The position numbers and the translations under genes are program-made. Source: Lachnospiraceae bacterium oral taxon 096 (GTDB taxonomy: Bacteria; Bacillota; Clostridia; Lachnospirales; Lachnospiraceae). From it: 64,000 bases of DNA. The notes under the pieces are model-generated. The model did no database searches. It was not told where the DNA came from and was given only the letters and a program-made list of their open reading frames with translations. Of the stretch, positions 1 through 64,000 are shown one piece after another. Location: the NCBI GenBank assembly GCA_018141845.1, contig CP073340.1:769001-833000 (forward strand). Direction: 5' to 3'. Position 1 is the stretch's first letter. Each line of letters begins with the position of its first letter.

Positions 1-268
1 TTGCAAATTCCATCAATAAATTTTTCATCTCTGGCTGTAATAGAGGTTCCCCGCCAGTGAGGGTGACATTTTTTATTTGGCTTTGTAGTACAAAGTTTAC
101 AATTTCTTTGGTACTTTCATCGGTGTAGGGGCAATCCGCTTCATTGGCCCACATTGTGTCGCAGTAGCTACAGCGAAGATTACATCCCTGAAATCGGATA
201 AAGACGGCAAGTTCTCCAGCACGCCGTCCCTCGCCATTGATGCTGATAAACTTTTCAACAACTTTCAT
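1..268 (-). CDS. queE: QueE, 7-carboxy-7-deazaguanine synthase (partial, 3' end outside window)
   Basis: This is a radical-SAM enzyme that converts 6-carboxytetrahydropterin to 7-carboxy-7-deazaguanine in preQ0/queuosine synthesis. The first 89 residues are visible. They include an N-terminal strand with INGEG, the cluster motif CNLRCSYC (CX3CX2C, the short spacing used by QueE) followed by DT, and the SAM-binding TLTGGEPLLQ. The start ATG lies 10 nt after the queD stop, so the two genes are co-transcribed and both sit behind the preQ1 riboswitch. The rest of the gene runs off the left edge of the window. The identification is firm from the motifs and the queD neighbour. Confidence 0.93.
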   Translation of the reverse strand, partial: MKVVEKFISINGEGRRAGELAVFIRFQGCNLRCSYCDTMWANEADCPYTDESTKEIVNFVLQSQIKNVTLTGGEPLLQPEMKNLLMEFA

Positions 269-278
269 GGCTATTCCT

Positions 279-698
279 CTATTCCTCGTAGATGGCACAA
301 TTGGTTGGAGTTTCATAGACTTCGATGCGGTGCATAGGAAGCCCTTGATCCTTGAGTGCCATAAAGATGTAGCGAGCAAAGTTTTCTGCTGTTGGGCGAA
401 AATCAATTTCAATTAAATGAAAATCTTCGTCACGAAGTGCCTGCAGAGTATTTTCCTTTAGTGAACCTTTCTCATAGATGAGGGCGTGGTCGAAGGAATC
501 GCAGAGTGTGCGAACCGCAGCTTTAAAATCGCCAAAGTCAATGAGCATACCACGGGTTTGCTTTTGTGTGCTCAGGTCATCACACTTGATTTTGGCGACC
601 ACTCTCCAGTGGTGGCCGTGAATATTTTTGCACTTTCCATCATATCCATAGAGAAAGTGAGCGGCATCAAAATGATGTTCTGTCTTTAAATAATACAT
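279..698 (-). CDS. queD: QueD, 6-carboxy-5,6,7,8-tetrahydropterin synthase
   Basis: QueD makes 6-carboxytetrahydropterin from 7,8-dihydroneopterin triphosphate, the step before QueE. The zinc ligands are recognisable: the His of FDAAHF, and NIHGHHW. The DFGDF strand and the late PTAENFAR and VYETPTNCA segments are typical of the PTPS fold. About 139 residues is normal for the family. A longer reading exists upstream to 755, but it crosses the terminator hairpin. The start at 698 has GGAGAAGAAA directly in front and begins with MYYLKTEHHF, so it is preferred. Confidence 0.95.
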   Translation of the reverse strand: MYYLKTEHHFDAAHFLYGYDGKCKNIHGHHWRVVAKIKCDDLSTQKQTRGMLIDFGDFKAAVRTLCDSFDHALIYEKGSLKENTLQALRDEDFHLIEIDFRPTAENFARYIFMALKDQGLPMHRIEVYETPTNCAIYEE

Positions 699-722
699 TT
701 TCTTCTCCAAATTAAAATAAAA

Positions 723-806
723 ATCGTCCCACATCAAGTGGGACGATAACAACAAAGTTAAAGTCCCGGTTTTGTTTTTCGACAGGAGGGTACAAATGAA
801 CTGTCG
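723..806 (-). promoter_or_regulatory. preQ1-I-type riboswitch with transcription terminator
   Basis: Read on the minus strand, a 6-bp P1 stem (CGACAG/CTGTCG, 801-806 with 780-785) encloses a pyrimidine-rich loop starting TTC and containing TACCC. An A-rich tail follows (GAAAAACAAAACC). TTTG in the loop can pair with CAAA in the tail to give the H-type pseudoknot of class I preQ1 aptamers. Just downstream, GTCCCAC...GTGGGAC plus a T tract (723-747) is an intrinsic terminator. GGGAC at 763-767 can pair with the terminator's 5' arm as an antiterminator. Class assignment was made by eye. The location ahead of queD-queE fits feedback control by preQ1. Confidence 0.78.
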
Positions 807-814
807 TCAGTGCT

Positions 815-843
815 AGCATAGCATTCCGTTATGATTTTGGCAA
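815..843 (-). promoter_or_regulatory. Promoter for riboswitch-queDE
   Basis: On the minus strand, TTGCCA and TATGCT are separated by 17 nt. The predicted start is near 808, which puts the aptamer at the very 5' end of the RNA, as expected for preQ1-I leaders. Confidence 0.6.
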
Positions 844-879
844 GTGCACATATTGGCGAAAAGGCAAAACTTTAGGGTA

Positions 880-908
880 TTGACGCAACAAAGTTAGCGT
901 TGTAAGAT
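880..908 (+). promoter_or_regulatory. Sigma-A type promoter for the ABC transporter operon
   Basis: TTGACG (880-885) and TAAGAT (903-908) are separated by exactly 17 nt, about 50 bp ahead of the substrate-binding protein start. It is divergent from the queDE promoter. Confidence 0.6.
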
Positions 909-958
909 AGGAAAAGCAAATGTGCAAATATAATTTTATAGAAGGAATAGGAAAAGAG

Positions 959-1966
959 ATGAAAAAGAAAATCTTTGCAGCAGTGATTGCAGCATCTATG
1001 GTGCTTGGTCTAGTGGCCTGTGGTGGAAAAAATACAGCCACAAATTCTTCCAAAGAAACGACAGCGACCAGTGAAAAGTCAGCTTCAGAAAATGGGGACA
1101 AAACTTATAAAATTGGGGTGTTACAGCTTGTGCAACATACAGCACTTGATCAGGCCAATAAGGGATTTGTGGCCGCACTAGATGAGTCGGGGATAAAATA
1201 TCAAATCGACCAGCAAAATGCAGGTGGAGATCAGTCAGCTTGCCAGACCATTGCAACAAAGTTTGTCAATGACAAGGATGATTTATTGCTTGGCATTGCC
1301 ACACCAGCGGTTCAGGCATTAGCCGGTGCGACAGAGGATATTCCCATTGTTTTGACAGCGGTAACTGACCCAGCAGATGCAAAACTTGTGGCATCAAATG
1401 AAAAGCCAGGCGGAAATATTACAGGTACAAGCGATTTGACTCCAGTAAAGGAGCAAATTGAACTTATTAAAAAAATTCTTCCTAGTGCAAAGCGAGTAGG
1501 AATTTTGTATAGCTCTGCGGAGTCAAACTCCAAGTTGCAGGCAAAGCTTGCGATGGATGCGGCGAAGGAACAGGGCTTAGAGGCGACAGAATATACAGTA
1601 TCCAATTCAAACGAGATTCAATCGGTTGTGGAATCTATGGTGGGAAAGGTCGATGTTATTTACACTCCAACTGACAATATGATTGCAGCGGGAATGGCAA
1701 CCATTGCGATGGTGGCCACAGAGCACAAGATTCCAATTATTGGTGCAGAAAAAGGACATGTAGATGCGGGAGCTTTGGCAACCTATGGCATTGACTACTA
1801 TCAACTTGGTTATATGGCCGGTGAACAAGCTGTGGAGATTTTAAAGGATGGGAAGAATCCAAAGGATATGCCAATCGAATACCTTCCACTTGAAAAGTGC
1901 GAGTTGAGTGTCAATCAAGATGTGGCCAAGGAGCTTGGAATTGATGTCTCATCCATTCAAAAATAG
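959..1966 (+). CDS. ABC transporter substrate-binding lipoprotein (TrpX-like, ABC_sub_bind family)
   Basis: This is the extracellular binding component of an ABC importer of the TrpX/PF04392 family, several of whose members bind tryptophan or tyrosine. The actual ligand cannot be read from sequence. The N terminus MKKKIFAA is a signal peptide ending in the lipobox LVACGG. A Ser/Thr/Glu-rich linker follows, and then a two-lobed periplasmic-binding fold with typical segments (KIGVLQLVQH, LGIATPAVQALA, TGTSDLTPVKEQI, RVGILYSS, DVIYTPTDN, ATYGIDYYQLG). The start at 959 gives a clean signal peptide. An upstream in-frame ATG at 920 would bury it. The permease and ATPase genes follow directly. Confidence 0.9.
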   Translation: MKKKIFAAVIAASMVLGLVACGGKNTATNSSKETTATSEKSASENGDKTYKIGVLQLVQHTALDQANKGFVAALDESGIKYQIDQQNAGGDQSACQTIATKFVNDKDDLLLGIATPAVQALAGATEDIPIVLTAVTDPADAKLVASNEKPGGNITGTSDLTPVKEQIELIKKILPSAKRVGILYSSAESNSKLQAKLAMDAAKEQGLEATEYTVSNSNEIQSVVESMVGKVDVIYTPTDNMIAAGMATIAMVATEHKIPIIGAEKGHVDAGALATYGIDYYQLGYMAGEQAVEILKDGKNPKDMPIEYLPLEKCELSVNQDVAKELGIDVSSIQK

Positions 1967-1987
1967 GTTTAGGAAAGGAAGAAAGAA

Positions 1988-2902
1988 ATGCTCGGTGCAT
2001 TTTTAGGTGCAATATCCCAGGGTGTGTTGTGGGGAATTATGGTACTGGGTGTATATATTACATTTAAGTTACTCGATATTCCTGATATGACTGTTGATGG
2101 AAGTTTTACACTCGGTGGATTTATTTGTGCGATTTTAATTTCAGATGGAAAAATTAATCCAATATTGGTTTTGATTTGTGCAATTTTAGGTGGATTGATT
2201 GCGGGTGCTGTCACAGGAATTTTACATACAATATTTGAAATTCCAGCAATTTTGGCGGGAATTTTGACACAGATTTCTCTGTGGTCGATTAATTTGCGTA
2301 TTGCACATAAGCGAAGCAATATTACACTGCCAAAGTTGGGCAATATCTTTTCTGCAGTGGCTTCGATGACAGGAATGAAAAAGTCACAGGTGGCCTTAGT
2401 TCTTGGGATTATCATTGTTATTGTGATCATCGCACTACTTTATTGGTTCTTTGGAACAGAGATGGGCAGTGCACTCCGTGCAACGGGAAATAATGAGGCA
2501 ATGGTGCGAGCACTGGGCATCAATGCAAAGACAATGAAGTTAATTGCTTTGATGATTAGCAATGGCTTAGTTGCTCTTGCGGGTGCTTTGGTTTGTCAAA
2601 GTCAGGGATATGCGGATATCAATATGGGTACAGGAGCCATTGTCATTGGTCTTGCGGCCATTGTCATTGGTGAGGTGTTGCTTGGATGGGTCAAGCCATT
2701 CTATGCAAAGTTGGGTGCAGCAGTTATTGGATCTGTAGTCTACTTTATTATTCGTGCCATTGTACTGCAAATGGGACTGGATTCTGACTACATGAAGGTG
2801 CTCTCGGCCATTATTGTTGCAGTGGCATTGTCCTTCCCTGTGCTCAGCAAAAAATATCGTCAGAAAAAGGATTATGATCCAGCTGGGGAAGGAGGAGAGT
2901 AG
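1988..2902 (+). CDS. ABC transporter permease (TrpY-like)
   Basis: This is the membrane component of the importer. The protein has 304 residues and about eight to nine hydrophobic segments. It shows the BPD_transp_2-type organisation of this family, including DIPDMTVDGSFTLGG near the N terminus and the cytoplasmic coupling segment GSALRATGNNEAMVRALGI. It starts 21 nt after the binding-protein gene and its stop is followed at once by the ATPase ATG. Together with its neighbours it forms a complete three-gene importer. Confidence 0.9.
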   Translation: MLGAFLGAISQGVLWGIMVLGVYITFKLLDIPDMTVDGSFTLGGFICAILISDGKINPILVLICAILGGLIAGAVTGILHTIFEIPAILAGILTQISLWSINLRIAHKRSNITLPKLGNIFSAVASMTGMKKSQVALVLGIIIVIVIIALLYWFFGTEMGSALRATGNNEAMVRALGINAKTMKLIALMISNGLVALAGALVCQSQGYADINMGTGAIVIGLAAIVIGEVLLGWVKPFYAKLGAAVIGSVVYFIIRAIVLQMGLDSDYMKVLSAIIVAVALSFPVLSKKYRQKKDYDPAGEGGE

Positions 2903-3700
2903 ATGTTAACGATTAAAAATGTCAGTAAAACCTTTAATAAGGGCACAGTCAATGAAAAGAAGGCATTGCAACATTTAAATCTTCATCTTTTGCCAGGGGA
3001 TTTTGCGACGGTGATTGGTGGAAATGGAGCTGGAAAATCGACCATGCTCAATATGATTGCAGGTGTCTATCCGATAGATGCAGGGACGATTGAGATTGAT
3101 GGAGTCAATATTTCAAGGATGCCAGAGCATCAGAGGGCGAAGTATATTGGAAGAGTGTTTCAAGATCCAATGATGGGAACAGCGGCGGGGCTTGAAATTC
3201 AGGAAAACCTTGCACTTGCTTTTCGAAGGGGAAGAGCGAGGACACTTCACTGGGGATTGAAGCAATCGGAGAAGGAATACTACAAGGAGATGTTAGAAAA
3301 GCTAGGCCTTGGTCTTCATACAAGAATGACTTCAAAGGTTGGACTTTTATCTGGAGGTCAGCGACAGGCCCTCACTCTGCTCATGTCTACACTGGTAAAG
3401 CCAAAAATTTTATTGCTCGATGAGCACACGGCGGCACTGGACCCAAAGACAGCGAAGAAAGTGTTGGATTTGACCGAGGAATTTGTGAAGGAGCAAAATC
3501 TCACTGCACTCATGATTACCCACAATATGCATGATGCCATTGCTCTTGGCAATCGCTTGATTATGATGCATGAGGGACATATTATCTATGATGTGTCAGG
3601 AGAAGAAAAGAAAAAACTTCGAGTAGAAGATTTATTAAAGAAATTTGAAGAAGCCAGTGGCGGTCAGTTTTCAAATGATCGCATGCTACTTGCAAAATAG
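2903..3700 (+). CDS. ABC transporter ATP-binding protein (TrpZ-like)
   Basis: This is the ATPase of the same importer, 265 residues. It has Walker A GGNGAGKST, Q-loop VFQDP, signature LLSGGQRQAL, Walker B ILLLDEHTAALDPKT and H-loop MITHNMHDAI. Walker B reads DEH rather than the more common DEP, which is usual for this subfamily. The ATG follows the permease stop directly, implying translational coupling. Confidence 0.93.
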   Translation: MLTIKNVSKTFNKGTVNEKKALQHLNLHLLPGDFATVIGGNGAGKSTMLNMIAGVYPIDAGTIEIDGVNISRMPEHQRAKYIGRVFQDPMMGTAAGLEIQENLALAFRRGRARTLHWGLKQSEKEYYKEMLEKLGLGLHTRMTSKVGLLSGGQRQALTLLMSTLVKPKILLLDEHTAALDPKTAKKVLDLTEEFVKEQNLTALMITHNMHDAIALGNRLIMMHEGHIIYDVSGEEKKKLRVEDLLKKFEEASGGQFSNDRMLLAK

Positions 3701-3709
3701 GTTTTGATT

Positions 3710-3748
3710 AGGGGAGAGAATTCAAGAGATGTCTTGATTCTCTCCCCT
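3710..3748. terminator. Bidirectional hairpin between convergent genes
   Basis: A 17-bp inverted repeat (AGGGGAGAGAAT.CAAGA against TCTTGATTCTCTCCCCT, one bulged T) with a very short loop lies between the ABC ATPase (+) and the DUF296 gene (-). Neither side has a strong T tract, so its role as terminator for both genes is inferred from position and stem strength. Confidence 0.55.
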
Positions 3749-3754
3749 AGGTGG

Positions 3755-4180
3755 TTAGTTAAACTTATATAGATTCAATCCAATTTCTTCGGAAAATTCT
3801 CGGTCTACACAGCCATCAATTTTGTGAATGTAAAATTCACCCGTCAAGCTGATGAGACCATTGTTGAGATGTCCTGCATAGCAAAGATTTTTTGTCGTAT
3901 TGCCGACAACCATATGAATGTGTAGATAAGGTTTTCCGTCCATGGTACTAATATTTCCTGTGCAGGATGAAATTTCCATGTCACCAGTGTAGGTGGTGGA
4001 TTCATATTTTTTATCCACAGAATTAAATACACCCAAGGTAACTTTGTTTACAGCACCAATACCTATGACTGTGCCAAGTTTGATTTCTTCCTTTTCACAA
4101 AGTTGTGAGAGGGTGGCAAGAATTTCTTCACCTTTTGCAATTCTTACAATGTAGTCATTGCCAAATTTGTGATATTCCAT
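3755..4180 (-). CDS. PPC/DUF296-domain protein
   Basis: This 141-residue single-domain protein matches the DUF296 (plants-and-prokaryotes-conserved) family. The core is visible as GTVIGIGAVNKVTLGVF, then SCTGNISTMDGKPYLHIHMVVG and GHLNNGLISLTGEF. The HIHMVVG and GH residues are those that usually bind metal in bacterial members. Such proteins form trimers, and their cellular role is mostly unknown. Plant relatives carry AT-hooks, but none is present here. It is transcribed alone, towards the transporter operon. Confidence 0.85.
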   Translation of the reverse strand: MEYHKFGNDYIVRIAKGEEILATLSQLCEKEEIKLGTVIGIGAVNKVTLGVFNSVDKKYESTTYTGDMEISSCTGNISTMDGKPYLHIHMVVGNTTKNLCYAGHLNNGLISLTGEFYIHKIDGCVDREFSEEIGLNLYKFN

Positions 4181-4247
4181 AGTATAACCTCCAAGTCGAT
4201 GATTTGTTTGAAGTATAGCACAAATTTTATTTAAAAAGTAGAAAAGC

Positions 4248-4275
4248 TTGCATATAAAATCTGAAGCATTATAAT
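4248..4275 (+). promoter_or_regulatory. Promoter for the MscS gene
   Basis: TTGCAT and TATAAT are separated by 16 nt and end 28 bp before the mechanosensitive-channel start codon. Confidence 0.5.
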
Positions 4276-4303
4276 AAAAACAAAAAATGAAAGAGAAACG
4301 AAG

Positions 4304-5089
4304 ATGAAAGATATCTCAGTGATTATACAGGTTGTTGTGATTTTAGCAGTTACAGGATTGATTGTTGTGCTTGTCAATCACTTTTTTAACCGCTTTATTG
4401 CAAGGAGAGAGAAGCTGTATCAAAAGTTTATTAAGAGCATTTTGACCTTTATTATTATTGTCATCGGTGTATATGCCGCATTGTCACAATTTGAAATTGC
4501 CAGAACTATTAGTACTAGTTTATTGCAGAGTGGTTCTTTGATTATTGCGGTGGCCACTTTTGCTGCCCAGCAGGCCCTTGGCAATGTGATTTCGGGTTTT
4601 TTTATTTCTGCGACAAAACCATGTGAGATTGGACAAAAGGTAAAAATTATGTCCGGTGGAAATGTGATTGCCGAGGGAATTGTCAGGGATATGACTGTCC
4701 GACATATTTTTATAGAGCAATTTGATGGACAGAGCTATATTGTGCCCAATAGTCTTGCGGACAGTTCAGTTATTGTCAACACTAACCTTGTCGAGGATGT
4801 GGGAAATTATATTGAGATTGAAGTCGGCTATGATACCGATGTGGAAGAAGCGAGAAAGATTATTCAAAAGATTTGTGATGAAGATCCAAGAATTTTGCAC
4901 AATCAAAAGACCAAGGTCTTGGTGAGTGCAATTACGGCCAATGGTATGTTGCTTAAGTTTACGATTTGGTCAAAGAATTTAAATGATAGTTTTGAGGCAT
5001 GTAGTAATGTTCGCCAGAGGTTGGTTTCTGAATTTTTAAAGGCAGGGATTACCATTCCCTATCAGACATTTAGTGTGGAAAAGATATAA
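4304..5089 (+). CDS. Small-conductance mechanosensitive channel (MscS family)
   Basis: This membrane channel opens on hypo-osmotic shock. The protein has 261 residues. It has an N-terminal hydrophobic helix (VVVILAVTGLIVVLV), a second segment (FIKSILTFIIIVIGVYAALSQ), and the pore-lining Gly/Ala-rich helix SLIIAVATFAAQQALGNVISGFF that defines the family. The cytoplasmic beta domain follows, with VEDVGNYIEIEVGYDTD. It is shorter than E. coli MscS at the C terminus but complete in fold. It is monocistronic, with its own promoter and terminator. Confidence 0.92.
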   Translation: MKDISVIIQVVVILAVTGLIVVLVNHFFNRFIARREKLYQKFIKSILTFIIIVIGVYAALSQFEIARTISTSLLQSGSLIIAVATFAAQQALGNVISGFFISATKPCEIGQKVKIMSGGNVIAEGIVRDMTVRHIFIEQFDGQSYIVPNSLADSSVIVNTNLVEDVGNYIEIEVGYDTDVEEARKIIQKICDEDPRILHNQKTKVLVSAITANGMLLKFTIWSKNLNDSFEACSNVRQRLVSEFLKAGITIPYQTFSVEKI

Positions 5090-5090
5090 A

Positions 5091-5121
5091 AAGGCGCTGT
5101 CAAAGGGCAGCGTCTTTTTTG
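5091..5121 (+). terminator. Intrinsic terminator after the MscS gene
   Basis: GGCGCTG...CAGCGTC forms a stem followed by a TTTTTT run, directly after the stop codon. Confidence 0.75.
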
Positions 5122-5135
5122 TACAGCAGTATTAG

Positions 5136-5477
5136 CTAGTTCCAAGTTTTCCATATTTCTGGTTGGTAGCCGAGAGTGGATTGCTTTCCATTTCGCACAA
5201 CTGGAGTTTGGATGACCTGTGGATTTTCTAATACTTTTTCGAGTTTGTCCTCGTCGCAGATGTGTTGAATGAGTGCGAGTAAGTCCTTGTCCTTGCCATT
5301 CCAGTTAATCATATTTTGAAGACCACCATTGGCTTGAGCGACACTGTTGAATTCGCCTTTGCTCATTCCCTTTTCTTTCATGTCAATAAATTGATACTTG
5401 ATTCCTCTTTCTTTGAAAAAGCGTTCGGCCTTTTTGGTATCATTGCATTTTTTTGTTCCAAAAATTTGTATATTCAT
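5136..5477 (-). CDS. ArsC/Spx-like thioredoxin-fold protein
   Basis: This 113-residue protein belongs to the ArsC/Spx/YffB superfamily (PF03960). The N terminus IQIFGTKKCNDTKKAERFF carries the single catalytic-type cysteine of the CX(S/T)TKKA motif. The C-terminal half has the conserved cis-proline region (QTPVVRNGKQSTLGYQPE). It could be a glutathione-independent arsenate-reductase relative or a regulator of the Spx type, and sequence alone does not decide. The ATG at 5477 is preferred over a TTG one codon earlier because GAGG lies 9 nt upstream. The IS110 element starts close upstream and may have replaced its original promoter. Confidence 0.8.
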   Translation of the reverse strand: MNIQIFGTKKCNDTKKAERFFKERGIKYQFIDMKEKGMSKGEFNSVAQANGGLQNMINWNGKDKDLLALIQHICDEDKLEKVLENPQVIQTPVVRNGKQSTLGYQPEIWKTWN

Positions 5478-5544
5478 CAATAAAATCCTCGTATTATATA
5501 GTAGTAGTTTTTAGAGACCCTCTCCAAGGTCTTTATAACTATTA

Positions 5545-5660
5545 AGTCATAGTCTTTTCTTTACCTCTTCCGTAGGTTCGACTATGATATATAAGATACT
5601 GTGGATTGGTTATTTACTCCTACCACTTGATGGTTTTAGAAAGGCCCCAACCACAGTCTC
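5545..5660 (+). ncRNA. Candidate bridge RNA of IS110 #1
   Basis: Two strong hairpins lie in tandem in the noncoding end upstream of the transposase. The first has stem TCATAGTC/GACTATGA (5547-5554 with 5580-5587) around a 25-nt loop. The second has stem ACTGTGG.TTGG/CCAACCACAGT (5598-5609 with 5647-5657) around a 37-nt loop. IS110 bridge RNAs carry a target-binding loop and then a donor-binding loop in this order. The loop assignments here are inference. Confidence 0.55.
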
Positions 5661-5778
5661 TTTGCTCATTTGTTAATCAGTTAGATACCGCATGACGGTT
5701 TATTTAGAACGAGGCTACAATCGCAAGGAGTCCCTGTGGTTCTAAAACAGTATCAAATACATTTTAAAGGAGATTATT

Positions 5779-6954
5779 ATGATTTATGTAGGAATTGATG
5801 TCGCTAAGGATAAGCATGATTGCTTTATCACAAACTCTAATGGAGAAGTATTATTTAAAGCTTTTACCATTTCTAACAGTCAAGATGGTTTCAATGACCT
5901 TTACCAAAGAATAGAATCTGTTATGGAAGATATAACAAAAGTAAAAGTAGGACTGGAAGCTACCGGACACTATAATTACAATCTTTTAGGTTATCTCATT
6001 GATAAAGGTCTGACCACCTATGTCATCAATCCGTTACATACAAATCTGTACAGAAAAAGTCTAAGCCTTAGACTCACGAAAACGGATAAAGTAGATGCCC
6101 GCACGATTGCTTACATGCTCATGTCTGATGTGAACTTGAAGTCCTACTCAGATACATCTTACCACAACGAAGAATTAAAGTCATTAACTCGTTATCGTTT
6201 TGATAAGGTAAAAGAACGTGCCAAACTAAAAACTTCCGTTTCAAGACTGGTCTGTATCTTATTTCCTGAATTAGAAAAACTTGTACCAACACTTCATATG
6301 ACATCCATTTATGCATTGCTTTCTGAATTTCCCGGGGCTAAATATGTAGCTGGTGCACATCTTACCAGACTTACAAATCTTCTTTCAGATGCATCTAAAG
6401 GTCGATATGGTAAAGATACCGCCATAACTTTCAGGGAAGCTGCAAGGGCTTCTATCGGCTCAAATATGCCAGCCAAATCTCTTGAACTAAAACACACCAT
6501 CAAGTTGATACTGGAACTTGCTTCTGAGATTGATGAAATCGAAAATGAAATCAAAATTATCATGGATGAAATTAATTCTCCAATTCTCAGTATTCCAGGT
6601 ATCAACTATCGTATGGGCGCTATGATCATTGCCGAGATTGGCGACTTCAGTCGGTTTGATTCTCCTGATAAAATCTTGGCTTATTCCGGATTTTCACCAT
6701 CAACATATCAATCAGGGCAGCTTGACTCAGCATACTCCCACATGGAAAAACGAGGTTCCAAATACTTACGATATGCTCTGTACAATGCTGCCAAGTATGT
6801 TTGCCACTGGGATTCGACATTTGCCAGGTACCTTACCAAGAAACGAGCTGAAGGCAAGCATTATAATGTTGCAATATCTCATGCCGTCAAAAAACTGGTT
6901 CGAGTTATTTATCATCTTGTAAAATCGAATCAGCAATACATTAAAGTAGCTTAA
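5779..6954 (+). CDS. IS110-family transposase (DEDD recombinase)
   Basis: This RNA-guided recombinase has 391 residues. The N-terminal RuvC-like DEDD domain shows YVGIDVAKDKHDCFI, GLEATGHYNYNL, and KTDKVDARTIA. The C-terminal Transposase_20 domain shows SIPGINYRMGAMIIAEIGDFSRF and AYSGFSPSTYQSG, with the serine-bearing segment before HMEKRGSKYLRYALYNAA. All four acidic positions appear present and the frame is open throughout, so the gene looks intact. AAAGGAG lies 7 nt upstream of the start. Confidence 0.95.
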   Translation: MIYVGIDVAKDKHDCFITNSNGEVLFKAFTISNSQDGFNDLYQRIESVMEDITKVKVGLEATGHYNYNLLGYLIDKGLTTYVINPLHTNLYRKSLSLRLTKTDKVDARTIAYMLMSDVNLKSYSDTSYHNEELKSLTRYRFDKVKERAKLKTSVSRLVCILFPELEKLVPTLHMTSIYALLSEFPGAKYVAGAHLTRLTNLLSDASKGRYGKDTAITFREAARASIGSNMPAKSLELKHTIKLILELASEIDEIENEIKIIMDEINSPILSIPGINYRMGAMIIAEIGDFSRFDSPDKILAYSGFSPSTYQSGQLDSAYSHMEKRGSKYLRYALYNAAKYVCHWDSTFARYLTKKRAEGKHYNVAISHAVKKLVRVIYHLVKSNQQYIKVA

Positions 6955-7213
6955 TTAACTCTAATTCAATACTCCTTTTTCATGCACCTATCATGATGCT
7001 CTTTTTGTCATGCAGTTTTCAAAGTGCAAGGAGCTCTAACTGTATTCCGAATATATCTAAAATACATTTCTGTACTTTATTTAAAAAATATCATTTTAGG
7101 GCTTGACTTTTAATAGTTAGTCTTTCTGTATGATGTGTCACATTGTATTCTATTATTATAACAGATCTGCCTTGGGATTGAATATACCTAAAAATTGGGC
7201 TAAGATATTCTAG

Positions 7214-7333
7214 ATAAAATTAGGAAATGGTGTGGAGGGAGTAGTGTTAGAAACCCACAAGAATTGGGTAAATGGTGATCCTCTTCAAAGTATTCAGATG
7301 AGCTCAAAATTTATGAAGGAGCATTTTCGTTAG
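7214..7333 (+). pseudogene. Possible C-terminal gene remnant
   Basis: A short open stretch reads LETHKNWVNGDPLQSIQMSSKF and then a few residues to a stop. It is followed within 12 nt by a strong terminator, as the end of a real gene would be. An in-frame stop at 7211 closes it upstream. It may be the tail of a gene removed when IS110 #1 or the neighbouring island arrived. I do not recognise the family. The rest of 6980-7213 shows no gene. Confidence 0.3.
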
Positions 7334-7344
7334 GAAAATAAGAA

Positions 7345-7378
7345 AAGACGCTACAGGACTAAAAACTAGTAGCGTCTT
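7345..7378 (+). terminator. Intrinsic terminator
   Basis: AAGACGCTAC...GTAGCGTCTT forms a perfect 10-bp stem with a 14-nt loop. A-rich sequence before the stem and a T-rich end allow function on either strand. It sits just beyond the split tRNA-Arg 3' half. Confidence 0.65.
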
Positions 7379-7381
7379 TAA

Positions 7382-7423
7382 TGTTCCTGAGCGGAGTCGA
7401 ACCGCTGGCCTTTCGCTTAGGAG
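7382..7423 (-). pseudogene. 3' half of a split tRNA-Arg(CCU) gene
   Basis: On the minus strand the fragment begins at the anticodon loop CTCCTAA. It continues with the anticodon 3' stem GCGAA, a 5-nt variable loop, the T arm AGCGG-TTCGACT-CCGCT, and the acceptor strand CAGGAAC plus discriminator A. The missing 5' half lies 2.8 kb away at 10240-10279. Joined at the shared CTCCTAAG the two halves give a complete cloverleaf whose 7-bp acceptor stem pairs. Confidence 0.85.
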
Positions 7424-7611
7424 TTCGTCCTGGTACAGAAAACAGCTTGCATTCTATTTATAAATGATGACTACCATTACCTAACATTTTATAGTAATGA
7501 TTATTTGGTTTTCTTATTAGATTTATATTTATTATATCGTGCCTGTAGTCAACTGTCGATAACAAATTGACCGCAAATGCATTATTTTTTCTTGCTTTTA
7601 CACTGGATACC

Positions 7612-8979
7612 TTATATGGTTTTCGGGCGGGTTGCCAGTTCAACATGGGCTCTAATCAATGCTTTGAAAATATATTCATACAATGCATTAAAATCATTCT
7701 CTTTGTCGGCAATTTCTAATGCATTATAATATTCCTCTTTTCTCTCAACATCGATATAGAATGGTGGCATACCATAGCGAATCAACATTTTAATCATAAA
7801 TCCTCTGCTTGTTCGCCCATTTCCATCTGGAAACGGATGAATAACCGTAATCCTATGGTGAATATCTGCAATCAATTCAACGATTCGGCTTCTGCTCAGC
7901 TCACCAGATTCACTTTCTAGTAATGACACCGTATCATTGAGTTTTATCAATTCCGGCATAACATCCCGCCAATCTACTGTCTCAAATTTTGCACCTAAAA
8001 CAAGGACATTATCTTTTCTTGTTGATCCTCCGTATTCCGGATTTGGACAACAGGAAAATAATTTCTTATTCAAGGTTGATAATTGATAAATATCAATTCT
8101 GTCATTATATGCCGTCTCAAAAATAAAATCGTACATCACAGAATGTCCTGCTACATTGCAAAAGCCGTCATAGGACTCTGTGCAATAGTCACTTACTTGG
8201 CGATTCTCTTGCAGATCCTCGATTATTTCAGATGCTGCATCATAAGTGGTTTTTACACCCTCAAGGCGGGCATCATTATAAACATACTTACTTTTGAACA
8301 AACGCCTTGCAAACTCAAGACTATTCGTTGGTGAAATATCTTCCCAGGCGTCAAACAATCCTTCGTATAGCTTTGTATATGAAAATCCCAATTTCTTTCG
8401 ATGTGTTTCTGACTTATATTTACTTAATTCTTTGCTTGAATAATAAGCGATCAGATATGGGAACAAATTTCGAATTCGATAGTAACAGGCTCTAAAACTT
8501 GTACCAAAATAATCAGCTATCTTGAGAATATCATCAAATGTCAATTCATCATCACCAGGATGGAGGTTATCTATCTGAATGCGTAATTCGTCCTCTGGCA
8601 TAAGAAAAGAAGCTGCAAAAGACTCCGCATATTTCTCTTTATATTCATTTGATGAAATAGCACACATAAATGTTGGTTGTGTATCTGCATCTTTAAGAAA
8701 ATGGCACAGCTCATGCGCTGCTGAAAATCTCTGTCGGGTAATCGGGCTTTTCGCATTAATTGCCACCAAATCTATTGGCATATCCGCTGTGGATGGCATA
8801 AACAGACCTTCCATTTTATCAAAATTTCTAAATACAAAATGAATACCCAGGTCTGTTAAAACCTGAAAAGGGTTAATCGGAAACGCCTTTTCATGCTCCT
8901 TAAAGTACTGTTCTGAAAAGTACTTTGCCAGTCCCTGGGCATCATTTCGATATTGATTTAGTATTTCTTTATCCAGCAT
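7612..8979 (-). CDS. ImmA/IrrE metallopeptidase - Fic domain fusion protein
   Basis: This 455-residue protein has two catalytic modules. Residues about 35-135 form an ImmA/IrrE (PF06114) zinc peptidase with the HEXXH motif HELCH (89-93) and the downstream glutamate in YAESFAASFLMP (about 119). Residues about 225-450 form a Fic AMP-transferase-type domain with the full active-site motif HPFPDGNGRTSR (381-392). Ahead of it, NDARLEG (235-241) stands where class II Fic proteins carry the (S/T)xxxE(G/N) inhibitory helix. The Glu-Gly is kept but Ser/Thr is replaced by Asp. The ATG is 12 nt after the XRE gene stop, preceded by GGGGG. Expected roles are a peptidase that cleaves a repressor and a protein-modifying toxin or regulator. 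The target is unknown. Confidence 0.88.
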   Translation of the reverse strand: MLDKEILNQYRNDAQGLAKYFSEQYFKEHEKAFPINPFQVLTDLGIHFVFRNFDKMEGLFMPSTADMPIDLVAINAKSPITRQRFSAAHELCHFLKDADTQPTFMCAISSNEYKEKYAESFAASFLMPEDELRIQIDNLHPGDDELTFDDILKIADYFGTSFRACYYRIRNLFPYLIAYYSSKELSKYKSETHRKKLGFSYTKLYEGLFDAWEDISPTNSLEFARRLFKSKYVYNDARLEGVKTTYDAASEIIEDLQENRQVSDYCTESYDGFCNVAGHSVMYDFIFETAYNDRIDIYQLSTLNKKLFSCCPNPEYGGSTRKDNVLVLGAKFETVDWRDVMPELIKLNDTVSLLESESGELSRSRIVELIADIHHRITVIHPFPDGNGRTSRGFMIKMLIRYGMPPFYIDVERKEEYYNALEIADKENDFNALYEYIFKALIRAHVELATRPKTI

Positions 8980-8990
8980 TAAATTCCCCC

Positions 8991-9305
8991 TTAAAGACCT
9001 GCCATAGACTTCTTGAAGGCAATCAAATTCAGGATTTCCTGCTGATCATTCTCATTTAACTCTTCAAATCCACGGGCAAATACAACCTGTTTGGATTCAA
9101 AAGATTCCTGATTGAGAAGGTAATCCGCTGAAACATGATAAAGCTGGCAGAATTTTTGAATTTCATCCGATGTGATCTTTCGGTTTCCAAGTTCAATTTG
9201 AGTAATGGCTGAGCGACCAATTCCTAGGCAGTTTGCTGCATATTCCTGTGAAAATCCTAAACGCTGTCTTGCATCTTTCAATTTTTCAGATATGTTGTTT
9301 TTCAT
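8991..9305 (-). CDS. XRE-family transcriptional regulator
   Basis: This 104-residue protein starts with a helix-turn-helix domain: ISEKLKDARQRLGFSQEYAANCLGIG, then RSAITQIELGNRKITSDEIQKFC. A C-terminal region (VVFARGFEELNENDQQEILNLIAF) follows, of the kind often found beside ImmA/IrrE peptidases. The start at 9305 has AAGGAGG 8 nt upstream. A longer in-frame reading to 9404 runs back over the promoter. It probably represses its own operon and is a candidate substrate of the downstream peptidase, by analogy with ImmR/ImmA and DdrO/IrrE pairs. Confidence 0.88.
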   Translation of the reverse strand: MKNNISEKLKDARQRLGFSQEYAANCLGIGRSAITQIELGNRKITSDEIQKFCQLYHVSADYLLNQESFESKQVVFARGFEELNENDQQEILNLIAFKKSMAGL

Positions 9306-9327
9306 TGCTTTTACCTCCTTTTGTATT

Positions 9328-9356
9328 AGAATAGATTTATTTGATAAAAAAGTCAA
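9328..9356 (-). promoter_or_regulatory. Promoter of the XRE/ImmA-Fic operon
   Basis: TTGACT and TATTCT are separated by 17 nt on the minus strand and end 22 bp before the XRE start codon. Confidence 0.55.
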
Positions 9357-9478
9357 CAATTCTGTTCGATTTTCCAACATTTTTATTTTAACAAACGAGA
9401 TCAAATATAACTCATAAAATATGGATCTCGATCTCCATGTTTCACTAACTTCACTGTTCTTCTATTTCTGAGAATTGC

Positions 9479-9970
9479 TCAAATAATGTATCTATCTACT
9501 GCAAAAATAAACTTATCTACATCTTTCCGTTCTGCCAGCATTTCCTGCAGCGATTTATGGTGTACATATTTCTCCTCATACACCCAGCAGGCAATGCCGC
9601 TGGTCTCTGTCTTCATAATGAGTACCGTTCTGTTATTCTTCTTTTTAGATGGAAATACGGTAATAACATCCTTATGAGCAAGTGCTTCCAGTGTCTCAAC
9701 ACTGACACACTCAATTATCTTATTGATGACGATGAAGCACCGATTCTCCTCGATAGATTCCTCTGATATTTCTGTACAATCCCAGGTCAGTGCCAGAATT
9801 TCTCCCAGACGGAGAGTTGCAGTAAATGCTAGGTGAAATGCTGCTTCCAGCCACTTTTCATCACACGCTTCGATTGCCTGGATCAAAGTTTCGGCATCCC
9901 AGATCTCATGTTTTTTCTTCGGGTGGAAATTTCCACCCAAGATACAAAAAAGCAGCAATGACTTTTTCAA
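9479..9970 (-). pseudogene. Tyrosine recombinase (integrase) remnant
   Basis: The reading encodes 163 residues from a TTG. It contains the box I region of the catalytic domain, FTATLRLGEILALTWDC, with the first catalytic arginine, and a following beta hairpin with TVFPSKKKNNRTVLI. The N-terminal core-binding domain and the HxxR and tyrosine motifs are absent, so the protein is truncated at both ends and should be inactive. It is probably what is left of the enzyme that inserted the island into tRNA-Arg(CCU). Confidence 0.75.
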
Positions 9971-9990
9971 TCATTACTGCTTAAAATAAG

Positions 9991-10062
9991 CGTCTCCTAT
10001 AGGAATCGAACCTACAATAGAGTCTTAGGAGGACCCCGTTATATCCATTTAACTAAGGAGAC
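9991..10062 (-). tRNA. tRNA-Arg(CCU), complete, inside the island
   Basis: The minus strand folds as a full cloverleaf: acceptor GTCTCCT/AGGAGAC, D stem GTTA/TAAC, anticodon stem GGGTC/GACTC around CTCCTAA (anticodon CCU), T stem GTAGG/CCTAT with loop TTCGATT, and discriminator G. CCA is not encoded. It differs widely from the split host copy outside the anticodon loop, so it is not a duplicate of it. Confidence 0.9.
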
Positions 10063-10239
10063 AAATGCCGTATTTCCAGGCTTTTTCGACCCTTTGGCTC
10101 TGGCTGCCATCATTTATAACTCTAACACTTTCGTGATGAATTATCTTTTTCTTATCTCTTCTGATTTTTTAGATTTCGCTTCCTCAGTGACTCTCAAACG
10201 CTACCCTTTTTCTTCAAAAGGGTTCCGCCATGGTTCTAC

Positions 10240-10279
10240 CTTAGGAGGCGAACGCTCTATCCTGCTGAGCTACAGAAAC
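10240..10279 (-). pseudogene. 5' half of the split tRNA-Arg(CCU) gene
   Basis: The minus strand reads acceptor GTTTCTG, TA, D stem GCTC/GAGC with an AGCAGGATA loop, G, then anticodon 5' stem TTCGC and loop CTCCTAA. Sequence then leaves the tRNA consensus. The matching 3' half is at 7382-7423. The nearby stretch 10063-10239 holds no recognisable gene. Confidence 0.85.
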
Positions 10280-10352
10280 ACACTGGTAAAGTATAGCACA
10301 ATTTAAATTTTTTGAAAAGTAAAAAATTGTATGCTGTGATTGGCAGTCTATT

Positions 10353-10460
10353 GTGAACTACCCATAGTCTAAAGCCTATGGGCTTCCTGCTTCGCTGACC
10401 TCGCAACCTACTATCTCCACAGGCGTTAATTCGGGCAGTCCCTGCCCTATTGTTTTTTCT
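10353..10460 (-). ncRNA. Putative omega RNA / right-end structured RNA of the IS605 element
   Basis: Downstream of the tnpB stop the minus strand continues about 100 nt into the imperfect hairpin at the right end. This is where TnpB omega RNAs end, with the guide lying beyond the terminal GTTCAC. Assigned from position and the repeated end structure, not from a covariance model. Confidence 0.45.
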
Positions 10461-10627
10461 TATACTACTTGTCTTAATCCTTCTGCCAATATATTTTTTG
10501 CTGCATTGATATCTCTATCGTGTTTTGTATTGCAGAAAGGACACATCCAATCTCTTACTTTTAGATCTTTTACATTTGTATTTTTATATCCACAACTAAA
10601 ACATAGCTGGCTACTTGCATAAAAATC
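10460..10627 (-). pseudogene. tnpB C-terminal fragment
   Basis: The last 54 codons of tnpB encode [13 protein letters not shown], then [22 protein letters not shown]. This gives the four-cysteine zinc ribbon and the final catalytic aspartate region (DRDINAA) of the RuvC fold. The fragment is separated from its N-terminal part by IS110 #2. Joining across the shared GAT restores NYIKID-FYASSQ with no frame change, for a 366-residue protein. Confidence 0.92.
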
Positions 10628-10734
10628 TCCATTCCGCGGGCAAGCCGCGGCACAAATAGTAATGAAAGTGTTTTACATCTCAACTCTGTGATTTAAAATA
10701 TATAACAAGAAGCTATACTACAAAGCACGGGAGG

Positions 10735-10860
10735 TAAAGTTGTAAAAACTTTCTCTGTTTTAGACAGCATAAAAATCAGTGTAAGTTCTGTCTTTTCAAG
10801 CACAAATAAGTGGTATCATGAATCCGTACACTAAGAATTGTTAAAGCTCTTTGTTTTATT
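10735..10860 (+). ncRNA. Bridge RNA of IS110 #2 with a readable target guide
   Basis: Within the noncoding left end, AGACAG (10762-10767) and CTGTCT (10788-10793) form a perfect 6-bp stem. The last G of the stem and the following loop carry GCATAAAAATC (10767-10777). The same 11 nt lie directly left of the insertion point (10617-10627). The loop's 3' side contains TAAG, which can pair with CTTA in the right flank. Boundaries of the RNA are approximate. Confidence 0.65.
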
Positions 10861-10911
10861 GTGTGGCAGTTCAGTCAATGGCTTCTTATCTTTTGCGAAA
10901 GGAGTTACACT

Positions 10912-12186
10912 ATGAAAGTTACTTATCAAACCTGTTGTGGTGTCGATGTTCACAAATCTTTTCTTGTTGCCACAATCATCAAAACTACCGCCGGTATTGA
11001 ACCTTCTTATCAAAAGAAGCGATTCTCTACCTTCAACAATTCTATTTTAGACTTTAAATCGTGGCTTCTTAAAAATGAATGCCATGATGTCTGTATGGAA
11101 TCCACAGGTAAATACTGGGTTCCTGTCTTTAATCTTCTCGAAGATCAAATCAACGTTACCATTGCTAATCCCAAATGGGTTAAAGCTGTTAAGGGTAACA
11201 AGGACGATACCAAAGATTCTAAATGGATTGGAGACTTATTCCGACTGGGACTTGTGAAAAGCAGCTACATTCCTTGTAGGTTGATCCGTATTCTTAGAGA
11301 ATACACAAGATATCGTTACAAGCTTGTTTCTTGCCGTTCAAGTGAAAAGAATAGATATCAGAATGCTCTTACTGTTTGTAATATCGCATTAGATTCTGTT
11401 GTATCCGATATCTTTGGGAAGTCATCCTCATCCATTATCGATTATCTGCTTGAACAATCAGGTACTACGATTAACCATGAAGAAATCTCTTCAAAACTTC
11501 TTAAGAGCCTCAAATCCAAAGAAGACGCTGTGATTGAATCTATCGAAGGATATCAGATGACTGATGCCCAGAAATATCGTATGCGCCTAATTCGCGCACA
11601 TATGGATTATATCACAGCTGAAATCAATGATATAGATAAACAGATTGAATCTTTGATTTCTTCCGATCCTGATTATGATAAAGCTATTCGGTTACTAACT
11701 ACCATTCCGGGTGTCAAACGTGATAGTGCAATTACTATCATCTCCGAAATTGGTATTGATATGTCTCAGTTTTGTAATTCTAAACGCTTATGTTGTTGGG
11801 CAGGTCTTACCCCCGGCAACAATGAATCTGCCGGTAAGAAGAAATCTGTCCGTATTACACGTGCCGGTGTCTACCTCAAACCTGCATTAGTACAGTGTGC
11901 TCATGCAGCCGTGAAATCTGACAAGTCTCCTTACTACAAAACGAAATATGAATCCCTTGTTAAACGCCGTGGCAAGAAAAGAGCTGTTATTGCCATTGCC
12001 CGTATGATTCTTATAGCCATCTACCGGATGCTGTCTACCGGAGAGGTATGGAATCCAAGCGATCTTTACAAAATCGATATGCCTGCACCTTTAGCTGAAA
12101 AACAGAAGGCTAAGGCTATCAAGCAAGCCAAAAAACTTTTACAAAAGGAAGGACTGCTTCCTCCTGATGAACCTTTAGCTTCTTGA
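10912..12186 (+). CDS. IS110-family transposase (DEDD recombinase)
   Basis: This 424-residue recombinase has the N-terminal motifs CCGVDVHKSFLVATI, DVCMESTGKYWVPV and DDTKDSKWIGDL. The C-terminal Transposase_20 domain has TTIPGVKRDSAITIISEIG, CWAGLTPGNNESAGKKKS and RAGVYLKPALVQCAHAA. The frame is intact. The ATG at 10912 has AAAGGAG 7 nt upstream and is preferred to an in-frame GTG at 10861. It groups with a different IS110 branch from the copy at 5779, judging by low similarity. Confidence 0.95.
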   Translation: MKVTYQTCCGVDVHKSFLVATIIKTTAGIEPSYQKKRFSTFNNSILDFKSWLLKNECHDVCMESTGKYWVPVFNLLEDQINVTIANPKWVKAVKGNKDDTKDSKWIGDLFRLGLVKSSYIPCRLIRILREYTRYRYKLVSCRSSEKNRYQNALTVCNIALDSVVSDIFGKSSSSIIDYLLEQSGTTINHEEISSKLLKSLKSKEDAVIESIEGYQMTDAQKYRMRLIRAHMDYITAEINDIDKQIESLISSDPDYDKAIRLLTTIPGVKRDSAITIISEIGIDMSQFCNSKRLCCWAGLTPGNNESAGKKKSVRITRAGVYLKPALVQCAHAAVKSDKSPYYKTKYESLVKRRGKKRAVIAIARMILIAIYRMLSTGEVWNPSDLYKIDMPAPLAEKQKAKAIKQAKKLLQKEGLLPPDEPLAS

Positions 12187-12281
12187 TCAATCTACTAAAT
12201 CTATATCCTCAAATAAGTTGCCTACTTAAGACAGCTTATTTAAGTGCGCCGGTTTACGGCTTACCTCTACTTTCTTTCACA

Positions 12282-13223
12282 CTATGTATCTATCTTAATA
12301 TAATTTCTACCATTCCATTTTGACTTATATTCCAGTTGTCTTGTCAGCTCATACCACGATACATCGCTTATAGTTTTCGCTAAATTATGATTTTTCACCA
12401 TATTTTTTATCTGTAAGTTTTCCGAAACTATCACTTGGTTTTCGTTTATAATTTCGCTTGAAATCTTATGCAGATAATCTTTTCTTGTATTAGCTATTTT
12501 CTCATGGCATAGTGCTATTTGTTTCCTTTTTTTCTGATAGTTCCTACTCCCCTTTGTTTTATTTGCTAATTGTCTTTGTAATCTTGTAAGCTTTTTCTCA
12601 TATTTTTTAATTGTCTTCGGATTTTCATATTTCTTCCCATCTGATGTGATACATAAATCTTTTATCCCTAAATCCAATCCTATTTGTCCGTTTGTCTTTA
12701 CAAGTGGACTATGTTCAGTTTCTACAAGAACAGACACATAGTACTTGCCGCTTGGTACCTTAGATATAGTTACTGTTTTTATCCGACCTGAAAATTTTCT
12801 ATGTAATTTTATTTTTACCCTTTTTAATTTTGGCAGCTTTATTCTTCCTCTATCAAAATCTACAGTTATATTCCCATTTGTAAAATTGGTTGTATATGAT
12901 TTACGATTACTGTGCTTACTCTTAAACTTTGGATAACCTGCATGTTCTTTGAAAAACTTTTGATAAGCACTATCCATATTATAAATTGCATTTGTTAAAG
13001 CAAATTTATCTACTTCTTTTAGCCATTCATAAGCTTTTTTCAGCTCTCTATTGCAATAATTATTACAATCTGTTTTACTGACAGACTTTTTTTCTTTTTC
13101 ATAAGCATCTTTTCTGTACGCAAGGGTTTGATTATATACAAAACGACAACAGCCAAATGTCTTTGCTAACTGTATTTCTTGCTCTTTGTTTGGATAAATC
13201 CGATATCTATATGCCTTTAACAT
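12282..13223 (-). pseudogene. tnpB N-terminal part (RNA-guided nuclease gene cut by IS110)
   Basis: This part encodes 312 residues of an IS605 OrfB/TnpB protein. It starts with KAYRYRIYPNKEQEIQLAKTF and RFVYNQTLAYR, and contains the first RuvC catalytic aspartate (IGLDLGIKDL) and the second motif region (VIVSENLQIKNM). The reading continues three codons into IS110 sequence before a stop, losing the zinc ribbon and last catalytic Asp. TnpB normally cuts DNA guided by omega RNA. This copy is inactive unless IS110 excises. The start ATG is 23 nt after the tnpA stop. Confidence 0.92.
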
Positions 13224-13246
13224 TAAGCTTACCCGCCTTTCTACCC

Positions 13247-13645
13247 TTAATTTTCTATATATTGCTTTAACATTTCTTCAGAAACATTGCCTACGCTACA
13301 AGCAAAATATCCATCCGTCCAAAATGTATGTTCTTTCCAAAAATGATTCTTAAGATATTCTGTATGCTTTTTCCATATATGATATGTTGTATAGCTCTTA
13401 ATTAGATTAACCACTTTACTTATGGATATTGTAGGCTCAGTTTTTATCATATAGTGTATATGGTCTTTGTCTGTTTCCATATATTTTATGATTATATTAC
13501 TCTTTGTGCATATCTCATAAGAAAATTGTTTTATATAATCTGATATTTCTTTTGATACTAAAAGCTTTTTTCTATACTTACATACAAAAATAATATGATA
13601 TTGTAATAAATATTTGTGTCTATTCTTTAATTTCCATACTCCCAT
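13247..13645 (-). CDS. tnpA: IS200/IS605 transposase TnpA (Y1 HUH)
   Basis: This single-strand DNA transposase has 132 residues, the usual size. The HUH motif is DHIHYMI. The preceding YHIIFVCKYRKKLL strand and the segment FWTDGYFACSVGNVS are family hallmarks. The C-terminal QYIEN carries the catalytic tyrosine. The gene looks intact, so this element could still move itself and similar mini-elements in trans. Confidence 0.95.
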   Translation of the reverse strand: MGVWKLKNRHKYLLQYHIIFVCKYRKKLLVSKEISDYIKQFSYEICTKSNIIIKYMETDKDHIHYMIKTEPTISISKVVNLIKSYTTYHIWKKHTEYLKNHFWKEHTFWTDGYFACSVGNVSEEMLKQYIEN

Positions 13646-13789
13646 AACGCTAGTTATTGTATCACAAATATCTATTTTTTGCTACCTTAACCCACCATCT
13701 AAAGCTAGTGGGATTGCGGTAGCATTATTTCAAGAGTAGTTGATTTGGAAAAGGGAAGCTTTTCTTGTGAGTTTCTCACATTTACGAGC

Positions 13790-13818
13790 TTGACAATGAA
13801 ACTAACATAAGATAATAT
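13790..13818 (+). promoter_or_regulatory. Promoter of the opp operon
   Basis: TTGACA (13790-13795) and TAATAT (13813-13818) are spaced by 17 nt. This is the best consensus match in the first 20 kb, 38 bp ahead of the binding-protein start. Confidence 0.7.
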
Positions 13819-13856
13819 GAACAAAAGAGAAAATTTTATGTAGGAGGAGAGAAGAT

Positions 13857-15623
13857 ATGATGAAGAAAAGATTTGTAGCATTAGCACTGATGAGTATTAT
13901 GTCAGCGAGTATGCTTGCCGCTTGTGGCGGAAAAAAGTCTGATTCAGCGACTTCAACAACCGCAACAACAGAAACAACCGCAGCAACAGATAATAAAAGT
14001 GCAACATCTACAGGAAAAAAGAGTGAGGCAGCACCTGAATGGACAGCATATGATGAGCTGATTCAGTCAGTATATCAGGATGCAGATCTAGTACACAGAG
14101 AAGCTACTTTGCACAAGGCAGAGGCTATGTTGATGGACACAGGTGCTGTGGCACCATTGTACTATTACAATGATTTGTATATGCAAAAGCCAGATTTACA
14201 GGGCGGCATTGTTACCCTTGTTGGTAGTCATAAGCTTTTTATGTATATGACCAACAAGGGACAGCCAATTGATGTGTTGAGAATCAATCTTGCATCAGAG
14301 CCAGATAAGCTCGATCCAGCATTGACCTCAACTACTGATGGTGGATCTTTGGCAGCGAACTCATTTGTCGGTCTCTATGTTATGGGCAATGACAACAAGA
14401 TTTCTCCAGCACTTGCAGATGGAGATCCAACCGTTTCCTCCGATGGCAAGGAGTACACCATTAAGTTGAAGAAGGATTTGAAGTGGAGCGATGGCTCACC
14501 ACTCAATGCCAATGACTTTGTCTACTCTTGGAAGAGAGCAGCAGATCCAAAGACAGGTTCCGATTATTCCTATCTATTTGACATTATGGAAAAAGGATCC
14601 GATGGAACCATTGATGTCAGTGCAGTGGATGACAACACTTTGAAGTTTAAGTTAAAGGCTCCAGTGCCTTATATGATGGAATTATTGACCTTCTCAACCT
14701 ATATGCCAGTGCCAAAGGCCAGCGTTGAGGGAGCAAAGGATCACGAGGCAAATCCTGGTGCTTGGGCATCTGAGGCAGGTTTTGTCAGCAATGGTGCCTA
14801 TACTTTGAAAGAGTGGAAGCACAATGAGTCTATGGTCTATGTAAAGAATCCAAACTTCTATGACGCAGATAAGGTGACCGTCAATGAGCTTCACTTTATG
14901 CTCAGTGCCGATGACACAGCTATTCTTGCAGCATATCAGGCAGGAAACCTTGACTTTATCGACTCTGTGCCAAATGGTGAGATTGACAACTTAAAGAGTT
15001 TGCCAGATTTCCATGTTGTAAACAACCTTGGTACCTACTATGTTGGATTTAATGTCAACAGCAAGATGTTTGATGGAAAGACACCAGAGCAGGCGAGCAA
15101 GATGCGCCGTGCACTTGGTCTTTTGATTGACCGTCAGTACATTGTAGACACTATCGGAAAGACAGGACAGCAGCCTGCCAACACCTTTGTTCCAGCTGGA
15201 ATGAGCGATGGTCATGGTGGTATCTTTAAGCAGGACGATGATGCTTATAAGTATCCAGTAGATGGTGGTTACTATAAGATTGCTGTAGATAAGGATCAGG
15301 CAATTTCTCTTCTCAAGGAGGCAGGATATAAGTTTGATGACAATGGTATGTTGAGCTCAGAGACTCCAATTACCATTAACTACCTTGTTAACCAGAATAC
15401 AGGAAATGAAGCGATTGCACAGGCAATACAGCAGGATTGGGCAGCGATTGGTATCACGATGAATATTTCTACTGAGGATTGGCAGACATTCGTTAATGAC
15501 CGAAAGGTTGGCAACTTTGATGTGGCTAGAGAGGGATGGCTTGCCGATTACAATGATCCTGCAAATATGTTGGAGCAGTTTATGTCTACATCAGGAAATA
15601 ACAACGAACAGTTAGGTAAGTAA
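13857..15623 (+). CDS. oppA: Oligopeptide-binding lipoprotein OppA, apparently circularly permuted
   Basis: This 588-residue SBP_bac_5 family protein has a signal peptide with lipobox MLAAC (Cys23), followed by a Thr/Ser-rich linker to about residue 60. Residues 61-133 (YDELIQ, LHKAEAMLMDTGAVAPLYYY, LVGSHKLFMYMT) match the segment that normally closes the C terminus of OppA-type proteins. Only then, from about 138, does the usual N-terminal start appear (LRINLASEPDKLDPALTST). The protein ends at REGWLADYNDPANMLEQF plus a short tail, exactly where that segment is expected. The frame is intact. The neighbouring oppBCDF genes support an oligopeptide-uptake role. Confidence 0.93.
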   Translation: MMKKRFVALALMSIMSASMLAACGGKKSDSATSTTATTETTAATDNKSATSTGKKSEAAPEWTAYDELIQSVYQDADLVHREATLHKAEAMLMDTGAVAPLYYYNDLYMQKPDLQGGIVTLVGSHKLFMYMTNKGQPIDVLRINLASEPDKLDPALTSTTDGGSLAANSFVGLYVMGNDNKISPALADGDPTVSSDGKEYTIKLKKDLKWSDGSPLNANDFVYSWKRAADPKTGSDYSYLFDIMEKGSDGTIDVSAVDDNTLKFKLKAPVPYMMELLTFSTYMPVPKASVEGAKDHEANPGAWASEAGFVSNGAYTLKEWKHNESMVYVKNPNFYDADKVTVNELHFMLSADDTAILAAYQAGNLDFIDSVPNGEIDNLKSLPDFHVVNNLGTYYVGFNVNSKMFDGKTPEQASKMRRALGLLIDRQYIVDTIGKTGQQPANTFVPAGMSDGHGGIFKQDDDAYKYPVDGGYYKIAVDKDQAISLLKEAGYKFDDNGMLSSETPITINYLVNQNTGNEAIAQAIQQDWAAIGITMNISTEDWQTFVNDRKVGNFDVAREGWLADYNDPANMLEQFMSTSGNNNEQLGK

Positions 15624-15641
15624 TAAGAGGATTTCTAGGAT

Positions 15642-15671
15642 AGCTGTATACCCGCTGTTGGGTATGCAGCT
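15642..15671 (+). promoter_or_regulatory. Intercistronic hairpin between oppA and oppB
   Basis: AGCTGTATACCC and GGGTATGCAGCT form a 12-bp stem with a 6-nt loop, 18 nt after the oppA stop. No T run follows. It is likely a partial terminator or 3' stabiliser that gives more binding protein than permease. Confidence 0.55.
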
Positions 15672-15701
15672 ATATCTATTTATGGAGAAAGGGGAAGAAA
15701 G

Positions 15702-16613
15702 ATGCTGAAATATACCATTAAAAGAATCTTCTTGGCGGTAATTACCCTGTTTTTAATCTGCTTTATTACCTTTTTTGCAATGAATGCAGTACCAGGTGGT
15801 CCGTTCAATGGAGAGAAGGCAAAGTCGGCTGAGGTTTTAAGGGTATTGAATGCAAGGTATGGCTTAGATCAGCCAGTACTTGTGCAATTTAAAAATTATA
15901 TGGTCAATCTCTTACATGGAGACTTTGGTATTTCACTGACAACAGGAAGAGATATTGGAAAGACCATTTCGGAGTCCTTTGTGGTATCTGCACGAATTGG
16001 AGGAATTGCAGTTATTATTGCCTTGATTTTTGGCATTATTTTGGGCAGTGTTGCAGCACTCAATCGAAATAAGTGGCCAGATAGAGTGATTATCTTTTTT
16101 GTCACATTGTTTACTGCAATGCCAAGTTTTGTGTTGGGTTCATTTTTATTGCTTGTTTTTTGCATTCAATTAAAGGTTGTGCCAGTGTGGAGTACAAATA
16201 ATCCAAATTATGTGTTGCCTGTCATTGCACTTTCTCTGTCACCAATGGCCTATATCACGAGGTTGACAAAGACAAGTATGCTCGATGTGCTCGGACAGGA
16301 CTATGTGCGCACTGCAAGAGCAAAGGGCGTGAGTCCATGGAAGATTATTTTTGTGCACTCATTGCGCAATGCCTTGATTCCAGTCATTACCTATGTCGGG
16401 CCACTGACAGCCTCTATTTTGACAGGATCGTTAGTTGTTGAGACCATTTTTACCATTGGTGGTCTGGGATCAAAGTTTGTAGATAGTATTACAAAGAGAG
16501 ATTACACAATGATTATGGGAACGACGATTTTCCTTGCAACATTGATGGTTGTGATGAATTTGGTTTCCGACTTGGTATATAAGTTGGTTGACCCAAGAAT
16601 TAAGTTAGATTAG
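15702..16613 (+). CDS. oppB: Oligopeptide ABC transporter permease OppB
   Basis: This inner-membrane component has 303 residues and six predicted membrane segments, starting YTIKRIFLAVITLFLICFI. The family N-terminal motif (MNAVPGGPF, then ARYGLDQPVLVQF) is present. So is the coupling EAA loop region DYVRTARAKGVSPWKIIFVH. It ends DLVYKLVDPRIKLD, typical of OppB/DppB. The gene lies 78 nt after oppA with the hairpin between them, and 17 nt before oppC. Confidence 0.95.
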   Translation: MLKYTIKRIFLAVITLFLICFITFFAMNAVPGGPFNGEKAKSAEVLRVLNARYGLDQPVLVQFKNYMVNLLHGDFGISLTTGRDIGKTISESFVVSARIGGIAVIIALIFGIILGSVAALNRNKWPDRVIIFFVTLFTAMPSFVLGSFLLLVFCIQLKVVPVWSTNNPNYVLPVIALSLSPMAYITRLTKTSMLDVLGQDYVRTARAKGVSPWKIIFVHSLRNALIPVITYVGPLTASILTGSLVVETIFTIGGLGSKFVDSITKRDYTMIMGTTIFLATLMVVMNLVSDLVYKLVDPRIKLD

Positions 16614-16630
16614 TACAGAGGAGAGAAATT

Positions 16631-17710
16631 ATGGCAGAAAATTATGATATACCTGCACCAAAAAAGCATATGCTCAGTATGCAAATCGACCCTGCACTTT
16701 TTGAAAAGGCGACGGACGAGGAGAAAAAGCAAGCAGATGTCATGGCTGAGTCCACCACCTTTTTTAAGGATGGTATGAGAAGATTGATGAGAAACCCATT
16801 GGCGGTCTTCTCTATGGTAGTGTTGGCCCTTGTATTGGCTCTCATCATTGTGACACCAAGAGTTGTGCCATATAGTTATGAGCAGATTATTACAGTGGAT
16901 GGAAAGAGAGATAAACAGGCGAACAACTTAAAGCCATTTCAGTATTCACCAATAGAAAAGCAATATATGGAAAAGACCAATACAAAGCTGTTTCCACATA
17001 TCATGGGAACAGATGAATTGGGAAGAGATTACTTTATTCGTGTCATCTATGGAACGAGAGTATCGGTATTGGTCGGTGTATTTGCCAGTTTGATGGTTTT
17101 GGTGATTGGTACAGTATATGGCTCGATTGCGGGATATATGGGAGGAAAACTTGATTTGGCAATGATGAGAATTGTCGATATTATTTACTCCCTGCCTGAT
17201 CTATTGATTATTATTCTATTGAGTGTCGTATTTAAGGAAAAGTTTGATTTTAGTAAGATTCCCATTATTGGCGGTCTTGGAACAAATATGGTATCCATGT
17301 TTATTGTATTTGGTCTCTTGTATTGGGTTGGAATGTCAAGACTGGTCAGAGGTCAAATTTTGACCATCAAGGAAAATGAATATGTATTGGCCAGCAAAGC
17401 CACCGGTGCAAGTGCAGGACATATTATCAGAAAACATATTTTGCCAAACTGTATCAGCGTCATTATTATCAGTACAGCACAGCAAATCCCATCTGCTATT
17501 TTTACAGAGTCCTATCTTTCCTTTATTGGACTGGGTGTTGCTCTTCCTATGCCTTCTTTGGGATCTCTTGCCAATGCAGCGAGATCAGGTATGCAATCCT
17601 ATCCGTTAAAATTGGTATTTCCAGCAGCAATGATTATCTTGATTGTACTTGCATTTAACTTGCTTGGCGATGCAATGCGCGATGCATTTGATCCAAAGCT
17701 ACAAAAATAA
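16631..17710 (+). CDS. oppC: Oligopeptide ABC transporter permease OppC
   Basis: This second permease has 359 residues. A cytoplasmic N-terminal region of about 60 residues precedes the first membrane helix (PLAVFSMVVLALVLALIIV), as in OppC. MGTDELGRDYFIRVIYGTRVSV is the hallmark segment, and EYVLASKATGASAGHIIRKHILPN is the EAA loop. The end GDAMRDAFDPKLQK is characteristic. It pairs with OppB to form the channel. Confidence 0.95.
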   Translation: MAENYDIPAPKKHMLSMQIDPALFEKATDEEKKQADVMAESTTFFKDGMRRLMRNPLAVFSMVVLALVLALIIVTPRVVPYSYEQIITVDGKRDKQANNLKPFQYSPIEKQYMEKTNTKLFPHIMGTDELGRDYFIRVIYGTRVSVLVGVFASLMVLVIGTVYGSIAGYMGGKLDLAMMRIVDIIYSLPDLLIIILLSVVFKEKFDFSKIPIIGGLGTNMVSMFIVFGLLYWVGMSRLVRGQILTIKENEYVLASKATGASAGHIIRKHILPNCISVIIISTAQQIPSAIFTESYLSFIGLGVALPMPSLGSLANAARSGMQSYPLKLVFPAAMIILIVLAFNLLGDAMRDAFDPKLQK

Positions 17711-17736
17711 GTTGTGTGTAGATAGGGGAAACAAAT

Positions 17737-18753
17737 ATGGCAGAAAATACAAATGTAAATAACGAGACCGTGCTGAGCGTAAGAAATTTAAACACATCAT
17801 TTTTTACTGACTCAGGAGAGGTGCGTGCAGTCAACGGCGTATCTTTTGAATTAGGTCGAGGAAAGATTTTGGGTGTTGTTGGAGAGTCTGGTTCTGGAAA
17901 GTCGGTTACGGCGTATTCCATTATGCAAATTTTATCCTCAACAGGAAAAGTTGTTGATGGAGAAATTCTCTACAAGGGAGAAAATATTTTAAATTATTCC
18001 AAGAAGCAGTTGGACAATTTTCGAGGCGACAAGTGCAGTATTATTTTCCAGGATCCAATGACGAGTTTAAATCCAACTTTTACTGTGGGTTACCAATTGA
18101 ATGAGGCACTTCAACTTCATACCAAATATAAGGGAAAAAAGGAAGCAACGCAGCGCTCGATTGAATTATTGGAGATGGTTGGAGTAAATCAGCCAGATAA
18201 GCGTATTAAGCAATATCCATTTGAGCTTTCCGGTGGAATGCGCCAGCGTGTGATGATTGCAATGGCTCTGGCCTGTGAGCCAGATATTTTGATTGCAGAT
18301 GAGCCGACGACAGCTCTGGATGTGACCATTCAGGCACAGATTTTGGAATTGATGCAGGATTTGCAAAAGAAGCTAGGAATGGCAATTATTATGGTTACCC
18401 ATGACCTTGGCGTTATTGCTTCTATGTGTGATGAGATTATTGTAATGTATGGTGGACGAGTGTGTGAGAGGGGAACAGCAGATGATATTTTCTACAATCC
18501 ACGCCATGAGTACACCAAGGGGCTCCTTCGCTCCATTCCAAAGGCATCCAATATGAATGAAAAATTGGTTCCTATTGCAGGCTCTCCAATCAATCTTTTG
18601 AATTTGCCAAAAGGTTGTGCATTTTGTAGCCGATGTGAGAATGCAATGAAGATTTGTTTGACACAAAAGCCAGAGGAATTACCTGTGGATGATCGCCACT
18701 ATGCGGCTTGTTGGCTCAATGTCAAGAAGATGATGGAAGAGGAGGCAAGATAA
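17737..18753 (+). CDS. oppD: Oligopeptide ABC transporter ATPase OppD
   Basis: This 338-residue ATPase has Walker A GESGSGKS, signature [17 protein letters not shown], Walker [15 protein letters not shown] and H-loop VTHDLGVIA. It also carries the C-terminal oligopeptide-transporter extension with cysteines ([21 protein letters not shown]), which binds an iron-sulphur cluster in DppD/OppD relatives. The stop overlaps the oppF start (TAATG), so the two ATPases are translationally coupled and should form a heterodimer. Confidence 0.95.
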
Positions 18754-19724
18754 TGGAAAAGAAACAAAATGACTTCCTCGTAGAAGTAAAGGACTTAAAA
18801 ATGCACTTTCCAGTGAAGACAGGTTGGTTTTCTTCAAAGCCATTAAAAGCCGTAGATGGCGTGAGCTTTGAAATTAAGCCAGGAGAAACATTGGGTCTTG
18901 TAGGTGAGTCAGGTTGTGGAAAGACAACAGTTGGTCGTGCACTTCTTCGCCTTTACAAGCCAACCTCTGGAGAATTTCGTTTTAATGGGGAACTGGTCAA
19001 TGACCAGAGTATTCGGCATTTGAGAAAAGAAATGCAGATGGTATTTCAAGATCCCTATTCCTCACTCAATCCAAGAATGACCGTAGAGGATATTATTGGT
19101 GAGCCACTCGATGTGCATAAGCTCTACACAACAAGGGCAGACCGAAGAGAGAAAATTTTGAGTTTGATGGAGACTGTTGGTTTGAATGCCGAGCATGCCA
19201 CAAGATATGCTCATGAATTTTCAGGCGGACAGAGGCAAAGAATTGGAATTGCAAGAGCACTTGCTGTTGATCCAAAGTTTATTGTCTGTGATGAGGCGGT
19301 GTCAGCACTGGATGTTTCCATTCAGGCACAGGTCATTAATATGTTTGAGGAACTTCAGGAAAAATTGGGTGTTGCCTATTTATTTATTGCCCATGACCTC
19401 TTGGTTGTACATCATATTTCCAATCGCATTGCGGTAATGTATCTTGGAAAAATTGTGGAGATTGCGGATGCAGATGAGCTGAATCGTTCACCAATTCATC
19501 CTTATAGCTTGTCGCTTCTTTCTGCTGTACCAATTCCAGATCCAAAGATTGCAAGGCAGAGTAAGAGAATTATTCTTGAAGGCGATGTGCCAAGCCCTCT
19601 GAATATGCCAAAAGGTTGTGCATTTCGAACAAGATGTCGCTATGCGACAGAGCAATGTGCCAATGAGTGCCCACCACTGACGGATCGTGGTCAGGGGCAT
19701 ATGGTTGCGTGCTGGAATAAGTAA
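18753..19724 (+). CDS. oppF: Oligopeptide ABC transporter ATPase OppF
   Basis: This 323-residue ATPase has Walker A GESGCGKT, signature [15 protein letters not shown], Walker [14 protein letters not shown] and H-loop [14 protein letters not shown] in Walker B instead of DEP is typical of OppF. The C-terminal cysteine motif [15 protein letters not shown] is present. The ATG shares its A with the oppD TAA. An upstream in-frame start at 18708 lies wholly inside oppD and lacks a ribosome site. Confidence 0.95.
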
Positions 19725-19828
19725 AAACAGTTACTTTGCTTTGCTTTACATTTATTGCCAATTAAGGTAAAATTTATAGGACAATACCGAAAAATGTAAT
19801 TTGCTAATAAAGAATAGGGGAAGAAAGA

Positions 19829-20815
19829 ATGAAGTTTGCTACAATTGGAACGAGTGGTATTACAGAAGAATTTTTGCAGGCAGTAAAGTCAGTGCGAGGA
19901 GCAAAATTGGTTGCCACTTATTCTAGGGATTTGGAAAAGGCAAAGGCATTGGCAAAGAGCTATGGAGCAAAGAAGGCCTATGATGATGTGGATGAGCTTG
20001 TTGCCGACGAAGAAGTGGAAGCTGTATATATTGCAAGTCCGATTGCATTGCACGCTATGCAGGCGATTAAAATGATGATGCACGGAAAGCATGTACTCTG
20101 CGAGAAGTCCTTGGCATCCAACTTAGCAGAAGCAGAGGCGATGTTTAGAGCAGCAGAGGACAATAATGTCATCTTAATGGAGGCAATGCGACCAATACAT
20201 GATCCAGGTTATGCATTGATTAAGAAGAATTTGAAAAAACTTGGTCGAATTCGAAAGATTTATTTGAATTTTTCAGAGTATTCAAGAAGATATAATGCCT
20301 TTAAAGAGGGAGAGATTACATCAGTATTTGCAAGGGAGATGTCTGGTGGAGCATTGATGGATGTTGGTGTCTATTGTGTGGAGTCTTTGATTGGGCTTTT
20401 TGGCATGCCAGAGAAGATTACTTCTGCGATGATTCCATTAAAGACAGGTGTAGATGGTGCTGGAAAGATTATTGCGACCTATCCAGGAGCGATTGCAGAA
20501 ATGGACTATTCAAAAATTACCACATCAGATAATTGCTGTACCATTGAAGGAGAGGATGCCACATTGTATTACACCTATATCCGTGACATTGATAAGATCG
20601 AAGTAGAATACAATGATGGAAGACATGAGGAGTTTGAGCGCGAAGAGTGTGAAAACAATATGGTCTATGAAATCAAGGATTTTATCAATATGGTAAAAAA
20701 GGGAGAAAATATGGAGCATTATCGTGCAGTTTCTCTCAACACAATGCGTATGCTCGATGGTGTTCGCATGCAGAATAATATGCGTTTCCCAGCAGATCAG
20801 GTAAAGACAAAATAA
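19829..20815 (+). CDS. Gfo/Idh/MocA-family oxidoreductase
   Basis: This NAD(P)-dependent oxidoreductase has 328 residues. It has an N-terminal Rossmann fold with a variant nucleotide loop (IGTSGITEEFLQ), AVYIASPIALHA, and the diagnostic GKHVLCEKSLASN, where EKS replaces the usual EKP. A C-terminal alpha/beta domain begins around MSGGALMDVGVYCVESL. The substrate is probably a sugar, inositol or dihydrodiol type compound and cannot be told. GGGGAAGAAAG precedes the ATG. The stop overlaps the following lipoprotein gene. Confidence 0.9.
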   Translation: MKFATIGTSGITEEFLQAVKSVRGAKLVATYSRDLEKAKALAKSYGAKKAYDDVDELVADEEVEAVYIASPIALHAMQAIKMMMHGKHVLCEKSLASNLAEAEAMFRAAEDNNVILMEAMRPIHDPGYALIKKNLKKLGRIRKIYLNFSEYSRRYNAFKEGEITSVFAREMSGGALMDVGVYCVESLIGLFGMPEKITSAMIPLKTGVDGAGKIIATYPGAIAEMDYSKITTSDNCCTIEGEDATLYYTYIRDIDKIEVEYNDGRHEEFEREECENNMVYEIKDFINMVKKGENMEHYRAVSLNTMRMLDGVRMQNNMRFPADQVKTK

Positions 20816-20997
20816 TGAAGAAGAGATATTTGATGTTGATTGCTGTAGCTGTTTTGATGGTTGGTTGTGGGCAAAAGAAGCCAGCAGCTGTCATTCAAAC
20901 AGGTACACCTCCAAGCAGTGTGGATGATGGTCATGTGCAGATTGAAGAACCTGTGGAGGAGACAATAAATCCAGAATTTAGTGTGCCACAAAAATAG
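20815..20997 (+). CDS. Small putative lipoprotein
   Basis: This 60-residue product starts MKKRYLMLIAVAVLMVGCGQKK, a signal peptide with lipobox MVGC. About 40 polar, acidic, proline-rich residues follow with no recognisable domain. It overlaps the stop of the oxidoreductase gene (TAATG), which supports real translation, and is followed by a terminator. The function is unknown. Confidence 0.75.
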   Translation: MKKRYLMLIAVAVLMVGCGQKKPAAVIQTGTPPSSVDDGHVQIEEPVEETINPEFSVPQK

Positions 20998-21010
20998 AAT
21001 CTGCTTGAGA

Positions 21011-21041
21011 AGAGAGTGTCCAGAGGGGATACTCTCTTTTT
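21011..21041 (+). terminator. Intrinsic terminator
   Basis: AGAGAGT.TCC/GGGAT.ACTCTCT forms a stem with a following T run, 14 nt after the small lipoprotein stop. Confidence 0.75.
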
Positions 21042-21176
21042 CGTGCTAGATTATTTGTCTTTTACAAGAAAATTACGAAAAACTTTCGATGATTTCAGCA
21101 AATTTTAAGTGTTTAGCAACTATATTTTGTCAAAGAAAAAGTGTAGAATGGAGATATCAAAGAGAAAGGACAGGTA

Positions 21177-22226
21177 ATGAGTATGACAAAAAAGAATTTA
21201 TTGAAAAGTGTTGCGACATTGGCTCTTTCCTTGGGTATGGTTGTAGGAATGGCATCAATGGCTTTTGCTGCACAAAAGACGGTAATTAATCATGTGAATT
21301 TGCATTTTGATACTTCAGAGATTGAGGCAGGATCTGGGGAAAAGAAGATCGGTGTCGATTCTTCAGACGAAGGTTTTGATGTTGCTGGAGAGGAGGGAGT
21401 AGCCACCAATATGTCGGGTAGCCGATGGTTGACTGGCAATGTTCCTGAGTTCAAGGTGACATTGAGAGCCGATGAGGACCATAAGTTTAATACTTCCAGT
21501 TTAAGAAATTCTGGATATTACACCCTCTCAGGAGATAAGGTTTACTTTGTAAAGAGCAGCGGAACATCGAATTCTTTGACCTTGTATGTCAAGATGGCGA
21601 AGTTGAGCAATGGTTTGACCAGAGGAGATTTAAAGGTTGAGGATGCCGATTGGAATGAAGACACACGCACAGCGACATGGAATGGTGGAAATTATGCCAA
21701 TCGCTACACATTGAAGCTCTACAAGGGCAATGTTTTATTGACCACAGTGGACACAACAAATAGTTCCTATGACTTCTCAAATTACATCACAACTCCAGGA
21801 AACTACAAGTATAAAATCAGAGCGTACTATGATGGAAGCTATGGCGAGTGGGCAACTTCCGATGAGTTTGATTTGGACAATGATTATTTTAATGACCACA
21901 ATATTGCAAATAGAAGAACAACAGCAGGTTGGCTCAGAGATAATACAGGTTGGTGGTATCGCAATGCCAATGGCTCTTACACAACCAACAACTGGCAGCT
22001 GATTAATGGAAGATGGTATTTCTTTAATGCGAATGGATATATGGTCACTGGCTGGGTACAGTGGAAGGGCGCATGGTATTTCTTAAATGCTGATGGTGGT
22101 ATGGCTACTGGCTGGGTACAGTCCAAGGGACTTTGGTACTATATGTCAGGAAGTGGAAGTATGTTGTCCAATACAAGAACTCCAGATGGCTACTATGTCA
22201 ATGGCGATGGTGTTTGGGTAAGATAA
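21177..22226 (+). CDS. Secreted protein with C-terminal cell-wall-binding (choline-binding type) repeats
   Basis: This 349-residue exported protein has a signal peptide of about 34 residues ending AFAAQ. The middle region (about 35-240) is beta-rich and includes a fibronectin-like stretch (ATWNGGNYANRYTLKLYKGNV, NYKYKIRAYYDG). The C terminus has four to five aromatic repeats of the GWWY/GRWYFFNANGYMVTGWV type (PF01473/PF19127), which attach proteins to the cell envelope. No catalytic domain is recognisable, so it may be an adhesin or structural surface protein. The start could be 21177 or the ATG two codons on. Confidence 0.85.
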   Translation: MSMTKKNLLKSVATLALSLGMVVGMASMAFAAQKTVINHVNLHFDTSEIEAGSGEKKIGVDSSDEGFDVAGEEGVATNMSGSRWLTGNVPEFKVTLRADEDHKFNTSSLRNSGYYTLSGDKVYFVKSSGTSNSLTLYVKMAKLSNGLTRGDLKVEDADWNEDTRTATWNGGNYANRYTLKLYKGNVLLTTVDTTNSSYDFSNYITTPGNYKYKIRAYYDGSYGEWATSDEFDLDNDYFNDHNIANRRTTAGWLRDNTGWWYRNANGSYTTNNWQLINGRWYFFNANGYMVTGWVQWKGAWYFLNADGGMATGWVQSKGLWYYMSGSGSMLSNTRTPDGYYVNGDGVWVR

Positions 22227-22234
22227 ATTGTTTT

Positions 22235-22269
22235 GCTGCATGGAGGTTGCCTCTGTGCAGCTTTTTTTT
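22235..22269 (+). terminator. Intrinsic terminator
   Basis: GCTGCA.GAGG/CCTC.TGCAGC stem followed by eight T residues, directly after the wall-binding protein gene. Confidence 0.8.
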
Positions 22270-22339
22270 AGTTGAAACTACAAAAAATATACAGTATAAT
22301 GTCGTAGTATAGCCACAGACCCGAAGGAGAGATTGCAAA

Positions 22340-22786
22340 GTGGACGGTTTTGCAGAATTAAATAAAGTGTTGGTGAATCTGTTTAATGAAGTTTTAGCAG
22401 TAGAAATTCAAGCGATGCAAACAGAAAAGTTTAAGGACATCACCAACAATGATATGCATGTTATCGATGCCATTGGCATTGGTGAACAACAGAATATGTC
22501 TACAGTTGCAGCAAAGCTTTCCGTCACGGTTGGTTCGCTGACCATTGCAATTAATGGATTGGTAAAAAAGGGATATGTGCACAGGGAGCGGTCAAAAAAA
22601 GATCGGAGAGTGGTCCATATTGCATTGTCAGAAAAAGGGATTGAGGCTTATCGCTACCATGAGCATTTTCACCAAAGTATGGTAGAAGAAATTGTGGATG
22701 AAATGGATGCGCAGGAATTAGATGTCTTGATACGAGCACTGAAAAAAGTTGATGGATGGGTTGCGAAGCGCAAGGAAGAAAATTGA
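22340..22786 (+). CDS. MarR-family transcriptional regulator
   Basis: This 148-residue winged-helix regulator starts with a GTG, preceded by AAGGAGA. The helix-turn-helix reads MSTVAAKLSVTVGSLTIAINGL and the wing reads VHRERSKKDRRVVHIALSEKG, both typical of MarR. The end (LIRALKKVDGWV) resembles FabT-type members that control fatty-acid genes, but no fab gene is nearby, so this is only a resemblance. It is followed 9 nt later by a lipoprotein gene, probably in the same transcript. Confidence 0.88.
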   Translation: MDGFAELNKVLVNLFNEVLAVEIQAMQTEKFKDITNNDMHVIDAIGIGEQQNMSTVAAKLSVTVGSLTIAINGLVKKGYVHRERSKKDRRVVHIALSEKGIEAYRYHEHFHQSMVEEIVDEMDAQELDVLIRALKKVDGWVAKRKEEN

Positions 22787-22795
22787 GGTGACATA

Positions 22796-23458
22796 ATGAG
22801 AAAATTCAATGTAATTGCCATGACAGCAATAGCAAGTGTAGCTCTGATGATGACTGCTTGTGGAAATCATAAGAAGACAGATACAACAACAGTGGCATCA
22901 AGTGAGAGCACAAAGGCAGGGGAGACGGTTAAGATCAGTGAAAGCGAAAGTGCAAAGTCAGATGAAAGCACAAAAGCTGGTGAGACAACAAAGGCTGACG
23001 ACAGCAAGGCAAGTTCAACCGTAAGTACAGATGGAGGACACAATGCAGTTGGACCAGCAGAGAGCTCAGGAGCAAAGGCGGGTGCAGAGACAACACCGGC
23101 CGATAAGGCACCAGATCCAAATGCAGCAAAGCAAACCGTCATTGCCATTTATGTGCCAAGTGATAAGGGATTAAAGCAGAAGATGGATAGTGTGGAAGCA
23201 TTGGATGCAGAGCATTTGAATGCAAAGATGGTTGAGCAGGGCGTACTGGCAGGTACCACCGCTGTGAAGTCATTTACAATGGATGGCAAGAAGGGAACAT
23301 TGGAGCTTTCAGAATTAGATACTTCTAAGGAGGCAACGGTGGCATCCGTTATTGATACCTATATCGAAAACTTTGATTTGGAAACCTTGACCATAAAGGC
23401 CAATGGAAAAGATGTTGTGACAGATGCCGCATTTAGAAATACAAAGACATTGAAGTAA
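22796..23458 (+). CDS. Lipoprotein with a C-terminal GerMN-like domain
   Basis: This 220-residue product has a signal peptide and the lipobox MMTAC, followed by about 90 residues of low-complexity Ser/Thr/Lys/Glu/Ala linker with near-repeats (ESTKAGET, ESAKSDESTKAGETTKA). A folded C-terminal domain of about 100 residues (QTVIAIYVPSDKG, LNAKMVEQGVLAGTTAVKSF, LELSEL) follows. The pattern resembles GerMN domains of sporulation and wall proteins, but the match is weak. It is co-oriented with the MarR gene and followed by a terminator. Confidence 0.7.
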   Translation: MRKFNVIAMTAIASVALMMTACGNHKKTDTTTVASSESTKAGETVKISESESAKSDESTKAGETTKADDSKASSTVSTDGGHNAVGPAESSGAKAGAETTPADKAPDPNAAKQTVIAIYVPSDKGLKQKMDSVEALDAEHLNAKMVEQGVLAGTTAVKSFTMDGKKGTLELSELDTSKEATVASVIDTYIENFDLETLTIKANGKDVVTDAAFRNTKTLK

Positions 23459-23466
23459 AAAGAAAT

Positions 23467-23496
23467 GCCCGCCTTGCAGGAGGTGGGTGTTTTTTG
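23467..23496 (+). terminator. Intrinsic terminator
   Basis: CCCGCCT/AGGTGGG stem with one wobble pair and a T6 run, 10 nt after the lipoprotein stop. Confidence 0.7.
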
Positions 23497-23518
23497 CTAA
23501 TGGGGAAGGAAATACAAG

Positions 23519-25477
23519 ATGAGCACAAAAATAAAAAAGCCATATTATATTACAACAGCGATTGCGTACGCATCGGGAAAGCCACATATTGGAAATACAT
23601 ATGAAATTATCCTTACGGATGCCATTGCAAGATTTCGCCGTGCACAGGGGTATGATGTGTTTTTTCAGACAGGGACGGATGAGCATGGACAAAAAATTGA
23701 GTTAAAGGCCGAGGCGGCAGGAATCACGCCAAAGGAACATGTCGATAAGGTTGCCGGGGAGATTAAAGAAATTTGGGATTTGATGAACACTTCCTATGAT
23801 AAATTTATTCGAACAACCGATGAATATCATGAAAAGCAGGTGCAAAAGATTTTTAGAAAGCTTTACGACCAAGGGGATATTTATAAGGGAGCTTATGAGG
23901 GAATGTATTGTACAGCCTGCGAGTCCTTTTTTACAGAGAGTCAGCTTGTGGATGGCAAATGTCCAGATTGTGGGGGACCAGTGCACCCTGCAAAGGAAGA
24001 GGCATATTTCTTTAAGATGAGTAAGTATGCAGATCGCCTGATTGACTATATCAATGAACATCCAGAATTTATTCAACCAGTTTCCAGAAAAAATGAGATG
24101 ATGAATAATTTCCTATTGCCAGGATTACAAGATCTTTGTGTGTCGAGAACTAGCTTTAGTTGGGGCATTCCTGTGGACTTTGACCCAAAACATGTGGTCT
24201 ATGTGTGGCTCGATGCCTTAGTTAACTATATCACAGGCATTGGCTATGATTGTGATGGTCATTCGAGTGAGCAATTTCATAAGTATTGGCCGGCAGAGTT
24301 GCATCTTGTGGGCAAGGACATTATTCGCTTCCATACGATTTATTGGCCAATCTTTTTGATGGCCTTGGATTTGCCACTGCCAAAGCAGGTATTTGGCCAT
24401 CCGTGGCTATTGCAGGGCGATGGAAAGATGAGTAAATCAAAGGGTAATGTTATCTATGCTGACACATTGGTTGATTTCTTTGGTGTGGATGCTGTGCGCT
24501 ACTTTGTTCTTCACGAAATGCCATTTGACAATGATGGTGTGATTAGTTGGGAATTGATGGTGGAACGCTTTAACTCTGACCTTGCCAACATTCTTGGAAA
24601 TTTGGTCAGTCGTACAGTATCGATGACCAATAAATACTTTGATGGTGTGCTGGTCAATGCGAAGGTTGAAGGTGAAGAGGGCTTTGATCAAGATTTAAAG
24701 GAGACCGTACTTTGTGCAGTGAATGCGACACAAAAGAAGATGGAAAAACTTCGTGTTGCCGATGCCATCACAGAGATTTGGAATATCTTTAAGCGTTGCA
24801 ATAAGTATATTGATGAAACTTGCCCTTGGATTTTGGCAAAGGATGAGGAAAAGAAGGGACGCTTGCAGACCGTTCTTTATCATCTTTCGGAGGCCATTGT
24901 GATTGGAACTTCCTTGCTTGAGAGTTTTATGCCAGAGACAGCAGAAAAAATACTTGAGCAATTGGGAACAGATAAGAGAGCATTTGAAGATATGGATAAA
25001 TTTGGTCTACTTTGTGATGGAACAAAAGTTGTGGAAAAGCCAGAGATTTTATTTGCAAGGTTGGATTTACAAGAAGTGCTAGATAAGGTTGCCAAGATAA
25101 TGCCAAAGCCAAAGAAGGAAGAAGTGGTAGGAATGGATGTCGAAGCCAAGGAAAAGATTAGCTTTGATGACTTTATGAAATTGCAAATTCAGCTTGGAAA
25201 GATTATCGAATGTGAAGCGGTACCAAAGTCAAAGAAGTTGTTGTGCTCAAAGGTACAGATTGGCAGCCAAATTCGTCAGATTGTCAGTGGAATTAAAAAT
25301 TGGTATACGCCAGAGGAAATGGTTGGAAAGACCGTGACAGTTTTAGTGAATCTTGAACCAAAAAAGATCGCTGGTGTGATGAGTGAAGGTATGATTTTGT
25401 GTGCAGAGGACAATGAGGGAAATCTCTCTCTTGTGACATCAGAAAAAACATTAAAGCCAGGTGCAGAGATTCGATAA
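23519..25477 (+). CDS. metG: Methionyl-tRNA synthetase
   Basis: This 652-residue class I synthetase charges tRNA-Met. The HIGH-type motif is KPHIGN. The zinc knuckle CTACESFF...CPDCGGP follows, and KMSKSKGN is the second signature. The C-terminal EMAP/Trbp111 tRNA-binding domain (about 545-652) starts ISFDDFMKLQIQLGKI. Length and domains match the long Firmicute form. The 60-nt gap upstream leaves no room for a T-box. The stop overlaps the traX start. Confidence 0.96.
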   Translation: MSTKIKKPYYITTAIAYASGKPHIGNTYEIILTDAIARFRRAQGYDVFFQTGTDEHGQKIELKAEAAGITPKEHVDKVAGEIKEIWDLMNTSYDKFIRTTDEYHEKQVQKIFRKLYDQGDIYKGAYEGMYCTACESFFTESQLVDGKCPDCGGPVHPAKEEAYFFKMSKYADRLIDYINEHPEFIQPVSRKNEMMNNFLLPGLQDLCVSRTSFSWGIPVDFDPKHVVYVWLDALVNYITGIGYDCDGHSSEQFHKYWPAELHLVGKDIIRFHTIYWPIFLMALDLPLPKQVFGHPWLLQGDGKMSKSKGNVIYADTLVDFFGVDAVRYFVLHEMPFDNDGVISWELMVERFNSDLANILGNLVSRTVSMTNKYFDGVLVNAKVEGEEGFDQDLKETVLCAVNATQKKMEKLRVADAITEIWNIFKRCNKYIDETCPWILAKDEEKKGRLQTVLYHLSEAIVIGTSLLESFMPETAEKILEQLGTDKRAFEDMDKFGLLCDGTKVVEKPEILFARLDLQEVLDKVAKIMPKPKKEEVVGMDVEAKEKISFDDFMKLQIQLGKIIECEAVPKSKKLLCSKVQIGSQIRQIVSGIKNWYTPEEMVGKTVTVLVNLEPKKIAGVMSEGMILCAEDNEGNLSLVTSEKTLKPGAEIR

Positions 25478-26142
25478 TGGAGAAATTGATTAAAAATGGC
25501 TTAAGTTCAGCACAATTAAAGTATATTGCCGTACTTTCTATGCTCATTGATCATATTGCAGTGGTGCTACTCAACCCTGTGAGTATTACCTACTGGGTCA
25601 GCCGATTTATTGGGCGATTGGCATTTCCAATCTTTGTATTTTTGATGGTGGAGGGATTTAGAAAAACTTCCAATCGCCTCAATTATATTAAGAGAATATT
25701 TATCTTTGCAATTATTTCAGAAGTTCCATTTGATTTGGCATTTTTTAGGTTGTTTGATTTTACCCATCAAAATGTACTCTTTAATCTTGGCATTGGGGCA
25801 GTGATGCTCTTTATAATTGAAAAGTACAAAAAGAAACCGTATGTCAAGTATGTCGCTCTTATTGTGGCTGCAGTTGTGGCTTGGGCAACAAGGACGGACT
25901 ATGGATATATTGGCATTTTATTGGCGGCAGTCTTTTACTATATTCGACAGCCAATGCAACAGGTTGTGTGTGGCAGCATTGTTTTATTGTCAGAGCCACC
26001 AGCAATTCTTGCCTTTGGACCGATACTTTTATACAATGGGAAGAGAGGAAGACAATTAAAGTATTTCTTTTACATCTTTTATCCATTGCACCTGCTCATC
26101 CTCTATGGATTGGCGAGATTAATATTTTTTGGAGTACATTAG
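25477..26142 (+). CDS. TraX family membrane protein
   Basis: This 221-residue polytopic membrane protein has about eight hydrophobic segments. It opens with LKYIAVLSMLIDHIAVVLL, the signature of the TraX family (PF05857), and has GRLAFPIFVFLMVEGF, also conserved. In the F plasmid TraX acetylates pilin. Chromosomal Clostridial members have no established role, and there are no conjugation genes here. Its ATG overlaps the metG TAA. Confidence 0.88.
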   Translation: MEKLIKNGLSSAQLKYIAVLSMLIDHIAVVLLNPVSITYWVSRFIGRLAFPIFVFLMVEGFRKTSNRLNYIKRIFIFAIISEVPFDLAFFRLFDFTHQNVLFNLGIGAVMLFIIEKYKKKPYVKYVALIVAAVVAWATRTDYGYIGILLAAVFYYIRQPMQQVVCGSIVLLSEPPAILAFGPILLYNGKRGRQLKYFFYIFYPLHLLILYGLARLIFFGVH

Positions 26143-26148
26143 AAAATA

Positions 26149-26931
26149 ATGAGTAGAGAATGGATGATTGATACCCATGCCCATTACGATGATGAGGCAT
26201 TTGATGGGGACAGAGAAGTCTTAATAGAGAGTCTTAACAAAAACAGAATTATGCGAGTGGTCAATATTGGGGCAAGTATAAAGACTAGCCAAAATTCAAT
26301 TGCACTGGCAAAAAAGTATCCACATATCTATGCGGCCGTTGGGGTTCATCCCTCAGAGACAGAGGAGCTAGATGAGGAAAAGTTTGAGCAACTTTCTCAT
26401 CTTGCCGATGAAGAAAAGGTTGTTGCGATTGGAGAAATTGGACTTGATTACTACTGGCCCGAGCCATCAAAAGAGATTCAAAAGAAGTGGTTTGAATGTC
26501 AAATGGAATTGGCAAGGGAGAAAAAATTGCCAATCGTAATTCACTCAAGGGATGCGGCAAAGGACACACTCGATATGATGGTGGCAAAAAGAGCGGGAGA
26601 AATTGGTGGCGTGGTGCATTGCTATTCCTATGGTGTGGAACTTGCCAGGGAGTACCTAAAGATGGGATTTTTCTTTGGCATTGGCGGTGTATCTACATTC
26701 AAAAATGCAAAAAAACTCAAGGAAGTCATTGCATATTTGCCAATGGAATCTATCGTGCTGGAGACAGATGCACCTTACTTGTCTCCCGTACCCAATCGAG
26801 GAAAGAGAAATTCCTCACTCAATATTCCCTACATTGTGGAAGAGATTGCAAGAATTAAGGGAATACAAGCAGAAGAAGTGGTGCAAAGAACATTTGAAAA
26901 CGCACATAGACTCTATCCAAAGTTGGGATAG
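26149..26931 (+). CDS. TatD-family metal-dependent hydrolase (DNase)
   Basis: This 260-residue TIM-barrel hydrolase has metal ligands in DTHAHYD, in the glutamate of AIGEIGLDYYW, in VIHSRDA, GVVHCYSYG and LETDAPYLSP. The neighbouring ksgA matches the common tatD-(rnmV)-ksgA order of Firmicutes, with rnmV missing here. Members cut DNA and RNA ends. Confidence 0.94.
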   Translation: MSREWMIDTHAHYDDEAFDGDREVLIESLNKNRIMRVVNIGASIKTSQNSIALAKKYPHIYAAVGVHPSETEELDEEKFEQLSHLADEEKVVAIGEIGLDYYWPEPSKEIQKKWFECQMELAREKKLPIVIHSRDAAKDTLDMMVAKRAGEIGGVVHCYSYGVELAREYLKMGFFFGIGGVSTFKNAKKLKEVIAYLPMESIVLETDAPYLSPVPNRGKRNSSLNIPYIVEEIARIKGIQAEEVVQRTFENAHRLYPKLG

Positions 26932-26946
26932 AGAGAAGGGAAGAAA

Positions 26947-27810
26947 ATGGCAATACTGGGAAATCCAGCAAGGACAAGAGAAATCATTCAAAAATATGGT
27001 TTTCATTTTCAGAAGAAGTTTGGTCAAAACTTTTTGATCGATGCACATATTTTGGAAAAAATTGTGGACAGTGCAGAAGTTGGGGAAGAGGATTGTGTAT
27101 TGGAGATTGGACCAGGAATTGGAACAATGACACAATATCTGTGTGAGCGAGCAAGAAAAGTGATTGTGGTAGAAATTGATAAGAATTTAATTCCAATTTT
27201 GGAGGAGACACTGGGTGATTATCAAAATGTAGAGATAATCAATGCAGATATTCTCAAAGTGGATATTCAAAAGATTGTGGATGAGCACAATGGTGGAAAA
27301 CCAATAAAAGTGGTTGCCAATCTTCCCTACTATATCACCACGCCAATCATTATGGGATTATTTGAAAGCCATGTTCCTATTGCAAGTATTACGGTTATGG
27401 TACAAAAGGAAGTCGCTGACCGCATGCAGGTTGGTCCGGGAACAAAGGACTATGGTGCACTTTCTCTGGCTGTGCAGTACTACGCAAAGCCAGAGGTTGT
27501 TGCCATTGTTCCACCAGAATGCTTTATTCCAAGACCAAATGTATCCTCGTCAGTGATTCGATTGACAAGACATATTCATCCTCCTGTCGAAGTAGAGGAC
27601 GAGGAGTTGATGTTTCGCATTATTCGAGCTTCATTTAACCAAAGAAGAAAGACTTTGCAAAATGGTCTCAACAATGCACCAGACCTTCATTTTAGCAAGG
27701 AAAAAATTGCACAGGCGATTGCTAGCCTTCAAGTAAGTCCAAGTATTCGAGGAGAGGCATTGGAACTTTTCCAATTTGCCAAGCTTTCAAATTATTTCAG
27801 TGCAAAATAA
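26947..27810 (+). CDS. rsmA: 16S rRNA (adenine1518/1519-N6)-dimethyltransferase RsmA/KsgA
   Basis: This 287-residue methyltransferase dimethylates two adjacent adenines in the 16S 3' hairpin. The SAM site reads VLEIGPGIGTMTQYL. The NLPYYIT catalytic motif (NLPY) and FNQRRKTLQNGL in the C-terminal domain are diagnostic, as is KFGQNFL near the N terminus. It starts 15 nt after tatD. Confidence 0.96.
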   Translation: MAILGNPARTREIIQKYGFHFQKKFGQNFLIDAHILEKIVDSAEVGEEDCVLEIGPGIGTMTQYLCERARKVIVVEIDKNLIPILEETLGDYQNVEIINADILKVDIQKIVDEHNGGKPIKVVANLPYYITTPIIMGLFESHVPIASITVMVQKEVADRMQVGPGTKDYGALSLAVQYYAKPEVVAIVPPECFIPRPNVSSSVIRLTRHIHPPVEVEDEELMFRIIRASFNQRRKTLQNGLNNAPDLHFSKEKIAQAIASLQVSPSIRGEALELFQFAKLSNYFSAK

Positions 27811-27813
27811 AAG

Positions 27814-27905
27814 GACCTCCCTACATCTATGCGGATTGATATGTACCCTCTTTACTGGACACCCAGTAAGGAGGGTACATATCAGATGTGGGAAGGTCTT
27901 TTTTA
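27814..27905. terminator. Long nested hairpin between convergent rsmA and lrgB
   Basis: A 22-bp inner stem (TGATATGTACCC... against ...GGGTACATATCA, one wobble) with an ACAC tetraloop is extended by an outer stem (GACCTCCCTACATC against GATGTGGGAAGGTC) across an 8-nt bulge. T6 follows on the plus strand. It should end both transcripts. Confidence 0.75.
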
Positions 27906-28598
27906 TTAAAAGAAATTTGCATAAATAGTTGAACCGAGCACAGTCAATAGACCAGCAACGGCGATGGAGAGTGAACTCATGGCACCCTCAGTTTCACCGA
28001 TTTCGAGGGCCTTGGATGTACCAATGGCGTGAGCAGAAGTACCAAGAGCAATACCCTTTGCGATTGGATCGGTGATCCGAAATAGTTTTAAAATCACATC
28101 GGCAATCACATTTCCGAGAACACCCGTAATAATGATGACAGAAGCAGTGATGGTATCGGAGCCACCAAGTGATTTTGATACATCCATACCAATGGCTGTA
28201 GTGATGGACTTAGGTAAAAGTGTCACATAATTTTCATGTGAAAGCTTAAAGATTAAGCAGAAGATGAGTACGCAAGTTAAACTTGTGAGTACACCTGCAA
28301 TAATTCCCGCAATAATCGCAGCAAAATTATCTTTTAGTAGCTGTAATTTCTCATAGAGAGGAACAGCTAGACAGACAGTAGCGGGAGTTAAAAGAAAACT
28401 AATATACTTTGAACTCTCCTTAAATTGGGAATAGTCAATGCGAAGCCCAATCAAAAGAAGAATGACTAGGGCAATGGAAATTAACAGGGGATTGCATACC
28501 GCCCATCCTGTCTTTTTACGAATTTGCACGCCAATTTGATAGGTAATTAGGCAGATGCCCACACCAAAAAATGCAGATTGTCCAAGGAATGTAGACAT
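27906..28598 (-). CDS. lrgB: LrgB/CidB family membrane protein
   Basis: This 230-residue polytopic protein has the LrgB segments ALVILLLIGLRIDYSQF, LTPATVCLAVPLYEKLQ, LPKSITTAIGMDVSKSLGG and GTSAHAIGTSKALEIGETEGAMSSLSIA. Relatives act in murein hydrolase control, or in pyruvate or glycolate export. It follows lrgA with 1 nt between stop and start. Confidence 0.93.
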   Translation of the reverse strand: MSTFLGQSAFFGVGICLITYQIGVQIRKKTGWAVCNPLLISIALVILLLIGLRIDYSQFKESSKYISFLLTPATVCLAVPLYEKLQLLKDNFAAIIAGIIAGVLTSLTCVLIFCLIFKLSHENYVTLLPKSITTAIGMDVSKSLGGSDTITASVIIITGVLGNVIADVILKLFRITDPIAKGIALGTSAHAIGTSKALEIGETEGAMSSLSIAVAGLLTVLGSTIYANFF

Positions 28599-28599
28599 A

Positions 28600-28962
28600 T
28601 TATTTTGCCTCCTTATTTTTTATAAATTTTCGAACAAATTGTGTGACCCGTCCAGACACACCCATAACAACAATGGTAGAAACCACAGTGATAATCGCAA
28701 ATGGAATGACGACAGGTCGCAAATCTGGCCAAACCACAATGAGCCCAGCAGCCGCAGGAATAAACATAATTGGCATAATATCAATTAAAAGCAGTGCTGC
28801 CATTTTAATTTGATTGAGCCGCAGTGCTCCTGTCTGTAGCGCAATGAGCACAATGACAAGTCCATAGATGCTTGCAGGAACAGGCAGAGGAACAATGGAA
28901 TGAAGTGCTTCGCCAATAAAACTGATGGCGAGAATAATCATAAATTGCTTGATGAATCTCAT
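28600..28962 (-). CDS. lrgA: LrgA/CidA family holin-like protein
   Basis: This 120-residue protein has four membrane segments and the conserved start (FIGEALHSIVPLPVPASIYGLVIVLIAL) of the LrgA/CidA family. The sequence LLLIDIMPIMFIPAAAGLIV is also typical. Coupled to lrgB, the pair forms the standard two-gene unit. A regulator (lytSR-type) is not seen in the window. Confidence 0.92.
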   Translation of the reverse strand: MRFIKQFMIILAISFIGEALHSIVPLPVPASIYGLVIVLIALQTGALRLNQIKMAALLLIDIMPIMFIPAAAGLIVVWPDLRPVVIPFAIITVVSTIVVMGVSGRVTQFVRKFIKNKEAK

Positions 28963-29146
28963 AAAATCTTCCCCTTTTCTTAATTTAAGCTGTGTATCAT
29001 TTTAGCATAAATTAGAGGGTGTGATGAAAGGAATTGAAAATAATTAGAAATTTGGCTGATTTGTTAATAAAAACAGAAAATAGTTAGGCAAAGTTGTGTA
29101 AAAATAAGTGTTGTGATATGCTATGATGAAGAAAAAGGAGGATGTA

Positions 29147-29710
29147 ATGAAGGATAGAGTTTATGTATTTATGGCAAATGGGACGGAAGAAATAGAATGT
29201 CTCACTGTAGTTGATATTTTGCGACGGGCAGGAGTCGATACAATTCTCGTATCAATGAGAAAAGAAAGAAGCGTTGAAGGGGCACATGGCATTTGTGTGG
29301 AAGCAGATATTTGTTTTGATGAGAGCGACTATTCAGGAGCAAAAATGTTGGTGCTTCCTGGGGGACTTCCAGGGGTAGACCATCTCTTTGCCCATCAGGG
29401 GCTCAAGACCTTGTTAAAGGACTTTGCAGATAAAGGTGGAGATATTGCGGCCATTTGTGCAGCACCGAGTATTCTTGGAAAGATGGGCATTTTAAACGGA
29501 AAGAGGGCAACTTGTTACCCAGGTTTTGAGGAAAGCTTTGGCACAGGAAAATATACTGGCGAAGCAGTGACTGTGGATGGAAATATTATCACAGGAAGAG
29601 GAATGGGCTGTGCAGTTGATTTTTCCCTTGCACTTGTAAAGAAACTTGTTGGAGATGAGATTGCAAGAGAGATTAAAGTTGGCATTCAACATCCTGATAC
29701 ATTGAAGTAG
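29147..29710 (+). CDS. DJ-1/PfpI family protein
   Basis: This 187-residue DJ-1/ThiJ-type protein has VYVFMANGTEEIECLTVVDIL, with the conserved acidic residue, and the nucleophile-elbow cysteine AAICAAPSIL. PGGLPGVDHL and TGRGMGCAVDFSLAL complete the fold. Functions range from protein or nucleotide deglycation to redox sensing. The ATG at 29147 has GGAGGA 5 nt upstream and is better than an in-frame ATG at 29123. Confidence 0.9.
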   Translation: MKDRVYVFMANGTEEIECLTVVDILRRAGVDTILVSMRKERSVEGAHGICVEADICFDESDYSGAKMLVLPGGLPGVDHLFAHQGLKTLLKDFADKGGDIAAICAAPSILGKMGILNGKRATCYPGFEESFGTGKYTGEAVTVDGNIITGRGMGCAVDFSLALVKKLVGDEIAREIKVGIQHPDTLK

Positions 29711-29741
29711 AAAAAGAAAGAGAAATTTGGAGGAATAGAAT

Positions 29742-31490
29742 ATGGCATGGTATGAGAACTCAGTTTTCTATCATATTTATCCGTTGGGGCTTTGTGATGC
29801 TCCAAAAAAGAATGATTATCAAGTTACGGAGCATCGCTTGAAGAAGGCTTTACCATGGATTTTACATGTAAAGGAAATTGGTTGTAATGCGATTTACATT
29901 GGTCCATTGTTTTCTTCAGTGGGACATGGCTATGAGACAACAGATTATAAAAAGTTAGATGAGCGCTTAGGAACAAATGAGGATTTAAAAGAATTTGTTT
30001 TGGAATGCCATAAGAATAAGATTCATGTTATTTTTGATGGGGTGTTTAATCATGTGGGAAGGGATTTCTTTGCCTTTCAAGACTTATTAAAGAATAGAGA
30101 GAATTCACCATATCGAGATTGGTTTTGCAATGTCAATTTTTATGGAAACAATGAGTACAATGATGGCTTTTCTTATGACAACTGGGGCGGTTATAACTTA
30201 CTTGTCAAATTAAATCATCAAAATCCAAAGGTGAGAGAGTATATGATTGATGCTGTTGACTATTGGATTAAGGAATTTGATGTCGATGGAATTCGATTAG
30301 ATGCCGCTGATGTCCTTGACTTTACCTTTATGCAGGACTTGAGAAGATTTACAGATCAGGCCAAGCCAGAGTTTTGGTTGATGGGTGAGGTGATTCATGG
30401 AGACTACACAAGATGGGTTAACCAAGAAGTTCTTCATTCAGTGACGAATTATCAATTGCACAAGGCCCTCTATTCGGGACACAATGATCACAATTACTTT
30501 GAGATTGCACATACCATTCGCCGCTTTGTAGAACTTGGAAGAGAGCGTGCCAATGTATTTTATAATTTTGTGGATAATCATGATGTGGAGCGCATACAGA
30601 CAAAATTGGTACACAAGCAACATTTTCATCCTGTGCACACATTGCTCTTTACTTTGCCAGGAATTCCATCCATTTACTATGGATCAGAATTTGCCATTGA
30701 GGGAAAGAAGGAAAAGTTTTCAGATGATAGTCTTCGACCAGCACTCCACATTGAGGACTACAAGGGTGCCCTAAAGACAAATCCAGCCACAGCTTTAATT
30801 TGTATTTTGGCCAATGCCCATCAACAGGTGAAGGCACTCTATGCGGGGGACTACAAGGAATTGATGCTCACCAACCGCCAATATGCCTTTGCAAGACATT
30901 TCGAGGATAGCACAGCAATTATTGCTGTCAATTGTGATGATCATGAGGCCAATTTCTCACTTTCTGCACAGGCAGGTAAAGAATATACCGATGTCATTTC
31001 GGGTAGAAAAGTGACTTGTGATGGTCAACTTAAATTTTCTTTGGGTGCGAATAGTTCTGCAGTATGGGTTATGGATAGCGAAGTTCCATTGGTAGAGAGA
31101 ATCAATGAGACGGTAGCTAATACAGTTGAGATCGAGCCAGATACTACGCCAGAGCCAAAAATCAAAGTGGAAAACTCAGAGATTACAGAGCCAGAGGTTG
31201 AAGTCTGTGTGTCAGAGAAGATGGTCGCAGAGGATCAGATTGTTGAGCCAGAAGTTGTCGAGCCAGAAGTAGAAGAGGGAGATATCACTGAGGAAAGTAA
31301 AGAAATAAAATCTTCTCCAGTAGAAATTCCAAAAAATCTTTCCTATGAAGAGATGAGTGTCGAGCAATTGCAACAGTGCATTTTGGAGAAAATGGCAGCC
31401 AATGGACCAGTGACTGAGCAGATGAAAAAGGAAGTCAAGGACAATGTCTACCACAATTCATTGCTCAATTGGGTAAAGAGTTTCCGTTAA
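29742..31490 (+). CDS. GH13 alpha-amylase family protein with an acidic C-terminal tail
   Basis: This 582-residue (beta/alpha)8 glycosidase has all three catalytic acids in place: Asp187 (GIRLDAADVL), Glu216 (LMGEVIHGDY) and Asp281 (FVDNHDVERI). Region I reads VIFDGVFNHVG. No signal peptide is visible, so it should act on intracellular alpha-glucans or maltodextrin. After the C-terminal beta domain (to about 450), about 75 residues of Glu/Val/Pro-rich tail (EPEVVEPEVEE) lead to a helical end LSYEEMSVEQLQQCILEKMA, not usual for the family. Confidence 0.9.
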   Translation: MAWYENSVFYHIYPLGLCDAPKKNDYQVTEHRLKKALPWILHVKEIGCNAIYIGPLFSSVGHGYETTDYKKLDERLGTNEDLKEFVLECHKNKIHVIFDGVFNHVGRDFFAFQDLLKNRENSPYRDWFCNVNFYGNNEYNDGFSYDNWGGYNLLVKLNHQNPKVREYMIDAVDYWIKEFDVDGIRLDAADVLDFTFMQDLRRFTDQAKPEFWLMGEVIHGDYTRWVNQEVLHSVTNYQLHKALYSGHNDHNYFEIAHTIRRFVELGRERANVFYNFVDNHDVERIQTKLVHKQHFHPVHTLLFTLPGIPSIYYGSEFAIEGKKEKFSDDSLRPALHIEDYKGALKTNPATALICILANAHQQVKALYAGDYKELMLTNRQYAFARHFEDSTAIIAVNCDDHEANFSLSAQAGKEYTDVISGRKVTCDGQLKFSLGANSSAVWVMDSEVPLVERINETVANTVEIEPDTTPEPKIKVENSEITEPEVEVCVSEKMVAEDQIVEPEVVEPEVEEGDITEESKEIKSSPVEIPKNLSYEEMSVEQLQQCILEKMAANGPVTEQMKKEVKDNVYHNSLLNWVKSFR

Positions 31491-31655
31491 CTTTTTATAA
31501 TATAACAGCCAGAAAACCCATGGTCTTTAGACCGTGGGATGAATGGCGTTAGGTTTACAACATATATATTTTACTTAAATACTATCATTTAAAATATATG
31601 CTATAATGCATATATAGGAAATCCTATTTCCGAGTCTATGAAAGGAGAAAATTGT

Positions 31656-32906
31656 ATGTATCTTACTGTAAAACAACAAGTGAAACATCTGTCCAAGGAA
31701 GATTACATCACAATCAGGGAACTTTGTCATACGGCTAAGAATCTTGCTAATGAGGCAATCTATAATGTGCGTCAACATTATTTTACAGAAGGTGAATTTC
31801 TCAAGTATGAGAAGAATTACACTCTTTTAAAGAATAGTCCTAATTATAAGGCCTTAAATTCCAATATGGCACAGCAGATACTGAAAGAGGTTGATGGCTC
31901 GTTTCAGTCATTTTTTGGTCTGCTTAAACTTGTCAAGCAGGGAAAATATGCTTTTATGGATTGTAAACTGCCACATTATCTTCCAAAAGATGGATACACA
32001 ACACTGATCATTGGTTTTGTAAGACTTAAGGGTAATCAGCTGATACTTCCGTTTTCCAATAGTTTTAAGAAAACGCATAAGTCTGTTGAAATTACGATAC
32101 CACCCATACTTCTTGATAAGACGATAAAAGAGATACGCATGATACCGAAAGCGAATGCAAGGTTCTTTGAAATCCAGTATATATATGAAGCTGAATGTAT
32201 TCAAAGAAATCTAAACACAAACAACGCACTTGCACTTGACCTAGGTATCAACAATCTCGTAACAGCCGTATCAAATAGTGGTCAATCGTTCATTATTGAC
32301 GGGAAAAGACTGAAATCGATCAATCAGTGGTTCAATAAAGAAAATGCCCGTTTGCAATCGATAAAAGATAAACAGCATTTTAGTAGAAAGCCTACAAATA
32401 GACAAAAAGCAGTTGCTCGTAATCGCAACAATAAGGTGAACGACTATATGAATAAAACTGCTCGTAGGGTGATAGATTATTGTATCATCAATAATATAGG
32501 TACGCTTGTTGTTGGTTACAATGAGACTTTTCAACATAACAGTCATATTGGAAAGCAAAACAATCAAAATTTTGTAAATATCCCTTATGGACAGTTGCGT
32601 AACAAATTGGAATATCTTTGCAAACGAAATGACATTGTTTTTGTAAAACAGGAAGAATCCTATACATCGAAATCATCTTTTTGGGATAGAGACGATCTCC
32701 CTGTTTACAATGCCGATAATCCAAAAGAGTATCCGTTTAGTGGCAGAAGATTACATCGTGGTCTATACAAAACGGCAAGTGGTAAAACAATCAATGCAGA
32801 TGTTAACGGAGCATTAAATATCATGCGTAAAAGTAGTGTTGTGGATATGAATATCCTATACAGTAGAGGCGAAGTGGACACGCCGATAAGAATAAGGATT
32901 GCCTAA
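31656..32906 (+). CDS. tnpB: TnpB-family RNA-guided nuclease (zinc-ribbon-less type)
   Basis: This 416-residue TnpB/OrfB-like protein has RuvC motifs LALDLGINNLVTAVS (first Asp), TLVVGYNET (Glu) and TINADVNGALNIM (last Asp). Between them the usual four-cysteine zinc ribbon is replaced by a segment reading SYTSKSSFWDRDDLPVYN and FSGRRLHRGLY, which occurs in one TnpB branch. AAAGGAG lies 8 nt before the ATG at 31656. The frame is intact and the catalytic acids are kept, so nuclease activity is plausible. Confidence 0.92.
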   Translation: MYLTVKQQVKHLSKEDYITIRELCHTAKNLANEAIYNVRQHYFTEGEFLKYEKNYTLLKNSPNYKALNSNMAQQILKEVDGSFQSFFGLLKLVKQGKYAFMDCKLPHYLPKDGYTTLIIGFVRLKGNQLILPFSNSFKKTHKSVEITIPPILLDKTIKEIRMIPKANARFFEIQYIYEAECIQRNLNTNNALALDLGINNLVTAVSNSGQSFIIDGKRLKSINQWFNKENARLQSIKDKQHFSRKPTNRQKAVARNRNNKVNDYMNKTARRVIDYCIINNIGTLVVGYNETFQHNSHIGKQNNQNFVNIPYGQLRNKLEYLCKRNDIVFVKQEESYTSKSSFWDRDDLPVYNADNPKEYPFSGRRLHRGLYKTASGKTINADVNGALNIMRKSSVVDMNILYSRGEVDTPIRIRIA

Positions 32907-32996
32907 TTACTTAGGTGGAAACTTAAATATCAAACTTCTTAAATAGAGCTGTTAGGCTCTTAGAAGCCCATTACCTTTAGGTGATGGGTAGTTCAC
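32880..32996 (+). ncRNA. Putative omega RNA 3' region of the TnpB element
   Basis: The end of tnpB and about 90 nt downstream run into a stem-loop at the right end finishing TAGTTCAC. In this family the RNA guide is whatever follows the right end, here starting TTATCTACTTGG at 32997. Positional inference. Confidence 0.45.
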
Positions 32997-33100
32997 TTAT
33001 CTACTTGGCAGAAAAAATTTGTTTCTATCAGAAAAAGACTTGTTTCTAGTAAAGAGAGGTTCCTCATGTTAGACTAATATCAATAAAAAGATAACAAAGT

Positions 33101-33355
33101 GTGGAGTGCAATGCCAGAGTGAAGAAATTTGAAGATGGTAAGTTATATGTTGATCTCAAAAATACAGATGGCAAGGAAGAAGAAAAGATAATCTCAACAG
33201 ATAGTGTTGTGTTATGTGTCGGATATGCCAGTGAAAATGGCTTGTATGATGAACTCAAGTATGATGTTTCGAATTTATATAAAATTGGTGATGCAGAAAA
33301 GGTTTCCAATATTATGTATGCGATTTGGGATGCATTTGAGGTGGCCAATATATAG
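33101..33355 (+). pseudogene. C-terminal remnant of an FAD/NADH-dependent oxidoreductase (old-yellow-enzyme type)
   Basis: The product (84 residues from a GTG) reads KIISTDSVVLCVGYASENGLY, then NLYKIGDAEKVSNIMYAIWDAFEVANI. This is the end of the pyridine-nucleotide-disulphide domain found in 2-enoate reductase/2,4-dienoyl-CoA reductase proteins. The catalytic N-terminal part is absent. The deletion lies next to the TnpB element, which may have caused it. The terminator of the original gene is kept. Confidence 0.75.
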
Positions 33356-33379
33356 AATAAGATTAATTTGATATGGATA

Positions 33380-33411
33380 GCGAGGTGGATGTCCCGCCTC
33401 GTTATTTTTTT
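33380..33411 (+). terminator. Intrinsic terminator after the oxidoreductase remnant
   Basis: CGAGGTGG/CCGCCTCG stem with a T7 run. Confidence 0.7.
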
Positions 33412-33463
33412 GCTTCTATTAAATTTTGTAGAACTCACAATTAGGGAATAAAAATCATAAAAA

Positions 33464-33507
33464 GAAGCTGCCGCTTCACGATTGATCAAGCGTTAAAGCG
33501 ACAGCTC
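33464..33507 (-). terminator. Intrinsic terminator of the permease operon
   Basis: On the minus strand AGCTGTCGCTTTAACGC pairs with GAAGCGGCAGCT, followed by CTTTTT, just after the permease stop. Confidence 0.7.
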
Positions 33508-33512
33508 CCCAT

Positions 33513-34901
33513 TTACTTCAAATGCTGTTTTTTAGAATAAAAATAGGCAACAATCGGCAGTACAACATAACCGATAAGCATTGCAATAATGGCGTACCAG
33601 TTCAGGCTCTCTGTGCCATTGGCGTTGCTCAAAGAAAACTGACCCTTCCAGTTAAACTTATAGAGAAGGATAAGGGTGAGCACCACAGAAAGTGCGGGAA
33701 AAATAACATCGGTGATGACATTTTTTTGGGCATCGATAATGTCTTCTTTTTGTTTTCCCAAGAAGAAGACAATGACACTGAGTGGCACAATAATAAATTG
33801 TGCAAATCGTGCAATAGAGCTAATAATCATAATTCCTTGCATATCATAGCGAAAGGACATTGGAATGATAATAGCAAGTGCCGCTGTGAGGATAAACGCA
33901 TTTAGAGGAATATCTTTACTATTGCGCTTTGCAAATATTGAAGGCATGATGCCATCTTTTGCCATGGCCTCACAAACTCTAGGTGTATGAAAGGAGGCTG
34001 CTACATTGATACCAAACATAGAAACAAGTGCACCGAGGACAATAATTCCCTTAATGAGTCGGTTGTGAAATACGGCTGCAAGGACAACCACATCTTTTGA
34101 AGTGACCAGTGCCACAGGATTAATCATCATAGCAACAAAGACAATGCCAAAGTAGATGGCAGCAATGATGCCAATGGCCAGAGGGATTGCTCTTGGTAAA
34201 TTTTTTTCTGGATTTTCCATATCACTTGCACCAGAGGCCACACTCTCAAATCCTGTAAATGCGTAAAAGGCAGAAATAACAGCAGTGACAAATATTGTCG
34301 AATTCATTTTGGAAATAAATGCCTTGCCAGAGGCATCGGTGAGAGCATCAATTTCGTGCATATGATTTTGACCAGTAGTGACAATAATGATAAAACCAGC
34401 AATAATCGTGATCCCCAGTGCAGCCATTTTTCCAATGGTGGAGAGATTGCTAATGATTGTCAAGAAGGCAGTGCCCTTTAAATTAATAAAAAGTAAAATG
34501 AGCATCAAAACCAAAAAGCCTATGGTGACTTGGATAGAATCTTTGTCATTCAGTCCGAGAATAGAGAGGACATTTTTAACCACACCGGTTGCCATTACAC
34601 CCCAGGCAATTCCTGAGGAGACAAAGCGAGTTACACCAATAAATAGACCAGCATTGTCACCAAAGGCTGCCTTGGTGTAGGAGTAGGCAGCACCATTTCT
34701 GACAACATATTTGCTGGCTGCAGCAAAGGTGACAGCTAAGACAGCAGCAAATATGGCAGCACAGATGTAGATAAATGGTGCAAAACTTCCAGCTTGCTTA
34801 CTCACACCGCCGGGAGAAAGAAAAATTCCTGTTCCAATAATGGAATTGATGGTCAAAAATACAATGGACCAAAAGGTCATTTTTTTTGTTGAATTATTCA
34901 T
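33513..34901 (-). CDS. APC-family amino acid permease
   Basis: This 462-residue transporter has about twelve membrane segments. It has the APC N-terminal motif FLTINSIIGTGIFLSPGGVS and the conserved FTGFESVASGASDMENPEKNLPRAI. The paired C26 hydrolase suggests a gamma-glutamyl compound, GABA, glutamate or polyamine as cargo, but that is inference. The start at 34901 has GGAGGG 7 nt upstream, and it overlaps the preceding gene by 8 nt. Confidence 0.92.
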   Translation of the reverse strand: MNNSTKKMTFWSIVFLTINSIIGTGIFLSPGGVSKQAGSFAPFIYICAAIFAAVLAVTFAAASKYVVRNGAAYSYTKAAFGDNAGLFIGVTRFVSSGIAWGVMATGVVKNVLSILGLNDKDSIQVTIGFLVLMLILLFINLKGTAFLTIISNLSTIGKMAALGITIIAGFIIIVTTGQNHMHEIDALTDASGKAFISKMNSTIFVTAVISAFYAFTGFESVASGASDMENPEKNLPRAIPLAIGIIAAIYFGIVFVAMMINPVALVTSKDVVVLAAVFHNRLIKGIIVLGALVSMFGINVAASFHTPRVCEAMAKDGIMPSIFAKRNSKDIPLNAFILTAALAIIIPMSFRYDMQGIMIISSIARFAQFIIVPLSVIVFFLGKQKEDIIDAQKNVITDVIFPALSVVLTLILLYKFNWKGQFSLSNANGTESLNWYAIIAMLIGYVVLPIVAYFYSKKQHLK

Positions 34902-35634
34902 CTTTTTTCCCTCCAGCGGTGACAATGAGAGCAGAAAAGATCAGATTCATTTTGGCTACGCTTTTGTGAAGCATTTCAGGATGCCATTGAATAGCTATCA
35001 GAAATGGATAATCTCTGTGTTCAATGGCTTCAATGATGCCATCACTTGTCCTTGCAGTTACAGCTAAACCTTTGCCGACTTCTTTTACTGCTTGATGGTG
35101 GAATGAATTTGTTAGTAGTTTCTCTTCTTTAAAAATCTCAAATAGTTTTGAATTTCTTTCAATCGTTACGGTGTGTGTTGGAAGCTGAGGATTCTTTGCC
35201 TGATTGTGCATAATTACCTTGTTTTCAAAATCACTTAAATCTTGATAGAGTGACCCACCAAAGTAAGTGTTAATGATTTGAATTCCTCGACAAATTCCAA
35301 GAATAGGCTTATTTTCTTCCATTGCGTATTGAATTAATTGAAAATCAAATTGATCTCGCTGTGGAAAAGTTTCTCCTAATTTTGGAGATGGTTCTTCGTT
35401 GTAATTTAGTGGTGAGACATCTTGTCCACCGGAGAGAAGAATGGCATCGACAGCTCGAACCTGTTCTCTGACAATTTCTTTATCTTCATTCAATGGAATC
35501 ATCAATGGAATGCCTCCATTTTGGACAACAGAATCAATGTAATCATCATTGACATAGGCACGGTGATAGCCAGCAAAATTTCCAGAACTGTCGGTGATGA
35601 TATTTCCAGAGATTCCAATGATTGGTTTTTTCAT
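34894..35634 (-). CDS. Gamma-glutamyl-GABA hydrolase family peptidase (C26, PuuD-like)
   Basis: This 246-residue class I glutamine-amidotransferase-fold hydrolase has the nucleophile cysteine in ILGICRGIQIINTYFGG and the catalytic His-Glu in IAIQWHPEM. Relatives remove glutamate from gamma-glutamyl-GABA or other gamma-glutamyl amides. The start at 35634 has AAAGGAG 8 nt upstream. The 3' end overlaps the permease start, giving a coupled import-and-hydrolysis unit. Confidence 0.92.
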   Translation of the reverse strand: MKKPIIGISGNIITDSSGNFAGYHRAYVNDDYIDSVVQNGGIPLMIPLNEDKEIVREQVRAVDAILLSGGQDVSPLNYNEEPSPKLGETFPQRDQFDFQLIQYAMEENKPILGICRGIQIINTYFGGSLYQDLSDFENKVIMHNQAKNPQLPTHTVTIERNSKLFEIFKEEKLLTNSFHHQAVKEVGKGLAVTARTSDGIIEAIEHRDYPFLIAIQWHPEMLHKSVAKMNLIFSALIVTAGGKKDE

Positions 35635-36030
35635 AAAATCAACTCCTTTTCTATTCAACATACAAAACCTATATAATATATAGTATTTTCAGTATAGCAA
35701 TAAAAAATAGGGAAAGCAAGCGAATTTGAAAATAGTTCAATTTTTTTATAAAGCTTGTATAATAAAGGAAGAGAGTGTGGAAGAGAATCGGTGAGGTATA
35801 AAAATTACAGCAATTCAAGAAAGGAAAAGGAATCCCGTCTTCCGTCGAAGTACTATGAAAGTTCCGACGTTTTAAATTTCTAATAAACCATTTGATTTTG
35901 CGCAATTCTTTTAAACCCTTTATTTTAAAGGCTTTTCTTACATAAAAGGGGATGTGAAATAAGTCCCTAAAAGAAATAGGACCATTCGTTCATGCGAAAG
36001 GTCCTACTTTTGTGGTAAAATTAACTTGCA
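35635..36030. other. Intergenic region before IS1182: no gene seen
   Basis: This 396-bp stretch holds the upstream region of the peptidase gene, a 47-bp relic of an IS1634 left end, and a hairpin TAGGACC/GGTCCTA (35977-36006) followed by CTTTT, probably shielding the IS1182 transposase from outside transcription. No coding stretch is supported. Confidence 0.6.
35833..35879 (+). repeat. Solo left end of the IS1634-family element
   Basis: This 47-bp segment (CCCGTCTTCCGTCGAAGTAC onward) is repeated with one internal mismatch at 38212-38257, where it is the left end of the intact IS1634 element. No transposase follows this copy. Confidence 0.8.
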
Positions 36031-37605
36031 ATGAAAAATTTACCCAACACTTATTGTAATTCAAAACAAGGATATTTACCACTGTTTTTTTCAGATTGTT
36101 TGGATCTGCTGGATCCTGTTTTAACATTTGACAGATTGATAGGAGGAATCGATTTAAACAAGTATCTGACGGATATTCCGGAGTACACAACCGGACGACG
36201 CAGATATAATCCGGTCAACATGTTAAAAACAGTACTTTTCGGATTTATGACTAGCGGTTACTGCTCTCTGAGAAAACTGGAAGACAACTGCAAAGTTAAT
36301 ATCAGGTTCATGTATCTCATGGATAACCGGACTCCATCATACAGAACCTTTGGATATTTCATCAATAAAATACTTAAAGATAAGATTGAAAACATTTTTA
36401 ACGATATCAATCATGCTATCTTTAACGAGGAGCATGTAGATCTGCAACATCTCTACATCGACGGCTCCAAGTTTGAAGCAAACGCAAACAAGTATACCTG
36501 GGTATGGAAGAAGGCTACCGAAAAGTTCCGTTACAAGCTTTACGAAAAAATCACTGCGGAGATTGAGGAAATTAATACAGAAATCGCATGGAGCGGGGTG
36601 CAGATTACAACAAACACAGAGTATTTACCGGATTATTTGAGTGAAATCGCTGAGCAACTAGTACTTTTATGGGAACTGGATACAAGCACATTTGTCTACG
36701 GAAGCGGAAAGCGAAAATCCAAAGAACAGCGTCATTATGAACACTTGACTACTTTCTGTCAGAAACTTCAAGAATACATACAAAAAATTGAAATCTGTGA
36801 TCCTAACCGAAACAGTTACTCTAAAACAGATAACTCCGCTACTTTTATGCGTATCAAAACAGATTACATGGGAAATGATCAGCTTCTGCCGGCATATAAT
36901 GTACAGATTGGTGTAGCAGATGAATATATTGCAGTTGTTGACGTAAACCATTATCGTTCGGATATGGATTGTTTCGTTCCTTTGATGGAGCACTTCAAAC
37001 AAACTTATGGATTCTACCCCAAATATCCTGTGGCATATGCCGGATATGGCTCATACAACAATTATATTTTTTGTGAACAGAACGGCATTGAAAAGTATAT
37101 GAAATTTCCAATGTTTAAAAAGGAAACTAAGGATCGGAAATATCATGAAGATCCATTTCGTGCAGTTAACTTCAGAATTGATGATCAAGGATTCATGAGA
37201 TGTCCTAACGATAAAGTATTCCATTTTTTATGCAGAAAAAATGTGAGGGGAAATCAGTACGGACGCAAGGAAGAACTGTATGAATGCGAAGACTGTAGCG
37301 GATGTCCATATGCAAAGAAATGTAAGAAGACAGATAAGAATCGAACTGTTCGGATCAATCAGGAACTAACTTCCATGCATCAGGAAGTAATCGAAAACCT
37401 AGAAAGTATCCACGGTGCGTTATTACGAATGAACCGTTCGATACAAGCAGAAGGCACTTTCGGAATTATGAAAAGCGACCGTTGGTACAAGAGAATTGTC
37501 CGAAGAGGTATTCATTCAGTCAAACTGGAAGTTTTACTCGTGGCGATAGGCCATAATTTATATAAATATCAGAAAAAAAAGATGAGAAACAGAGCTGCCG
37601 CATAG
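36031..37605 (+). CDS. IS1182-family transposase
   Basis: This 524-residue DDE transposase has an N-terminal DUF772 domain (DLNKYLTDIPEYTTGRRRYN, YCSLRKLEDN, YRTFGYFINKIL), the first catalytic Asp in LYIDGSKFEANANKYTW, and the second in the ADEYIAVVDVNHYRSD region. A zinc-type cysteine cluster (YECEDCSGCPYAKKC) precedes the last motif QAEGTFGIMKSD. The frame is intact. Terminal inverted repeats were not identified with confidence, so the element ends are left open. Confidence 0.92.
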   Translation: MKNLPNTYCNSKQGYLPLFFSDCLDLLDPVLTFDRLIGGIDLNKYLTDIPEYTTGRRRYNPVNMLKTVLFGFMTSGYCSLRKLEDNCKVNIRFMYLMDNRTPSYRTFGYFINKILKDKIENIFNDINHAIFNEEHVDLQHLYIDGSKFEANANKYTWVWKKATEKFRYKLYEKITAEIEEINTEIAWSGVQITTNTEYLPDYLSEIAEQLVLLWELDTSTFVYGSGKRKSKEQRHYEHLTTFCQKLQEYIQKIEICDPNRNSYSKTDNSATFMRIKTDYMGNDQLLPAYNVQIGVADEYIAVVDVNHYRSDMDCFVPLMEHFKQTYGFYPKYPVAYAGYGSYNNYIFCEQNGIEKYMKFPMFKKETKDRKYHEDPFRAVNFRIDDQGFMRCPNDKVFHFLCRKNVRGNQYGRKEELYECEDCSGCPYAKKCKKTDKNRTVRINQELTSMHQEVIENLESIHGALLRMNRSIQAEGTFGIMKSDRWYKRIVRRGIHSVKLEVLLVAIGHNLYKYQKKKMRNRAAA

Positions 37606-37695
37606 ATTCAAAAAAAGAATTTCTATGGGGTAGGGGAACTGCGCTTTTTTTGCGTATGATTTCAGCCATTTATACAAAATAAAGGCAAAAAGGAA

Positions 37696-37729
37696 GATGC
37701 GAAAAAACTCAATCGAGTTTTTTCACATC
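37696..37729 (-). terminator. Intrinsic terminator after the SemiSWEET gene
   Basis: GATGcGAAAAAACTC pairs with GAGTTTTTTCaCATC across an AATC loop. The A/T-rich stem can work on both strands, between the IS1182 gene and the minus-strand SemiSWEET gene. Confidence 0.65.
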
Positions 37730-37754
37730 TCCCTCTTGTATTCATTGCATGGAG

Positions 37755-38018
37755 TTACAAAGCAGTAAGAAAGGTTAAGCCCCCTAAAATTACTCCTGCT
37801 GAATTAGGAATAATGAGAATCCAGTCCTTTTTCGGTTCTTTAGTCCACCCATAAATAACCCAAATCAGGCAAGAAATTGCAGCAAATAACGGTTGAAACG
37901 GTTGCGCTTTGCTCCCTTGTAAATTAGCGTAAATTTGAGGGATATAGGCAACAAAGACAAAAATTCCAAGAAATGCTCCAATAGACCCTACCAAAAGATT
38001 AAGTTTTTGTTTGGTCAT
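37755..38018 (-). CDS. SemiSWEET family transporter
   Basis: This 87-residue membrane protein has three hydrophobic helices and the PQ motif in VFVAYIPQIYANLQGSKAQP, matching bacterial SemiSWEET (half of a eukaryotic SWEET sugar uniporter). SemiSWEETs work as dimers and carry sugars. The conserved tryptophan/asparagine region appears in SCLIWVIYGWTK and IIPNSAGVILG. The start at 38018 has AAAGGAG upstream. It is stranded between two insertion elements. Confidence 0.88.
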   Translation of the reverse strand: MTKQKLNLLVGSIGAFLGIFVFVAYIPQIYANLQGSKAQPFQPLFAAISCLIWVIYGWTKEPKKDWILIIPNSAGVILGGLTFLTAL

Positions 38019-38314
38019 CTGTTTCTCCTTTCTCTTGATACGATTTCTATAAATCATTAAATAATATCGTAAATATCTATTTTTAATAAATCCATGGCGA
38101 TAAATTATAATATTTTTTTATTTTTGTCAAATCCCCATAGCTTCATTGGCATAATCCAAGTCAATCTGTATTATAGCATACTTCATTTTCCTTTTTCAAC
38201 CTTTTTATTCCCGTCTTCCGTCGAAGTACTATGAAAGTTCCGAAGTTTTAAATTCCCATTGTGTGCAATCGATTTTCTAAAACCTAAATAAATCCTGATA
38301 TCTCAACATTTTAA

Positions 38315-38339
38315 GTGCCTTGGTTAAGGCATTTTTTTG
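38315..38339 (+). terminator. Terminator in the IS1634 left end
   Basis: TGCCTT-GGTT-AAGGCA followed by T7. It blocks outside read-through into the transposase gene. Confidence 0.7.
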
Positions 38340-38368
38340 TTGCAAAAAATTTTCATATATGTTATAAT
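38340..38368 (+). promoter_or_regulatory. IS1634 transposase promoter
   Basis: TTGCAA and TATAAT with 17-nt spacing, placed directly after the protective terminator and 35 bp before the start codon. Confidence 0.6.
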
Positions 38369-38403
38369 AATAGTACTTCATAGTACTCTATGGGAGGTGC
38401 TTT

Positions 38404-40158
38404 ATGGCATACTATTTAAGGCGTGAAAAAAAGAAAAATGGAGTCTATCTCCAGATGTATGAATCATATTGGGACAGAGAAAAGAAACAGCCACGTTCAA
38501 GAAACATTGAGTCTTTTGGGTATGTCGAGAAACTTGCATCTGAAGATATGCCCGATCCAGTGGCTTTCTATACTGACTATGTTAATTCAAAAAATGAAGA
38601 GCGTGCCAAAGCTCTTAACGATGAAACGCGCCCACGCTCATTTTCGTCTGCAATCGAAATGAATATAGGGCATTTCATGCTCCACTCACTCATAACAGAA
38701 CTTAATGTTAAAGAGACCATAGATGTCCTTGCTTTACAAATGCGATTCCAATTCTCAGTTTACGATTTAATCAAACAGCTCATCTATGCAAGGGTTATCC
38801 TGCCATGCTCAAAATCCAAGACTGTATCACATGTATTCCCGCATCTTTATAGGGGTGTGCACATTTCAGAAGATCAAGTTTATGACGGCTGCTCTTTTAT
38901 AGGGGAGTCTTATAAAAAATATATAGAACTCTTTAACCATTGCTATGGAGAGCATTACAAAAGAAACTTGCACAATGTATTTTTTGACTGTACCAACTAT
39001 TACTTCGAAATTGACCTCCCAGGTGAGGACAGACAGAAGGGACCATCAAAAGAAAACGGACATTCACCAATTATAGGACAGGCACTGCTTTTGGATGCTG
39101 ACCTTGTTCCCATGGCAATGCAGATGTATCCCGGAAATGAATCAGAAAAACCATATATCAGAAAAATCATTGAAGAAATGAAACAGCGTTATAAGGTGGA
39201 AGGAAAGACCGTACAGGTTGCCGACAAAGGACTTAACTGTGCCAGAAACATTTACTCCGCTGTTAAGGAAGCTAAGGACGGATATATTTTTTCAAAATCA
39301 GTACATGGAAAAAATCTCAGCAATAAAGAAAAACAGTGGCTTTTGCTTGAAAATGATGTAAATGTATTTACAGATTACCATGATGAAAAGGGACATTTGT
39401 TGTTTCGTATTAAGTCCTGCACAGACAGATTTTCATACAGTTTTACTGATACCGATCCTGAAACAGGCGAGGAGATAATCACAAAATTTTCAGTAAAAGA
39501 GAAACGCATTGTTTCTTACAACCCTGACCTTGCAAAAAAGCAGAAGGCTGAAATACAGAAAATGGTAGACAAAGCTGCTAACTACTCAACTTACAAAAAC
39601 TTAGCCAGAGAAGATTTGGGAGATTCAGCAAAATATATAACCATAACAAACAAAGATAAGTCAGGAAAAAATATAAAGCCTTTAATAGAGATTAACCAGT
39701 CTAAAATTGATGAAGATCTTAAATATGCTGGTTATAATCTTATGGTAACCTCAGAGCTTGATATGGAGCCTTTGGATATTTACAGGACATACCATAGTTT
39801 GTGGAAGATAGAGGAGTCTTTCAGAATTACAAAATCATATCTTGATGCACGCCCTGTTTATGCACGAAAAAAAGAAACAATCTATGGGCATTTTTTAATA
39901 TGCTATCTTAGTCTGTTTCTTTTAAGGGTTATGGAAATCAAATGTTTTAAGAACAGAATAAATTCCTATGACTTAATCAACTTTATGCGTGATTTCAGAA
40001 TAGTGGATAGGGGTGACGGAACATATATTAATATTTCAAGGAACCAGGCTGCTAACGAGAAAGTCAAAAAGGAAACTGGTCTTAGCAACCTCGATGCCCT
40101 GTATCTTACTAAAGATGAAGTAGATAATTTCTTCGAAAACTGTATGCTGATTTATTAG
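38404..40158 (+). CDS. IS1634-family transposase
   Basis: This 584-residue DDE-type transposase starts YYLRREKKKNGVYLQMYESYWD and contains NVFFDCTNYYFEID (first Asp region), GNESEKPYIRKIIEEM, VQVADKGLNCARNIYSA (second Asp) and TYHSLWKIEESFRITKSYLDARPVY (Glu). The frame is intact. GGGAGGTG precedes the ATG. Confidence 0.93.
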   Translation: MAYYLRREKKKNGVYLQMYESYWDREKKQPRSRNIESFGYVEKLASEDMPDPVAFYTDYVNSKNEERAKALNDETRPRSFSSAIEMNIGHFMLHSLITELNVKETIDVLALQMRFQFSVYDLIKQLIYARVILPCSKSKTVSHVFPHLYRGVHISEDQVYDGCSFIGESYKKYIELFNHCYGEHYKRNLHNVFFDCTNYYFEIDLPGEDRQKGPSKENGHSPIIGQALLLDADLVPMAMQMYPGNESEKPYIRKIIEEMKQRYKVEGKTVQVADKGLNCARNIYSAVKEAKDGYIFSKSVHGKNLSNKEKQWLLLENDVNVFTDYHDEKGHLLFRIKSCTDRFSYSFTDTDPETGEEIITKFSVKEKRIVSYNPDLAKKQKAEIQKMVDKAANYSTYKNLAREDLGDSAKYITITNKDKSGKNIKPLIEINQSKIDEDLKYAGYNLMVTSELDMEPLDIYRTYHSLWKIEESFRITKSYLDARPVYARKKETIYGHFLICYLSLFLLRVMEIKCFKNRINSYDLINFMRDFRIVDRGDGTYINISRNQAANEKVKKETGLSNLDALYLTKDEVDNFFENCMLIY

Positions 40159-40212
40159 AGTACTATATTTTTAGAGAAACGACGGAAGTCAGGTCCCATA
40201 TGTTAAAGAACT

Positions 40213-40340
40213 GAGAAAACTATAATGCAGAACTTTATCGAAAATCCGATCTACCACCTGTAGATTATGAGATTACCGTAGAGCAGGCACTCATGCTTGT
40301 CAGAAACCAAGGTTATAAAATCAAGTCATCAACTGCATAG
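40213..40340 (+). pseudogene. Short gene remnant beside the IS1634 right end
   Basis: An open stretch closed by TGA at 40212 and ending TAG at 40338 reads ELYRKSDLPPVDYEITVEQA, then LMLVRNQGYKIKSST. The helix-rich, lysine-tailed ending looks like a real C terminus truncated by the insertion. The family was not recognised. The following 40341-40476 shows no gene. Confidence 0.35.
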
Positions 40341-40477
40341 CCTTAACATTTCTAATATTCAATTTTTAAAGTAGCCACCGGAAGATGGCTTATTTGTCGT
40401 GTGCTTAGGGTAATGTATTCCCTCTACTTTTCATTTTCAATCTTCACCTCCCTCCTTGAAAATTTACAAAGAAAAAA

Positions 40478-40500
40478 AACGATAGTTTTTCTTCTATCGT
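40478..40500 (-). terminator. Intrinsic terminator (minus strand)
   Basis: ACGATAG/CTATCGT stem. On the minus strand it is followed by T8, so it would stop transcripts coming from the immunity cluster side. Confidence 0.6.
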
Positions 40501-40687
40501 CTTTGGTAACCATCTTTATGAATTTTTTTATTTTACAAAAAGTAATTTATAATACTATCTTCTTCCATTTTCTGATTTTGGTTCTGCAAGATCCAAAAGG
40601 TGCAACAGTATTCACATGAATAAACTTATATACTTCCCATACTGCTGTTTTAGTTGCTTCATAAATAAAATCCTTTCGTTTGTTGTA

Positions 40688-41088
40688 GGCTCCTCCCACT
40701 ACCCTTGGGTGGTGGGAGGAGCCTTGTAAATTGGTTACACGCATGATATACTATTAATATAGAGAAAACCGTTGGGCTTTAAAGCCGAAGGCACTCTTAG
40801 TAGATTGAAAAGTATATATGAGGTTGTGGCAAAACAAAGCTTGTTGCCATGTAAAATATACTCAAGTAACCGACTGTACGGCATGGGAAACGCTTATCGT
40901 GAGATAACAAAGTACCTGATACAGTTGTATTAGAGCATATCTTTAATACAAAGGGTGTTGTCAACCACCCTACGATGTAACGCCACTTTAGATAACAATA
41001 TCTATTGGGGTTTAAAGGTTGGAGACGTAAGTTGTTACTACGACTGGGTAGTTACAAGCTCATTACTTTTAAGTGATGGGTAGTTGAC
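40688..41088 (+). mobile_element. TnpB-less IS200/IS605-type mini-element with structured interior
   Basis: The left side has a 12-bp stem GGCTCCTCCCAC/GTGGGAGGAGCC with an inner ACCC/GGGT (40688-40723). The right side has CTCATTACTT...AAGTGATGGGTAGTTGAC (about 41060-41088), nearly the same as the right end of the TnpB element at 32966-32996. No open frame lies between. It truncates the gene at 41091, which shows it inserted there. Confidence 0.65.
40760..41060 (+). ncRNA. Candidate structured RNA inside the mini-element
   Basis: Several local stems lie in series: GGCTTTAAAGCC palindrome (40775-40786), GGCAA/TTGCC (40828-40848), CTGTAC..GTAC.ACAG enclosing TTATC-GTGA-GATAA with a GNRA tetraloop (40874-40924), AGGGTG/CACCCT (40952-40971) and TAGATA-ACAA-TATCTA (40989-41004). 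The density of compact stems with tetraloops suggests a folded RNA such as an omega RNA. Its class was not identified. Confidence 0.45.
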
Positions 41089-41090
41089 AT

Positions 41091-41288
41091 GCAAATCCCT
41101 TTATTAAAACAGCATCCTCCGTGAAAAAAACATATTGAACCATTGTCTATAAGATATCTTAAATCAGTTTCACTTTCTTCTTTTGTTATTATTCTAAGAT
41201 ACTCCTCCGAAGGATCAGTCAAGGCATTGTCGAGAAAATATAATGCTTCAAGTTCGGTTCGCATATTACCGCAATCCATATATTTCAT
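41091..41288 (-). pseudogene. Truncated gene at the end of the immunity cluster
   Basis: The first 66 residues (CGNMRTELEALYFLDNALTD, EYLRIITKEESETDLRYLID, CFFHGGCCFNKG) look like a small acidic cytosolic protein. The reading then passes into mini-element sequence and stops 11 codons later. It is unrecognised, but its place in a row of immunity-type genes suggests another immunity protein. Confidence 0.5.
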
Positions 41289-41297
41289 TCCATACTC

Positions 41298-41621
41298 CTA
41301 TTTTAAATCAGTTTTTTTATATCTTCCGGAAACTCTTTCAATATCTGCTGTATATGTTTTTTCAAAAAATATATTAAAATTATCCCATACAGTTTCTGCA
41401 TCAGCTTCTGTAAGTTCAATCTTTAAACGGTATGCTATACCGGTTTTGCATCTTTTCTTTCTTCCTGTTTCATCAGCCTTAAATACCTTTGTACTGCCCT
41501 TATCAAATTCCCAATCCTTATCATTTAGTGTCGGTATCTTTTCAGACAGTATTTCCTTAAACTCAGATATATTGTCAGAAAAATATTTACAAGCTTTTTC
41601 GAAAATTTCTAAATTTTCCAT
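41298..41621 (-). CDS. Unknown small protein in the immunity cluster
   Basis: This 107-residue soluble protein begins ENLEIFEKACKYFSDNISEF and ends in a charged beta-rich half (KTGIAYRLKIELTEADAETVW, VSGRYKKTDLK). There is no signal peptide or membrane segment. I do not recognise the family. It lies 54 nt downstream of the CbrC-family gene on the same strand. A role as an immunity protein is inferred only from the neighbours. Confidence 0.65.
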   Translation of the reverse strand: MENLEIFEKACKYFSDNISEFKEILSEKIPTLNDKDWEFDKGSTKVFKADETGRKKRCKTGIAYRLKIELTEADAETVWDNFNIFFEKTYTADIERVSGRYKKTDLK

Positions 41622-41675
41622 TTTTATTATTCCTTATATGATATTAAATCTGCTCTAATCTCACGATCAAAAATA

Positions 41676-42527
41676 TCAGTCGACATCCACCCACAAATGA
41701 TATTTTTCACAGTGCAAACATCTAAATAAATATCCGCAAATTGATCCGTCTTTTTCCAGATATGCCTCCACATCATTAAACTCTTTTCGTTTATTGTACT
41801 CTTCAAAGACTTCATCTGAAATTCCCATTTCATTCAATTCTTTTGTACCTACACTACCCAGAAATGCACAGTAATCGTTACAACAAGAAAGCCAATATTC
41901 ACCCTGCCAACTCAAATATCCCGGTGTTCTGTGGAACAGTTCATCATTCTTTTCCTCATCAGGTTCAAAATTCCATTCAGTATCTTGAACAAATTCAGCA
42001 TCAAACTTCTTTGCCGCCTCTCCGTTTGAAATACAAACCGGGCAGAGATTTTCTACATTTTCCCTACTGTATGGAGTGGTAGCATAATATACTGTGCTTC
42101 CCTTACCGCAACAAGGACATATCATTGCTTCTCCTTCTATAAATGCTCCTGTACCTATAGGATCCGGATGATATTTGAATTTCGGTAATAATTTTTTGCG
42201 TTTATTTCTTTCAATTTTTTCCTTTGCATTTAACGGTCTTTTTATTGCAAATCTGTCACCATGACTTTTACTTAAATCTTCTAATACTGAGAACTTTTTT
42301 AACTGCTTTTTATCCTTTTTATCATAAATACCCGCATACAGTTTATATACACTCTCCATCATATACAGCTGTTGATAGACATCTACCAACACTTCCATGG
42401 CTTCTTTTTTTGTATGCTTTGACAATCTGTCTGCAAATTCATATAGTGCCAATACACTTTCACTGCTCTCATTTTGTTTTATAAAATTTTCTTTTAAGCT
42501 TATATATTCTTTTAGAAATTCATTCAT
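41676..42527 (-). CDS. CbrC family (UPF0167) protein
   Basis: This 283-residue protein has an N-terminal helical extension of about 115 residues (KENFIKQNESSESVLALYEF) joined to a CbrC domain. The domain opens with LLPKFKYHPDPIGTGAFIEG and carries paired cysteines CPCCGKG and LCPVCISNGEAAKKFDAEF, then CCNDYCAFLG and CLHCEKYHLW. CbrC of E. coli gives tolerance to colicin E2, and family members recur in polymorphic-toxin immunity loci. The extra N-terminal region differs from short CbrC. Confidence 0.85.
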   Translation of the reverse strand: MNEFLKEYISLKENFIKQNESSESVLALYEFADRLSKHTKKEAMEVLVDVYQQLYMMESVYKLYAGIYDKKDKKQLKKFSVLEDLSKSHGDRFAIKRPLNAKEKIERNKRKKLLPKFKYHPDPIGTGAFIEGEAMICPCCGKGSTVYYATTPYSRENVENLCPVCISNGEAAKKFDAEFVQDTEWNFEPDEEKNDELFHRTPGYLSWQGEYWLSCCNDYCAFLGSVGTKELNEMGISDEVFEEYNKRKEFNDVEAYLEKDGSICGYLFRCLHCEKYHLWVDVD

Positions 42528-42552
42528 TAATAATTTCTACCTCTTTCTATAA

Positions 42553-42882
42553 TCAAAGCATGTTATAATATCTTTTTACATACTCTATAAACTCATATAT
42601 ATCTTTAGATACCTCTTCCATTTCAAATGATCCTAGTGCTCCTAAATCATTTTTATATATGGTATCGTCCGAGTCCTTTTTTATAAAGAAAGCCAAATCT
42701 CCATCTTGACCTATCATAAAAAATTCAAGCTCATATTCTTCTACTTCATATGTGGTATTTCTTTCTTCTAAATCTCTCTTTTCATACAGAATAATTCCTG
42801 TATTTTCTACTGGAAACCCGTCACTTCCTTCAATCTCTTTTAAAAACTTTTCATACATTTTAGGAAGATTTGTGTTATACAT
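42553..42882 (-). CDS. SUKH (SMI1/KNR4) superfamily immunity protein
   Basis: This 109-residue acidic protein has the SUKH pattern: an N-terminal helix, YELEFFMIGQDGDLAFFIKK (the IGxDGxxxxF core), IYKNDLGALG, and a final helix SKDIYEFIEYVKRYY. SUKH proteins neutralise secreted nuclease and other contact-dependent toxins. It is the first gene of the minus-strand cluster, 25 nt before the CbrC gene. No toxin gene is present in the window. Confidence 0.8.
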   Translation of the reverse strand: MYNTNLPKMYEKFLKEIEGSDGFPVENTGIILYEKRDLEERNTTYEVEEYELEFFMIGQDGDLAFFIKKDSDDTIYKNDLGALGSFEMEEVSKDIYEFIEYVKRYYNML

Positions 42883-42929
42883 AATCTGCGCCTCCTCATA
42901 TAATCAAGTGTTTTTTTATTGAAAATTCA

Positions 42930-43355
42930 AGGTTTTTCAACCTTTCATATCTCAGTGAATAAGCCACAGCTATGAGCATTTCGATGTATCAGGTACTGAA
43001 ATAGTGGTTAAAAGGTATACGAAATAAAACGTCATTGATTTCCGCTTTACTGGCCTTGTGTATACCCATCCCTCTATGGCAGCTAACCTCCTATATCCAC
43101 CAGGATCATCTCTGTCTCCAGAGATCCTAACTTCCTTCGTCCTGCCTGCCCATAACCAGGGTGTCAGCTATGCTCCTTAACGGGGTCATATGCCCCATGG
43201 TGACTATTTCTGCCGACTACTGGCTCATTCTTTGTATTATTGATTACTGACTCGCTTCCTGTTCCAGCACTGTGATCAGTGGACGTTATCTGTTACATTC
43301 TGCTTGTTCCAGTGGCTGTCCACATGACAGCCTCCATTATAGTTACTTGTCTTTC
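42930..43355 (-). ncRNA. Noncoding right end of IS110 #3, candidate bridge RNA
   Basis: More than 400 nt without a gene follow the transposase on the minus strand. The stretch contains stems such as AGGATC.TCTCT/AGAGATCCT (about 43110-43135) and GGGGTCATATGCCCC (about 43178-43192), plus GTGGAC/GTCCAC (about 43280-43322). A long noncoding segment downstream of the transposase is the arrangement of the IS1111 group of IS110 elements. The exact end near 42930-42960 is not resolved. Confidence 0.45.
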
Positions 43356-44648
43356 TTACGCAGCCTGTAGATAAACTGCCGGTCTCTTGATGTCACTGAC
43401 CATCTTTTTCGGATCATAATCCACACCTTTTGTCAGCATTGCATAAAAGACACGTATCAGCTTGGCTGCAATCGCCATAAGTGACTGCATTTTCTTCAAC
43501 GGATTCAGCCTTCTGGTTGTGTAATAATTATGGAGTTCTCTGAACTCCGGGTTCTTCGCTACAAGCGACATTGCAACCTCAAAGAGCAGGTATCTGAGTC
43601 TCTTTCGACCTCGTCTGCTTATTGTTGTCTCGCCCTTGTGCTTTCCCGAACTACTTTCAACCAATGCCAACCCTGCAAGCTTCTGCAGTTCTTTCGGCGT
43701 GTTAAAACGGCTGATATCACCTACTTCAGCAAGGAATCCTGACACTGTCTTGATTCCCACACCTTTGATTTCCAACAGCTTCTCAGCCATCGGAATCTGC
43801 TTTGCCAACCCTTCAATCAGAGTCATAACTTCCTGAAGACGTATGTTTCTGGATTCATAATCCTCCAGAAGCATTCGGATTTCCATTCTTGCAGATACTG
43901 CTCCTTCTTTGCTTCCGACGCTGTGCTCTGCAGCTTCTATCAGGGTCTTCGCCCTCGCTTTTCCAACTGCTCTTAACTTCGCATCACGCCAGATTTGGTT
44001 CACTCCATCGATACCTAATGTCAGGATATCTTCAGGGAGTGGTGCTGCTTTAAGGATTAGCATTCCGCTCTTGGCATCTGGATTTCCGTATACCGTTTTA
44101 TATTCAGGAAAATATATATTGAACCAACGACTGATCCTGTTTTGAATTCTTGTAAGTTCCGCCTGTAACTGGAATCTTATGTTTGATGCTGTTCTAAGAT
44201 CAGCGTAAACACCATCCGGCAGGTATGGGATCATGTAACGTCCCTCTCTAACTAATCCTGCTATAACTTTCGGATCCTTACGGTCATTTTTAGTTGGATT
44301 ATTGTCATCGAGTTCTTTTGATTTTTTCACATGGTGAGGATTTACAAGAACCAGTTTCATTTCATTATCCTGTAGAAACTTTCCAAGATTGAACCAGTAA
44401 TGCCCGATCGGTTCCATACCTGGAACCACCTTATCCTTCTCATGTCTTTCTTTGAGATCCAGGATCCATTCCTTAAGTGTCACAAATCCAGTCTCTGTGT
44501 TACTAAATTTAAAAGGTTTCTTTGAATACTCAATTCCGCTGTAATCAAAAGCTCTGGCGTAGTGCGTCTCACTTCCGACATCAATCCCAAGTACCAAAGT
44601 TTTTTCTGTAATAGCTTCAATTTTTGCGTTCTGTGTGTTAGACTTCAT
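43356..44648 (-). CDS. IS110-family transposase (IS1111-like layout)
   Basis: This 430-residue DEDD recombinase has VLGIDVGSETHYARAFDYSG, VVPGMEPIGHYWFNLG, NDRKDPKVIAGLVREG, and in the Transposase_20 domain EIKGVGIKTVSGFLAEVGDI, LAGLALVESSSGKHKGETTI, and RGRKRLRYLLFEVAM. The frame is intact. The ATG at 44648 begins the conserved part. An upstream in-frame ATG at 44726 adds 26 residues without similarity. It is distinct from the other two IS110 transposases in the window. Confidence 0.93.
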   Translation of the reverse strand: MKSNTQNAKIEAITEKTLVLGIDVGSETHYARAFDYSGIEYSKKPFKFSNTETGFVTLKEWILDLKERHEKDKVVPGMEPIGHYWFNLGKFLQDNEMKLVLVNPHHVKKSKELDDNNPTKNDRKDPKVIAGLVREGRYMIPYLPDGVYADLRTASNIRFQLQAELTRIQNRISRWFNIYFPEYKTVYGNPDAKSGMLILKAAPLPEDILTLGIDGVNQIWRDAKLRAVGKARAKTLIEAAEHSVGSKEGAVSARMEIRMLLEDYESRNIRLQEVMTLIEGLAKQIPMAEKLLEIKGVGIKTVSGFLAEVGDISRFNTPKELQKLAGLALVESSSGKHKGETTISRRGRKRLRYLLFEVAMSLVAKNPEFRELHNYYTTRRLNPLKKMQSLMAIAAKLIRVFYAMLTKGVDYDPKKMVSDIKRPAVYLQAA

Positions 44649-45186
44649 TGTAGATACTTCTCTGTTTAATAAGATTGTTACTAACCTGCCAGTCAGTAGT
44701 CTTATTGTACTCTGAGGTATTTTCAATTTTCAGCATCCACGTTTTTTATTATACAGGAAGCTCCTTATATGTACATAATAGCGTACGCTTTTATTTTTTT
44801 CAATAATAATCCGACAAAAAAGCCGAAAAGTCTTGTCATTCAGTTGAAAAGAGCGTAACCAGAATACCTTGACACTCCCCACAGCTTGCGCAGGGGGTTA
44901 CGACCATCAGAAGCCTTCTAAATAACTTTTCGATGCACAGGCGATAAAATATGCTATAATATGTATATAGGAAATCCTATGAATTTCTCAAGTATGAGAA
45001 GAATTACACTCTTTTAAAGAATAGCCCTAATGATAAGGCCTTAAATTCCAATCAACATAACAGTCATATTGGAAAGCAAAACAATCAAAATTTTGTACAT
45101 ATCCCTTATGGACAGTTCACATCCGATTATTGCTGTTTTACTTGCAGGTCTTTGCACAATCATAAAGTAGGAAGAGGGGATAACAT
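44649..45186. other. Long intergenic stretch: IS110 left end and TnpB relic
   Basis: This stretch holds the short upstream end of IS110 #3, a hairpin-like CTCCCC...GGGGG segment near 44886-44910 that resembles an IS605 left end, the TnpB relic, and a GGGGA ribosome site for the ATC hydrolase. No intact gene is seen. Confidence 0.55.
44946..45118 (+). pseudogene. Doubly deleted relic of the tnpB element
   Basis: Three pieces of the 31.5-kb TnpB element are fused here: its promoter region (TATAAT...GGAAATCCTAT), the stretch matching 31792-31866, and the stretch matching 32530-32595. About 165 bp and 670 bp between them are missing. Identity is very high within the pieces, so the decay is recent. 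It can encode nothing functional. Confidence 0.85.
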
Positions 45187-45828
45187 ATGAGTATGCCGTT
45201 TAATGAGATTACATGGATGATGATGTCCTATGTAATCAAGAAACCATTGCAAAATAAGTATGGAAAGGCAGCTGCGAAGCAGTATATCAAAAAAGCAAAA
45301 CCGATCTGTAAACAGATGTTTAAAGATGTGGATGATATCGGAAAAGGAAATCCAATGCAGGGAAATATCTACGGTGCATTTCCACTCATGGCAATTTGGA
45401 AAGCCGCAGATGGAGCAATTACGCCGGAAGATTATGCAGTCGTGATCAAAGAAATGATGGATAAGCCGATTGTAAAGAAACATATGTCACACGGAAATTT
45501 CAATAATCCGGATGATAGAAAGAAACTAAAGGAAAAATTCATTGCAAACAAAAAATGGGTTGATGAACATCCCCAATACAAAGATTACACTTGGGACTTT
45601 AACTTTGATGAAAATAAACCAGAGTATGGGGCTTACTATCACTTTACAAGATGCCCGTTAAATACATTTGCAAGAAAGTATGGATTTTTAGAGATTCTTC
45701 CAGTGATGTGTAATATGGATTATCTTACAGCAAATCTAATGCATGCCACACTGCACAGAGAACATACATTAGCCACTGGCGGTAAGCTTTGTGATTATTG
45801 GTTTGTTGGAGATGAGCATCATGAATGA
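45187..45828 (+). CDS. L-2-amino-thiazoline-4-carboxylic acid hydrolase family protein
   Basis: This 213-residue protein matches the ATC hydrolase family (PF14196), whose founding member opens the ring of 2-aminothiazoline-4-carboxylate on the way to L-cysteine. Recognisable parts are WMMMSYVIKKPLQNKYGKAAA, FTRCPLNTFARKYGFLEILPVMCNMDY and the end HTLATGGKLCDYWFV. In Clostridia the substrate may differ. It is isolated, downstream of the TnpB relic, and may have lost its original promoter. Confidence 0.85.
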   Translation: MSMPFNEITWMMMSYVIKKPLQNKYGKAAAKQYIKKAKPICKQMFKDVDDIGKGNPMQGNIYGAFPLMAIWKAADGAITPEDYAVVIKEMMDKPIVKKHMSHGNFNNPDDRKKLKEKFIANKKWVDEHPQYKDYTWDFNFDENKPEYGAYYHFTRCPLNTFARKYGFLEILPVMCNMDYLTANLMHATLHREHTLATGGKLCDYWFVGDEHHE

Positions 45829-45876
45829 GAATGAGATAGACAAAGCAATCCACGGCATTTTAGGAGGAAAAACATT

Positions 45877-46332
45877 ATGATAAAAATCTGTTTCGTCTGT
45901 CATGGCAATATTTGTCGCTCCACAATGGCGGAGAGTGTAATGACCTATTTGGTAAAGCGTGTGCATCAAGAAAAAAATATTGTGATTGCGTCAGCGGGGA
46001 CGAGCAATGAAGAATGTGGGAGTCCAGTGCACCATGGGACGAGGGAGGAACTCAAAAAAAGGCATATTCCATGTGTGGAGCACAGGGCAAGACAGCTCAC
46101 AGAGAGTGACTATGGGGAGTATGATTATCTGATCTGTATGGACAAGCAAAATATTAGAAATGTTCATCGCATTGTTGGAGAGGATGTTTGCAAAAAGGTC
46201 CATTTATTGCTTAGCTTTGCAGGAAGAGAGAATATTGAAGTCGCCGATCCTTGGTATACAGGAGATTTTGAAGAGGCATTTGAAGACATTTGGGAGGGAT
46301 GTACAGGGCTTTTGACAGAAATTTTGCACTAA
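45877..46332 (+). CDS. Low-molecular-weight protein tyrosine phosphatase
   Basis: This 151-residue phosphatase has the N-terminal P-loop VCHGNICRSTMAE (CX5R) and the general acid in EVADPWYTGDFEEAF (DPW). Length and order are those of the LMW-PTP family. It begins 48 nt after the ATC hydrolase stop with GGAGG upstream. Targets are unknown. Such enzymes often act on tyrosine kinases of capsule export or on phospho-arginine. Confidence 0.94.
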   Translation: MIKICFVCHGNICRSTMAESVMTYLVKRVHQEKNIVIASAGTSNEECGSPVHHGTREELKKRHIPCVEHRARQLTESDYGEYDYLICMDKQNIRNVHRIVGEDVCKKVHLLLSFAGRENIEVADPWYTGDFEEAFEDIWEGCTGLLTEILH

Positions 46333-46416
46333 AGATTGTGGATAAAGATTGCCGAAAATGGCTTTTTGCATTAAAATAGAAGTCATAGATAAAGTTTTGA
46401 CGCAGAGAGGAAAATA

Positions 46417-47055
46417 ATGCTAGGGAAGACACATTTTTCGGTGGGAATGGCCGCAGGGATTGCTATTTGTAGACCACAGACAATGCCGATGTTAATTGCA
46501 GGTGCAGGGCTTGCTGCTTTTGGAGGAACAATTTGTGATATTGATGTTGAGACATCGGATGCACATGAACAGGTAGATCGGATGTTAGTGGTGGCGGTTA
46601 TCATGGTTGCTGCAGTGGTCGTGATGGATTTTATTTTTCGAGTGGGAATTTATCGTCGATTGATGGCCAATAGCAATATTGCACGGGTGATTATTGGGTC
46701 GTTGGCTTTTTTGATGATTTGTGCCTTTGGAAAGGAACAACCGCATCGGTCGTTTATGCACTCATTTTTGGCATTGGCAATGCTGAGTATTTGTGTATAC
46801 ATTATTTTTCCTGATATGACGCCATACTTTATGGTTGGGTTTATGTCGCATATGTTTATTGATGTCTTTAATCGAAAGAGGGAGAAGTTTTTTTGGCCTG
46901 TAGGGAAGGGATTTTGCCTACACTGGTGTTCAGCCAATGGGATAGTGAACAAGATCTTATTTTATGTATCAACGATGGCCGTTGTGTTGTTTGTACTTAC
47001 TTCAAGACCAGTATTTCACATGGCAGATGCATTGCTCGGTTTTCTACATCGATAG
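46417..47055 (+). CDS. YdjM-like membrane-bound metal-dependent hydrolase (DUF457)
   Basis: This 212-residue membrane protein starts MLGKTHFSVGMAAGIAI, the typical opening with the conserved His. It contains GGTICDIDVETSDAHEQVD and HRSFMHSFLALAML, then SHMFIDVFN, which supply the Asp and His residues of the YdjM/DUF457 family. Several hydrophobic helices are visible. Function is unknown. The E. coli homologue is SOS-regulated. Confidence 0.9.
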   Translation: MLGKTHFSVGMAAGIAICRPQTMPMLIAGAGLAAFGGTICDIDVETSDAHEQVDRMLVVAVIMVAAVVVMDFIFRVGIYRRLMANSNIARVIIGSLAFLMICAFGKEQPHRSFMHSFLALAMLSICVYIIFPDMTPYFMVGFMSHMFIDVFNRKREKFFWPVGKGFCLHWCSANGIVNKILFYVSTMAVVLFVLTSRPVFHMADALLGFLHR

Positions 47056-47079
47056 ACGAAGTAAAAAAGGGGGAATTGG

Positions 47080-48159
47080 ATGAGAGCAATAAAAATAGCA
47101 TTTGCCTATGTGGGCGTCATTATTGGAGCTGGATTGTCGTCGGGGCAGGATATTATGCAATATTTCCTAAGTTTTGGAAGAAAGGGACTGATGGGTATTG
47201 TGGTCTTGGGGATACTCAATACATTGTTTGGACTGGTGACCATTACCTTGGGGAGTTATTTTCAGGCAAAGCATCATGACGATGTACTGAAAGAAATTGC
47301 ACCAACACCTATTCGAAAGTTAATTGATATTACTTTAGTGTTTACAGGGTTTGCGATGTCCTTTGTAATGATTGCAGGAGCAGGGTCAAATTTGCGTCAG
47401 CAATTTCATCTTCCATTTTTTGTGGGTGGATTCGTTTGCTCGGCACTTATTATTGTTGTTGCCTTTTTGGATTTTGAACGCATTTTGGAAGTTATTGGTG
47501 TCTTTACTCCATTGATTGTCATTATGATTGCAATTATTACTGTGTATACCTTTGTGGGAAAGAGCTATGACTATGCAAGACTGGATGAGGTGGCAAAGAG
47601 CATTCGACCGGCAACCAACAATGTGGTCGTTTCCGTGATTAATTACTTCGCTCTCTGTGCAGTCAATGGTGTGTCGATGGCCTTTGTTATGGGTGGTTCC
47701 GAAAAGAGAATTAAGGAAGCAAAAATTGGTGGTGCCTTGGGTGGATTTATTGTGGGATTGATTGTGATCGCAGCAGCATCTTCACTATTTGCCCATTTGG
47801 ACATCGTTAAGGATGCCGATATTCCAATGCTTGTCATTGTCAATCGCATCAATAAAATTTTTGCCCTGATCTATGCCATCACTATTTTTGCCTTGATCTT
47901 TAATACAACATTTAGTTTGTACTTTGCGACAGCAAGAAGATTTGATGGTGGAAGTGTCAATAAGATGCGGATAATCTTGATTGCACTGGTTGTATTGGGA
48001 TATATTTGTAGTTTCTTTGGATTTAAGACATTGGTATCGATTATGTATCCAATTCTTGGATATATGGGAATTATTATTGTTATTGTCTTGGGCATTGCCT
48101 GGGTGAGATTGTCAAAGGACATTTCTGAAAAACAATCTTTGCAGGCAAAGTCAAATTAG
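47080..48159 (+). CDS. YkvI family membrane protein (APC superfamily)
   Basis: This 359-residue protein has ten to eleven membrane segments. It starts IAFAYVGVIIGAGLSSGQDIMQYF, which is the LeuT-fold unwound-helix motif of the YkvI family. ITLVFTGFAMSFVMIAGAG also matches. The cargo is not known. It starts 25 nt after the YdjM-like gene and ends at a terminator. Confidence 0.88.
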   Translation: MRAIKIAFAYVGVIIGAGLSSGQDIMQYFLSFGRKGLMGIVVLGILNTLFGLVTITLGSYFQAKHHDDVLKEIAPTPIRKLIDITLVFTGFAMSFVMIAGAGSNLRQQFHLPFFVGGFVCSALIIVVAFLDFERILEVIGVFTPLIVIMIAIITVYTFVGKSYDYARLDEVAKSIRPATNNVVVSVINYFALCAVNGVSMAFVMGGSEKRIKEAKIGGALGGFIVGLIVIAAASSLFAHLDIVKDADIPMLVIVNRINKIFALIYAITIFALIFNTTFSLYFATARRFDGGSVNKMRIILIALVVLGYICSFFGFKTLVSIMYPILGYMGIIIVIVLGIAWVRLSKDISEKQSLQAKSN

Positions 48160-48171
48160 AAAGGTAAGGGA

Positions 48172-48198
48172 TGTGCAGTCGATGGCTGCACATTTTTT
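48172..48198 (+). terminator. Intrinsic terminator
   Basis: TGTGCAG/CTGCACA stem with T6, 12 nt after the YkvI stop and just before the CinA-like gene. Confidence 0.75.
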
Positions 48199-48223
48199 AT
48201 ATGGAGAAGGGAGTTTAGAAAGG

Positions 48224-48793
48224 ATGGAAACCATGAAAGCCATGAAAACCATGAAAACCATGATAGATTTTAAACACTTTGAAGAAAAAGTAAGAGAAGA
48301 TTATGCAAATTTGACTAGGACTTTGATTCAAAGAAATAAAACGATAACGACAATGGAGAGTGCGACGGGCGGACAGATTGCATCACTGATCACAGACACG
48401 GAGGGAGCATCTCAAATTATAAAGGGTGCAATGGTGACCTACTCTAATGAAGCAAAAATAAAAATGGGTGTGCCAAAAGAGGTGATTGAAAAGTATTCTG
48501 TCTACTCGAAGGAGACAGCAGAGGAAATGGCACTGTCCTGCAAAAGGTTTTATCAGGCAGATATTGGTGTGGGTGTGACAGGGACGATGGGAAATATTGA
48601 TCCCGAAAATCGAGAAAATTCTGAGTTAGGAAAGGTCTATTTTGCCATTGCAACAGAGAGAGGAGTAAAAAGTTTTGATCTTGAAATCAAACCACAGCCC
48701 TCTCGTCTATCCTATAAGATGATGGTAGCAGAAAATATTTATATTCATCTGATACAAATCTTGACAGATGAAAGGGAATGCAGTATTCTATAA
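48224..48793 (+). CDS. CinA C-terminal domain protein (nicotinamide-nucleotide amidohydrolase type)
   Basis: The product matches the stand-alone CinA C-terminal/PncC domain: TITTMESATGGQIASLITDTEG, VTYSNEAKIKMGV, YSVYSKETAEEMA, GVGVTGTMGN and GKVYFAIA. The usual ESCTGG reads ESATGG here. PncC deamidates NMN in pyridine-nucleotide recycling. The start is uncertain: five in-frame ATGs are set 9 nt apart (48224, 48233, 48242, 48251, 48260) in a tandem ATGAAAACC repeat, with AAAGG only before the first. Confidence 0.88.
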   Translation: METMKAMKTMKTMIDFKHFEEKVREDYANLTRTLIQRNKTITTMESATGGQIASLITDTEGASQIIKGAMVTYSNEAKIKMGVPKEVIEKYSVYSKETAEEMALSCKRFYQADIGVGVTGTMGNIDPENRENSELGKVYFAIATERGVKSFDLEIKPQPSRLSYKMMVAENIYIHLIQILTDERECSIL

Positions 48794-48862
48794 ATAATTA
48801 AGCAATTATTTAATTGTTTATAATATACAATGAATCTATGAAATATCTGGAGGGAATCAAAG

Positions 48863-49081
48863 ATGAAGAAAAGTTATAAAATTGATGTAGACTGTGCAAA
48901 TTGTGCATTAAAGATGGAAGATGCAGCAAAAAAGACGGAGGGAGTTTTGGATGCGTCTGTGAGCTTTATGACATTAAAGATGAAGGTGGAATTCGCTGAG
49001 GGTGCCAATCCACAGGAAGTAATGGAGAGGGTGAGAGAAAATTGCAAGAAGGCAGAAGCTGATTGCGAAATCTTCTTATAG
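48863..49081 (+). CDS. Heavy-metal-associated domain protein (CopZ-like)
   Basis: This 72-residue single HMA domain has the metal site DCANCALKME (CXXC) and a ferredoxin-like pattern (VDASVSFMTLKMKVEF-type strands: LDASVSFMTLKMKVEFAEG). It resembles the N-terminal metal-binding domain of P-type cation ATPases, but no ATPase follows in the window. It is a probable metallochaperone. GGAGGGAAT precedes the ATG. Confidence 0.88.
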   Translation: MKKSYKIDVDCANCALKMEDAAKKTEGVLDASVSFMTLKMKVEFAEGANPQEVMERVRENCKKAEADCEIFL

Positions 49082-49195
49082 GAAATAAGATTTACTAAAT
49101 TGTAAGTAAATTAAAAAAATAATTACTTTACCAATCCTTATTTTGTGCTATGATATAATCTTGAGTAGTGATTTTAGAAATAAGGAGGAAGGAAA

Positions 49196-50389
49196 GTGAC
49201 ACAGACAAAATCAAGAATAATGTCCTTTGTAATGGCAATGTTTGCATTTTTGGTCGTCTTTGTGATGGGACCGAAATTGACAGCACAGGCCAGTGTGACA
49301 CCAAATATCTCGACACAGCTTTTTTATTCACAGAGCGGTTGGGCTGATTGGAAGAAGGCAAAGGAGTTAGCATATCAACAGGGGCAGGGCACTCCATCAG
49401 CAGTTCGTGTTGCCATCGAAGGACAGCCAAGCTATATGACAGGAACGGTTCGCTATTCTATAAATTCTAGCGGACAGGGCTGGTTAGATTGGGTAGAAAA
49501 TGGTGCAGAGATCGGTGCTGCCGATCAAAATGGTGCACCAATGGAAGCAATTAAGATGGAAGTCAACGGACAATTGGCATTTCACTATGATGTGTACTAC
49601 AAGGTATATCAAAATAAGGAATGGTCTGATTGGAAGAAGAATGGAGAGGTTGCTGGCACAGAGGGCAAGGGACTTCAAATCGAAGGACTTGCTGTGGCCA
49701 TGACAAGAAAGGGTGCACCAGCACCAGCAGATAATGTCTTTGGTTCAAAGAACTTAGGTTCATTTGATCCATCAAGGCCAATGGTTGCACTTACCTTTGA
49801 TGATGGTCCAAAGAGAGCTAACACAGAGAGAATTTTAACTGTATTGGAAAAGTACAATGCACGAGCAACATTCTTTATGGTTGGAAAGAGTGTGGATGAT
49901 CACTCAAAGGATCTCTTGGAGAGAATGGTAAGAGATGGGGATGAACTTGGAAATCACACTTATGATCACAAGCAGTTGACGAAGTTGACACCTGAGCAAG
50001 TGGAAAAGGAAATTATGACCACCAGCGAAAATATTTACAAGGCTGTTGGTCAATATCCGACAGTAATGCGTCCACCATATGGCGACTTAAACAAGAATAT
50101 TCAGGGACAGATCAATGGTCTTGGTTACCCTGTCATTATCTGGTCTTTGGATACACTCGATTGGAAGACAAGAAATACACAGTCAACGATCAATGCGATT
50201 TTAAACAATATCAAGGATGGAGATGTTGTCTTGATGCATGATCTTCAAGATTCTACTCCAGGTGCTGTGGAAGTGGTTGTTCCAGAGCTAGTTAGAAGAG
50301 GTTATCAACTTGTGACAGTGTCTGAACTTGCAAGCACAAGAGGTGGATTGAAGGCTGGACACAACTATGGTTCATTTCGACCAAAATAA
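49196..50389 (+). CDS. Secreted polysaccharide deacetylase with ChW repeats
   Basis: This 397-residue product has a signal peptide to about residue 32 (LTAQAS). It is followed by Clostridial hydrophobic-W repeats (GWLDWVENGAEIGAADQNG, EWSDWKKNGEVAGTEGKG) and then a NodB deacetylase domain: LTFDDGP, the metal site HTYDH, RPPYGD, WSLDTLDW and VVLMHD. It probably removes acetyl groups from peptidoglycan or another N-acetylglucosamine polymer at the surface. The start is GTG with AAGGAGGAAGG directly upstream. Confidence 0.92.
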   Translation: MTQTKSRIMSFVMAMFAFLVVFVMGPKLTAQASVTPNISTQLFYSQSGWADWKKAKELAYQQGQGTPSAVRVAIEGQPSYMTGTVRYSINSSGQGWLDWVENGAEIGAADQNGAPMEAIKMEVNGQLAFHYDVYYKVYQNKEWSDWKKNGEVAGTEGKGLQIEGLAVAMTRKGAPAPADNVFGSKNLGSFDPSRPMVALTFDDGPKRANTERILTVLEKYNARATFFMVGKSVDDHSKDLLERMVRDGDELGNHTYDHKQLTKLTPEQVEKEIMTTSENIYKAVGQYPTVMRPPYGDLNKNIQGQINGLGYPVIIWSLDTLDWKTRNTQSTINAILNNIKDGDVVLMHDLQDSTPGAVEVVVPELVRRGYQLVTVSELASTRGGLKAGHNYGSFRPK

Positions 50390-50445
50390 AAAATACTAGG
50401 CAAATACAGGGTTTTACGCTACAATAAAACGGAGTAGGCCACAAA

Positions 50446-50476
50446 AAGAGGACAGATGGCATCTGTCCTCTTTTTT
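50446..50476 (+). terminator. Intrinsic terminator
   Basis: AGAGGACAGATG-G-CATCTGTCCTCTT palindrome with a T6 run. Confidence 0.8.
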
Positions 50477-50503
50477 GCTAGTAGAAGAGAAAGGAAGAAG
50501 ATT

Positions 50504-52141
50504 ATGATTAGTGCAAATGGGGTTACATTGCGAATTGGAAAGAAAGCTCTTTTTGAGGATGTAAATATTAAATTTACCGAAGGGAATTGCTATGGCTTGA
50601 TTGGAGCTAATGGTGCAGGAAAATCGACATTTTTAAAGATTTTATCTGGACAGATTGAGTCGACCAGCGGAGATATTGTAATTACTCCAGGACAGAGACT
50701 TTCCTTCTTGGAGCAGGATCACTTCAAATATGACGATTTTACCGTTCTTGACACCGTGATTATGGGAAATCAAAGGCTCTATGATATTATGAAGGAGAAG
50801 GATGCCATCTATATGAAGGAGGACTTCTCTGATGAGGATGGAATTAAGGCGGCAGAGCTTGAGGGAGAGTTTGCCACAATGAATGGTTGGGAGGCCGAGT
50901 CCGACGCAGCCAATCTATTAAATGGTCTGGGCGTGGACACAGAGTTTCATTATTCTTTGATGAAGGAATTAAATGGTGCAATGAAGGTCAAGGTGTTGCT
51001 TGCAAAGGCACTCTTTGGAAATCCAGATATTTTGCTTCTCGATGAGCCGACAAACCATTTAGATTTGGATGCGATTGCTTGGCTTGAGGAGTTTTTGATT
51101 AATTTTGAAAACACCGTAATCGTTGTCTCACACGACCGCTATTTCCTCAATAAGGTTTGTACAATGATTGCTGATATCGATTATGGAAAGATTCAGCTCT
51201 ATGCAGGAAACTATGACTTTTGGTATGAGTCAAGTCAGTTGATGATTCGCCAGATGAAGGAGGCCAATCGCAAGAAGGAAGAAAAGATTAAGGAGTTGAA
51301 GGAATTTATTCAGCGCTTTTCTGCCAATGCATCAAAGTCAAAGCAGGCGACATCAAGAAAGAGAGCACTCGAAAAAATTGAGCTCGATGACATTCGTCCA
51401 TCTTCAAGAAAGTATCCTTATATTGATTTTCGACCAAATCGTGAGATTGGAAATGAAGTGTTGACTGTGGAAAATCTCTCAAAGACCATTGATGGCGTAA
51501 AGGTGCTTGACAACATTAGTTTTGTACTCAATAACACAGACAAGGTGGCATTGGTTGGACCAAATGAGCGTGCAAAAACGGTATTGTTTAAGATTTTGGC
51601 AGGAGAGATGGAGCCAGATGAGGGAAGTTATAAGTGGGGACTGACGACAACACAGTCTTATTTTCCAAAGGACAACACAAAGGACTTCTCTGGAGATGAG
51701 ACGATTGTAGAGTGGTTGACCCAGTATTCAGAAAATAAGGATGCCACCTATGTGCGCGGATTCTTGGGCCGTATGCTCTTTGCTGGTGAGGACGGCGTAA
51801 AGAGTGTAAAGGTTTTATCAGGTGGAGAGAAAGTTCGCTGTATGCTTTCAAAGTTGATGATTAGTGGAGCCAATGTCTTGATGCTCGATGAGCCAACAGA
51901 CCACTTAGATATGGAATCCATTACAGCACTCAACAATGGATTGATTAAGTTTAGTGGTGTGTTAATTTTTTCTTCTCGTGACCATCAGGTAGTGGAAACC
52001 ACAGCCAATCGCATTATGGAAATTATCAATGGAAAACTTGTGGATAAGATTACCACCTATGATGAGTATCTTGATTCGGATGAGATGGCAAGAAAGAGAT
52101 TTACTTTCTCCGTGGGTGCTGAGGAAGAAGCTGACGATTAA
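50504..52141 (+). CDS. ABC-F family ATPase (YbiT-like)
   Basis: This 545-residue cytosolic protein has two ABC domains and no membrane part. ABC1 is canonical at Walker A (GANGAGKS, 34-41), Walker B ([12 protein letters not shown]) and H-loop (VSHDRYF, His210), but its signature is LNGAM (156-160). ABC2 has Walker A GPNERAKT (352-359), signature LSGGE (438-442), Walker B with DEPTDHLD, and Arg492 in place of the H-loop His. The linker ([20 protein letters not shown]) is the P-site tRNA interaction motif of ABC-F. ABC-F proteins act on the ribosome. The start at 50504 has AAAGGAAG upstream. Confidence 0.92.
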
Positions 52142-52155
52142 AGGAGTATTTTGTT

Positions 52156-52917
52156 TTGAAAAAATTCATTTCTTGGAATGTCAATGGTCTGCGTGCCGCA
52201 GTGACCAAGGGATTTTTAGATTTTTTTCGTGATATTGATGCAGATGTCTTTTGTGTGCAGGAGACAAAATTGCAGGAGGGGCAAATTGAACTAGATTTGC
52301 CTGGATATTACGACTACTGGAATTATGCAGAAAAAAAAGGCTATTCTGGTGTGGCCATTTTTACGAAGGTCAAGCCTATTTCTGTCAGTTATGGGATTGG
52401 CTTAGAAGAGCATGACAAGGAAGGGCGTGTCATTACAGTGGAGTATGAAGATTTCTATCTGATTACTTGCTACACTCCAAATTCAAAAAGAGATCTATTG
52501 CGTCTTGACTATCGAATGCTTTGGGAGGATGCTTTTCTTGACTATGTAAAGAAATTAGATCGCATTAAGCCAGTGATTTATTGTGGCGATTTAAATGTTG
52601 CCCATAGAGAGATTGATTTAAAAAATCCAAAGACCAATCGAAAAAATGCAGGATTTACAGAGGAGGAGAGAAACAAGATGGATATTGCTCTTTCCTCTGG
52701 GTTTACCGATAGTTTTCGACACATTTATCCTGACAAAGAGGGAGAGTATTCCTGGTGGTCCTATATGGGGGGAGCCAGAGCCAAAAATGTGGGTTGGCGC
52801 ATTGATTACTTTATTGTGTCCGATCAACTAAAGGACAAGATTGTTGATGCAAAAATTCATCAGGAAATCTTTGGTTCTGACCACTGCCCTGTAGAGGTCG
52901 TTATGGATATTGAGTAA
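52156..52917 (+). CDS. xth: Exodeoxyribonuclease III
   Basis: This 253-residue EEP-fold DNA repair nuclease cleaves at abasic sites and has 3'-5' exonuclease activity. Motifs are [50 protein letters not shown] and the final SDHCPVEV with catalytic Asp-His. WRIDYFIVS is also typical. It starts at TTG with AAGGAG 9 nt upstream, following the ABC-F gene by 14 nt. Confidence 0.95.
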
Positions 52918-52940
52918 CAGGAAGGAAAGAAGGCAATAAG

Positions 52941-54818
52941 ATGGACATCGAGATATTGGAAGGGTATAACCATGAGATGGGGATAGAAATGCTGGCCGAT
53001 GGTTTTGTAGCCAGTGCCATTTCTCACGGTGCAAGATGTAGTATGGTCTTGTACGAGAGAAATGTAAAGAATGCAGTGAAAGTACTTGATTTTCCGCTGG
53101 AATATCGAATGGGTGATGTCTGGAATATGCGTGTAAAGGTTGATGATATCAAAGCACTAAAAACAATGGAATATGCCTTCTTTGACGGCGAGCACATATT
53201 TGCAGATCCCTGTGGAAAGAGCTTTTCTGGAAGAGATGCATGGGGAAAATTAGATCAAGTGCATAATCAAAAGAGAAGTCCACTGTATCAGGAGGATTTT
53301 GATTGGGAGGGGGATAAGCCTTTACATAGATCAGAATCAGAAACCATTCTTTATCGCTTACATGTGCGTGGCTTTACAAAGTCAGCATCGAGTAAATGTG
53401 TGCAACGAGGTACATTTGCAGGAATTGTAGAAAAGATAGATTATCTTCAGACACTGGGCATTACCGCGATTGATCTCATGCCCTGTCAGGAGTTTGAAGA
53501 AATTATGATGCCAGATCGGCGAGATCCCTATGGCAATGATTTGCCGACAGGAAAGATCAATTATTGGGGATATACTAGGGCCTGTCACTACGCACCAAAG
53601 GCAAGTTTTTCAAAGAAACGCCCAAGAAATGCAGTCAATGAGATGAAGACACTGGTCAAAGAGATGCACAGGGCTGGAATTGAAGTAATCGTTGAGTTTT
53701 ATTTTGATGGCAGTGAGATACAAACCTATGTCCTTGGAGCACTTCGCTATTGGGTGAGAGAATTTCATTTGGATGGCATACATATTACAGGAAGAGCACC
53801 ACTGGAATTGATTGCACAGGATCCCTATTTAAAGAGAACAAAAATTATTGCTCAGTACTATCCACAAGATATTGACCGAAGCGGACATCTATCCACATTT
53901 AATGATAATTTCCTTGTGGATATGCGAAAGTTTTTAAAGGGCGATGAGGGTATGCTTGAGCGAGTGATGTTTCATGTTCAAGATCGCCAGGGGGGAATTT
54001 GGCCAATTCACTATATGGCCGATGTGCGTGGCTTTTCTTTGCAGGATATGGTCAGCTATGATATTAAGCACAATGAAGCCAATGGCGAAGACAATCGAGA
54101 TGGCAGTGATTATAATTACTCTTGGAATTGTGGTGCAGAGGGAGTATCGAGAAAGAAGGGGGTACTCAACCTTCGAAAGAAGCAGATAAAGAATGCATTA
54201 TTACTCCTATTTTTGAGTCAGGGGATTCCTTGCATTGTGGCAGGGGATGAATTTGGTCAATCGAGGAAGGGCAATAACAATGCCTATTGTCAGGACAATG
54301 AAATTTCTTGGATTGACTGGAAATTGAGTCACAAAAATGAGGAATTACTAAAGTTTGTACAAAAGCTGATTGCTTTTCGGAAGGCACATCGAGCGTTTTG
54401 TGCAAAGGAAGCACCAAGATTGATGGACTTTAAAGGATATGGAAAGCCGGATATCTCCTATCACGGCGTCAATGTCTGGCAGCCACGGACAGAGCATTGG
54501 AGAAGACAACTTGGCGTGCTCTACTTTGGAAAGTACAATGAGGATCAAAGCATCTATGTTCTCTACAATATGCATTGGGAGAGTCATAAATTTGATCTAC
54601 CTCATCCAGAGACCAATCAAAAGTGGCATGTGGTTATCGATACAACTCAAGAAACTGGATTTTTGCCTCTGCCTTTGCCTGTTGGAGCGGCCATTTCTAT
54701 GCCACCAAGAAGTATAAAGATTTTGGTCAGCCAAGAGGCATTTAATCTTGTCAAGGTGACAAAAGTACCAAAACGCAAAAAGTTATTAACTATAGAGGAT
54801 GGCAACAAGAAAAGCTAG
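52941..54818 (+). CDS. GH13 glycogen-debranching-like protein lacking the catalytic acids
   Basis: This 625-residue protein matches isoamylase/GlgX/pullulanase proteins: an N-terminal CBM48-like domain, YRLHVRGFTKSASS, VEKIDYLQTLGITAIDLMP, MVSYDIKHNEANGEDNRDG, FLSQGIPCIVAGDEFGQSRKGNNNAYCQDNE. The active site is altered. DGFRFD is DGIHIT (nucleophile position Thr283), the acid/base Glu is Gln305 (IIAQYY), and HDG of region IV is VRG (Arg363). Region I reads VIVEFYFDG. The fold is conserved but hydrolysis is not expected. It may bind glycogen or regulate. GGAAGGAAAG precedes the ATG. Confidence 0.88.
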   Translation: MDIEILEGYNHEMGIEMLADGFVASAISHGARCSMVLYERNVKNAVKVLDFPLEYRMGDVWNMRVKVDDIKALKTMEYAFFDGEHIFADPCGKSFSGRDAWGKLDQVHNQKRSPLYQEDFDWEGDKPLHRSESETILYRLHVRGFTKSASSKCVQRGTFAGIVEKIDYLQTLGITAIDLMPCQEFEEIMMPDRRDPYGNDLPTGKINYWGYTRACHYAPKASFSKKRPRNAVNEMKTLVKEMHRAGIEVIVEFYFDGSEIQTYVLGALRYWVREFHLDGIHITGRAPLELIAQDPYLKRTKIIAQYYPQDIDRSGHLSTFNDNFLVDMRKFLKGDEGMLERVMFHVQDRQGGIWPIHYMADVRGFSLQDMVSYDIKHNEANGEDNRDGSDYNYSWNCGAEGVSRKKGVLNLRKKQIKNALLLLFLSQGIPCIVAGDEFGQSRKGNNNAYCQDNEISWIDWKLSHKNEELLKFVQKLIAFRKAHRAFCAKEAPRLMDFKGYGKPDISYHGVNVWQPRTEHWRRQLGVLYFGKYNEDQSIYVLYNMHWESHKFDLPHPETNQKWHVVIDTTQETGFLPLPLPVGAAISMPPRSIKILVSQEAFNLVKVTKVPKRKKLLTIEDGNKKS

Positions 54819-54821
54819 TAG

Positions 54822-54869
54822 ATACTATATGTTGTGGCTGATTGTGAAGTTTAAAACTAGATACAGTGA
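54822..54869 (+). promoter_or_regulatory. Tandem NrdR boxes
   Basis: Two 16-mers match the NrdR consensus ACACWATATATWGTGT at about 13/16 (54822-54837, ATACTATATGTTGTGG) and 12/16 (54854-54869, AAACTAGATACAGTGA). Their starts are 32 bp apart, three helical turns, as required for NrdR. They lie 17 bp upstream of the nrdD promoter. Confidence 0.6.
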
Positions 54870-54886
54870 TTTGGCGTTTTTACGAA

Positions 54887-54916
54887 TTGACGAAACCCAT
54901 CCAGAGAACCTATAAT
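54887..54916 (+). promoter_or_regulatory. nrdDG promoter
   Basis: TTGACG and TATAAT with an 18-nt spacer, directly after the NrdR boxes. Confidence 0.65.
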
Positions 54917-54968
54917 ATAGCTACCGAATAGCTACTTGAAGTAGTCGGTAGCTATTATTTTTTTGTAT
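54917..54968 (+). terminator. Hairpin with T tract at the nrdDG transcription start
   Basis: ATAGCTACCGA (54917-54927) pairs with TCGGTAGCTAT (54945-54955), with an inner CTACT/AGTAG, followed by a T-rich run. It abuts the -10 box, so it can end read-through from the upstream gene. It would also fold, lacking a few 5' bases, in the new transcript. A second small stem AGTACC/GGTACT with T4 follows at 54973-54996. Confidence 0.65.
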
Positions 54969-55016
54969 CAATAGTACCAATGGGGATGGTACTTTTAGAT
55001 TTTGGAGGGAATGAAG

Positions 55017-57239
55017 ATGAGAGTAATCAAAAGAAGTGGGTCAGAGGTGGAGTTTGACATCACAAAGATTATTGCGGCGGTGAATAAGGCCAATGCCACA
55101 GTCAGTGATGACAAGAAATTGACCAAGGAGCAGATTACAGAGCTTGCAGCAGATGTAGAGGAGGTTTGCAAAAATATTGGGCGTGCAGTGAGCGTGGAAG
55201 AAATACAGGATATGGTCGAGAACCATATTATGGCAGCGGGGGCATTTGAACTGGCTAGACAATACATCACCTATCGCTATGTCCAGAGCCTAAAGCGCAA
55301 GGCCAATACAACAGACGAAAAGATTTTATCTCTCATCGAATGTGAGAATGAGGAGGTAAAGCAAGAAAATTCCAATAAAAATCCGACCGTCAGCAGTGTG
55401 CAAAGAGACTATATGGCGGGCGAAGTTTCTAAGGATTTGACCGAGAGAGTTCTTCTTTCTGCCGATGTTGTAGAGGCACATAAGCAGGGAATTTTACATT
55501 TTCATGACTCCGACTATTTTGCACAGCATATGCACAACTGTGATTTGGTCAATCTTGAGGATATGCTACAAAATGGAACCGTCATTTCCGGAACCTTTAT
55601 TGAAAAGCCACATAGCTTTTCGACGGCCTGCAATATTGCTACGCAGATTATTGCACAGGTGGCTTCTAGCCAATACGGTGGTCAAAGTATTTCATTGTCT
55701 CATCTAGCTCCATTTGTGGATGTCAGCAGAAAAAAGATTTGTGCACAGGTTGAAGAGGAGATGGAGGGACTGTCTGTCAGCCAAGAGAGAAAGGATGAGA
55801 TTGTTGACAAACGACTTCGCCAAGAGATCAATAAGGGTGTACAGACCATTCAGTATCAGGTTGTGACCTTGATGACCACCAATGGACAGGCACCGTTTAT
55901 CACCGTATTTATGTATCTGAACGAGGCAAAGAACGAGAGAGAAAAGGAAGATTTGGCGATGATTATTGAGGAAATGATCCGCCAAAGACATCAGGGCGTA
56001 AAAAATGAAGCAGGCGTTTGGATTACACCAGCATTCCCAAAATTGATCTATGTACTTGAGGAGGACAACATCAAAAAGGGAAGTAAGTACTATCACTTGA
56101 CTGAGCTTGCTGCAAAATGTACGGCAAAGCGTCTTGTTCCAGATTATATCTCCGAGAAGAAGATGCTGGAATTAAAGGTGGACAAAAATGGTGAGGGACA
56201 TTGCTACACTTGTATGGGTTGTCGAAGTTTTCTTACACCCTATGTGGACGAAAATGGCAAGGCAAAGTACTATGGTCGATTTAATCAGGGTGTGGTGACC
56301 ATCAATCTTGTCGATGTCGCTCTTTCAAGTGGTGGCGATGTCGATCGCTTCTGGGAAATCTTTGAGGAGAGATTAAATCTTTGTCACAAGGCCTTACGTG
56401 CTCGTCATGAGAGATTATTGGGTACACCATCAGATGTGGCACCAATTCTCTGGCAATATGGTGCACTTGCTAGATTAAAAAAGGGCGAGGTCATTGATAA
56501 ACTTCTCTATGGCGGATATTCAACCATTAGCCTTGGCTATGCTGGGTTGTACGAATGTGTAAAATATATGACAGGAAAGAGTCATACTGATGACTGTGCA
56601 AAGCCATTTGCCCTTGCCATTATGCAAAAGATGAATGACAAGTGTAAGGAGTGGAGGAAAAAGGAAAATATCGATTACTCCATCTATGGCACACCGCTTG
56701 AGTCAACAACCTATAAATTTGCTAAGAGCTTGCAAAAGCGCTTTGGTGTAATTGAGGGAATTACGGATAAGAGTTATATCACCAATAGCTATCATGTGCA
56801 TGTGGGCGAGGAAATCGATGCATTTACAAAGTTAAAGTTTGAGAGCGATTTCCAGAAGCTCTCTCCAGGTGGAGCGATTAGTTATGTAGAGGTTCCCAAT
56901 ATGCAGGACAATATTGACGCAGTGATGAGCTTATTGCAATTTATCTACGAAAATATTATGTATGCAGAGCTAAATACTAAGTCAGATTACTGCCAGTGCT
57001 GTGGATATGATGGTGAAATTAAGATTGATGATGATCATGGAAAGCTTGTCTGGGTATGTCCAAAATGTGGCAACAGGGATCAGTCAAAGCTCAATGTAGC
57101 ACGCCGCACCTGTGGATACATTGGAACACAGTTCTGGAACCAAGGAAGAACACAGGAAATTAAGGACAGAGTGATGCATCTGTCGACATTGAGTGATATT
57201 TCGATTAAGGGAAATCTTTCTCATTCCTCAGCAGTATAG
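55017..57239 (+). CDS. nrdD: Anaerobic ribonucleoside-triphosphate reductase
   Basis: This class III reductase makes dNTPs without oxygen, using a glycyl radical. The protein has 740 residues. The N-terminal ATP-cone (VIKRSGSEVEFDITKIIAAV) gives allosteric control. The body has FHDSDYFAQHMHNCDLVNL and GHCYTCMGCRSFLTP. The C terminus has the zinc site CQCCGYDG...CPKCGNRD and the radical loop RRTCGYIG. The ATG at 55017 lies 8 nt after GGAGG. The ATG at 55011 is too close to it. It is probably repressed by NrdR. Confidence 0.96.
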   Translation: MRVIKRSGSEVEFDITKIIAAVNKANATVSDDKKLTKEQITELAADVEEVCKNIGRAVSVEEIQDMVENHIMAAGAFELARQYITYRYVQSLKRKANTTDEKILSLIECENEEVKQENSNKNPTVSSVQRDYMAGEVSKDLTERVLLSADVVEAHKQGILHFHDSDYFAQHMHNCDLVNLEDMLQNGTVISGTFIEKPHSFSTACNIATQIIAQVASSQYGGQSISLSHLAPFVDVSRKKICAQVEEEMEGLSVSQERKDEIVDKRLRQEINKGVQTIQYQVVTLMTTNGQAPFITVFMYLNEAKNEREKEDLAMIIEEMIRQRHQGVKNEAGVWITPAFPKLIYVLEEDNIKKGSKYYHLTELAAKCTAKRLVPDYISEKKMLELKVDKNGEGHCYTCMGCRSFLTPYVDENGKAKYYGRFNQGVVTINLVDVALSSGGDVDRFWEIFEERLNLCHKALRARHERLLGTPSDVAPILWQYGALARLKKGEVIDKLLYGGYSTISLGYAGLYECVKYMTGKSHTDDCAKPFALAIMQKMNDKCKEWRKKENIDYSIYGTPLESTTYKFAKSLQKRFGVIEGITDKSYITNSYHVHVGEEIDAFTKLKFESDFQKLSPGGAISYVEVPNMQDNIDAVMSLLQFIYENIMYAELNTKSDYCQCCGYDGEIKIDDDHGKLVWVCPKCGNRDQSKLNVARRTCGYIGTQFWNQGRTQEIKDRVMHLSTLSDISIKGNLSHSSAV

Positions 57240-57274
57240 AAGGATAGAGATTAGTCACAATAACAAGAAGAATA

Positions 57275-57303
57275 GGAGAGGTCGGTGCTTTGCCGACCTC
57301 TCC
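57275..57303 (+). promoter_or_regulatory. Hairpin between nrdD and nrdG
   Basis: GGAGAGGTCGG/CCGACCTCTCC is an 11-bp perfect stem with no T run. It is probably an RNA stabiliser or a partial terminator setting the nrdD:nrdG ratio. Confidence 0.55.
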
Positions 57304-57320
57304 TTGATTGGAGAAGAAAG

Positions 57321-57857
57321 ATGAATTATGCTCAAATATTTCTGTGTGACATTGCCAATGGCCCGGGATGTCGCACAAGTGTATTTGTATCGGGTTGCAC
57401 ACATTACTGTAAGGGGTGTTTTAATGAGGCCGCTTGGGATTTTCAGTATGGAAAAGAATTCACAACCTATGTGCAAAATAAACTGATTGAGGAGAGCAAT
57501 CTTCCCTATATTGAAGGCTTTACCTTTCTTGGTGGAGAGCCCATGGAAGTGGTCAATCAAAGGGAGCTTCGCCCATTTATTGAGCGGATTAAGCGAGAAC
57601 TTCCAGAAAAAAATATTTGGATTTATTCGGGCTATACATGGGAGGAATTGATAGACGAAAATAATACAAGGTGCCACAGTGAGGATACGGAAGCGATTCT
57701 TTCTATGATTGATGTGCTGGTGGATGGTGAGTTTGAGCAGGACAAAAAGGATGTCAGCCTCCGTTTTCGAGGCTCTTCTAATCAGAGAGTCATTGATGTG
57801 CGAGCAACTAGGAAAAGCGGAAGTATTGTACTCAGTCCCTATGGAGAAAAGGGATAA
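57321..57857 (+). CDS. nrdG: Anaerobic ribonucleotide reductase activating protein
   Basis: This 178-residue radical-SAM activase installs the glycyl radical on NrdD. The cluster motif is CTHYCKGC (CX3CX2C), followed by FTFLGGEPMEVVN. The start region (IFLCDIANGPGCRTSVFVSG) is the NrdG signature. The ATG at 57321 has GGAGAAGAAAG upstream. An earlier in-frame reading at 57285 overlaps the hairpin. Confidence 0.95.
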   Translation: MNYAQIFLCDIANGPGCRTSVFVSGCTHYCKGCFNEAAWDFQYGKEFTTYVQNKLIEESNLPYIEGFTFLGGEPMEVVNQRELRPFIERIKRELPEKNIWIYSGYTWEELIDENNTRCHSEDTEAILSMIDVLVDGEFEQDKKDVSLRFRGSSNQRVIDVRATRKSGSIVLSPYGEKG

Positions 57858-57875
57858 AGAAGAGGGGGGAGAGAA

Positions 57876-58610
57876 ATGCCAATTGGAATTATTAGTAACG
57901 CACTCGTGATTATTTTTGGTGGAATAGTTGGAAGTCTCTTGGGACATAAGATGAGTCTTGAGTTTAAAGAAAATATGAATATGATTTTTGGTGCGGGTGC
58001 AATGACGATGGGAATTTCTAGCATTATGCTGATGGAGAATCTGTCAGCTGTGATCTTTTCTGTGGTTGTGGGAACAGCGATTGGCATGGCCATTCACTTT
58101 GGACAGTGGATTGCCAAGGGCGGAGAGATGATGGAGAAAGGAATTGGAAGGTTTATAAAGAAAAAGGAATCGAATATTTCAGAGGAAGAATTTCGTTCTA
58201 CCTTAATAACCATTATTGTCTTATTTTGTGCAAGTGGAACAGGAATTTATGGCTCAATGGTCTCTGGAATGACCGGGGATTCGACCATCTTAATTTCTAA
58301 GTCCATTTTAGATTTCTTTACCTCAATGATTTTTGCCTGTCTGCTCGGACCGGTAGTTTCCTTTATTGCTATTCCGCAATTTATTATTTTTATGCTATTA
58401 TATGTACTTGCAGGTGTTATTTATCCGCTAACAACACCGACAATGATTAATGACTTTAAGGCATGTGGTGGCGTGCTCTTGTTGGCGACAGGCTTTCGGA
58501 TGATTAAGGTAAAGATGTTTCCGACGGCGGATATGATTCCTGCAATGATTATAGTTATGCCTGTGAGTGCGTTTTGGGTAAATGTGGTTATGCCAATCAT
58601 TGCTCGCTAG
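57876..58610 (+). CDS. DUF554 family membrane protein
   Basis: This 244-residue polytopic protein begins PIGIISNALVIIFGGIVGSLLG, the DUF554 opening. It contains CASGTGIYGSMVSGMTGD, the conserved motif after the central helix pair. About seven membrane segments are seen. The family's function is unknown. It starts 18 nt after nrdG and is probably in the same transcript. Confidence 0.9.
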   Translation: MPIGIISNALVIIFGGIVGSLLGHKMSLEFKENMNMIFGAGAMTMGISSIMLMENLSAVIFSVVVGTAIGMAIHFGQWIAKGGEMMEKGIGRFIKKKESNISEEEFRSTLITIIVLFCASGTGIYGSMVSGMTGDSTILISKSILDFFTSMIFACLLGPVVSFIAIPQFIIFMLLYVLAGVIYPLTTPTMINDFKACGGVLLLATGFRMIKVKMFPTADMIPAMIIVMPVSAFWVNVVMPIIAR

Positions 58611-58636
58611 GCATCAAAAGTAGGAGGAAGTAAATA

Positions 58637-59272
58637 ATGAAAGTAATCTTTGTCAATGGCAGTAGCCATAGGGATGGGACAACAATGCAGCTAGTCAAAG
58701 AGATGCAGGATGTATTTGCAGCAGAACATATTGATACAGAAGTTATTCAGCTTGGAAACAAGGCAATGGAAGATTGTATTCAATGTGGATATTGCTTTAA
58801 GCACAATCGCTGTGTGTTCAATGATGACGAGGTCAATCACTTTGTGGAAAAGGCAAAGGATGCCGATGGCTTTGTATTTGCCACACCTGTGTACTATGCA
58901 CATCCAAGTGGAAGAATTTTGTCATTTTTAGACCGTGTATTTTTTAGTGCACCAAAGGGAAAAAATAGCCCATTTGCATTTAAGCCAGGAGCCTCAATTG
59001 CAGTTGCTAGACGAGGAGGAACTACAGCTTCATTTGATGTTTTGAATAAATACTTTGGAATTTCGCAGATGCCTGTGGCGGGTTCAACTTATTGGAATAT
59101 TAGTCATGGCTATGAGGCCAGTGAGGCCAAGGAGGATGAAGAAGGAATGCAGACTATGCGAAATCTTGCCAGAAATATGATTTGGATGATGAGAAGTTTT
59201 GCACTTGCCAAGGAGCAGGGCATTCCATATCCTGAGACAGAGAAAAAAGTAATGACAAACTTTATTCGCTAG
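58637..59272 (+). CDS. Flavodoxin-family NAD(P)H-dependent oxidoreductase
   Basis: This 211-residue FMN-binding protein starts KVIFVNGSSHRDGTTMQLV (phosphate loop). It contains a cysteine cluster CIQCGYCFKHNRCVFNDD, typical of iron-sulphur flavoproteins and related reductases, and FATPVYYAHPSGRILSFLDR. Only three to four cysteines of the cluster motif are present, so cluster binding is not certain. It is the last gene before a terminator. Confidence 0.88.
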   Translation: MKVIFVNGSSHRDGTTMQLVKEMQDVFAAEHIDTEVIQLGNKAMEDCIQCGYCFKHNRCVFNDDEVNHFVEKAKDADGFVFATPVYYAHPSGRILSFLDRVFFSAPKGKNSPFAFKPGASIAVARRGGTTASFDVLNKYFGISQMPVAGSTYWNISHGYEASEAKEDEEGMQTMRNLARNMIWMMRSFALAKEQGIPYPETEKKVMTNFIR

Positions 59273-59282
59273 ATTTGAAACG

Positions 59283-59318
59283 GGGAGAGTGTGACTCAAA
59301 ATGAGTTACACCCTCCCA
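59283..59318. terminator. Bidirectional terminator hairpin
   Basis: GGGAG.GTGT.ACTC pairs with GAGT.ACAC.CTCCC (15-bp stem with two mismatches) between convergent genes. Confidence 0.65.
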
Positions 59319-59355
59319 TTATTTGTCAATGATTGTATTTTTATTTAGAAGGCGG

Positions 59356-59850
59356 CTATTTGATTAACTCTTCGACTTCATGAATATCGACAAGTAATCC
59401 GCCACCAGAAGCCGCAATTTTGTCTCCAAAGCGATAGCTTGGCACAGCCTCAAAGGCGAGGGTTTCCCAAACTCGTTTGTTGTTGGCAACGACTTGGTTT
59501 GCATAGACATTTTCCTTGAGTGAAGAAGAGACATCAGAGGCATCTGCACCACAAAGAGAAACAAATTCACACAAAAGTGCAGGGTCATCAATTCTTCTTT
59601 TTTCAACAAAATGTGCATGGTAGACAAGGTCATTGTACTTTGCAATATCCAGTCCCCTCTCCTGTAAGTAACAAGCTACTTGTGCAGCAAGGTCAGAATG
59701 AATCGGTGCAGGTTCTGGTCTTGGATGTGCCTCACAAGGGATGTATTCTACTTTGGTATCTGGATATTTTTTTAAGAGTGAAGAAAGCTCCTGTAATCCC
59801 TTGTAACAATATGGGCAGGCATAATCAAAATATACTTCTAATTTTTTCAT
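59356..59850 (-). CDS. DsbA family oxidoreductase (FrnE-like)
   Basis: This 164-residue thioredoxin-fold protein has the active site DYACPYCYKGL (CPYC), a helical insertion, and the cis-proline region AVPSYRFGDK. No signal peptide is present, so it is a cytosolic DsbA/FrnE-type protein. The start at 59850 has AAGGAG 6 nt upstream. A longer reading to 59913 has no ribosome site. It is divergent from trpS. Confidence 0.9.
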   Translation of the reverse strand: MKKLEVYFDYACPYCYKGLQELSSLLKKYPDTKVEYIPCEAHPRPEPAPIHSDLAAQVACYLQERGLDIAKYNDLVYHAHFVEKRRIDDPALLCEFVSLCGADASDVSSSLKENVYANQVVANNKRVWETLAFEAVPSYRFGDKIAASGGGLLVDIHEVEELIK

Positions 59851-59983
59851 TGTTTTCTCCTTATCAATTTTATGGTCATAGTTACTAGCTTTATTATAAC
59901 AAATCTTCTCCAACTAGCCAATATGTATCATTTGTGTTATCATAATAGAAGCATTTTTAATGATGAAGGAGAATGGATAATAG

Positions 59984-61075
<1,092 letters not shown>

Positions 61076-61086
61076 GAGAGGACAGG

Positions 61087-61566
61087 ATGAAAAAAATCAC
61101 AAGTTTTACCATCGATCACAATAAGTTATTGCCAGGAGTTTATGTTTCAAGAAAGGATGCGGTTGGCAATCAAGTGGTGACCACCTTCGATCTTCGAATG
61201 ACTAGACCAAATTTTGAGCCTGTAATGAATACGGCCGAGATGCACACCATTGAGCACTTGGGAGCAACCTATTTGAGAAATCACGAGACCTTTGGCGACA
61301 AGATTATTTATTTTGGACCAATGGGTTGCCGAACAGGATTCTATTTATTATTGGCTGGAGAGTATACTTCTTTGGACATTGTGCCACTTGTACAAGAGAT
61401 GTTTGAATTTGTGCGAGACTTTGAGGGAGAGGTTCCAGGGGCTTGTGCAAAGGACTGTGGAAACTTTAGAGATATGAACCTTCCGATGGCAAAGTACTTG
61501 GCAAAGAAATATTTGGATGAAGTACTGGAAAATATGGATAACACAAGACTTATTTACCCAGAGTAG
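61087..61566 (+). CDS. luxS: S-ribosylhomocysteine lyase
   Basis: This 159-residue iron-dependent enzyme splits S-ribosylhomocysteine to homocysteine and the autoinducer-2 precursor DPD. The metal motif is HTIEHLGATYLRN (HXXEH), and the third ligand Cys lies in GACAKDCGNFRDMNL. Catalytic MGCRTGFY is also present. Length is standard. Confidence 0.97.
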   Translation: MKKITSFTIDHNKLLPGVYVSRKDAVGNQVVTTFDLRMTRPNFEPVMNTAEMHTIEHLGATYLRNHETFGDKIIYFGPMGCRTGFYLLLAGEYTSLDIVPLVQEMFEFVRDFEGEVPGACAKDCGNFRDMNLPMAKYLAKKYLDEVLENMDNTRLIYPE

Positions 61567-61577
61567 AGGAAGAAAAA

Positions 61578-62483
61578 ATGAAGTTGATACATTATCAAGT
61601 GGAATTTAAGACCTACTTGGGTGTACTTAGTCAAGATGAGGAGTGGGTATTTCCACTTTCGATGATCGGGATTGAGTACACGGAGATGGAAGAGCTCATT
61701 TGTCAAATCACAGATTCGCAATTGCAATTAATTGAACACAGTGCGACGAAGGATCCAGATACTGTGATTGGAGCAGCCAGAGTTCAGGATATTCGAATCT
61801 TGCCACCCATTGAATATCCAAGACAGGACATTATTTGTATAGGGAAAAACTACTTAGATCATGCAAAAGAGATGGCTGGCTTTGAAGGAAAAGAATTTGA
61901 GATAGAAAAATTTAAAAAAGAACCTCCGATTTTTTTCTCCAAACGAGTAGAGAGAGTGACTGGGGATGGGGATGAAATTTTGGCTCATTCCGATATGACA
62001 AAGGAGCTTGACTATGAGAGTGAGTTGGCCATTATTATCAGAAAAGATGCTAGAAATATTGCACCTGAAGAAGTGAAAGATTATATTTTTGGCTATACGA
62101 TTATCAATGATGTCAGTGCAAGAGATTTACAGGCTCGACATCATCAGTGGTTTTTTGCCAAGAGCTTAGATGGCTTTGCACCGATGGGTCCAGTCATATT
62201 GACTGTCGATAGCATTGATTATCCGCCACATTTGCAGGTGAAAAGTTATGTCAATGGAGAGTGCAGGCAGGATGACAACACAAAGAATTTTATTCATAGT
62301 ATTGATGAGCTCGTTTCTTTGCTCAGTCAGGGAATGACCTTAAGTGCGGGAACGATCATTGCCACAGGTACGCCATCTGGTGTGGGAATGGGATTTAGCC
62401 CACAAAAGTTTTTAGTTCCTGGCGATGAAGTAGTGTGTGAGATTGAGGGAATTGGAAAGATTAAAAATGTGGTTAGAGAATAG
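61578..62483 (+). CDS. Fumarylacetoacetate hydrolase family protein
   Basis: This 301-residue protein has the FAH fold: IICIGKNYLDHAKEMAGFE, PIFFSKR, the metal-binding LDYESELAIIIRKD, FGYTIINDVSARDLQARH, KSLDGFAPMGPVIL, and TGTPSGVGMGFSP. Bacterial members act as acylpyruvases or oxaloacetate decarboxylases or in aromatic degradation. The substrate is not decidable here. The end overlaps the srtB start. Confidence 0.93.
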   Translation: MKLIHYQVEFKTYLGVLSQDEEWVFPLSMIGIEYTEMEELICQITDSQLQLIEHSATKDPDTVIGAARVQDIRILPPIEYPRQDIICIGKNYLDHAKEMAGFEGKEFEIEKFKKEPPIFFSKRVERVTGDGDEILAHSDMTKELDYESELAIIIRKDARNIAPEEVKDYIFGYTIINDVSARDLQARHHQWFFAKSLDGFAPMGPVILTVDSIDYPPHLQVKSYVNGECRQDDNTKNFIHSIDELVSLLSQGMTLSAGTIIATGTPSGVGMGFSPQKFLVPGDEVVCEIEGIGKIKNVVRE

Positions 62484-63186
62484 AAAAAAGGCCGTCTGTG
62501 TAGCGGTGGCAACAATCGTTGTCATCGCAGCAGGTGGCATTTTATGGTTTATGGGAAAAAATAGGCATCAAGAGGTAGGGACAGAGATTGTGGTAGAAAG
62601 TGTTGTGAGGACAACACAGGAGACAACACAATATGTTTCACCCATTGATTTTGCCGCACTCAAGCAGAGAAATAAAGATATTTTTGCCTATATTAAAATT
62701 CCTGGTACAAAGATTGATTATCCCATTGTGTGGAATGGGGACAACGACTATTATCTTCATCATGATTTAGATGGAAAAAAGACCCCTTACGGATCGATCT
62801 ATATGGATATGGATGATCGTATTGACCTATCTTCTCGGCATAATATTTTTTATGGACATCATATGAAAGATAAGACGATGTTTCAAAATATTGTGCTATT
62901 TAAGGACAAGGACTTCTTTGAAAAACATAGGGACATCTATATTTATACTCCACAAAAGGAGTATCATCTGAGAACGATCGCCTGTCTATATACAGATGCT
63001 GACGCATCAAAGAGGCGGACAGAATTTGCCAGTGATGAGGAGCTAAATCAATATGTTGATGAGATGACAAAGGGCTGTAGTTTTCGCTCGCTTCCACAGG
63101 GAAATATTGGCTCTTTGTGGTCATTTATTACCTGTTCCTATGAGTTTGATGATGCAAGAACCATTTTATATGCCTATGAAGTATAA
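62467..63186 (+). CDS. srtB: Class B sortase
   Basis: This 239-residue membrane-anchored transpeptidase has an N-terminal helix (AVCVAVATIVVIAAGGILWFM). The catalytic domain has the His in HNIFYGHHMKDKTMF, the Cys in WSFITCSYEF, and the Arg in DDARTILYAY. IYMDMDDRIDLSSRHN is typical of SrtB. No pilin or NPQTN-type substrate gene is adjacent. The ATG at 62467 lies inside the end of the FAH gene with GGAAAG upstream. A longer in-frame reading from 62437 only adds FAH-overlapping codons. Confidence 0.9.
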   Translation: MWLENRKKAVCVAVATIVVIAAGGILWFMGKNRHQEVGTEIVVESVVRTTQETTQYVSPIDFAALKQRNKDIFAYIKIPGTKIDYPIVWNGDNDYYLHHDLDGKKTPYGSIYMDMDDRIDLSSRHNIFYGHHMKDKTMFQNIVLFKDKDFFEKHRDIYIYTPQKEYHLRTIACLYTDADASKRRTEFASDEELNQYVDEMTKGCSFRSLPQGNIGSLWSFITCSYEFDDARTILYAYEV

Positions 63187-63333
63187 ATTTAGAAAAATCT
63201 CATTAAAGTTTTAACAAACAAAAAAAATGACTTTATTTGCTATTTTTTGTGCGATTTTACAAATAATATATTGAAATCTGCAAAAAAAATGGTAATATAT
63301 AGAGTATATGAATAATAGAGGAAGGGGGAAATT

Positions 63334-64000
63334 GTGAATATTGGTTGTTTGATTTTGTCTGGGGGAAAGAGCACAAGAATGGGCAGAGAGAAGGCCATGC
63401 TGCACATTGGGGCGGTGCGATTCCTTGACAAGTTAGTCTATGAATTTTCAAGTTTTTCTGAAATTTTAATTTCTGTGGATAAGAAAGAACGTCATCCACA
63501 AATTCACTATCCAATGGTTGAGGATGTTTGGGAGAATGCTGGCCCATTGGGTGGGCTTTTGTCAGGACTTTTAAAGACAAGGGCAGATGCACTATTTGTA
63601 TTGCCATGTGATGTCCCACTCTTTTCAATGAGTTTGGCAAAAAAGTTAATGGCAATGTTGAGTGAAGATGTGGACTGTGTGATTTCAAAGACGGAAGATG
63701 GGCGGTGGCAGCCGTTTTGTGGGATATATAAAAAATCCTGTATCCCTGTGCTCGAGCAAGCCATTGCCTGTGGACAATTGAAGATGATGAACTCTGTGGA
63801 AAAACTTCGGCATCGAGTTTTTTTTGCTGGAGAGGAGTCTTGGCGGTATCAAAATGTCAATACGCCAGCAGACTATCAAACCTTGCATCAACCACAGCAT
63901 ATCATTGCCATTTCAGGCTATAAAAACTCAGGAAAGACAACATTAATTGAACATTTGATTCCACTACTTCTAGAGAGAGGGATTCGAGTGATGACAGTAA
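63334..64000 (+). CDS. MobA-MobB fusion, molybdenum cofactor guanylyltransferase (partial at window end)
   Basis: The gene starts at GTG with AGGGGG 6 nt upstream and stays open to the window edge (about 222 codons). The MobA part begins IGCLILSGGKSTRMGREKAML, the nucleotide-binding signature, and has LFVLPCDVPLF and WQPFCGIYKKSCIPVLEQA. After about 190 residues a second domain begins with IAISGYKNSGKTTLIEHLIP, the P-loop of MobB. The product would add GMP to molybdopterin and bind GTP in one chain. Confidence 0.9.
   Translation, partial: MNIGCLILSGGKSTRMGREKAMLHIGAVRFLDKLVYEFSSFSEILISVDKKERHPQIHYPMVEDVWENAGPLGGLLSGLLKTRADALFVLPCDVPLFSMSLAKKLMAMLSEDVDCVISKTEDGRWQPFCGIYKKSCIPVLEQAIACGQLKMMNSVEKLRHRVFFAGEESWRYQNVNTPADYQTLHQPQHIIAISGYKNSGKTTLIEHLIPLLLERGIRVMTV

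Follow-up and report, generated by a model that had tools for sequence, protein, structure and literature searches.

A circularly permuted OppA-type lipoprotein in an opp operon, and apparent switches of chain order among its close relatives

Introduction

Natural circular permutations of proteins are usually studied between distant homologues. The permutations of DNA methyltransferases, along with permutation by duplication, are reportedly the subject of work by Jeltsch in 1999 and Bujnicki in 2002. For these enzymes, passages of PMC3320104 describe permuted members together with duplicated or partly duplicated intermediates, and set out a permutation-by-duplication model. Among ABC transporters, passages of PMC4990184 present TpMglB-2 (Tp0684) of Treponema pallidum and its relatives, for which the name "Cluster Bc" is proposed, as an ABC binding lipoprotein that is circularly permuted in nature; this cluster occurs mostly in treponemes and Gram-positive bacteria, and the authors of those passages raise anchoring as a reason for it.

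Here, we describe a permuted protein of the peptide-binding OppA/SBP_bac_5 family. An earlier note, made from the DNA alone, knew of no described permuted OppA, and we found no report of a permuted peptide-binding protein of this family in the open-access literature searched. The gene lies in a stretch of 64,000 nucleotides of Lachnospiraceae bacterium oral taxon 096 (positions 769,001 to 833,000 of contig CP073340.1), called the window below.

The Window Protein

The open reading frame at 13857-15623 on the + strand runs from an ATG at 13857 to a stop codon at 15621-15623 and encodes 588 aa; as the earlier note had read it, the frame is open and the signal peptide intact, with the lipobox LAAC present. 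Its parts are the following:

13857..13925, + strand: signal peptide and lipobox, residues 1-23 (MMKKR...LAAC), with Cys 23 as the predicted lipidated residue
13926..14036, + strand: low-complexity linker rich in S, T and A, residues 24-60, mostly predicted to be disordered
14037..14255, + strand: moved segment, residues 61-133, the counterpart of the last ~75 residues of canonical OppA
14256..14267, + strand: short linker KGQP, residues 134-137, connecting the old C- and N-termini
14268..15620, + strand: core, residues 138-588, from the canonical N-terminal start through ...GNNNEQLGK to the stop codon, without the C-terminal segment

The canonical start had been placed at about residue 138; this holds, as it lies at about 138-141, with the small correction that residue 138 is the I of IDVLRINLASEPD.

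A phmmer search of PDB sequences aligned residues 140-584 with 21-449 of Bacillus subtilis OppA (8are) and residues 65-121 with 457-513, i.e., in swapped order. The second of these matches is weak (18.5 bits, i-Evalue 0.0059), and on the next two OppA chains the moved segment reached only 9.3 and 9.2 bits (i-Evalue 3.6); yet it shares 57.5% identity over about 72 residues with the C-terminal segment of a closer canonical relative (L078), so that the homology of the segment is unambiguous. The proposal that residues 61-133 are the C-terminal segment of OppA placed ahead of the canonical start thus stands, and the first outcome named as refuting it did not occur, the segment aligning with the C-terminal part of its homologues.

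The nearest matches of the window protein are family 5 binding proteins, and its PF00496 score (305.3 bits against a curated cut-off of 32.4) places it in SBP_bac_5. The match spans residues 181-583 only because PF00496 models the middle of the protein, which also means, for annotation, that permuted and canonical members give an identical match. With the full-length OppA profile of NCBIfam (NF011684, 543 positions), the window protein (P0001) aligns at profile positions 43-464 and a canonical sister (P0123) at 12-524; as the window protein does not follow the canonical N-to-C order of this profile, we class it as a permuted variant. Both of its segments are homologous to a canonical relative, swapped and present in one copy each. 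This confirms a circularly permuted, 588-residue OppA-type lipoprotein without a second copy of the segment. Direct repeats inside the gene are limited to a weak pair in the linker (13929-13948 and 14013-14032, 80% over 20 nt) and two further short families, all too weak to be informative.

Predicted Fold

The AlphaFold2 model of the window protein has a pTM of 0.82, with pLDDT below 50 across residues 1-53. In the moved segment, two helices (63-74 and 78-95) and a strand (98-110) are modelled with pLDDT of 90-95, and residues 111-130 with 63-77 only; the counterparts in the canonical sister P0123 are helices 504-515 and 519-535 and strand 539-551. Most of the moved segment is thus predicted to be ordered, and its elements are those of the sister. 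The model has the fold of solved OppA proteins, matched over about residues 130-588 only, the structure aligners being sequential and hence unable to place residues 61-133; we infer that the moved segment would dock at its canonical place. In such a protein, the C-terminal helix-helix-strand segment would be made first, then the short linker, then the core, and the chain would fold to the usual OppA shape. The main physical effect would then be that the lipid tether is moved from the old N-terminus to a loop lengthened before the permutation.

The opp Operon and Its Surroundings

The gene does head an oppBCDF operon, as had been proposed, the adjacent transporter genes all being of the OppBCDF type:

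15640..15673, + strand: terminator-like hairpin of 15 pairs between oppA and oppB
15702..16613, + strand: oppB-type permease (PF00528 and PF19300)
16631..17710, + strand: oppC-type permease (PF00528 and PF12911 OppC_N)
17737..18753, + strand: oppD-type ATPase (PF00005 and PF08352)
18753..19724, + strand: oppF-type ATPase (PF00005 and PF08352; Pfam read from 18756)

Homology and operon together suggest that the window protein is a lipid-tethered receptor, which would bind peptides and pass them to the transporter; there is no sign of a new substrate. The hairpin perhaps lowers expression of the transporter relative to the receptor. The near-consensus promoter of the earlier note is not supported: a TTGACA-17-TAATAT match (10/12) does lie at 13790-13818, among five promoter-like sites in the scanned region against a mean of 5.0 after shuffling, i.e., no better than chance.

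Immediately upstream of oppA, at 10861-13645, the window holds an IS110-type transposase gene followed by one like IS605 OrfB and one like the IS200 Y1 transposase. On the other side of the operon, at 21177-22226, a protein with choline-binding/cell-wall-binding repeats is encoded.

Among the 37 related loci examined, which include both orders, 34 have oppF as the immediate upstream neighbour of the receptor gene. The remainder are L046 and L055, where no opp gene is present in the stretch viewed, and L203, with an oppF of only 49% lying further off. The window (13857-19724) has oppA first, as oppABCDF, and oppA is last in those 34 loci; the window operon is itself rearranged relative to related loci.

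Distribution of the Permuted Order

In two sets drawn with permuted queries, and thereby biased towards the order of the query, 118 of 121 database proteins (the query and the 120 listed of 4534 matches) are permuted, two are fragments lacking the segment and one is canonical, and the best 80 of 315 loci in named genome records comprise 77 permuted genes, two fused tandems and one canonical gene. A less biased picture comes from a sample of 396 genomes of the bacterial family: 36 contain a gene that reaches E 1e-120 or better and, judged by the open frames, 24 of these are permuted and 12 canonical. This threshold uses the permuted query and so also favours its order; each of the 36 has a single match at this level, three candidates having been scored per genome. 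One of the 24, the gene at 1243-3075 of a single-contig genome (G294; L136), carries an in-frame TAG and is a pseudogene or a sequence error. In a sample of 398 genomes from the phylum, we found the window's own genome and one other, G461, the only genome of its family.

Orthologues with the same order, which the earlier note had asked for, thus turned out to form a widespread permuted family, far beyond one odd gene. Leftover C-terminal copies, which it had also considered, were not found among the permuted proteins classified, tandem fusions apart. Most relatives are metagenome-assembled; records not labelled as bins in which the order is permuted include Lachnospiraceae bacterium NK3A20 (L046), Roseburia sp. 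1XD42-69 (L064) and Proteiniclasticum aestuarii SCR006 (L109). Among the canonical relatives are proteins that bear the names Roseburia hominis and Lachnospiraceae bacterium C1.1.

The permuted receptor also occurs within longer chains. Twelve long homologues listed (P0210, P0212, P0216, P0248, P0253, P0254, P0256 and P0259-P0263) have an N-terminal protein kinase domain and a hydrophobic stretch, then a permuted SBP_bac_5 receptor, an arrangement confirmed by Pfam in 2 of the 12; from their sequences, they are possible peptide-sensing transmembrane kinases. In P0214 and P0215, S-layer homology (SLH) domains precede a permuted SBP_bac_5 receptor, as confirmed by Pfam for P0215.

Both Orders in Close Orthologues

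The permuted gene L034 (Butyrivibrio sp. isolate UW_MP_LCO3_1, a bin) and the canonical gene L193 (G161) encode cores that are 83.8% identical as proteins. In the former, the segment (6127-6356) precedes the core (6375-7715); in the latter, the core (2772-4115) precedes the segment (4126-4355). At the nucleotide level, the cores share 80.0% identity, and the upstream opp genes are collinear at 77.5% over 2564 columns; the segments are 73.7% identical. With dN 0.10 and dS 1.12 for the core, and pN 0.14 and pS 0.78 for the segment, synonymous sites being saturated, both parts are under purifying selection. In two further genes, L138 and L078, the segments match permuted sisters best, as do the cores.

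We counted order changes on three trees. A quick core tree of 114 rows (230 before fragments, tandem rows and near-copies were removed) requires at least seven. A careful tree of core and segment, for which 40 further rows (long branches and crown permuted rows) were removed by hand, leaving 74, needs six changes, at least five of them forced by starred branches; the permuted genes formed one clade in 0 of 200 bootstrap trees, and the AU test, run on this set only, rejects a single permuted clade (p-AU 1.35e-58). A second careful tree, built on 71 hand-picked rows with more canonical genes, needs eight changes, at least four of them forced by starred branches. In both careful trees, the permuted genes L119 and L124 branch from within canonical ones; the permuted L143 (G349), with 37% core identity, sits on a long branch that shifts between trees. 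As far as the trees go, the family has thus gone through several switches between the canonical order and that of the window, in an ambiguous direction. Such repeated switching suggests that the two orders are near-equivalent or alternately favoured.

Two Further Cut Points

Two relatives are permuted at other places, and both belong with the canonical sister group (L152 and its kin). P0267 (733 aa) aligns with the canonical L152 (603 aa) by its residues 179-361 on 419-601 and 364-733 on 46-411; it rests on two contigs, the longer of 13.5 kb. An N-terminal extension of about 145-175 residues without a receptor match lies ahead of its permuted receptor. Among 12 matching genomes (E 1e-117 or better; 397 family genomes, two candidates scored in each), this cut point was not seen, 11 having the pieces in canonical order and one (G416) having them on two contigs.

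The second, L236 (590 aa, from G461), has its own lipoprotein signal peptide and stop codon, with oppC, oppD and oppF upstream on the same strand, and is known from one bin of 75% completeness. Its residues 51-316 align with 337-600 of L152 and 323-587 with 48-313. As three different cut points are present, the wider group has undergone at least three independent permutations, whatever the trees say.

Fused Forms and the Common Junction

A common junction is found in nearly all 76 permuted rows listed, the protein ending near NNDxQ[LF]G[KR] before the stop codon and the segment starting near PDWxxYD. In canonical genes, the loop at this cut is short but extra inside the clade, longer in the sisters L152-L154 and L156-L158, and absent in farther relatives. 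Since the longer loop is already there in the canonical sister group, the lengthening seems older than the window-type permutation; for the same reason, loop scars cannot serve as a test of polarity, permuted and reverted ancestry looking alike.

Fused tandems of both orders exist. L079 (a 1329-aa ORF, 3607-7593) and L082 (1307 aa, 3673-7593) come from rumen bins with the labels Anaerolineaceae and Chloroflexi and adjoin opp genes. Each carries, in one frame, a signal peptide and a linker ahead of two segment-core units, with inner linkers of 82 and 86 residues between the units; they may be late fusions rather than intermediates. P0175 corresponds to L079 in the database (98.6%), and two more proteins, P0135 and P0152, seem to be parts of such fusions. 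P0251 has a signal peptide, a core, a segment and then another core that lacks a signal peptide of its own; as the two cores are only 73% identical, P0251 is not a copied assembly. Residues 340-876 of P0251 are collinear with 51-587 of L236 (72.7%), with the same end point, and by their sequences P0251 resembles a tandem trimmed halfway and L236 one trimmed completely, P0251 being known from one 3.5-kb contig, the end of which may be placed by chance.

Origin of the Permutation

We read the product of the window gene as the peptide receptor, tethered to the membrane, of an Opp ABC importer and as a true circular permutant of the SBP_bac_5 fold that would have arisen by tandem fusion and trimming, a reading to which we give a probability of roughly 0.8. 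In this mechanism, oppA (or a permuted copy of it) would be tandemly duplicated and fused in frame, and each end of the fusion would then be trimmed, which could yield either order and any cut point. Fused tandems of both orders fit such a permutation by duplication; the intermediates are few and metagenomic, and are either ancestors or side products.

How often and in which direction the window's own cut was made is another matter. One ancient, basal permutation followed by reversions only, or its mirror, independent gains only, would be an alternative history, and the junction common to most permuted genes fits a single origin. On 1000 bootstrap trees of the 71-row set, rooted on canonical outgroups, gains alone are possible with at least 7 events and one gain plus losses with at least 8; the medians of these one-way models, 10 and 9, are nevertheless higher than that of the free model (median 8, minimum 6). 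Moreover, L119 and L124 sit inside canonical genes, the common breakpoint may only mark the loop that was already long in the canonical sisters, and two other cut points lie within that very sister group. We therefore hold a one-way history to be a serious but somewhat doubtful possibility.

Direct cut-and-paste, in which the segment would be transposed or recombined inside the gene with no duplicated intermediate, is a named model ("cut and paste" in passages of PMC3320104), and the IS110 and IS200/IS605 elements immediately upstream of oppA in the window speak for it. The existence of fused tandems of both orders speaks against it, as does the likeness of P0251 and L236 to two stages of one trimming series, and we consider this route unlikely.

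Still less probable, in our opinion, is that cores passed between separate permuted and canonical paralogues, by gene conversion or lateral transfer, and so gave the appearance of multiple changes. Many branches within the clade are short or open, and paralogues do occur, two named genomes having two permuted copies each (L055 and L057; L056 and L059). However, each of the 36 genomes above has a single match at the threshold used, the segments of L138 and L078 agree with their cores in being closest to permuted sisters, the upstream opp genes are collinear with similar divergence, and the other cut points would be left unexplained.

Finally, an assembly error or chimaera, which one might suspect with relatives mostly metagenome-assembled and with P0091 and P0264 resembling assembly duplications, is rejected, as the window genome is a single 2.24-Mb contig, near-identical proteins come from many contigs (18 for P0004) and the non-bin records L046, L064 and L109 have the permuted order too.

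Beyond the tandem origin of the window gene, a broader reading strikes us as just about probable: the chain order of OppA would be evolutionarily reversible, tandem fusion and trimming recutting it at several loops and flipping it both ways within the opp operon, and the permuted module would also be reused in tandem receptors and as the presumed outer domain of transmembrane protein kinases, in which tethering by the N-terminus at this loop may be an advantage.

Comparison with Known Systems

With canonical OppA/SBP_bac_5 proteins (PF00496; 8are of B. subtilis, OppA of E. coli), the window protein shares the homologous segments, the predicted core fold, the lipoprotein signal and the opp neighbours; it differs in having the C-terminal ~75 residues first, with the tether on an internal loop and the old termini joined. 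TpMglB-2, according to passages of PMC4990184, has the sugar-binding Type I/Cluster B fold, and the first strands of its N-lobe have moved to the C-terminus, a move opposite to that of OppA; close orthologues that differ in order, multiple cut points and fused intermediates, as seen here, are absent from those passages on TpMglB-2. The DNA methyltransferases are a different class of proteins, whereas here the switch separates close orthologues that follow the same operon genes.

With both orders in orthologues of about 84% core identity, and with fusions that have survived, the pathway, the cost and the possible advantage of a permutation become testable on matched natural pairs. Permuted sugar-binding proteins and DNA methyltransferases were already known; what is new here is a permuted family of peptide receptors, with switching among close orthologues, three cut points and fused forms of both orders.
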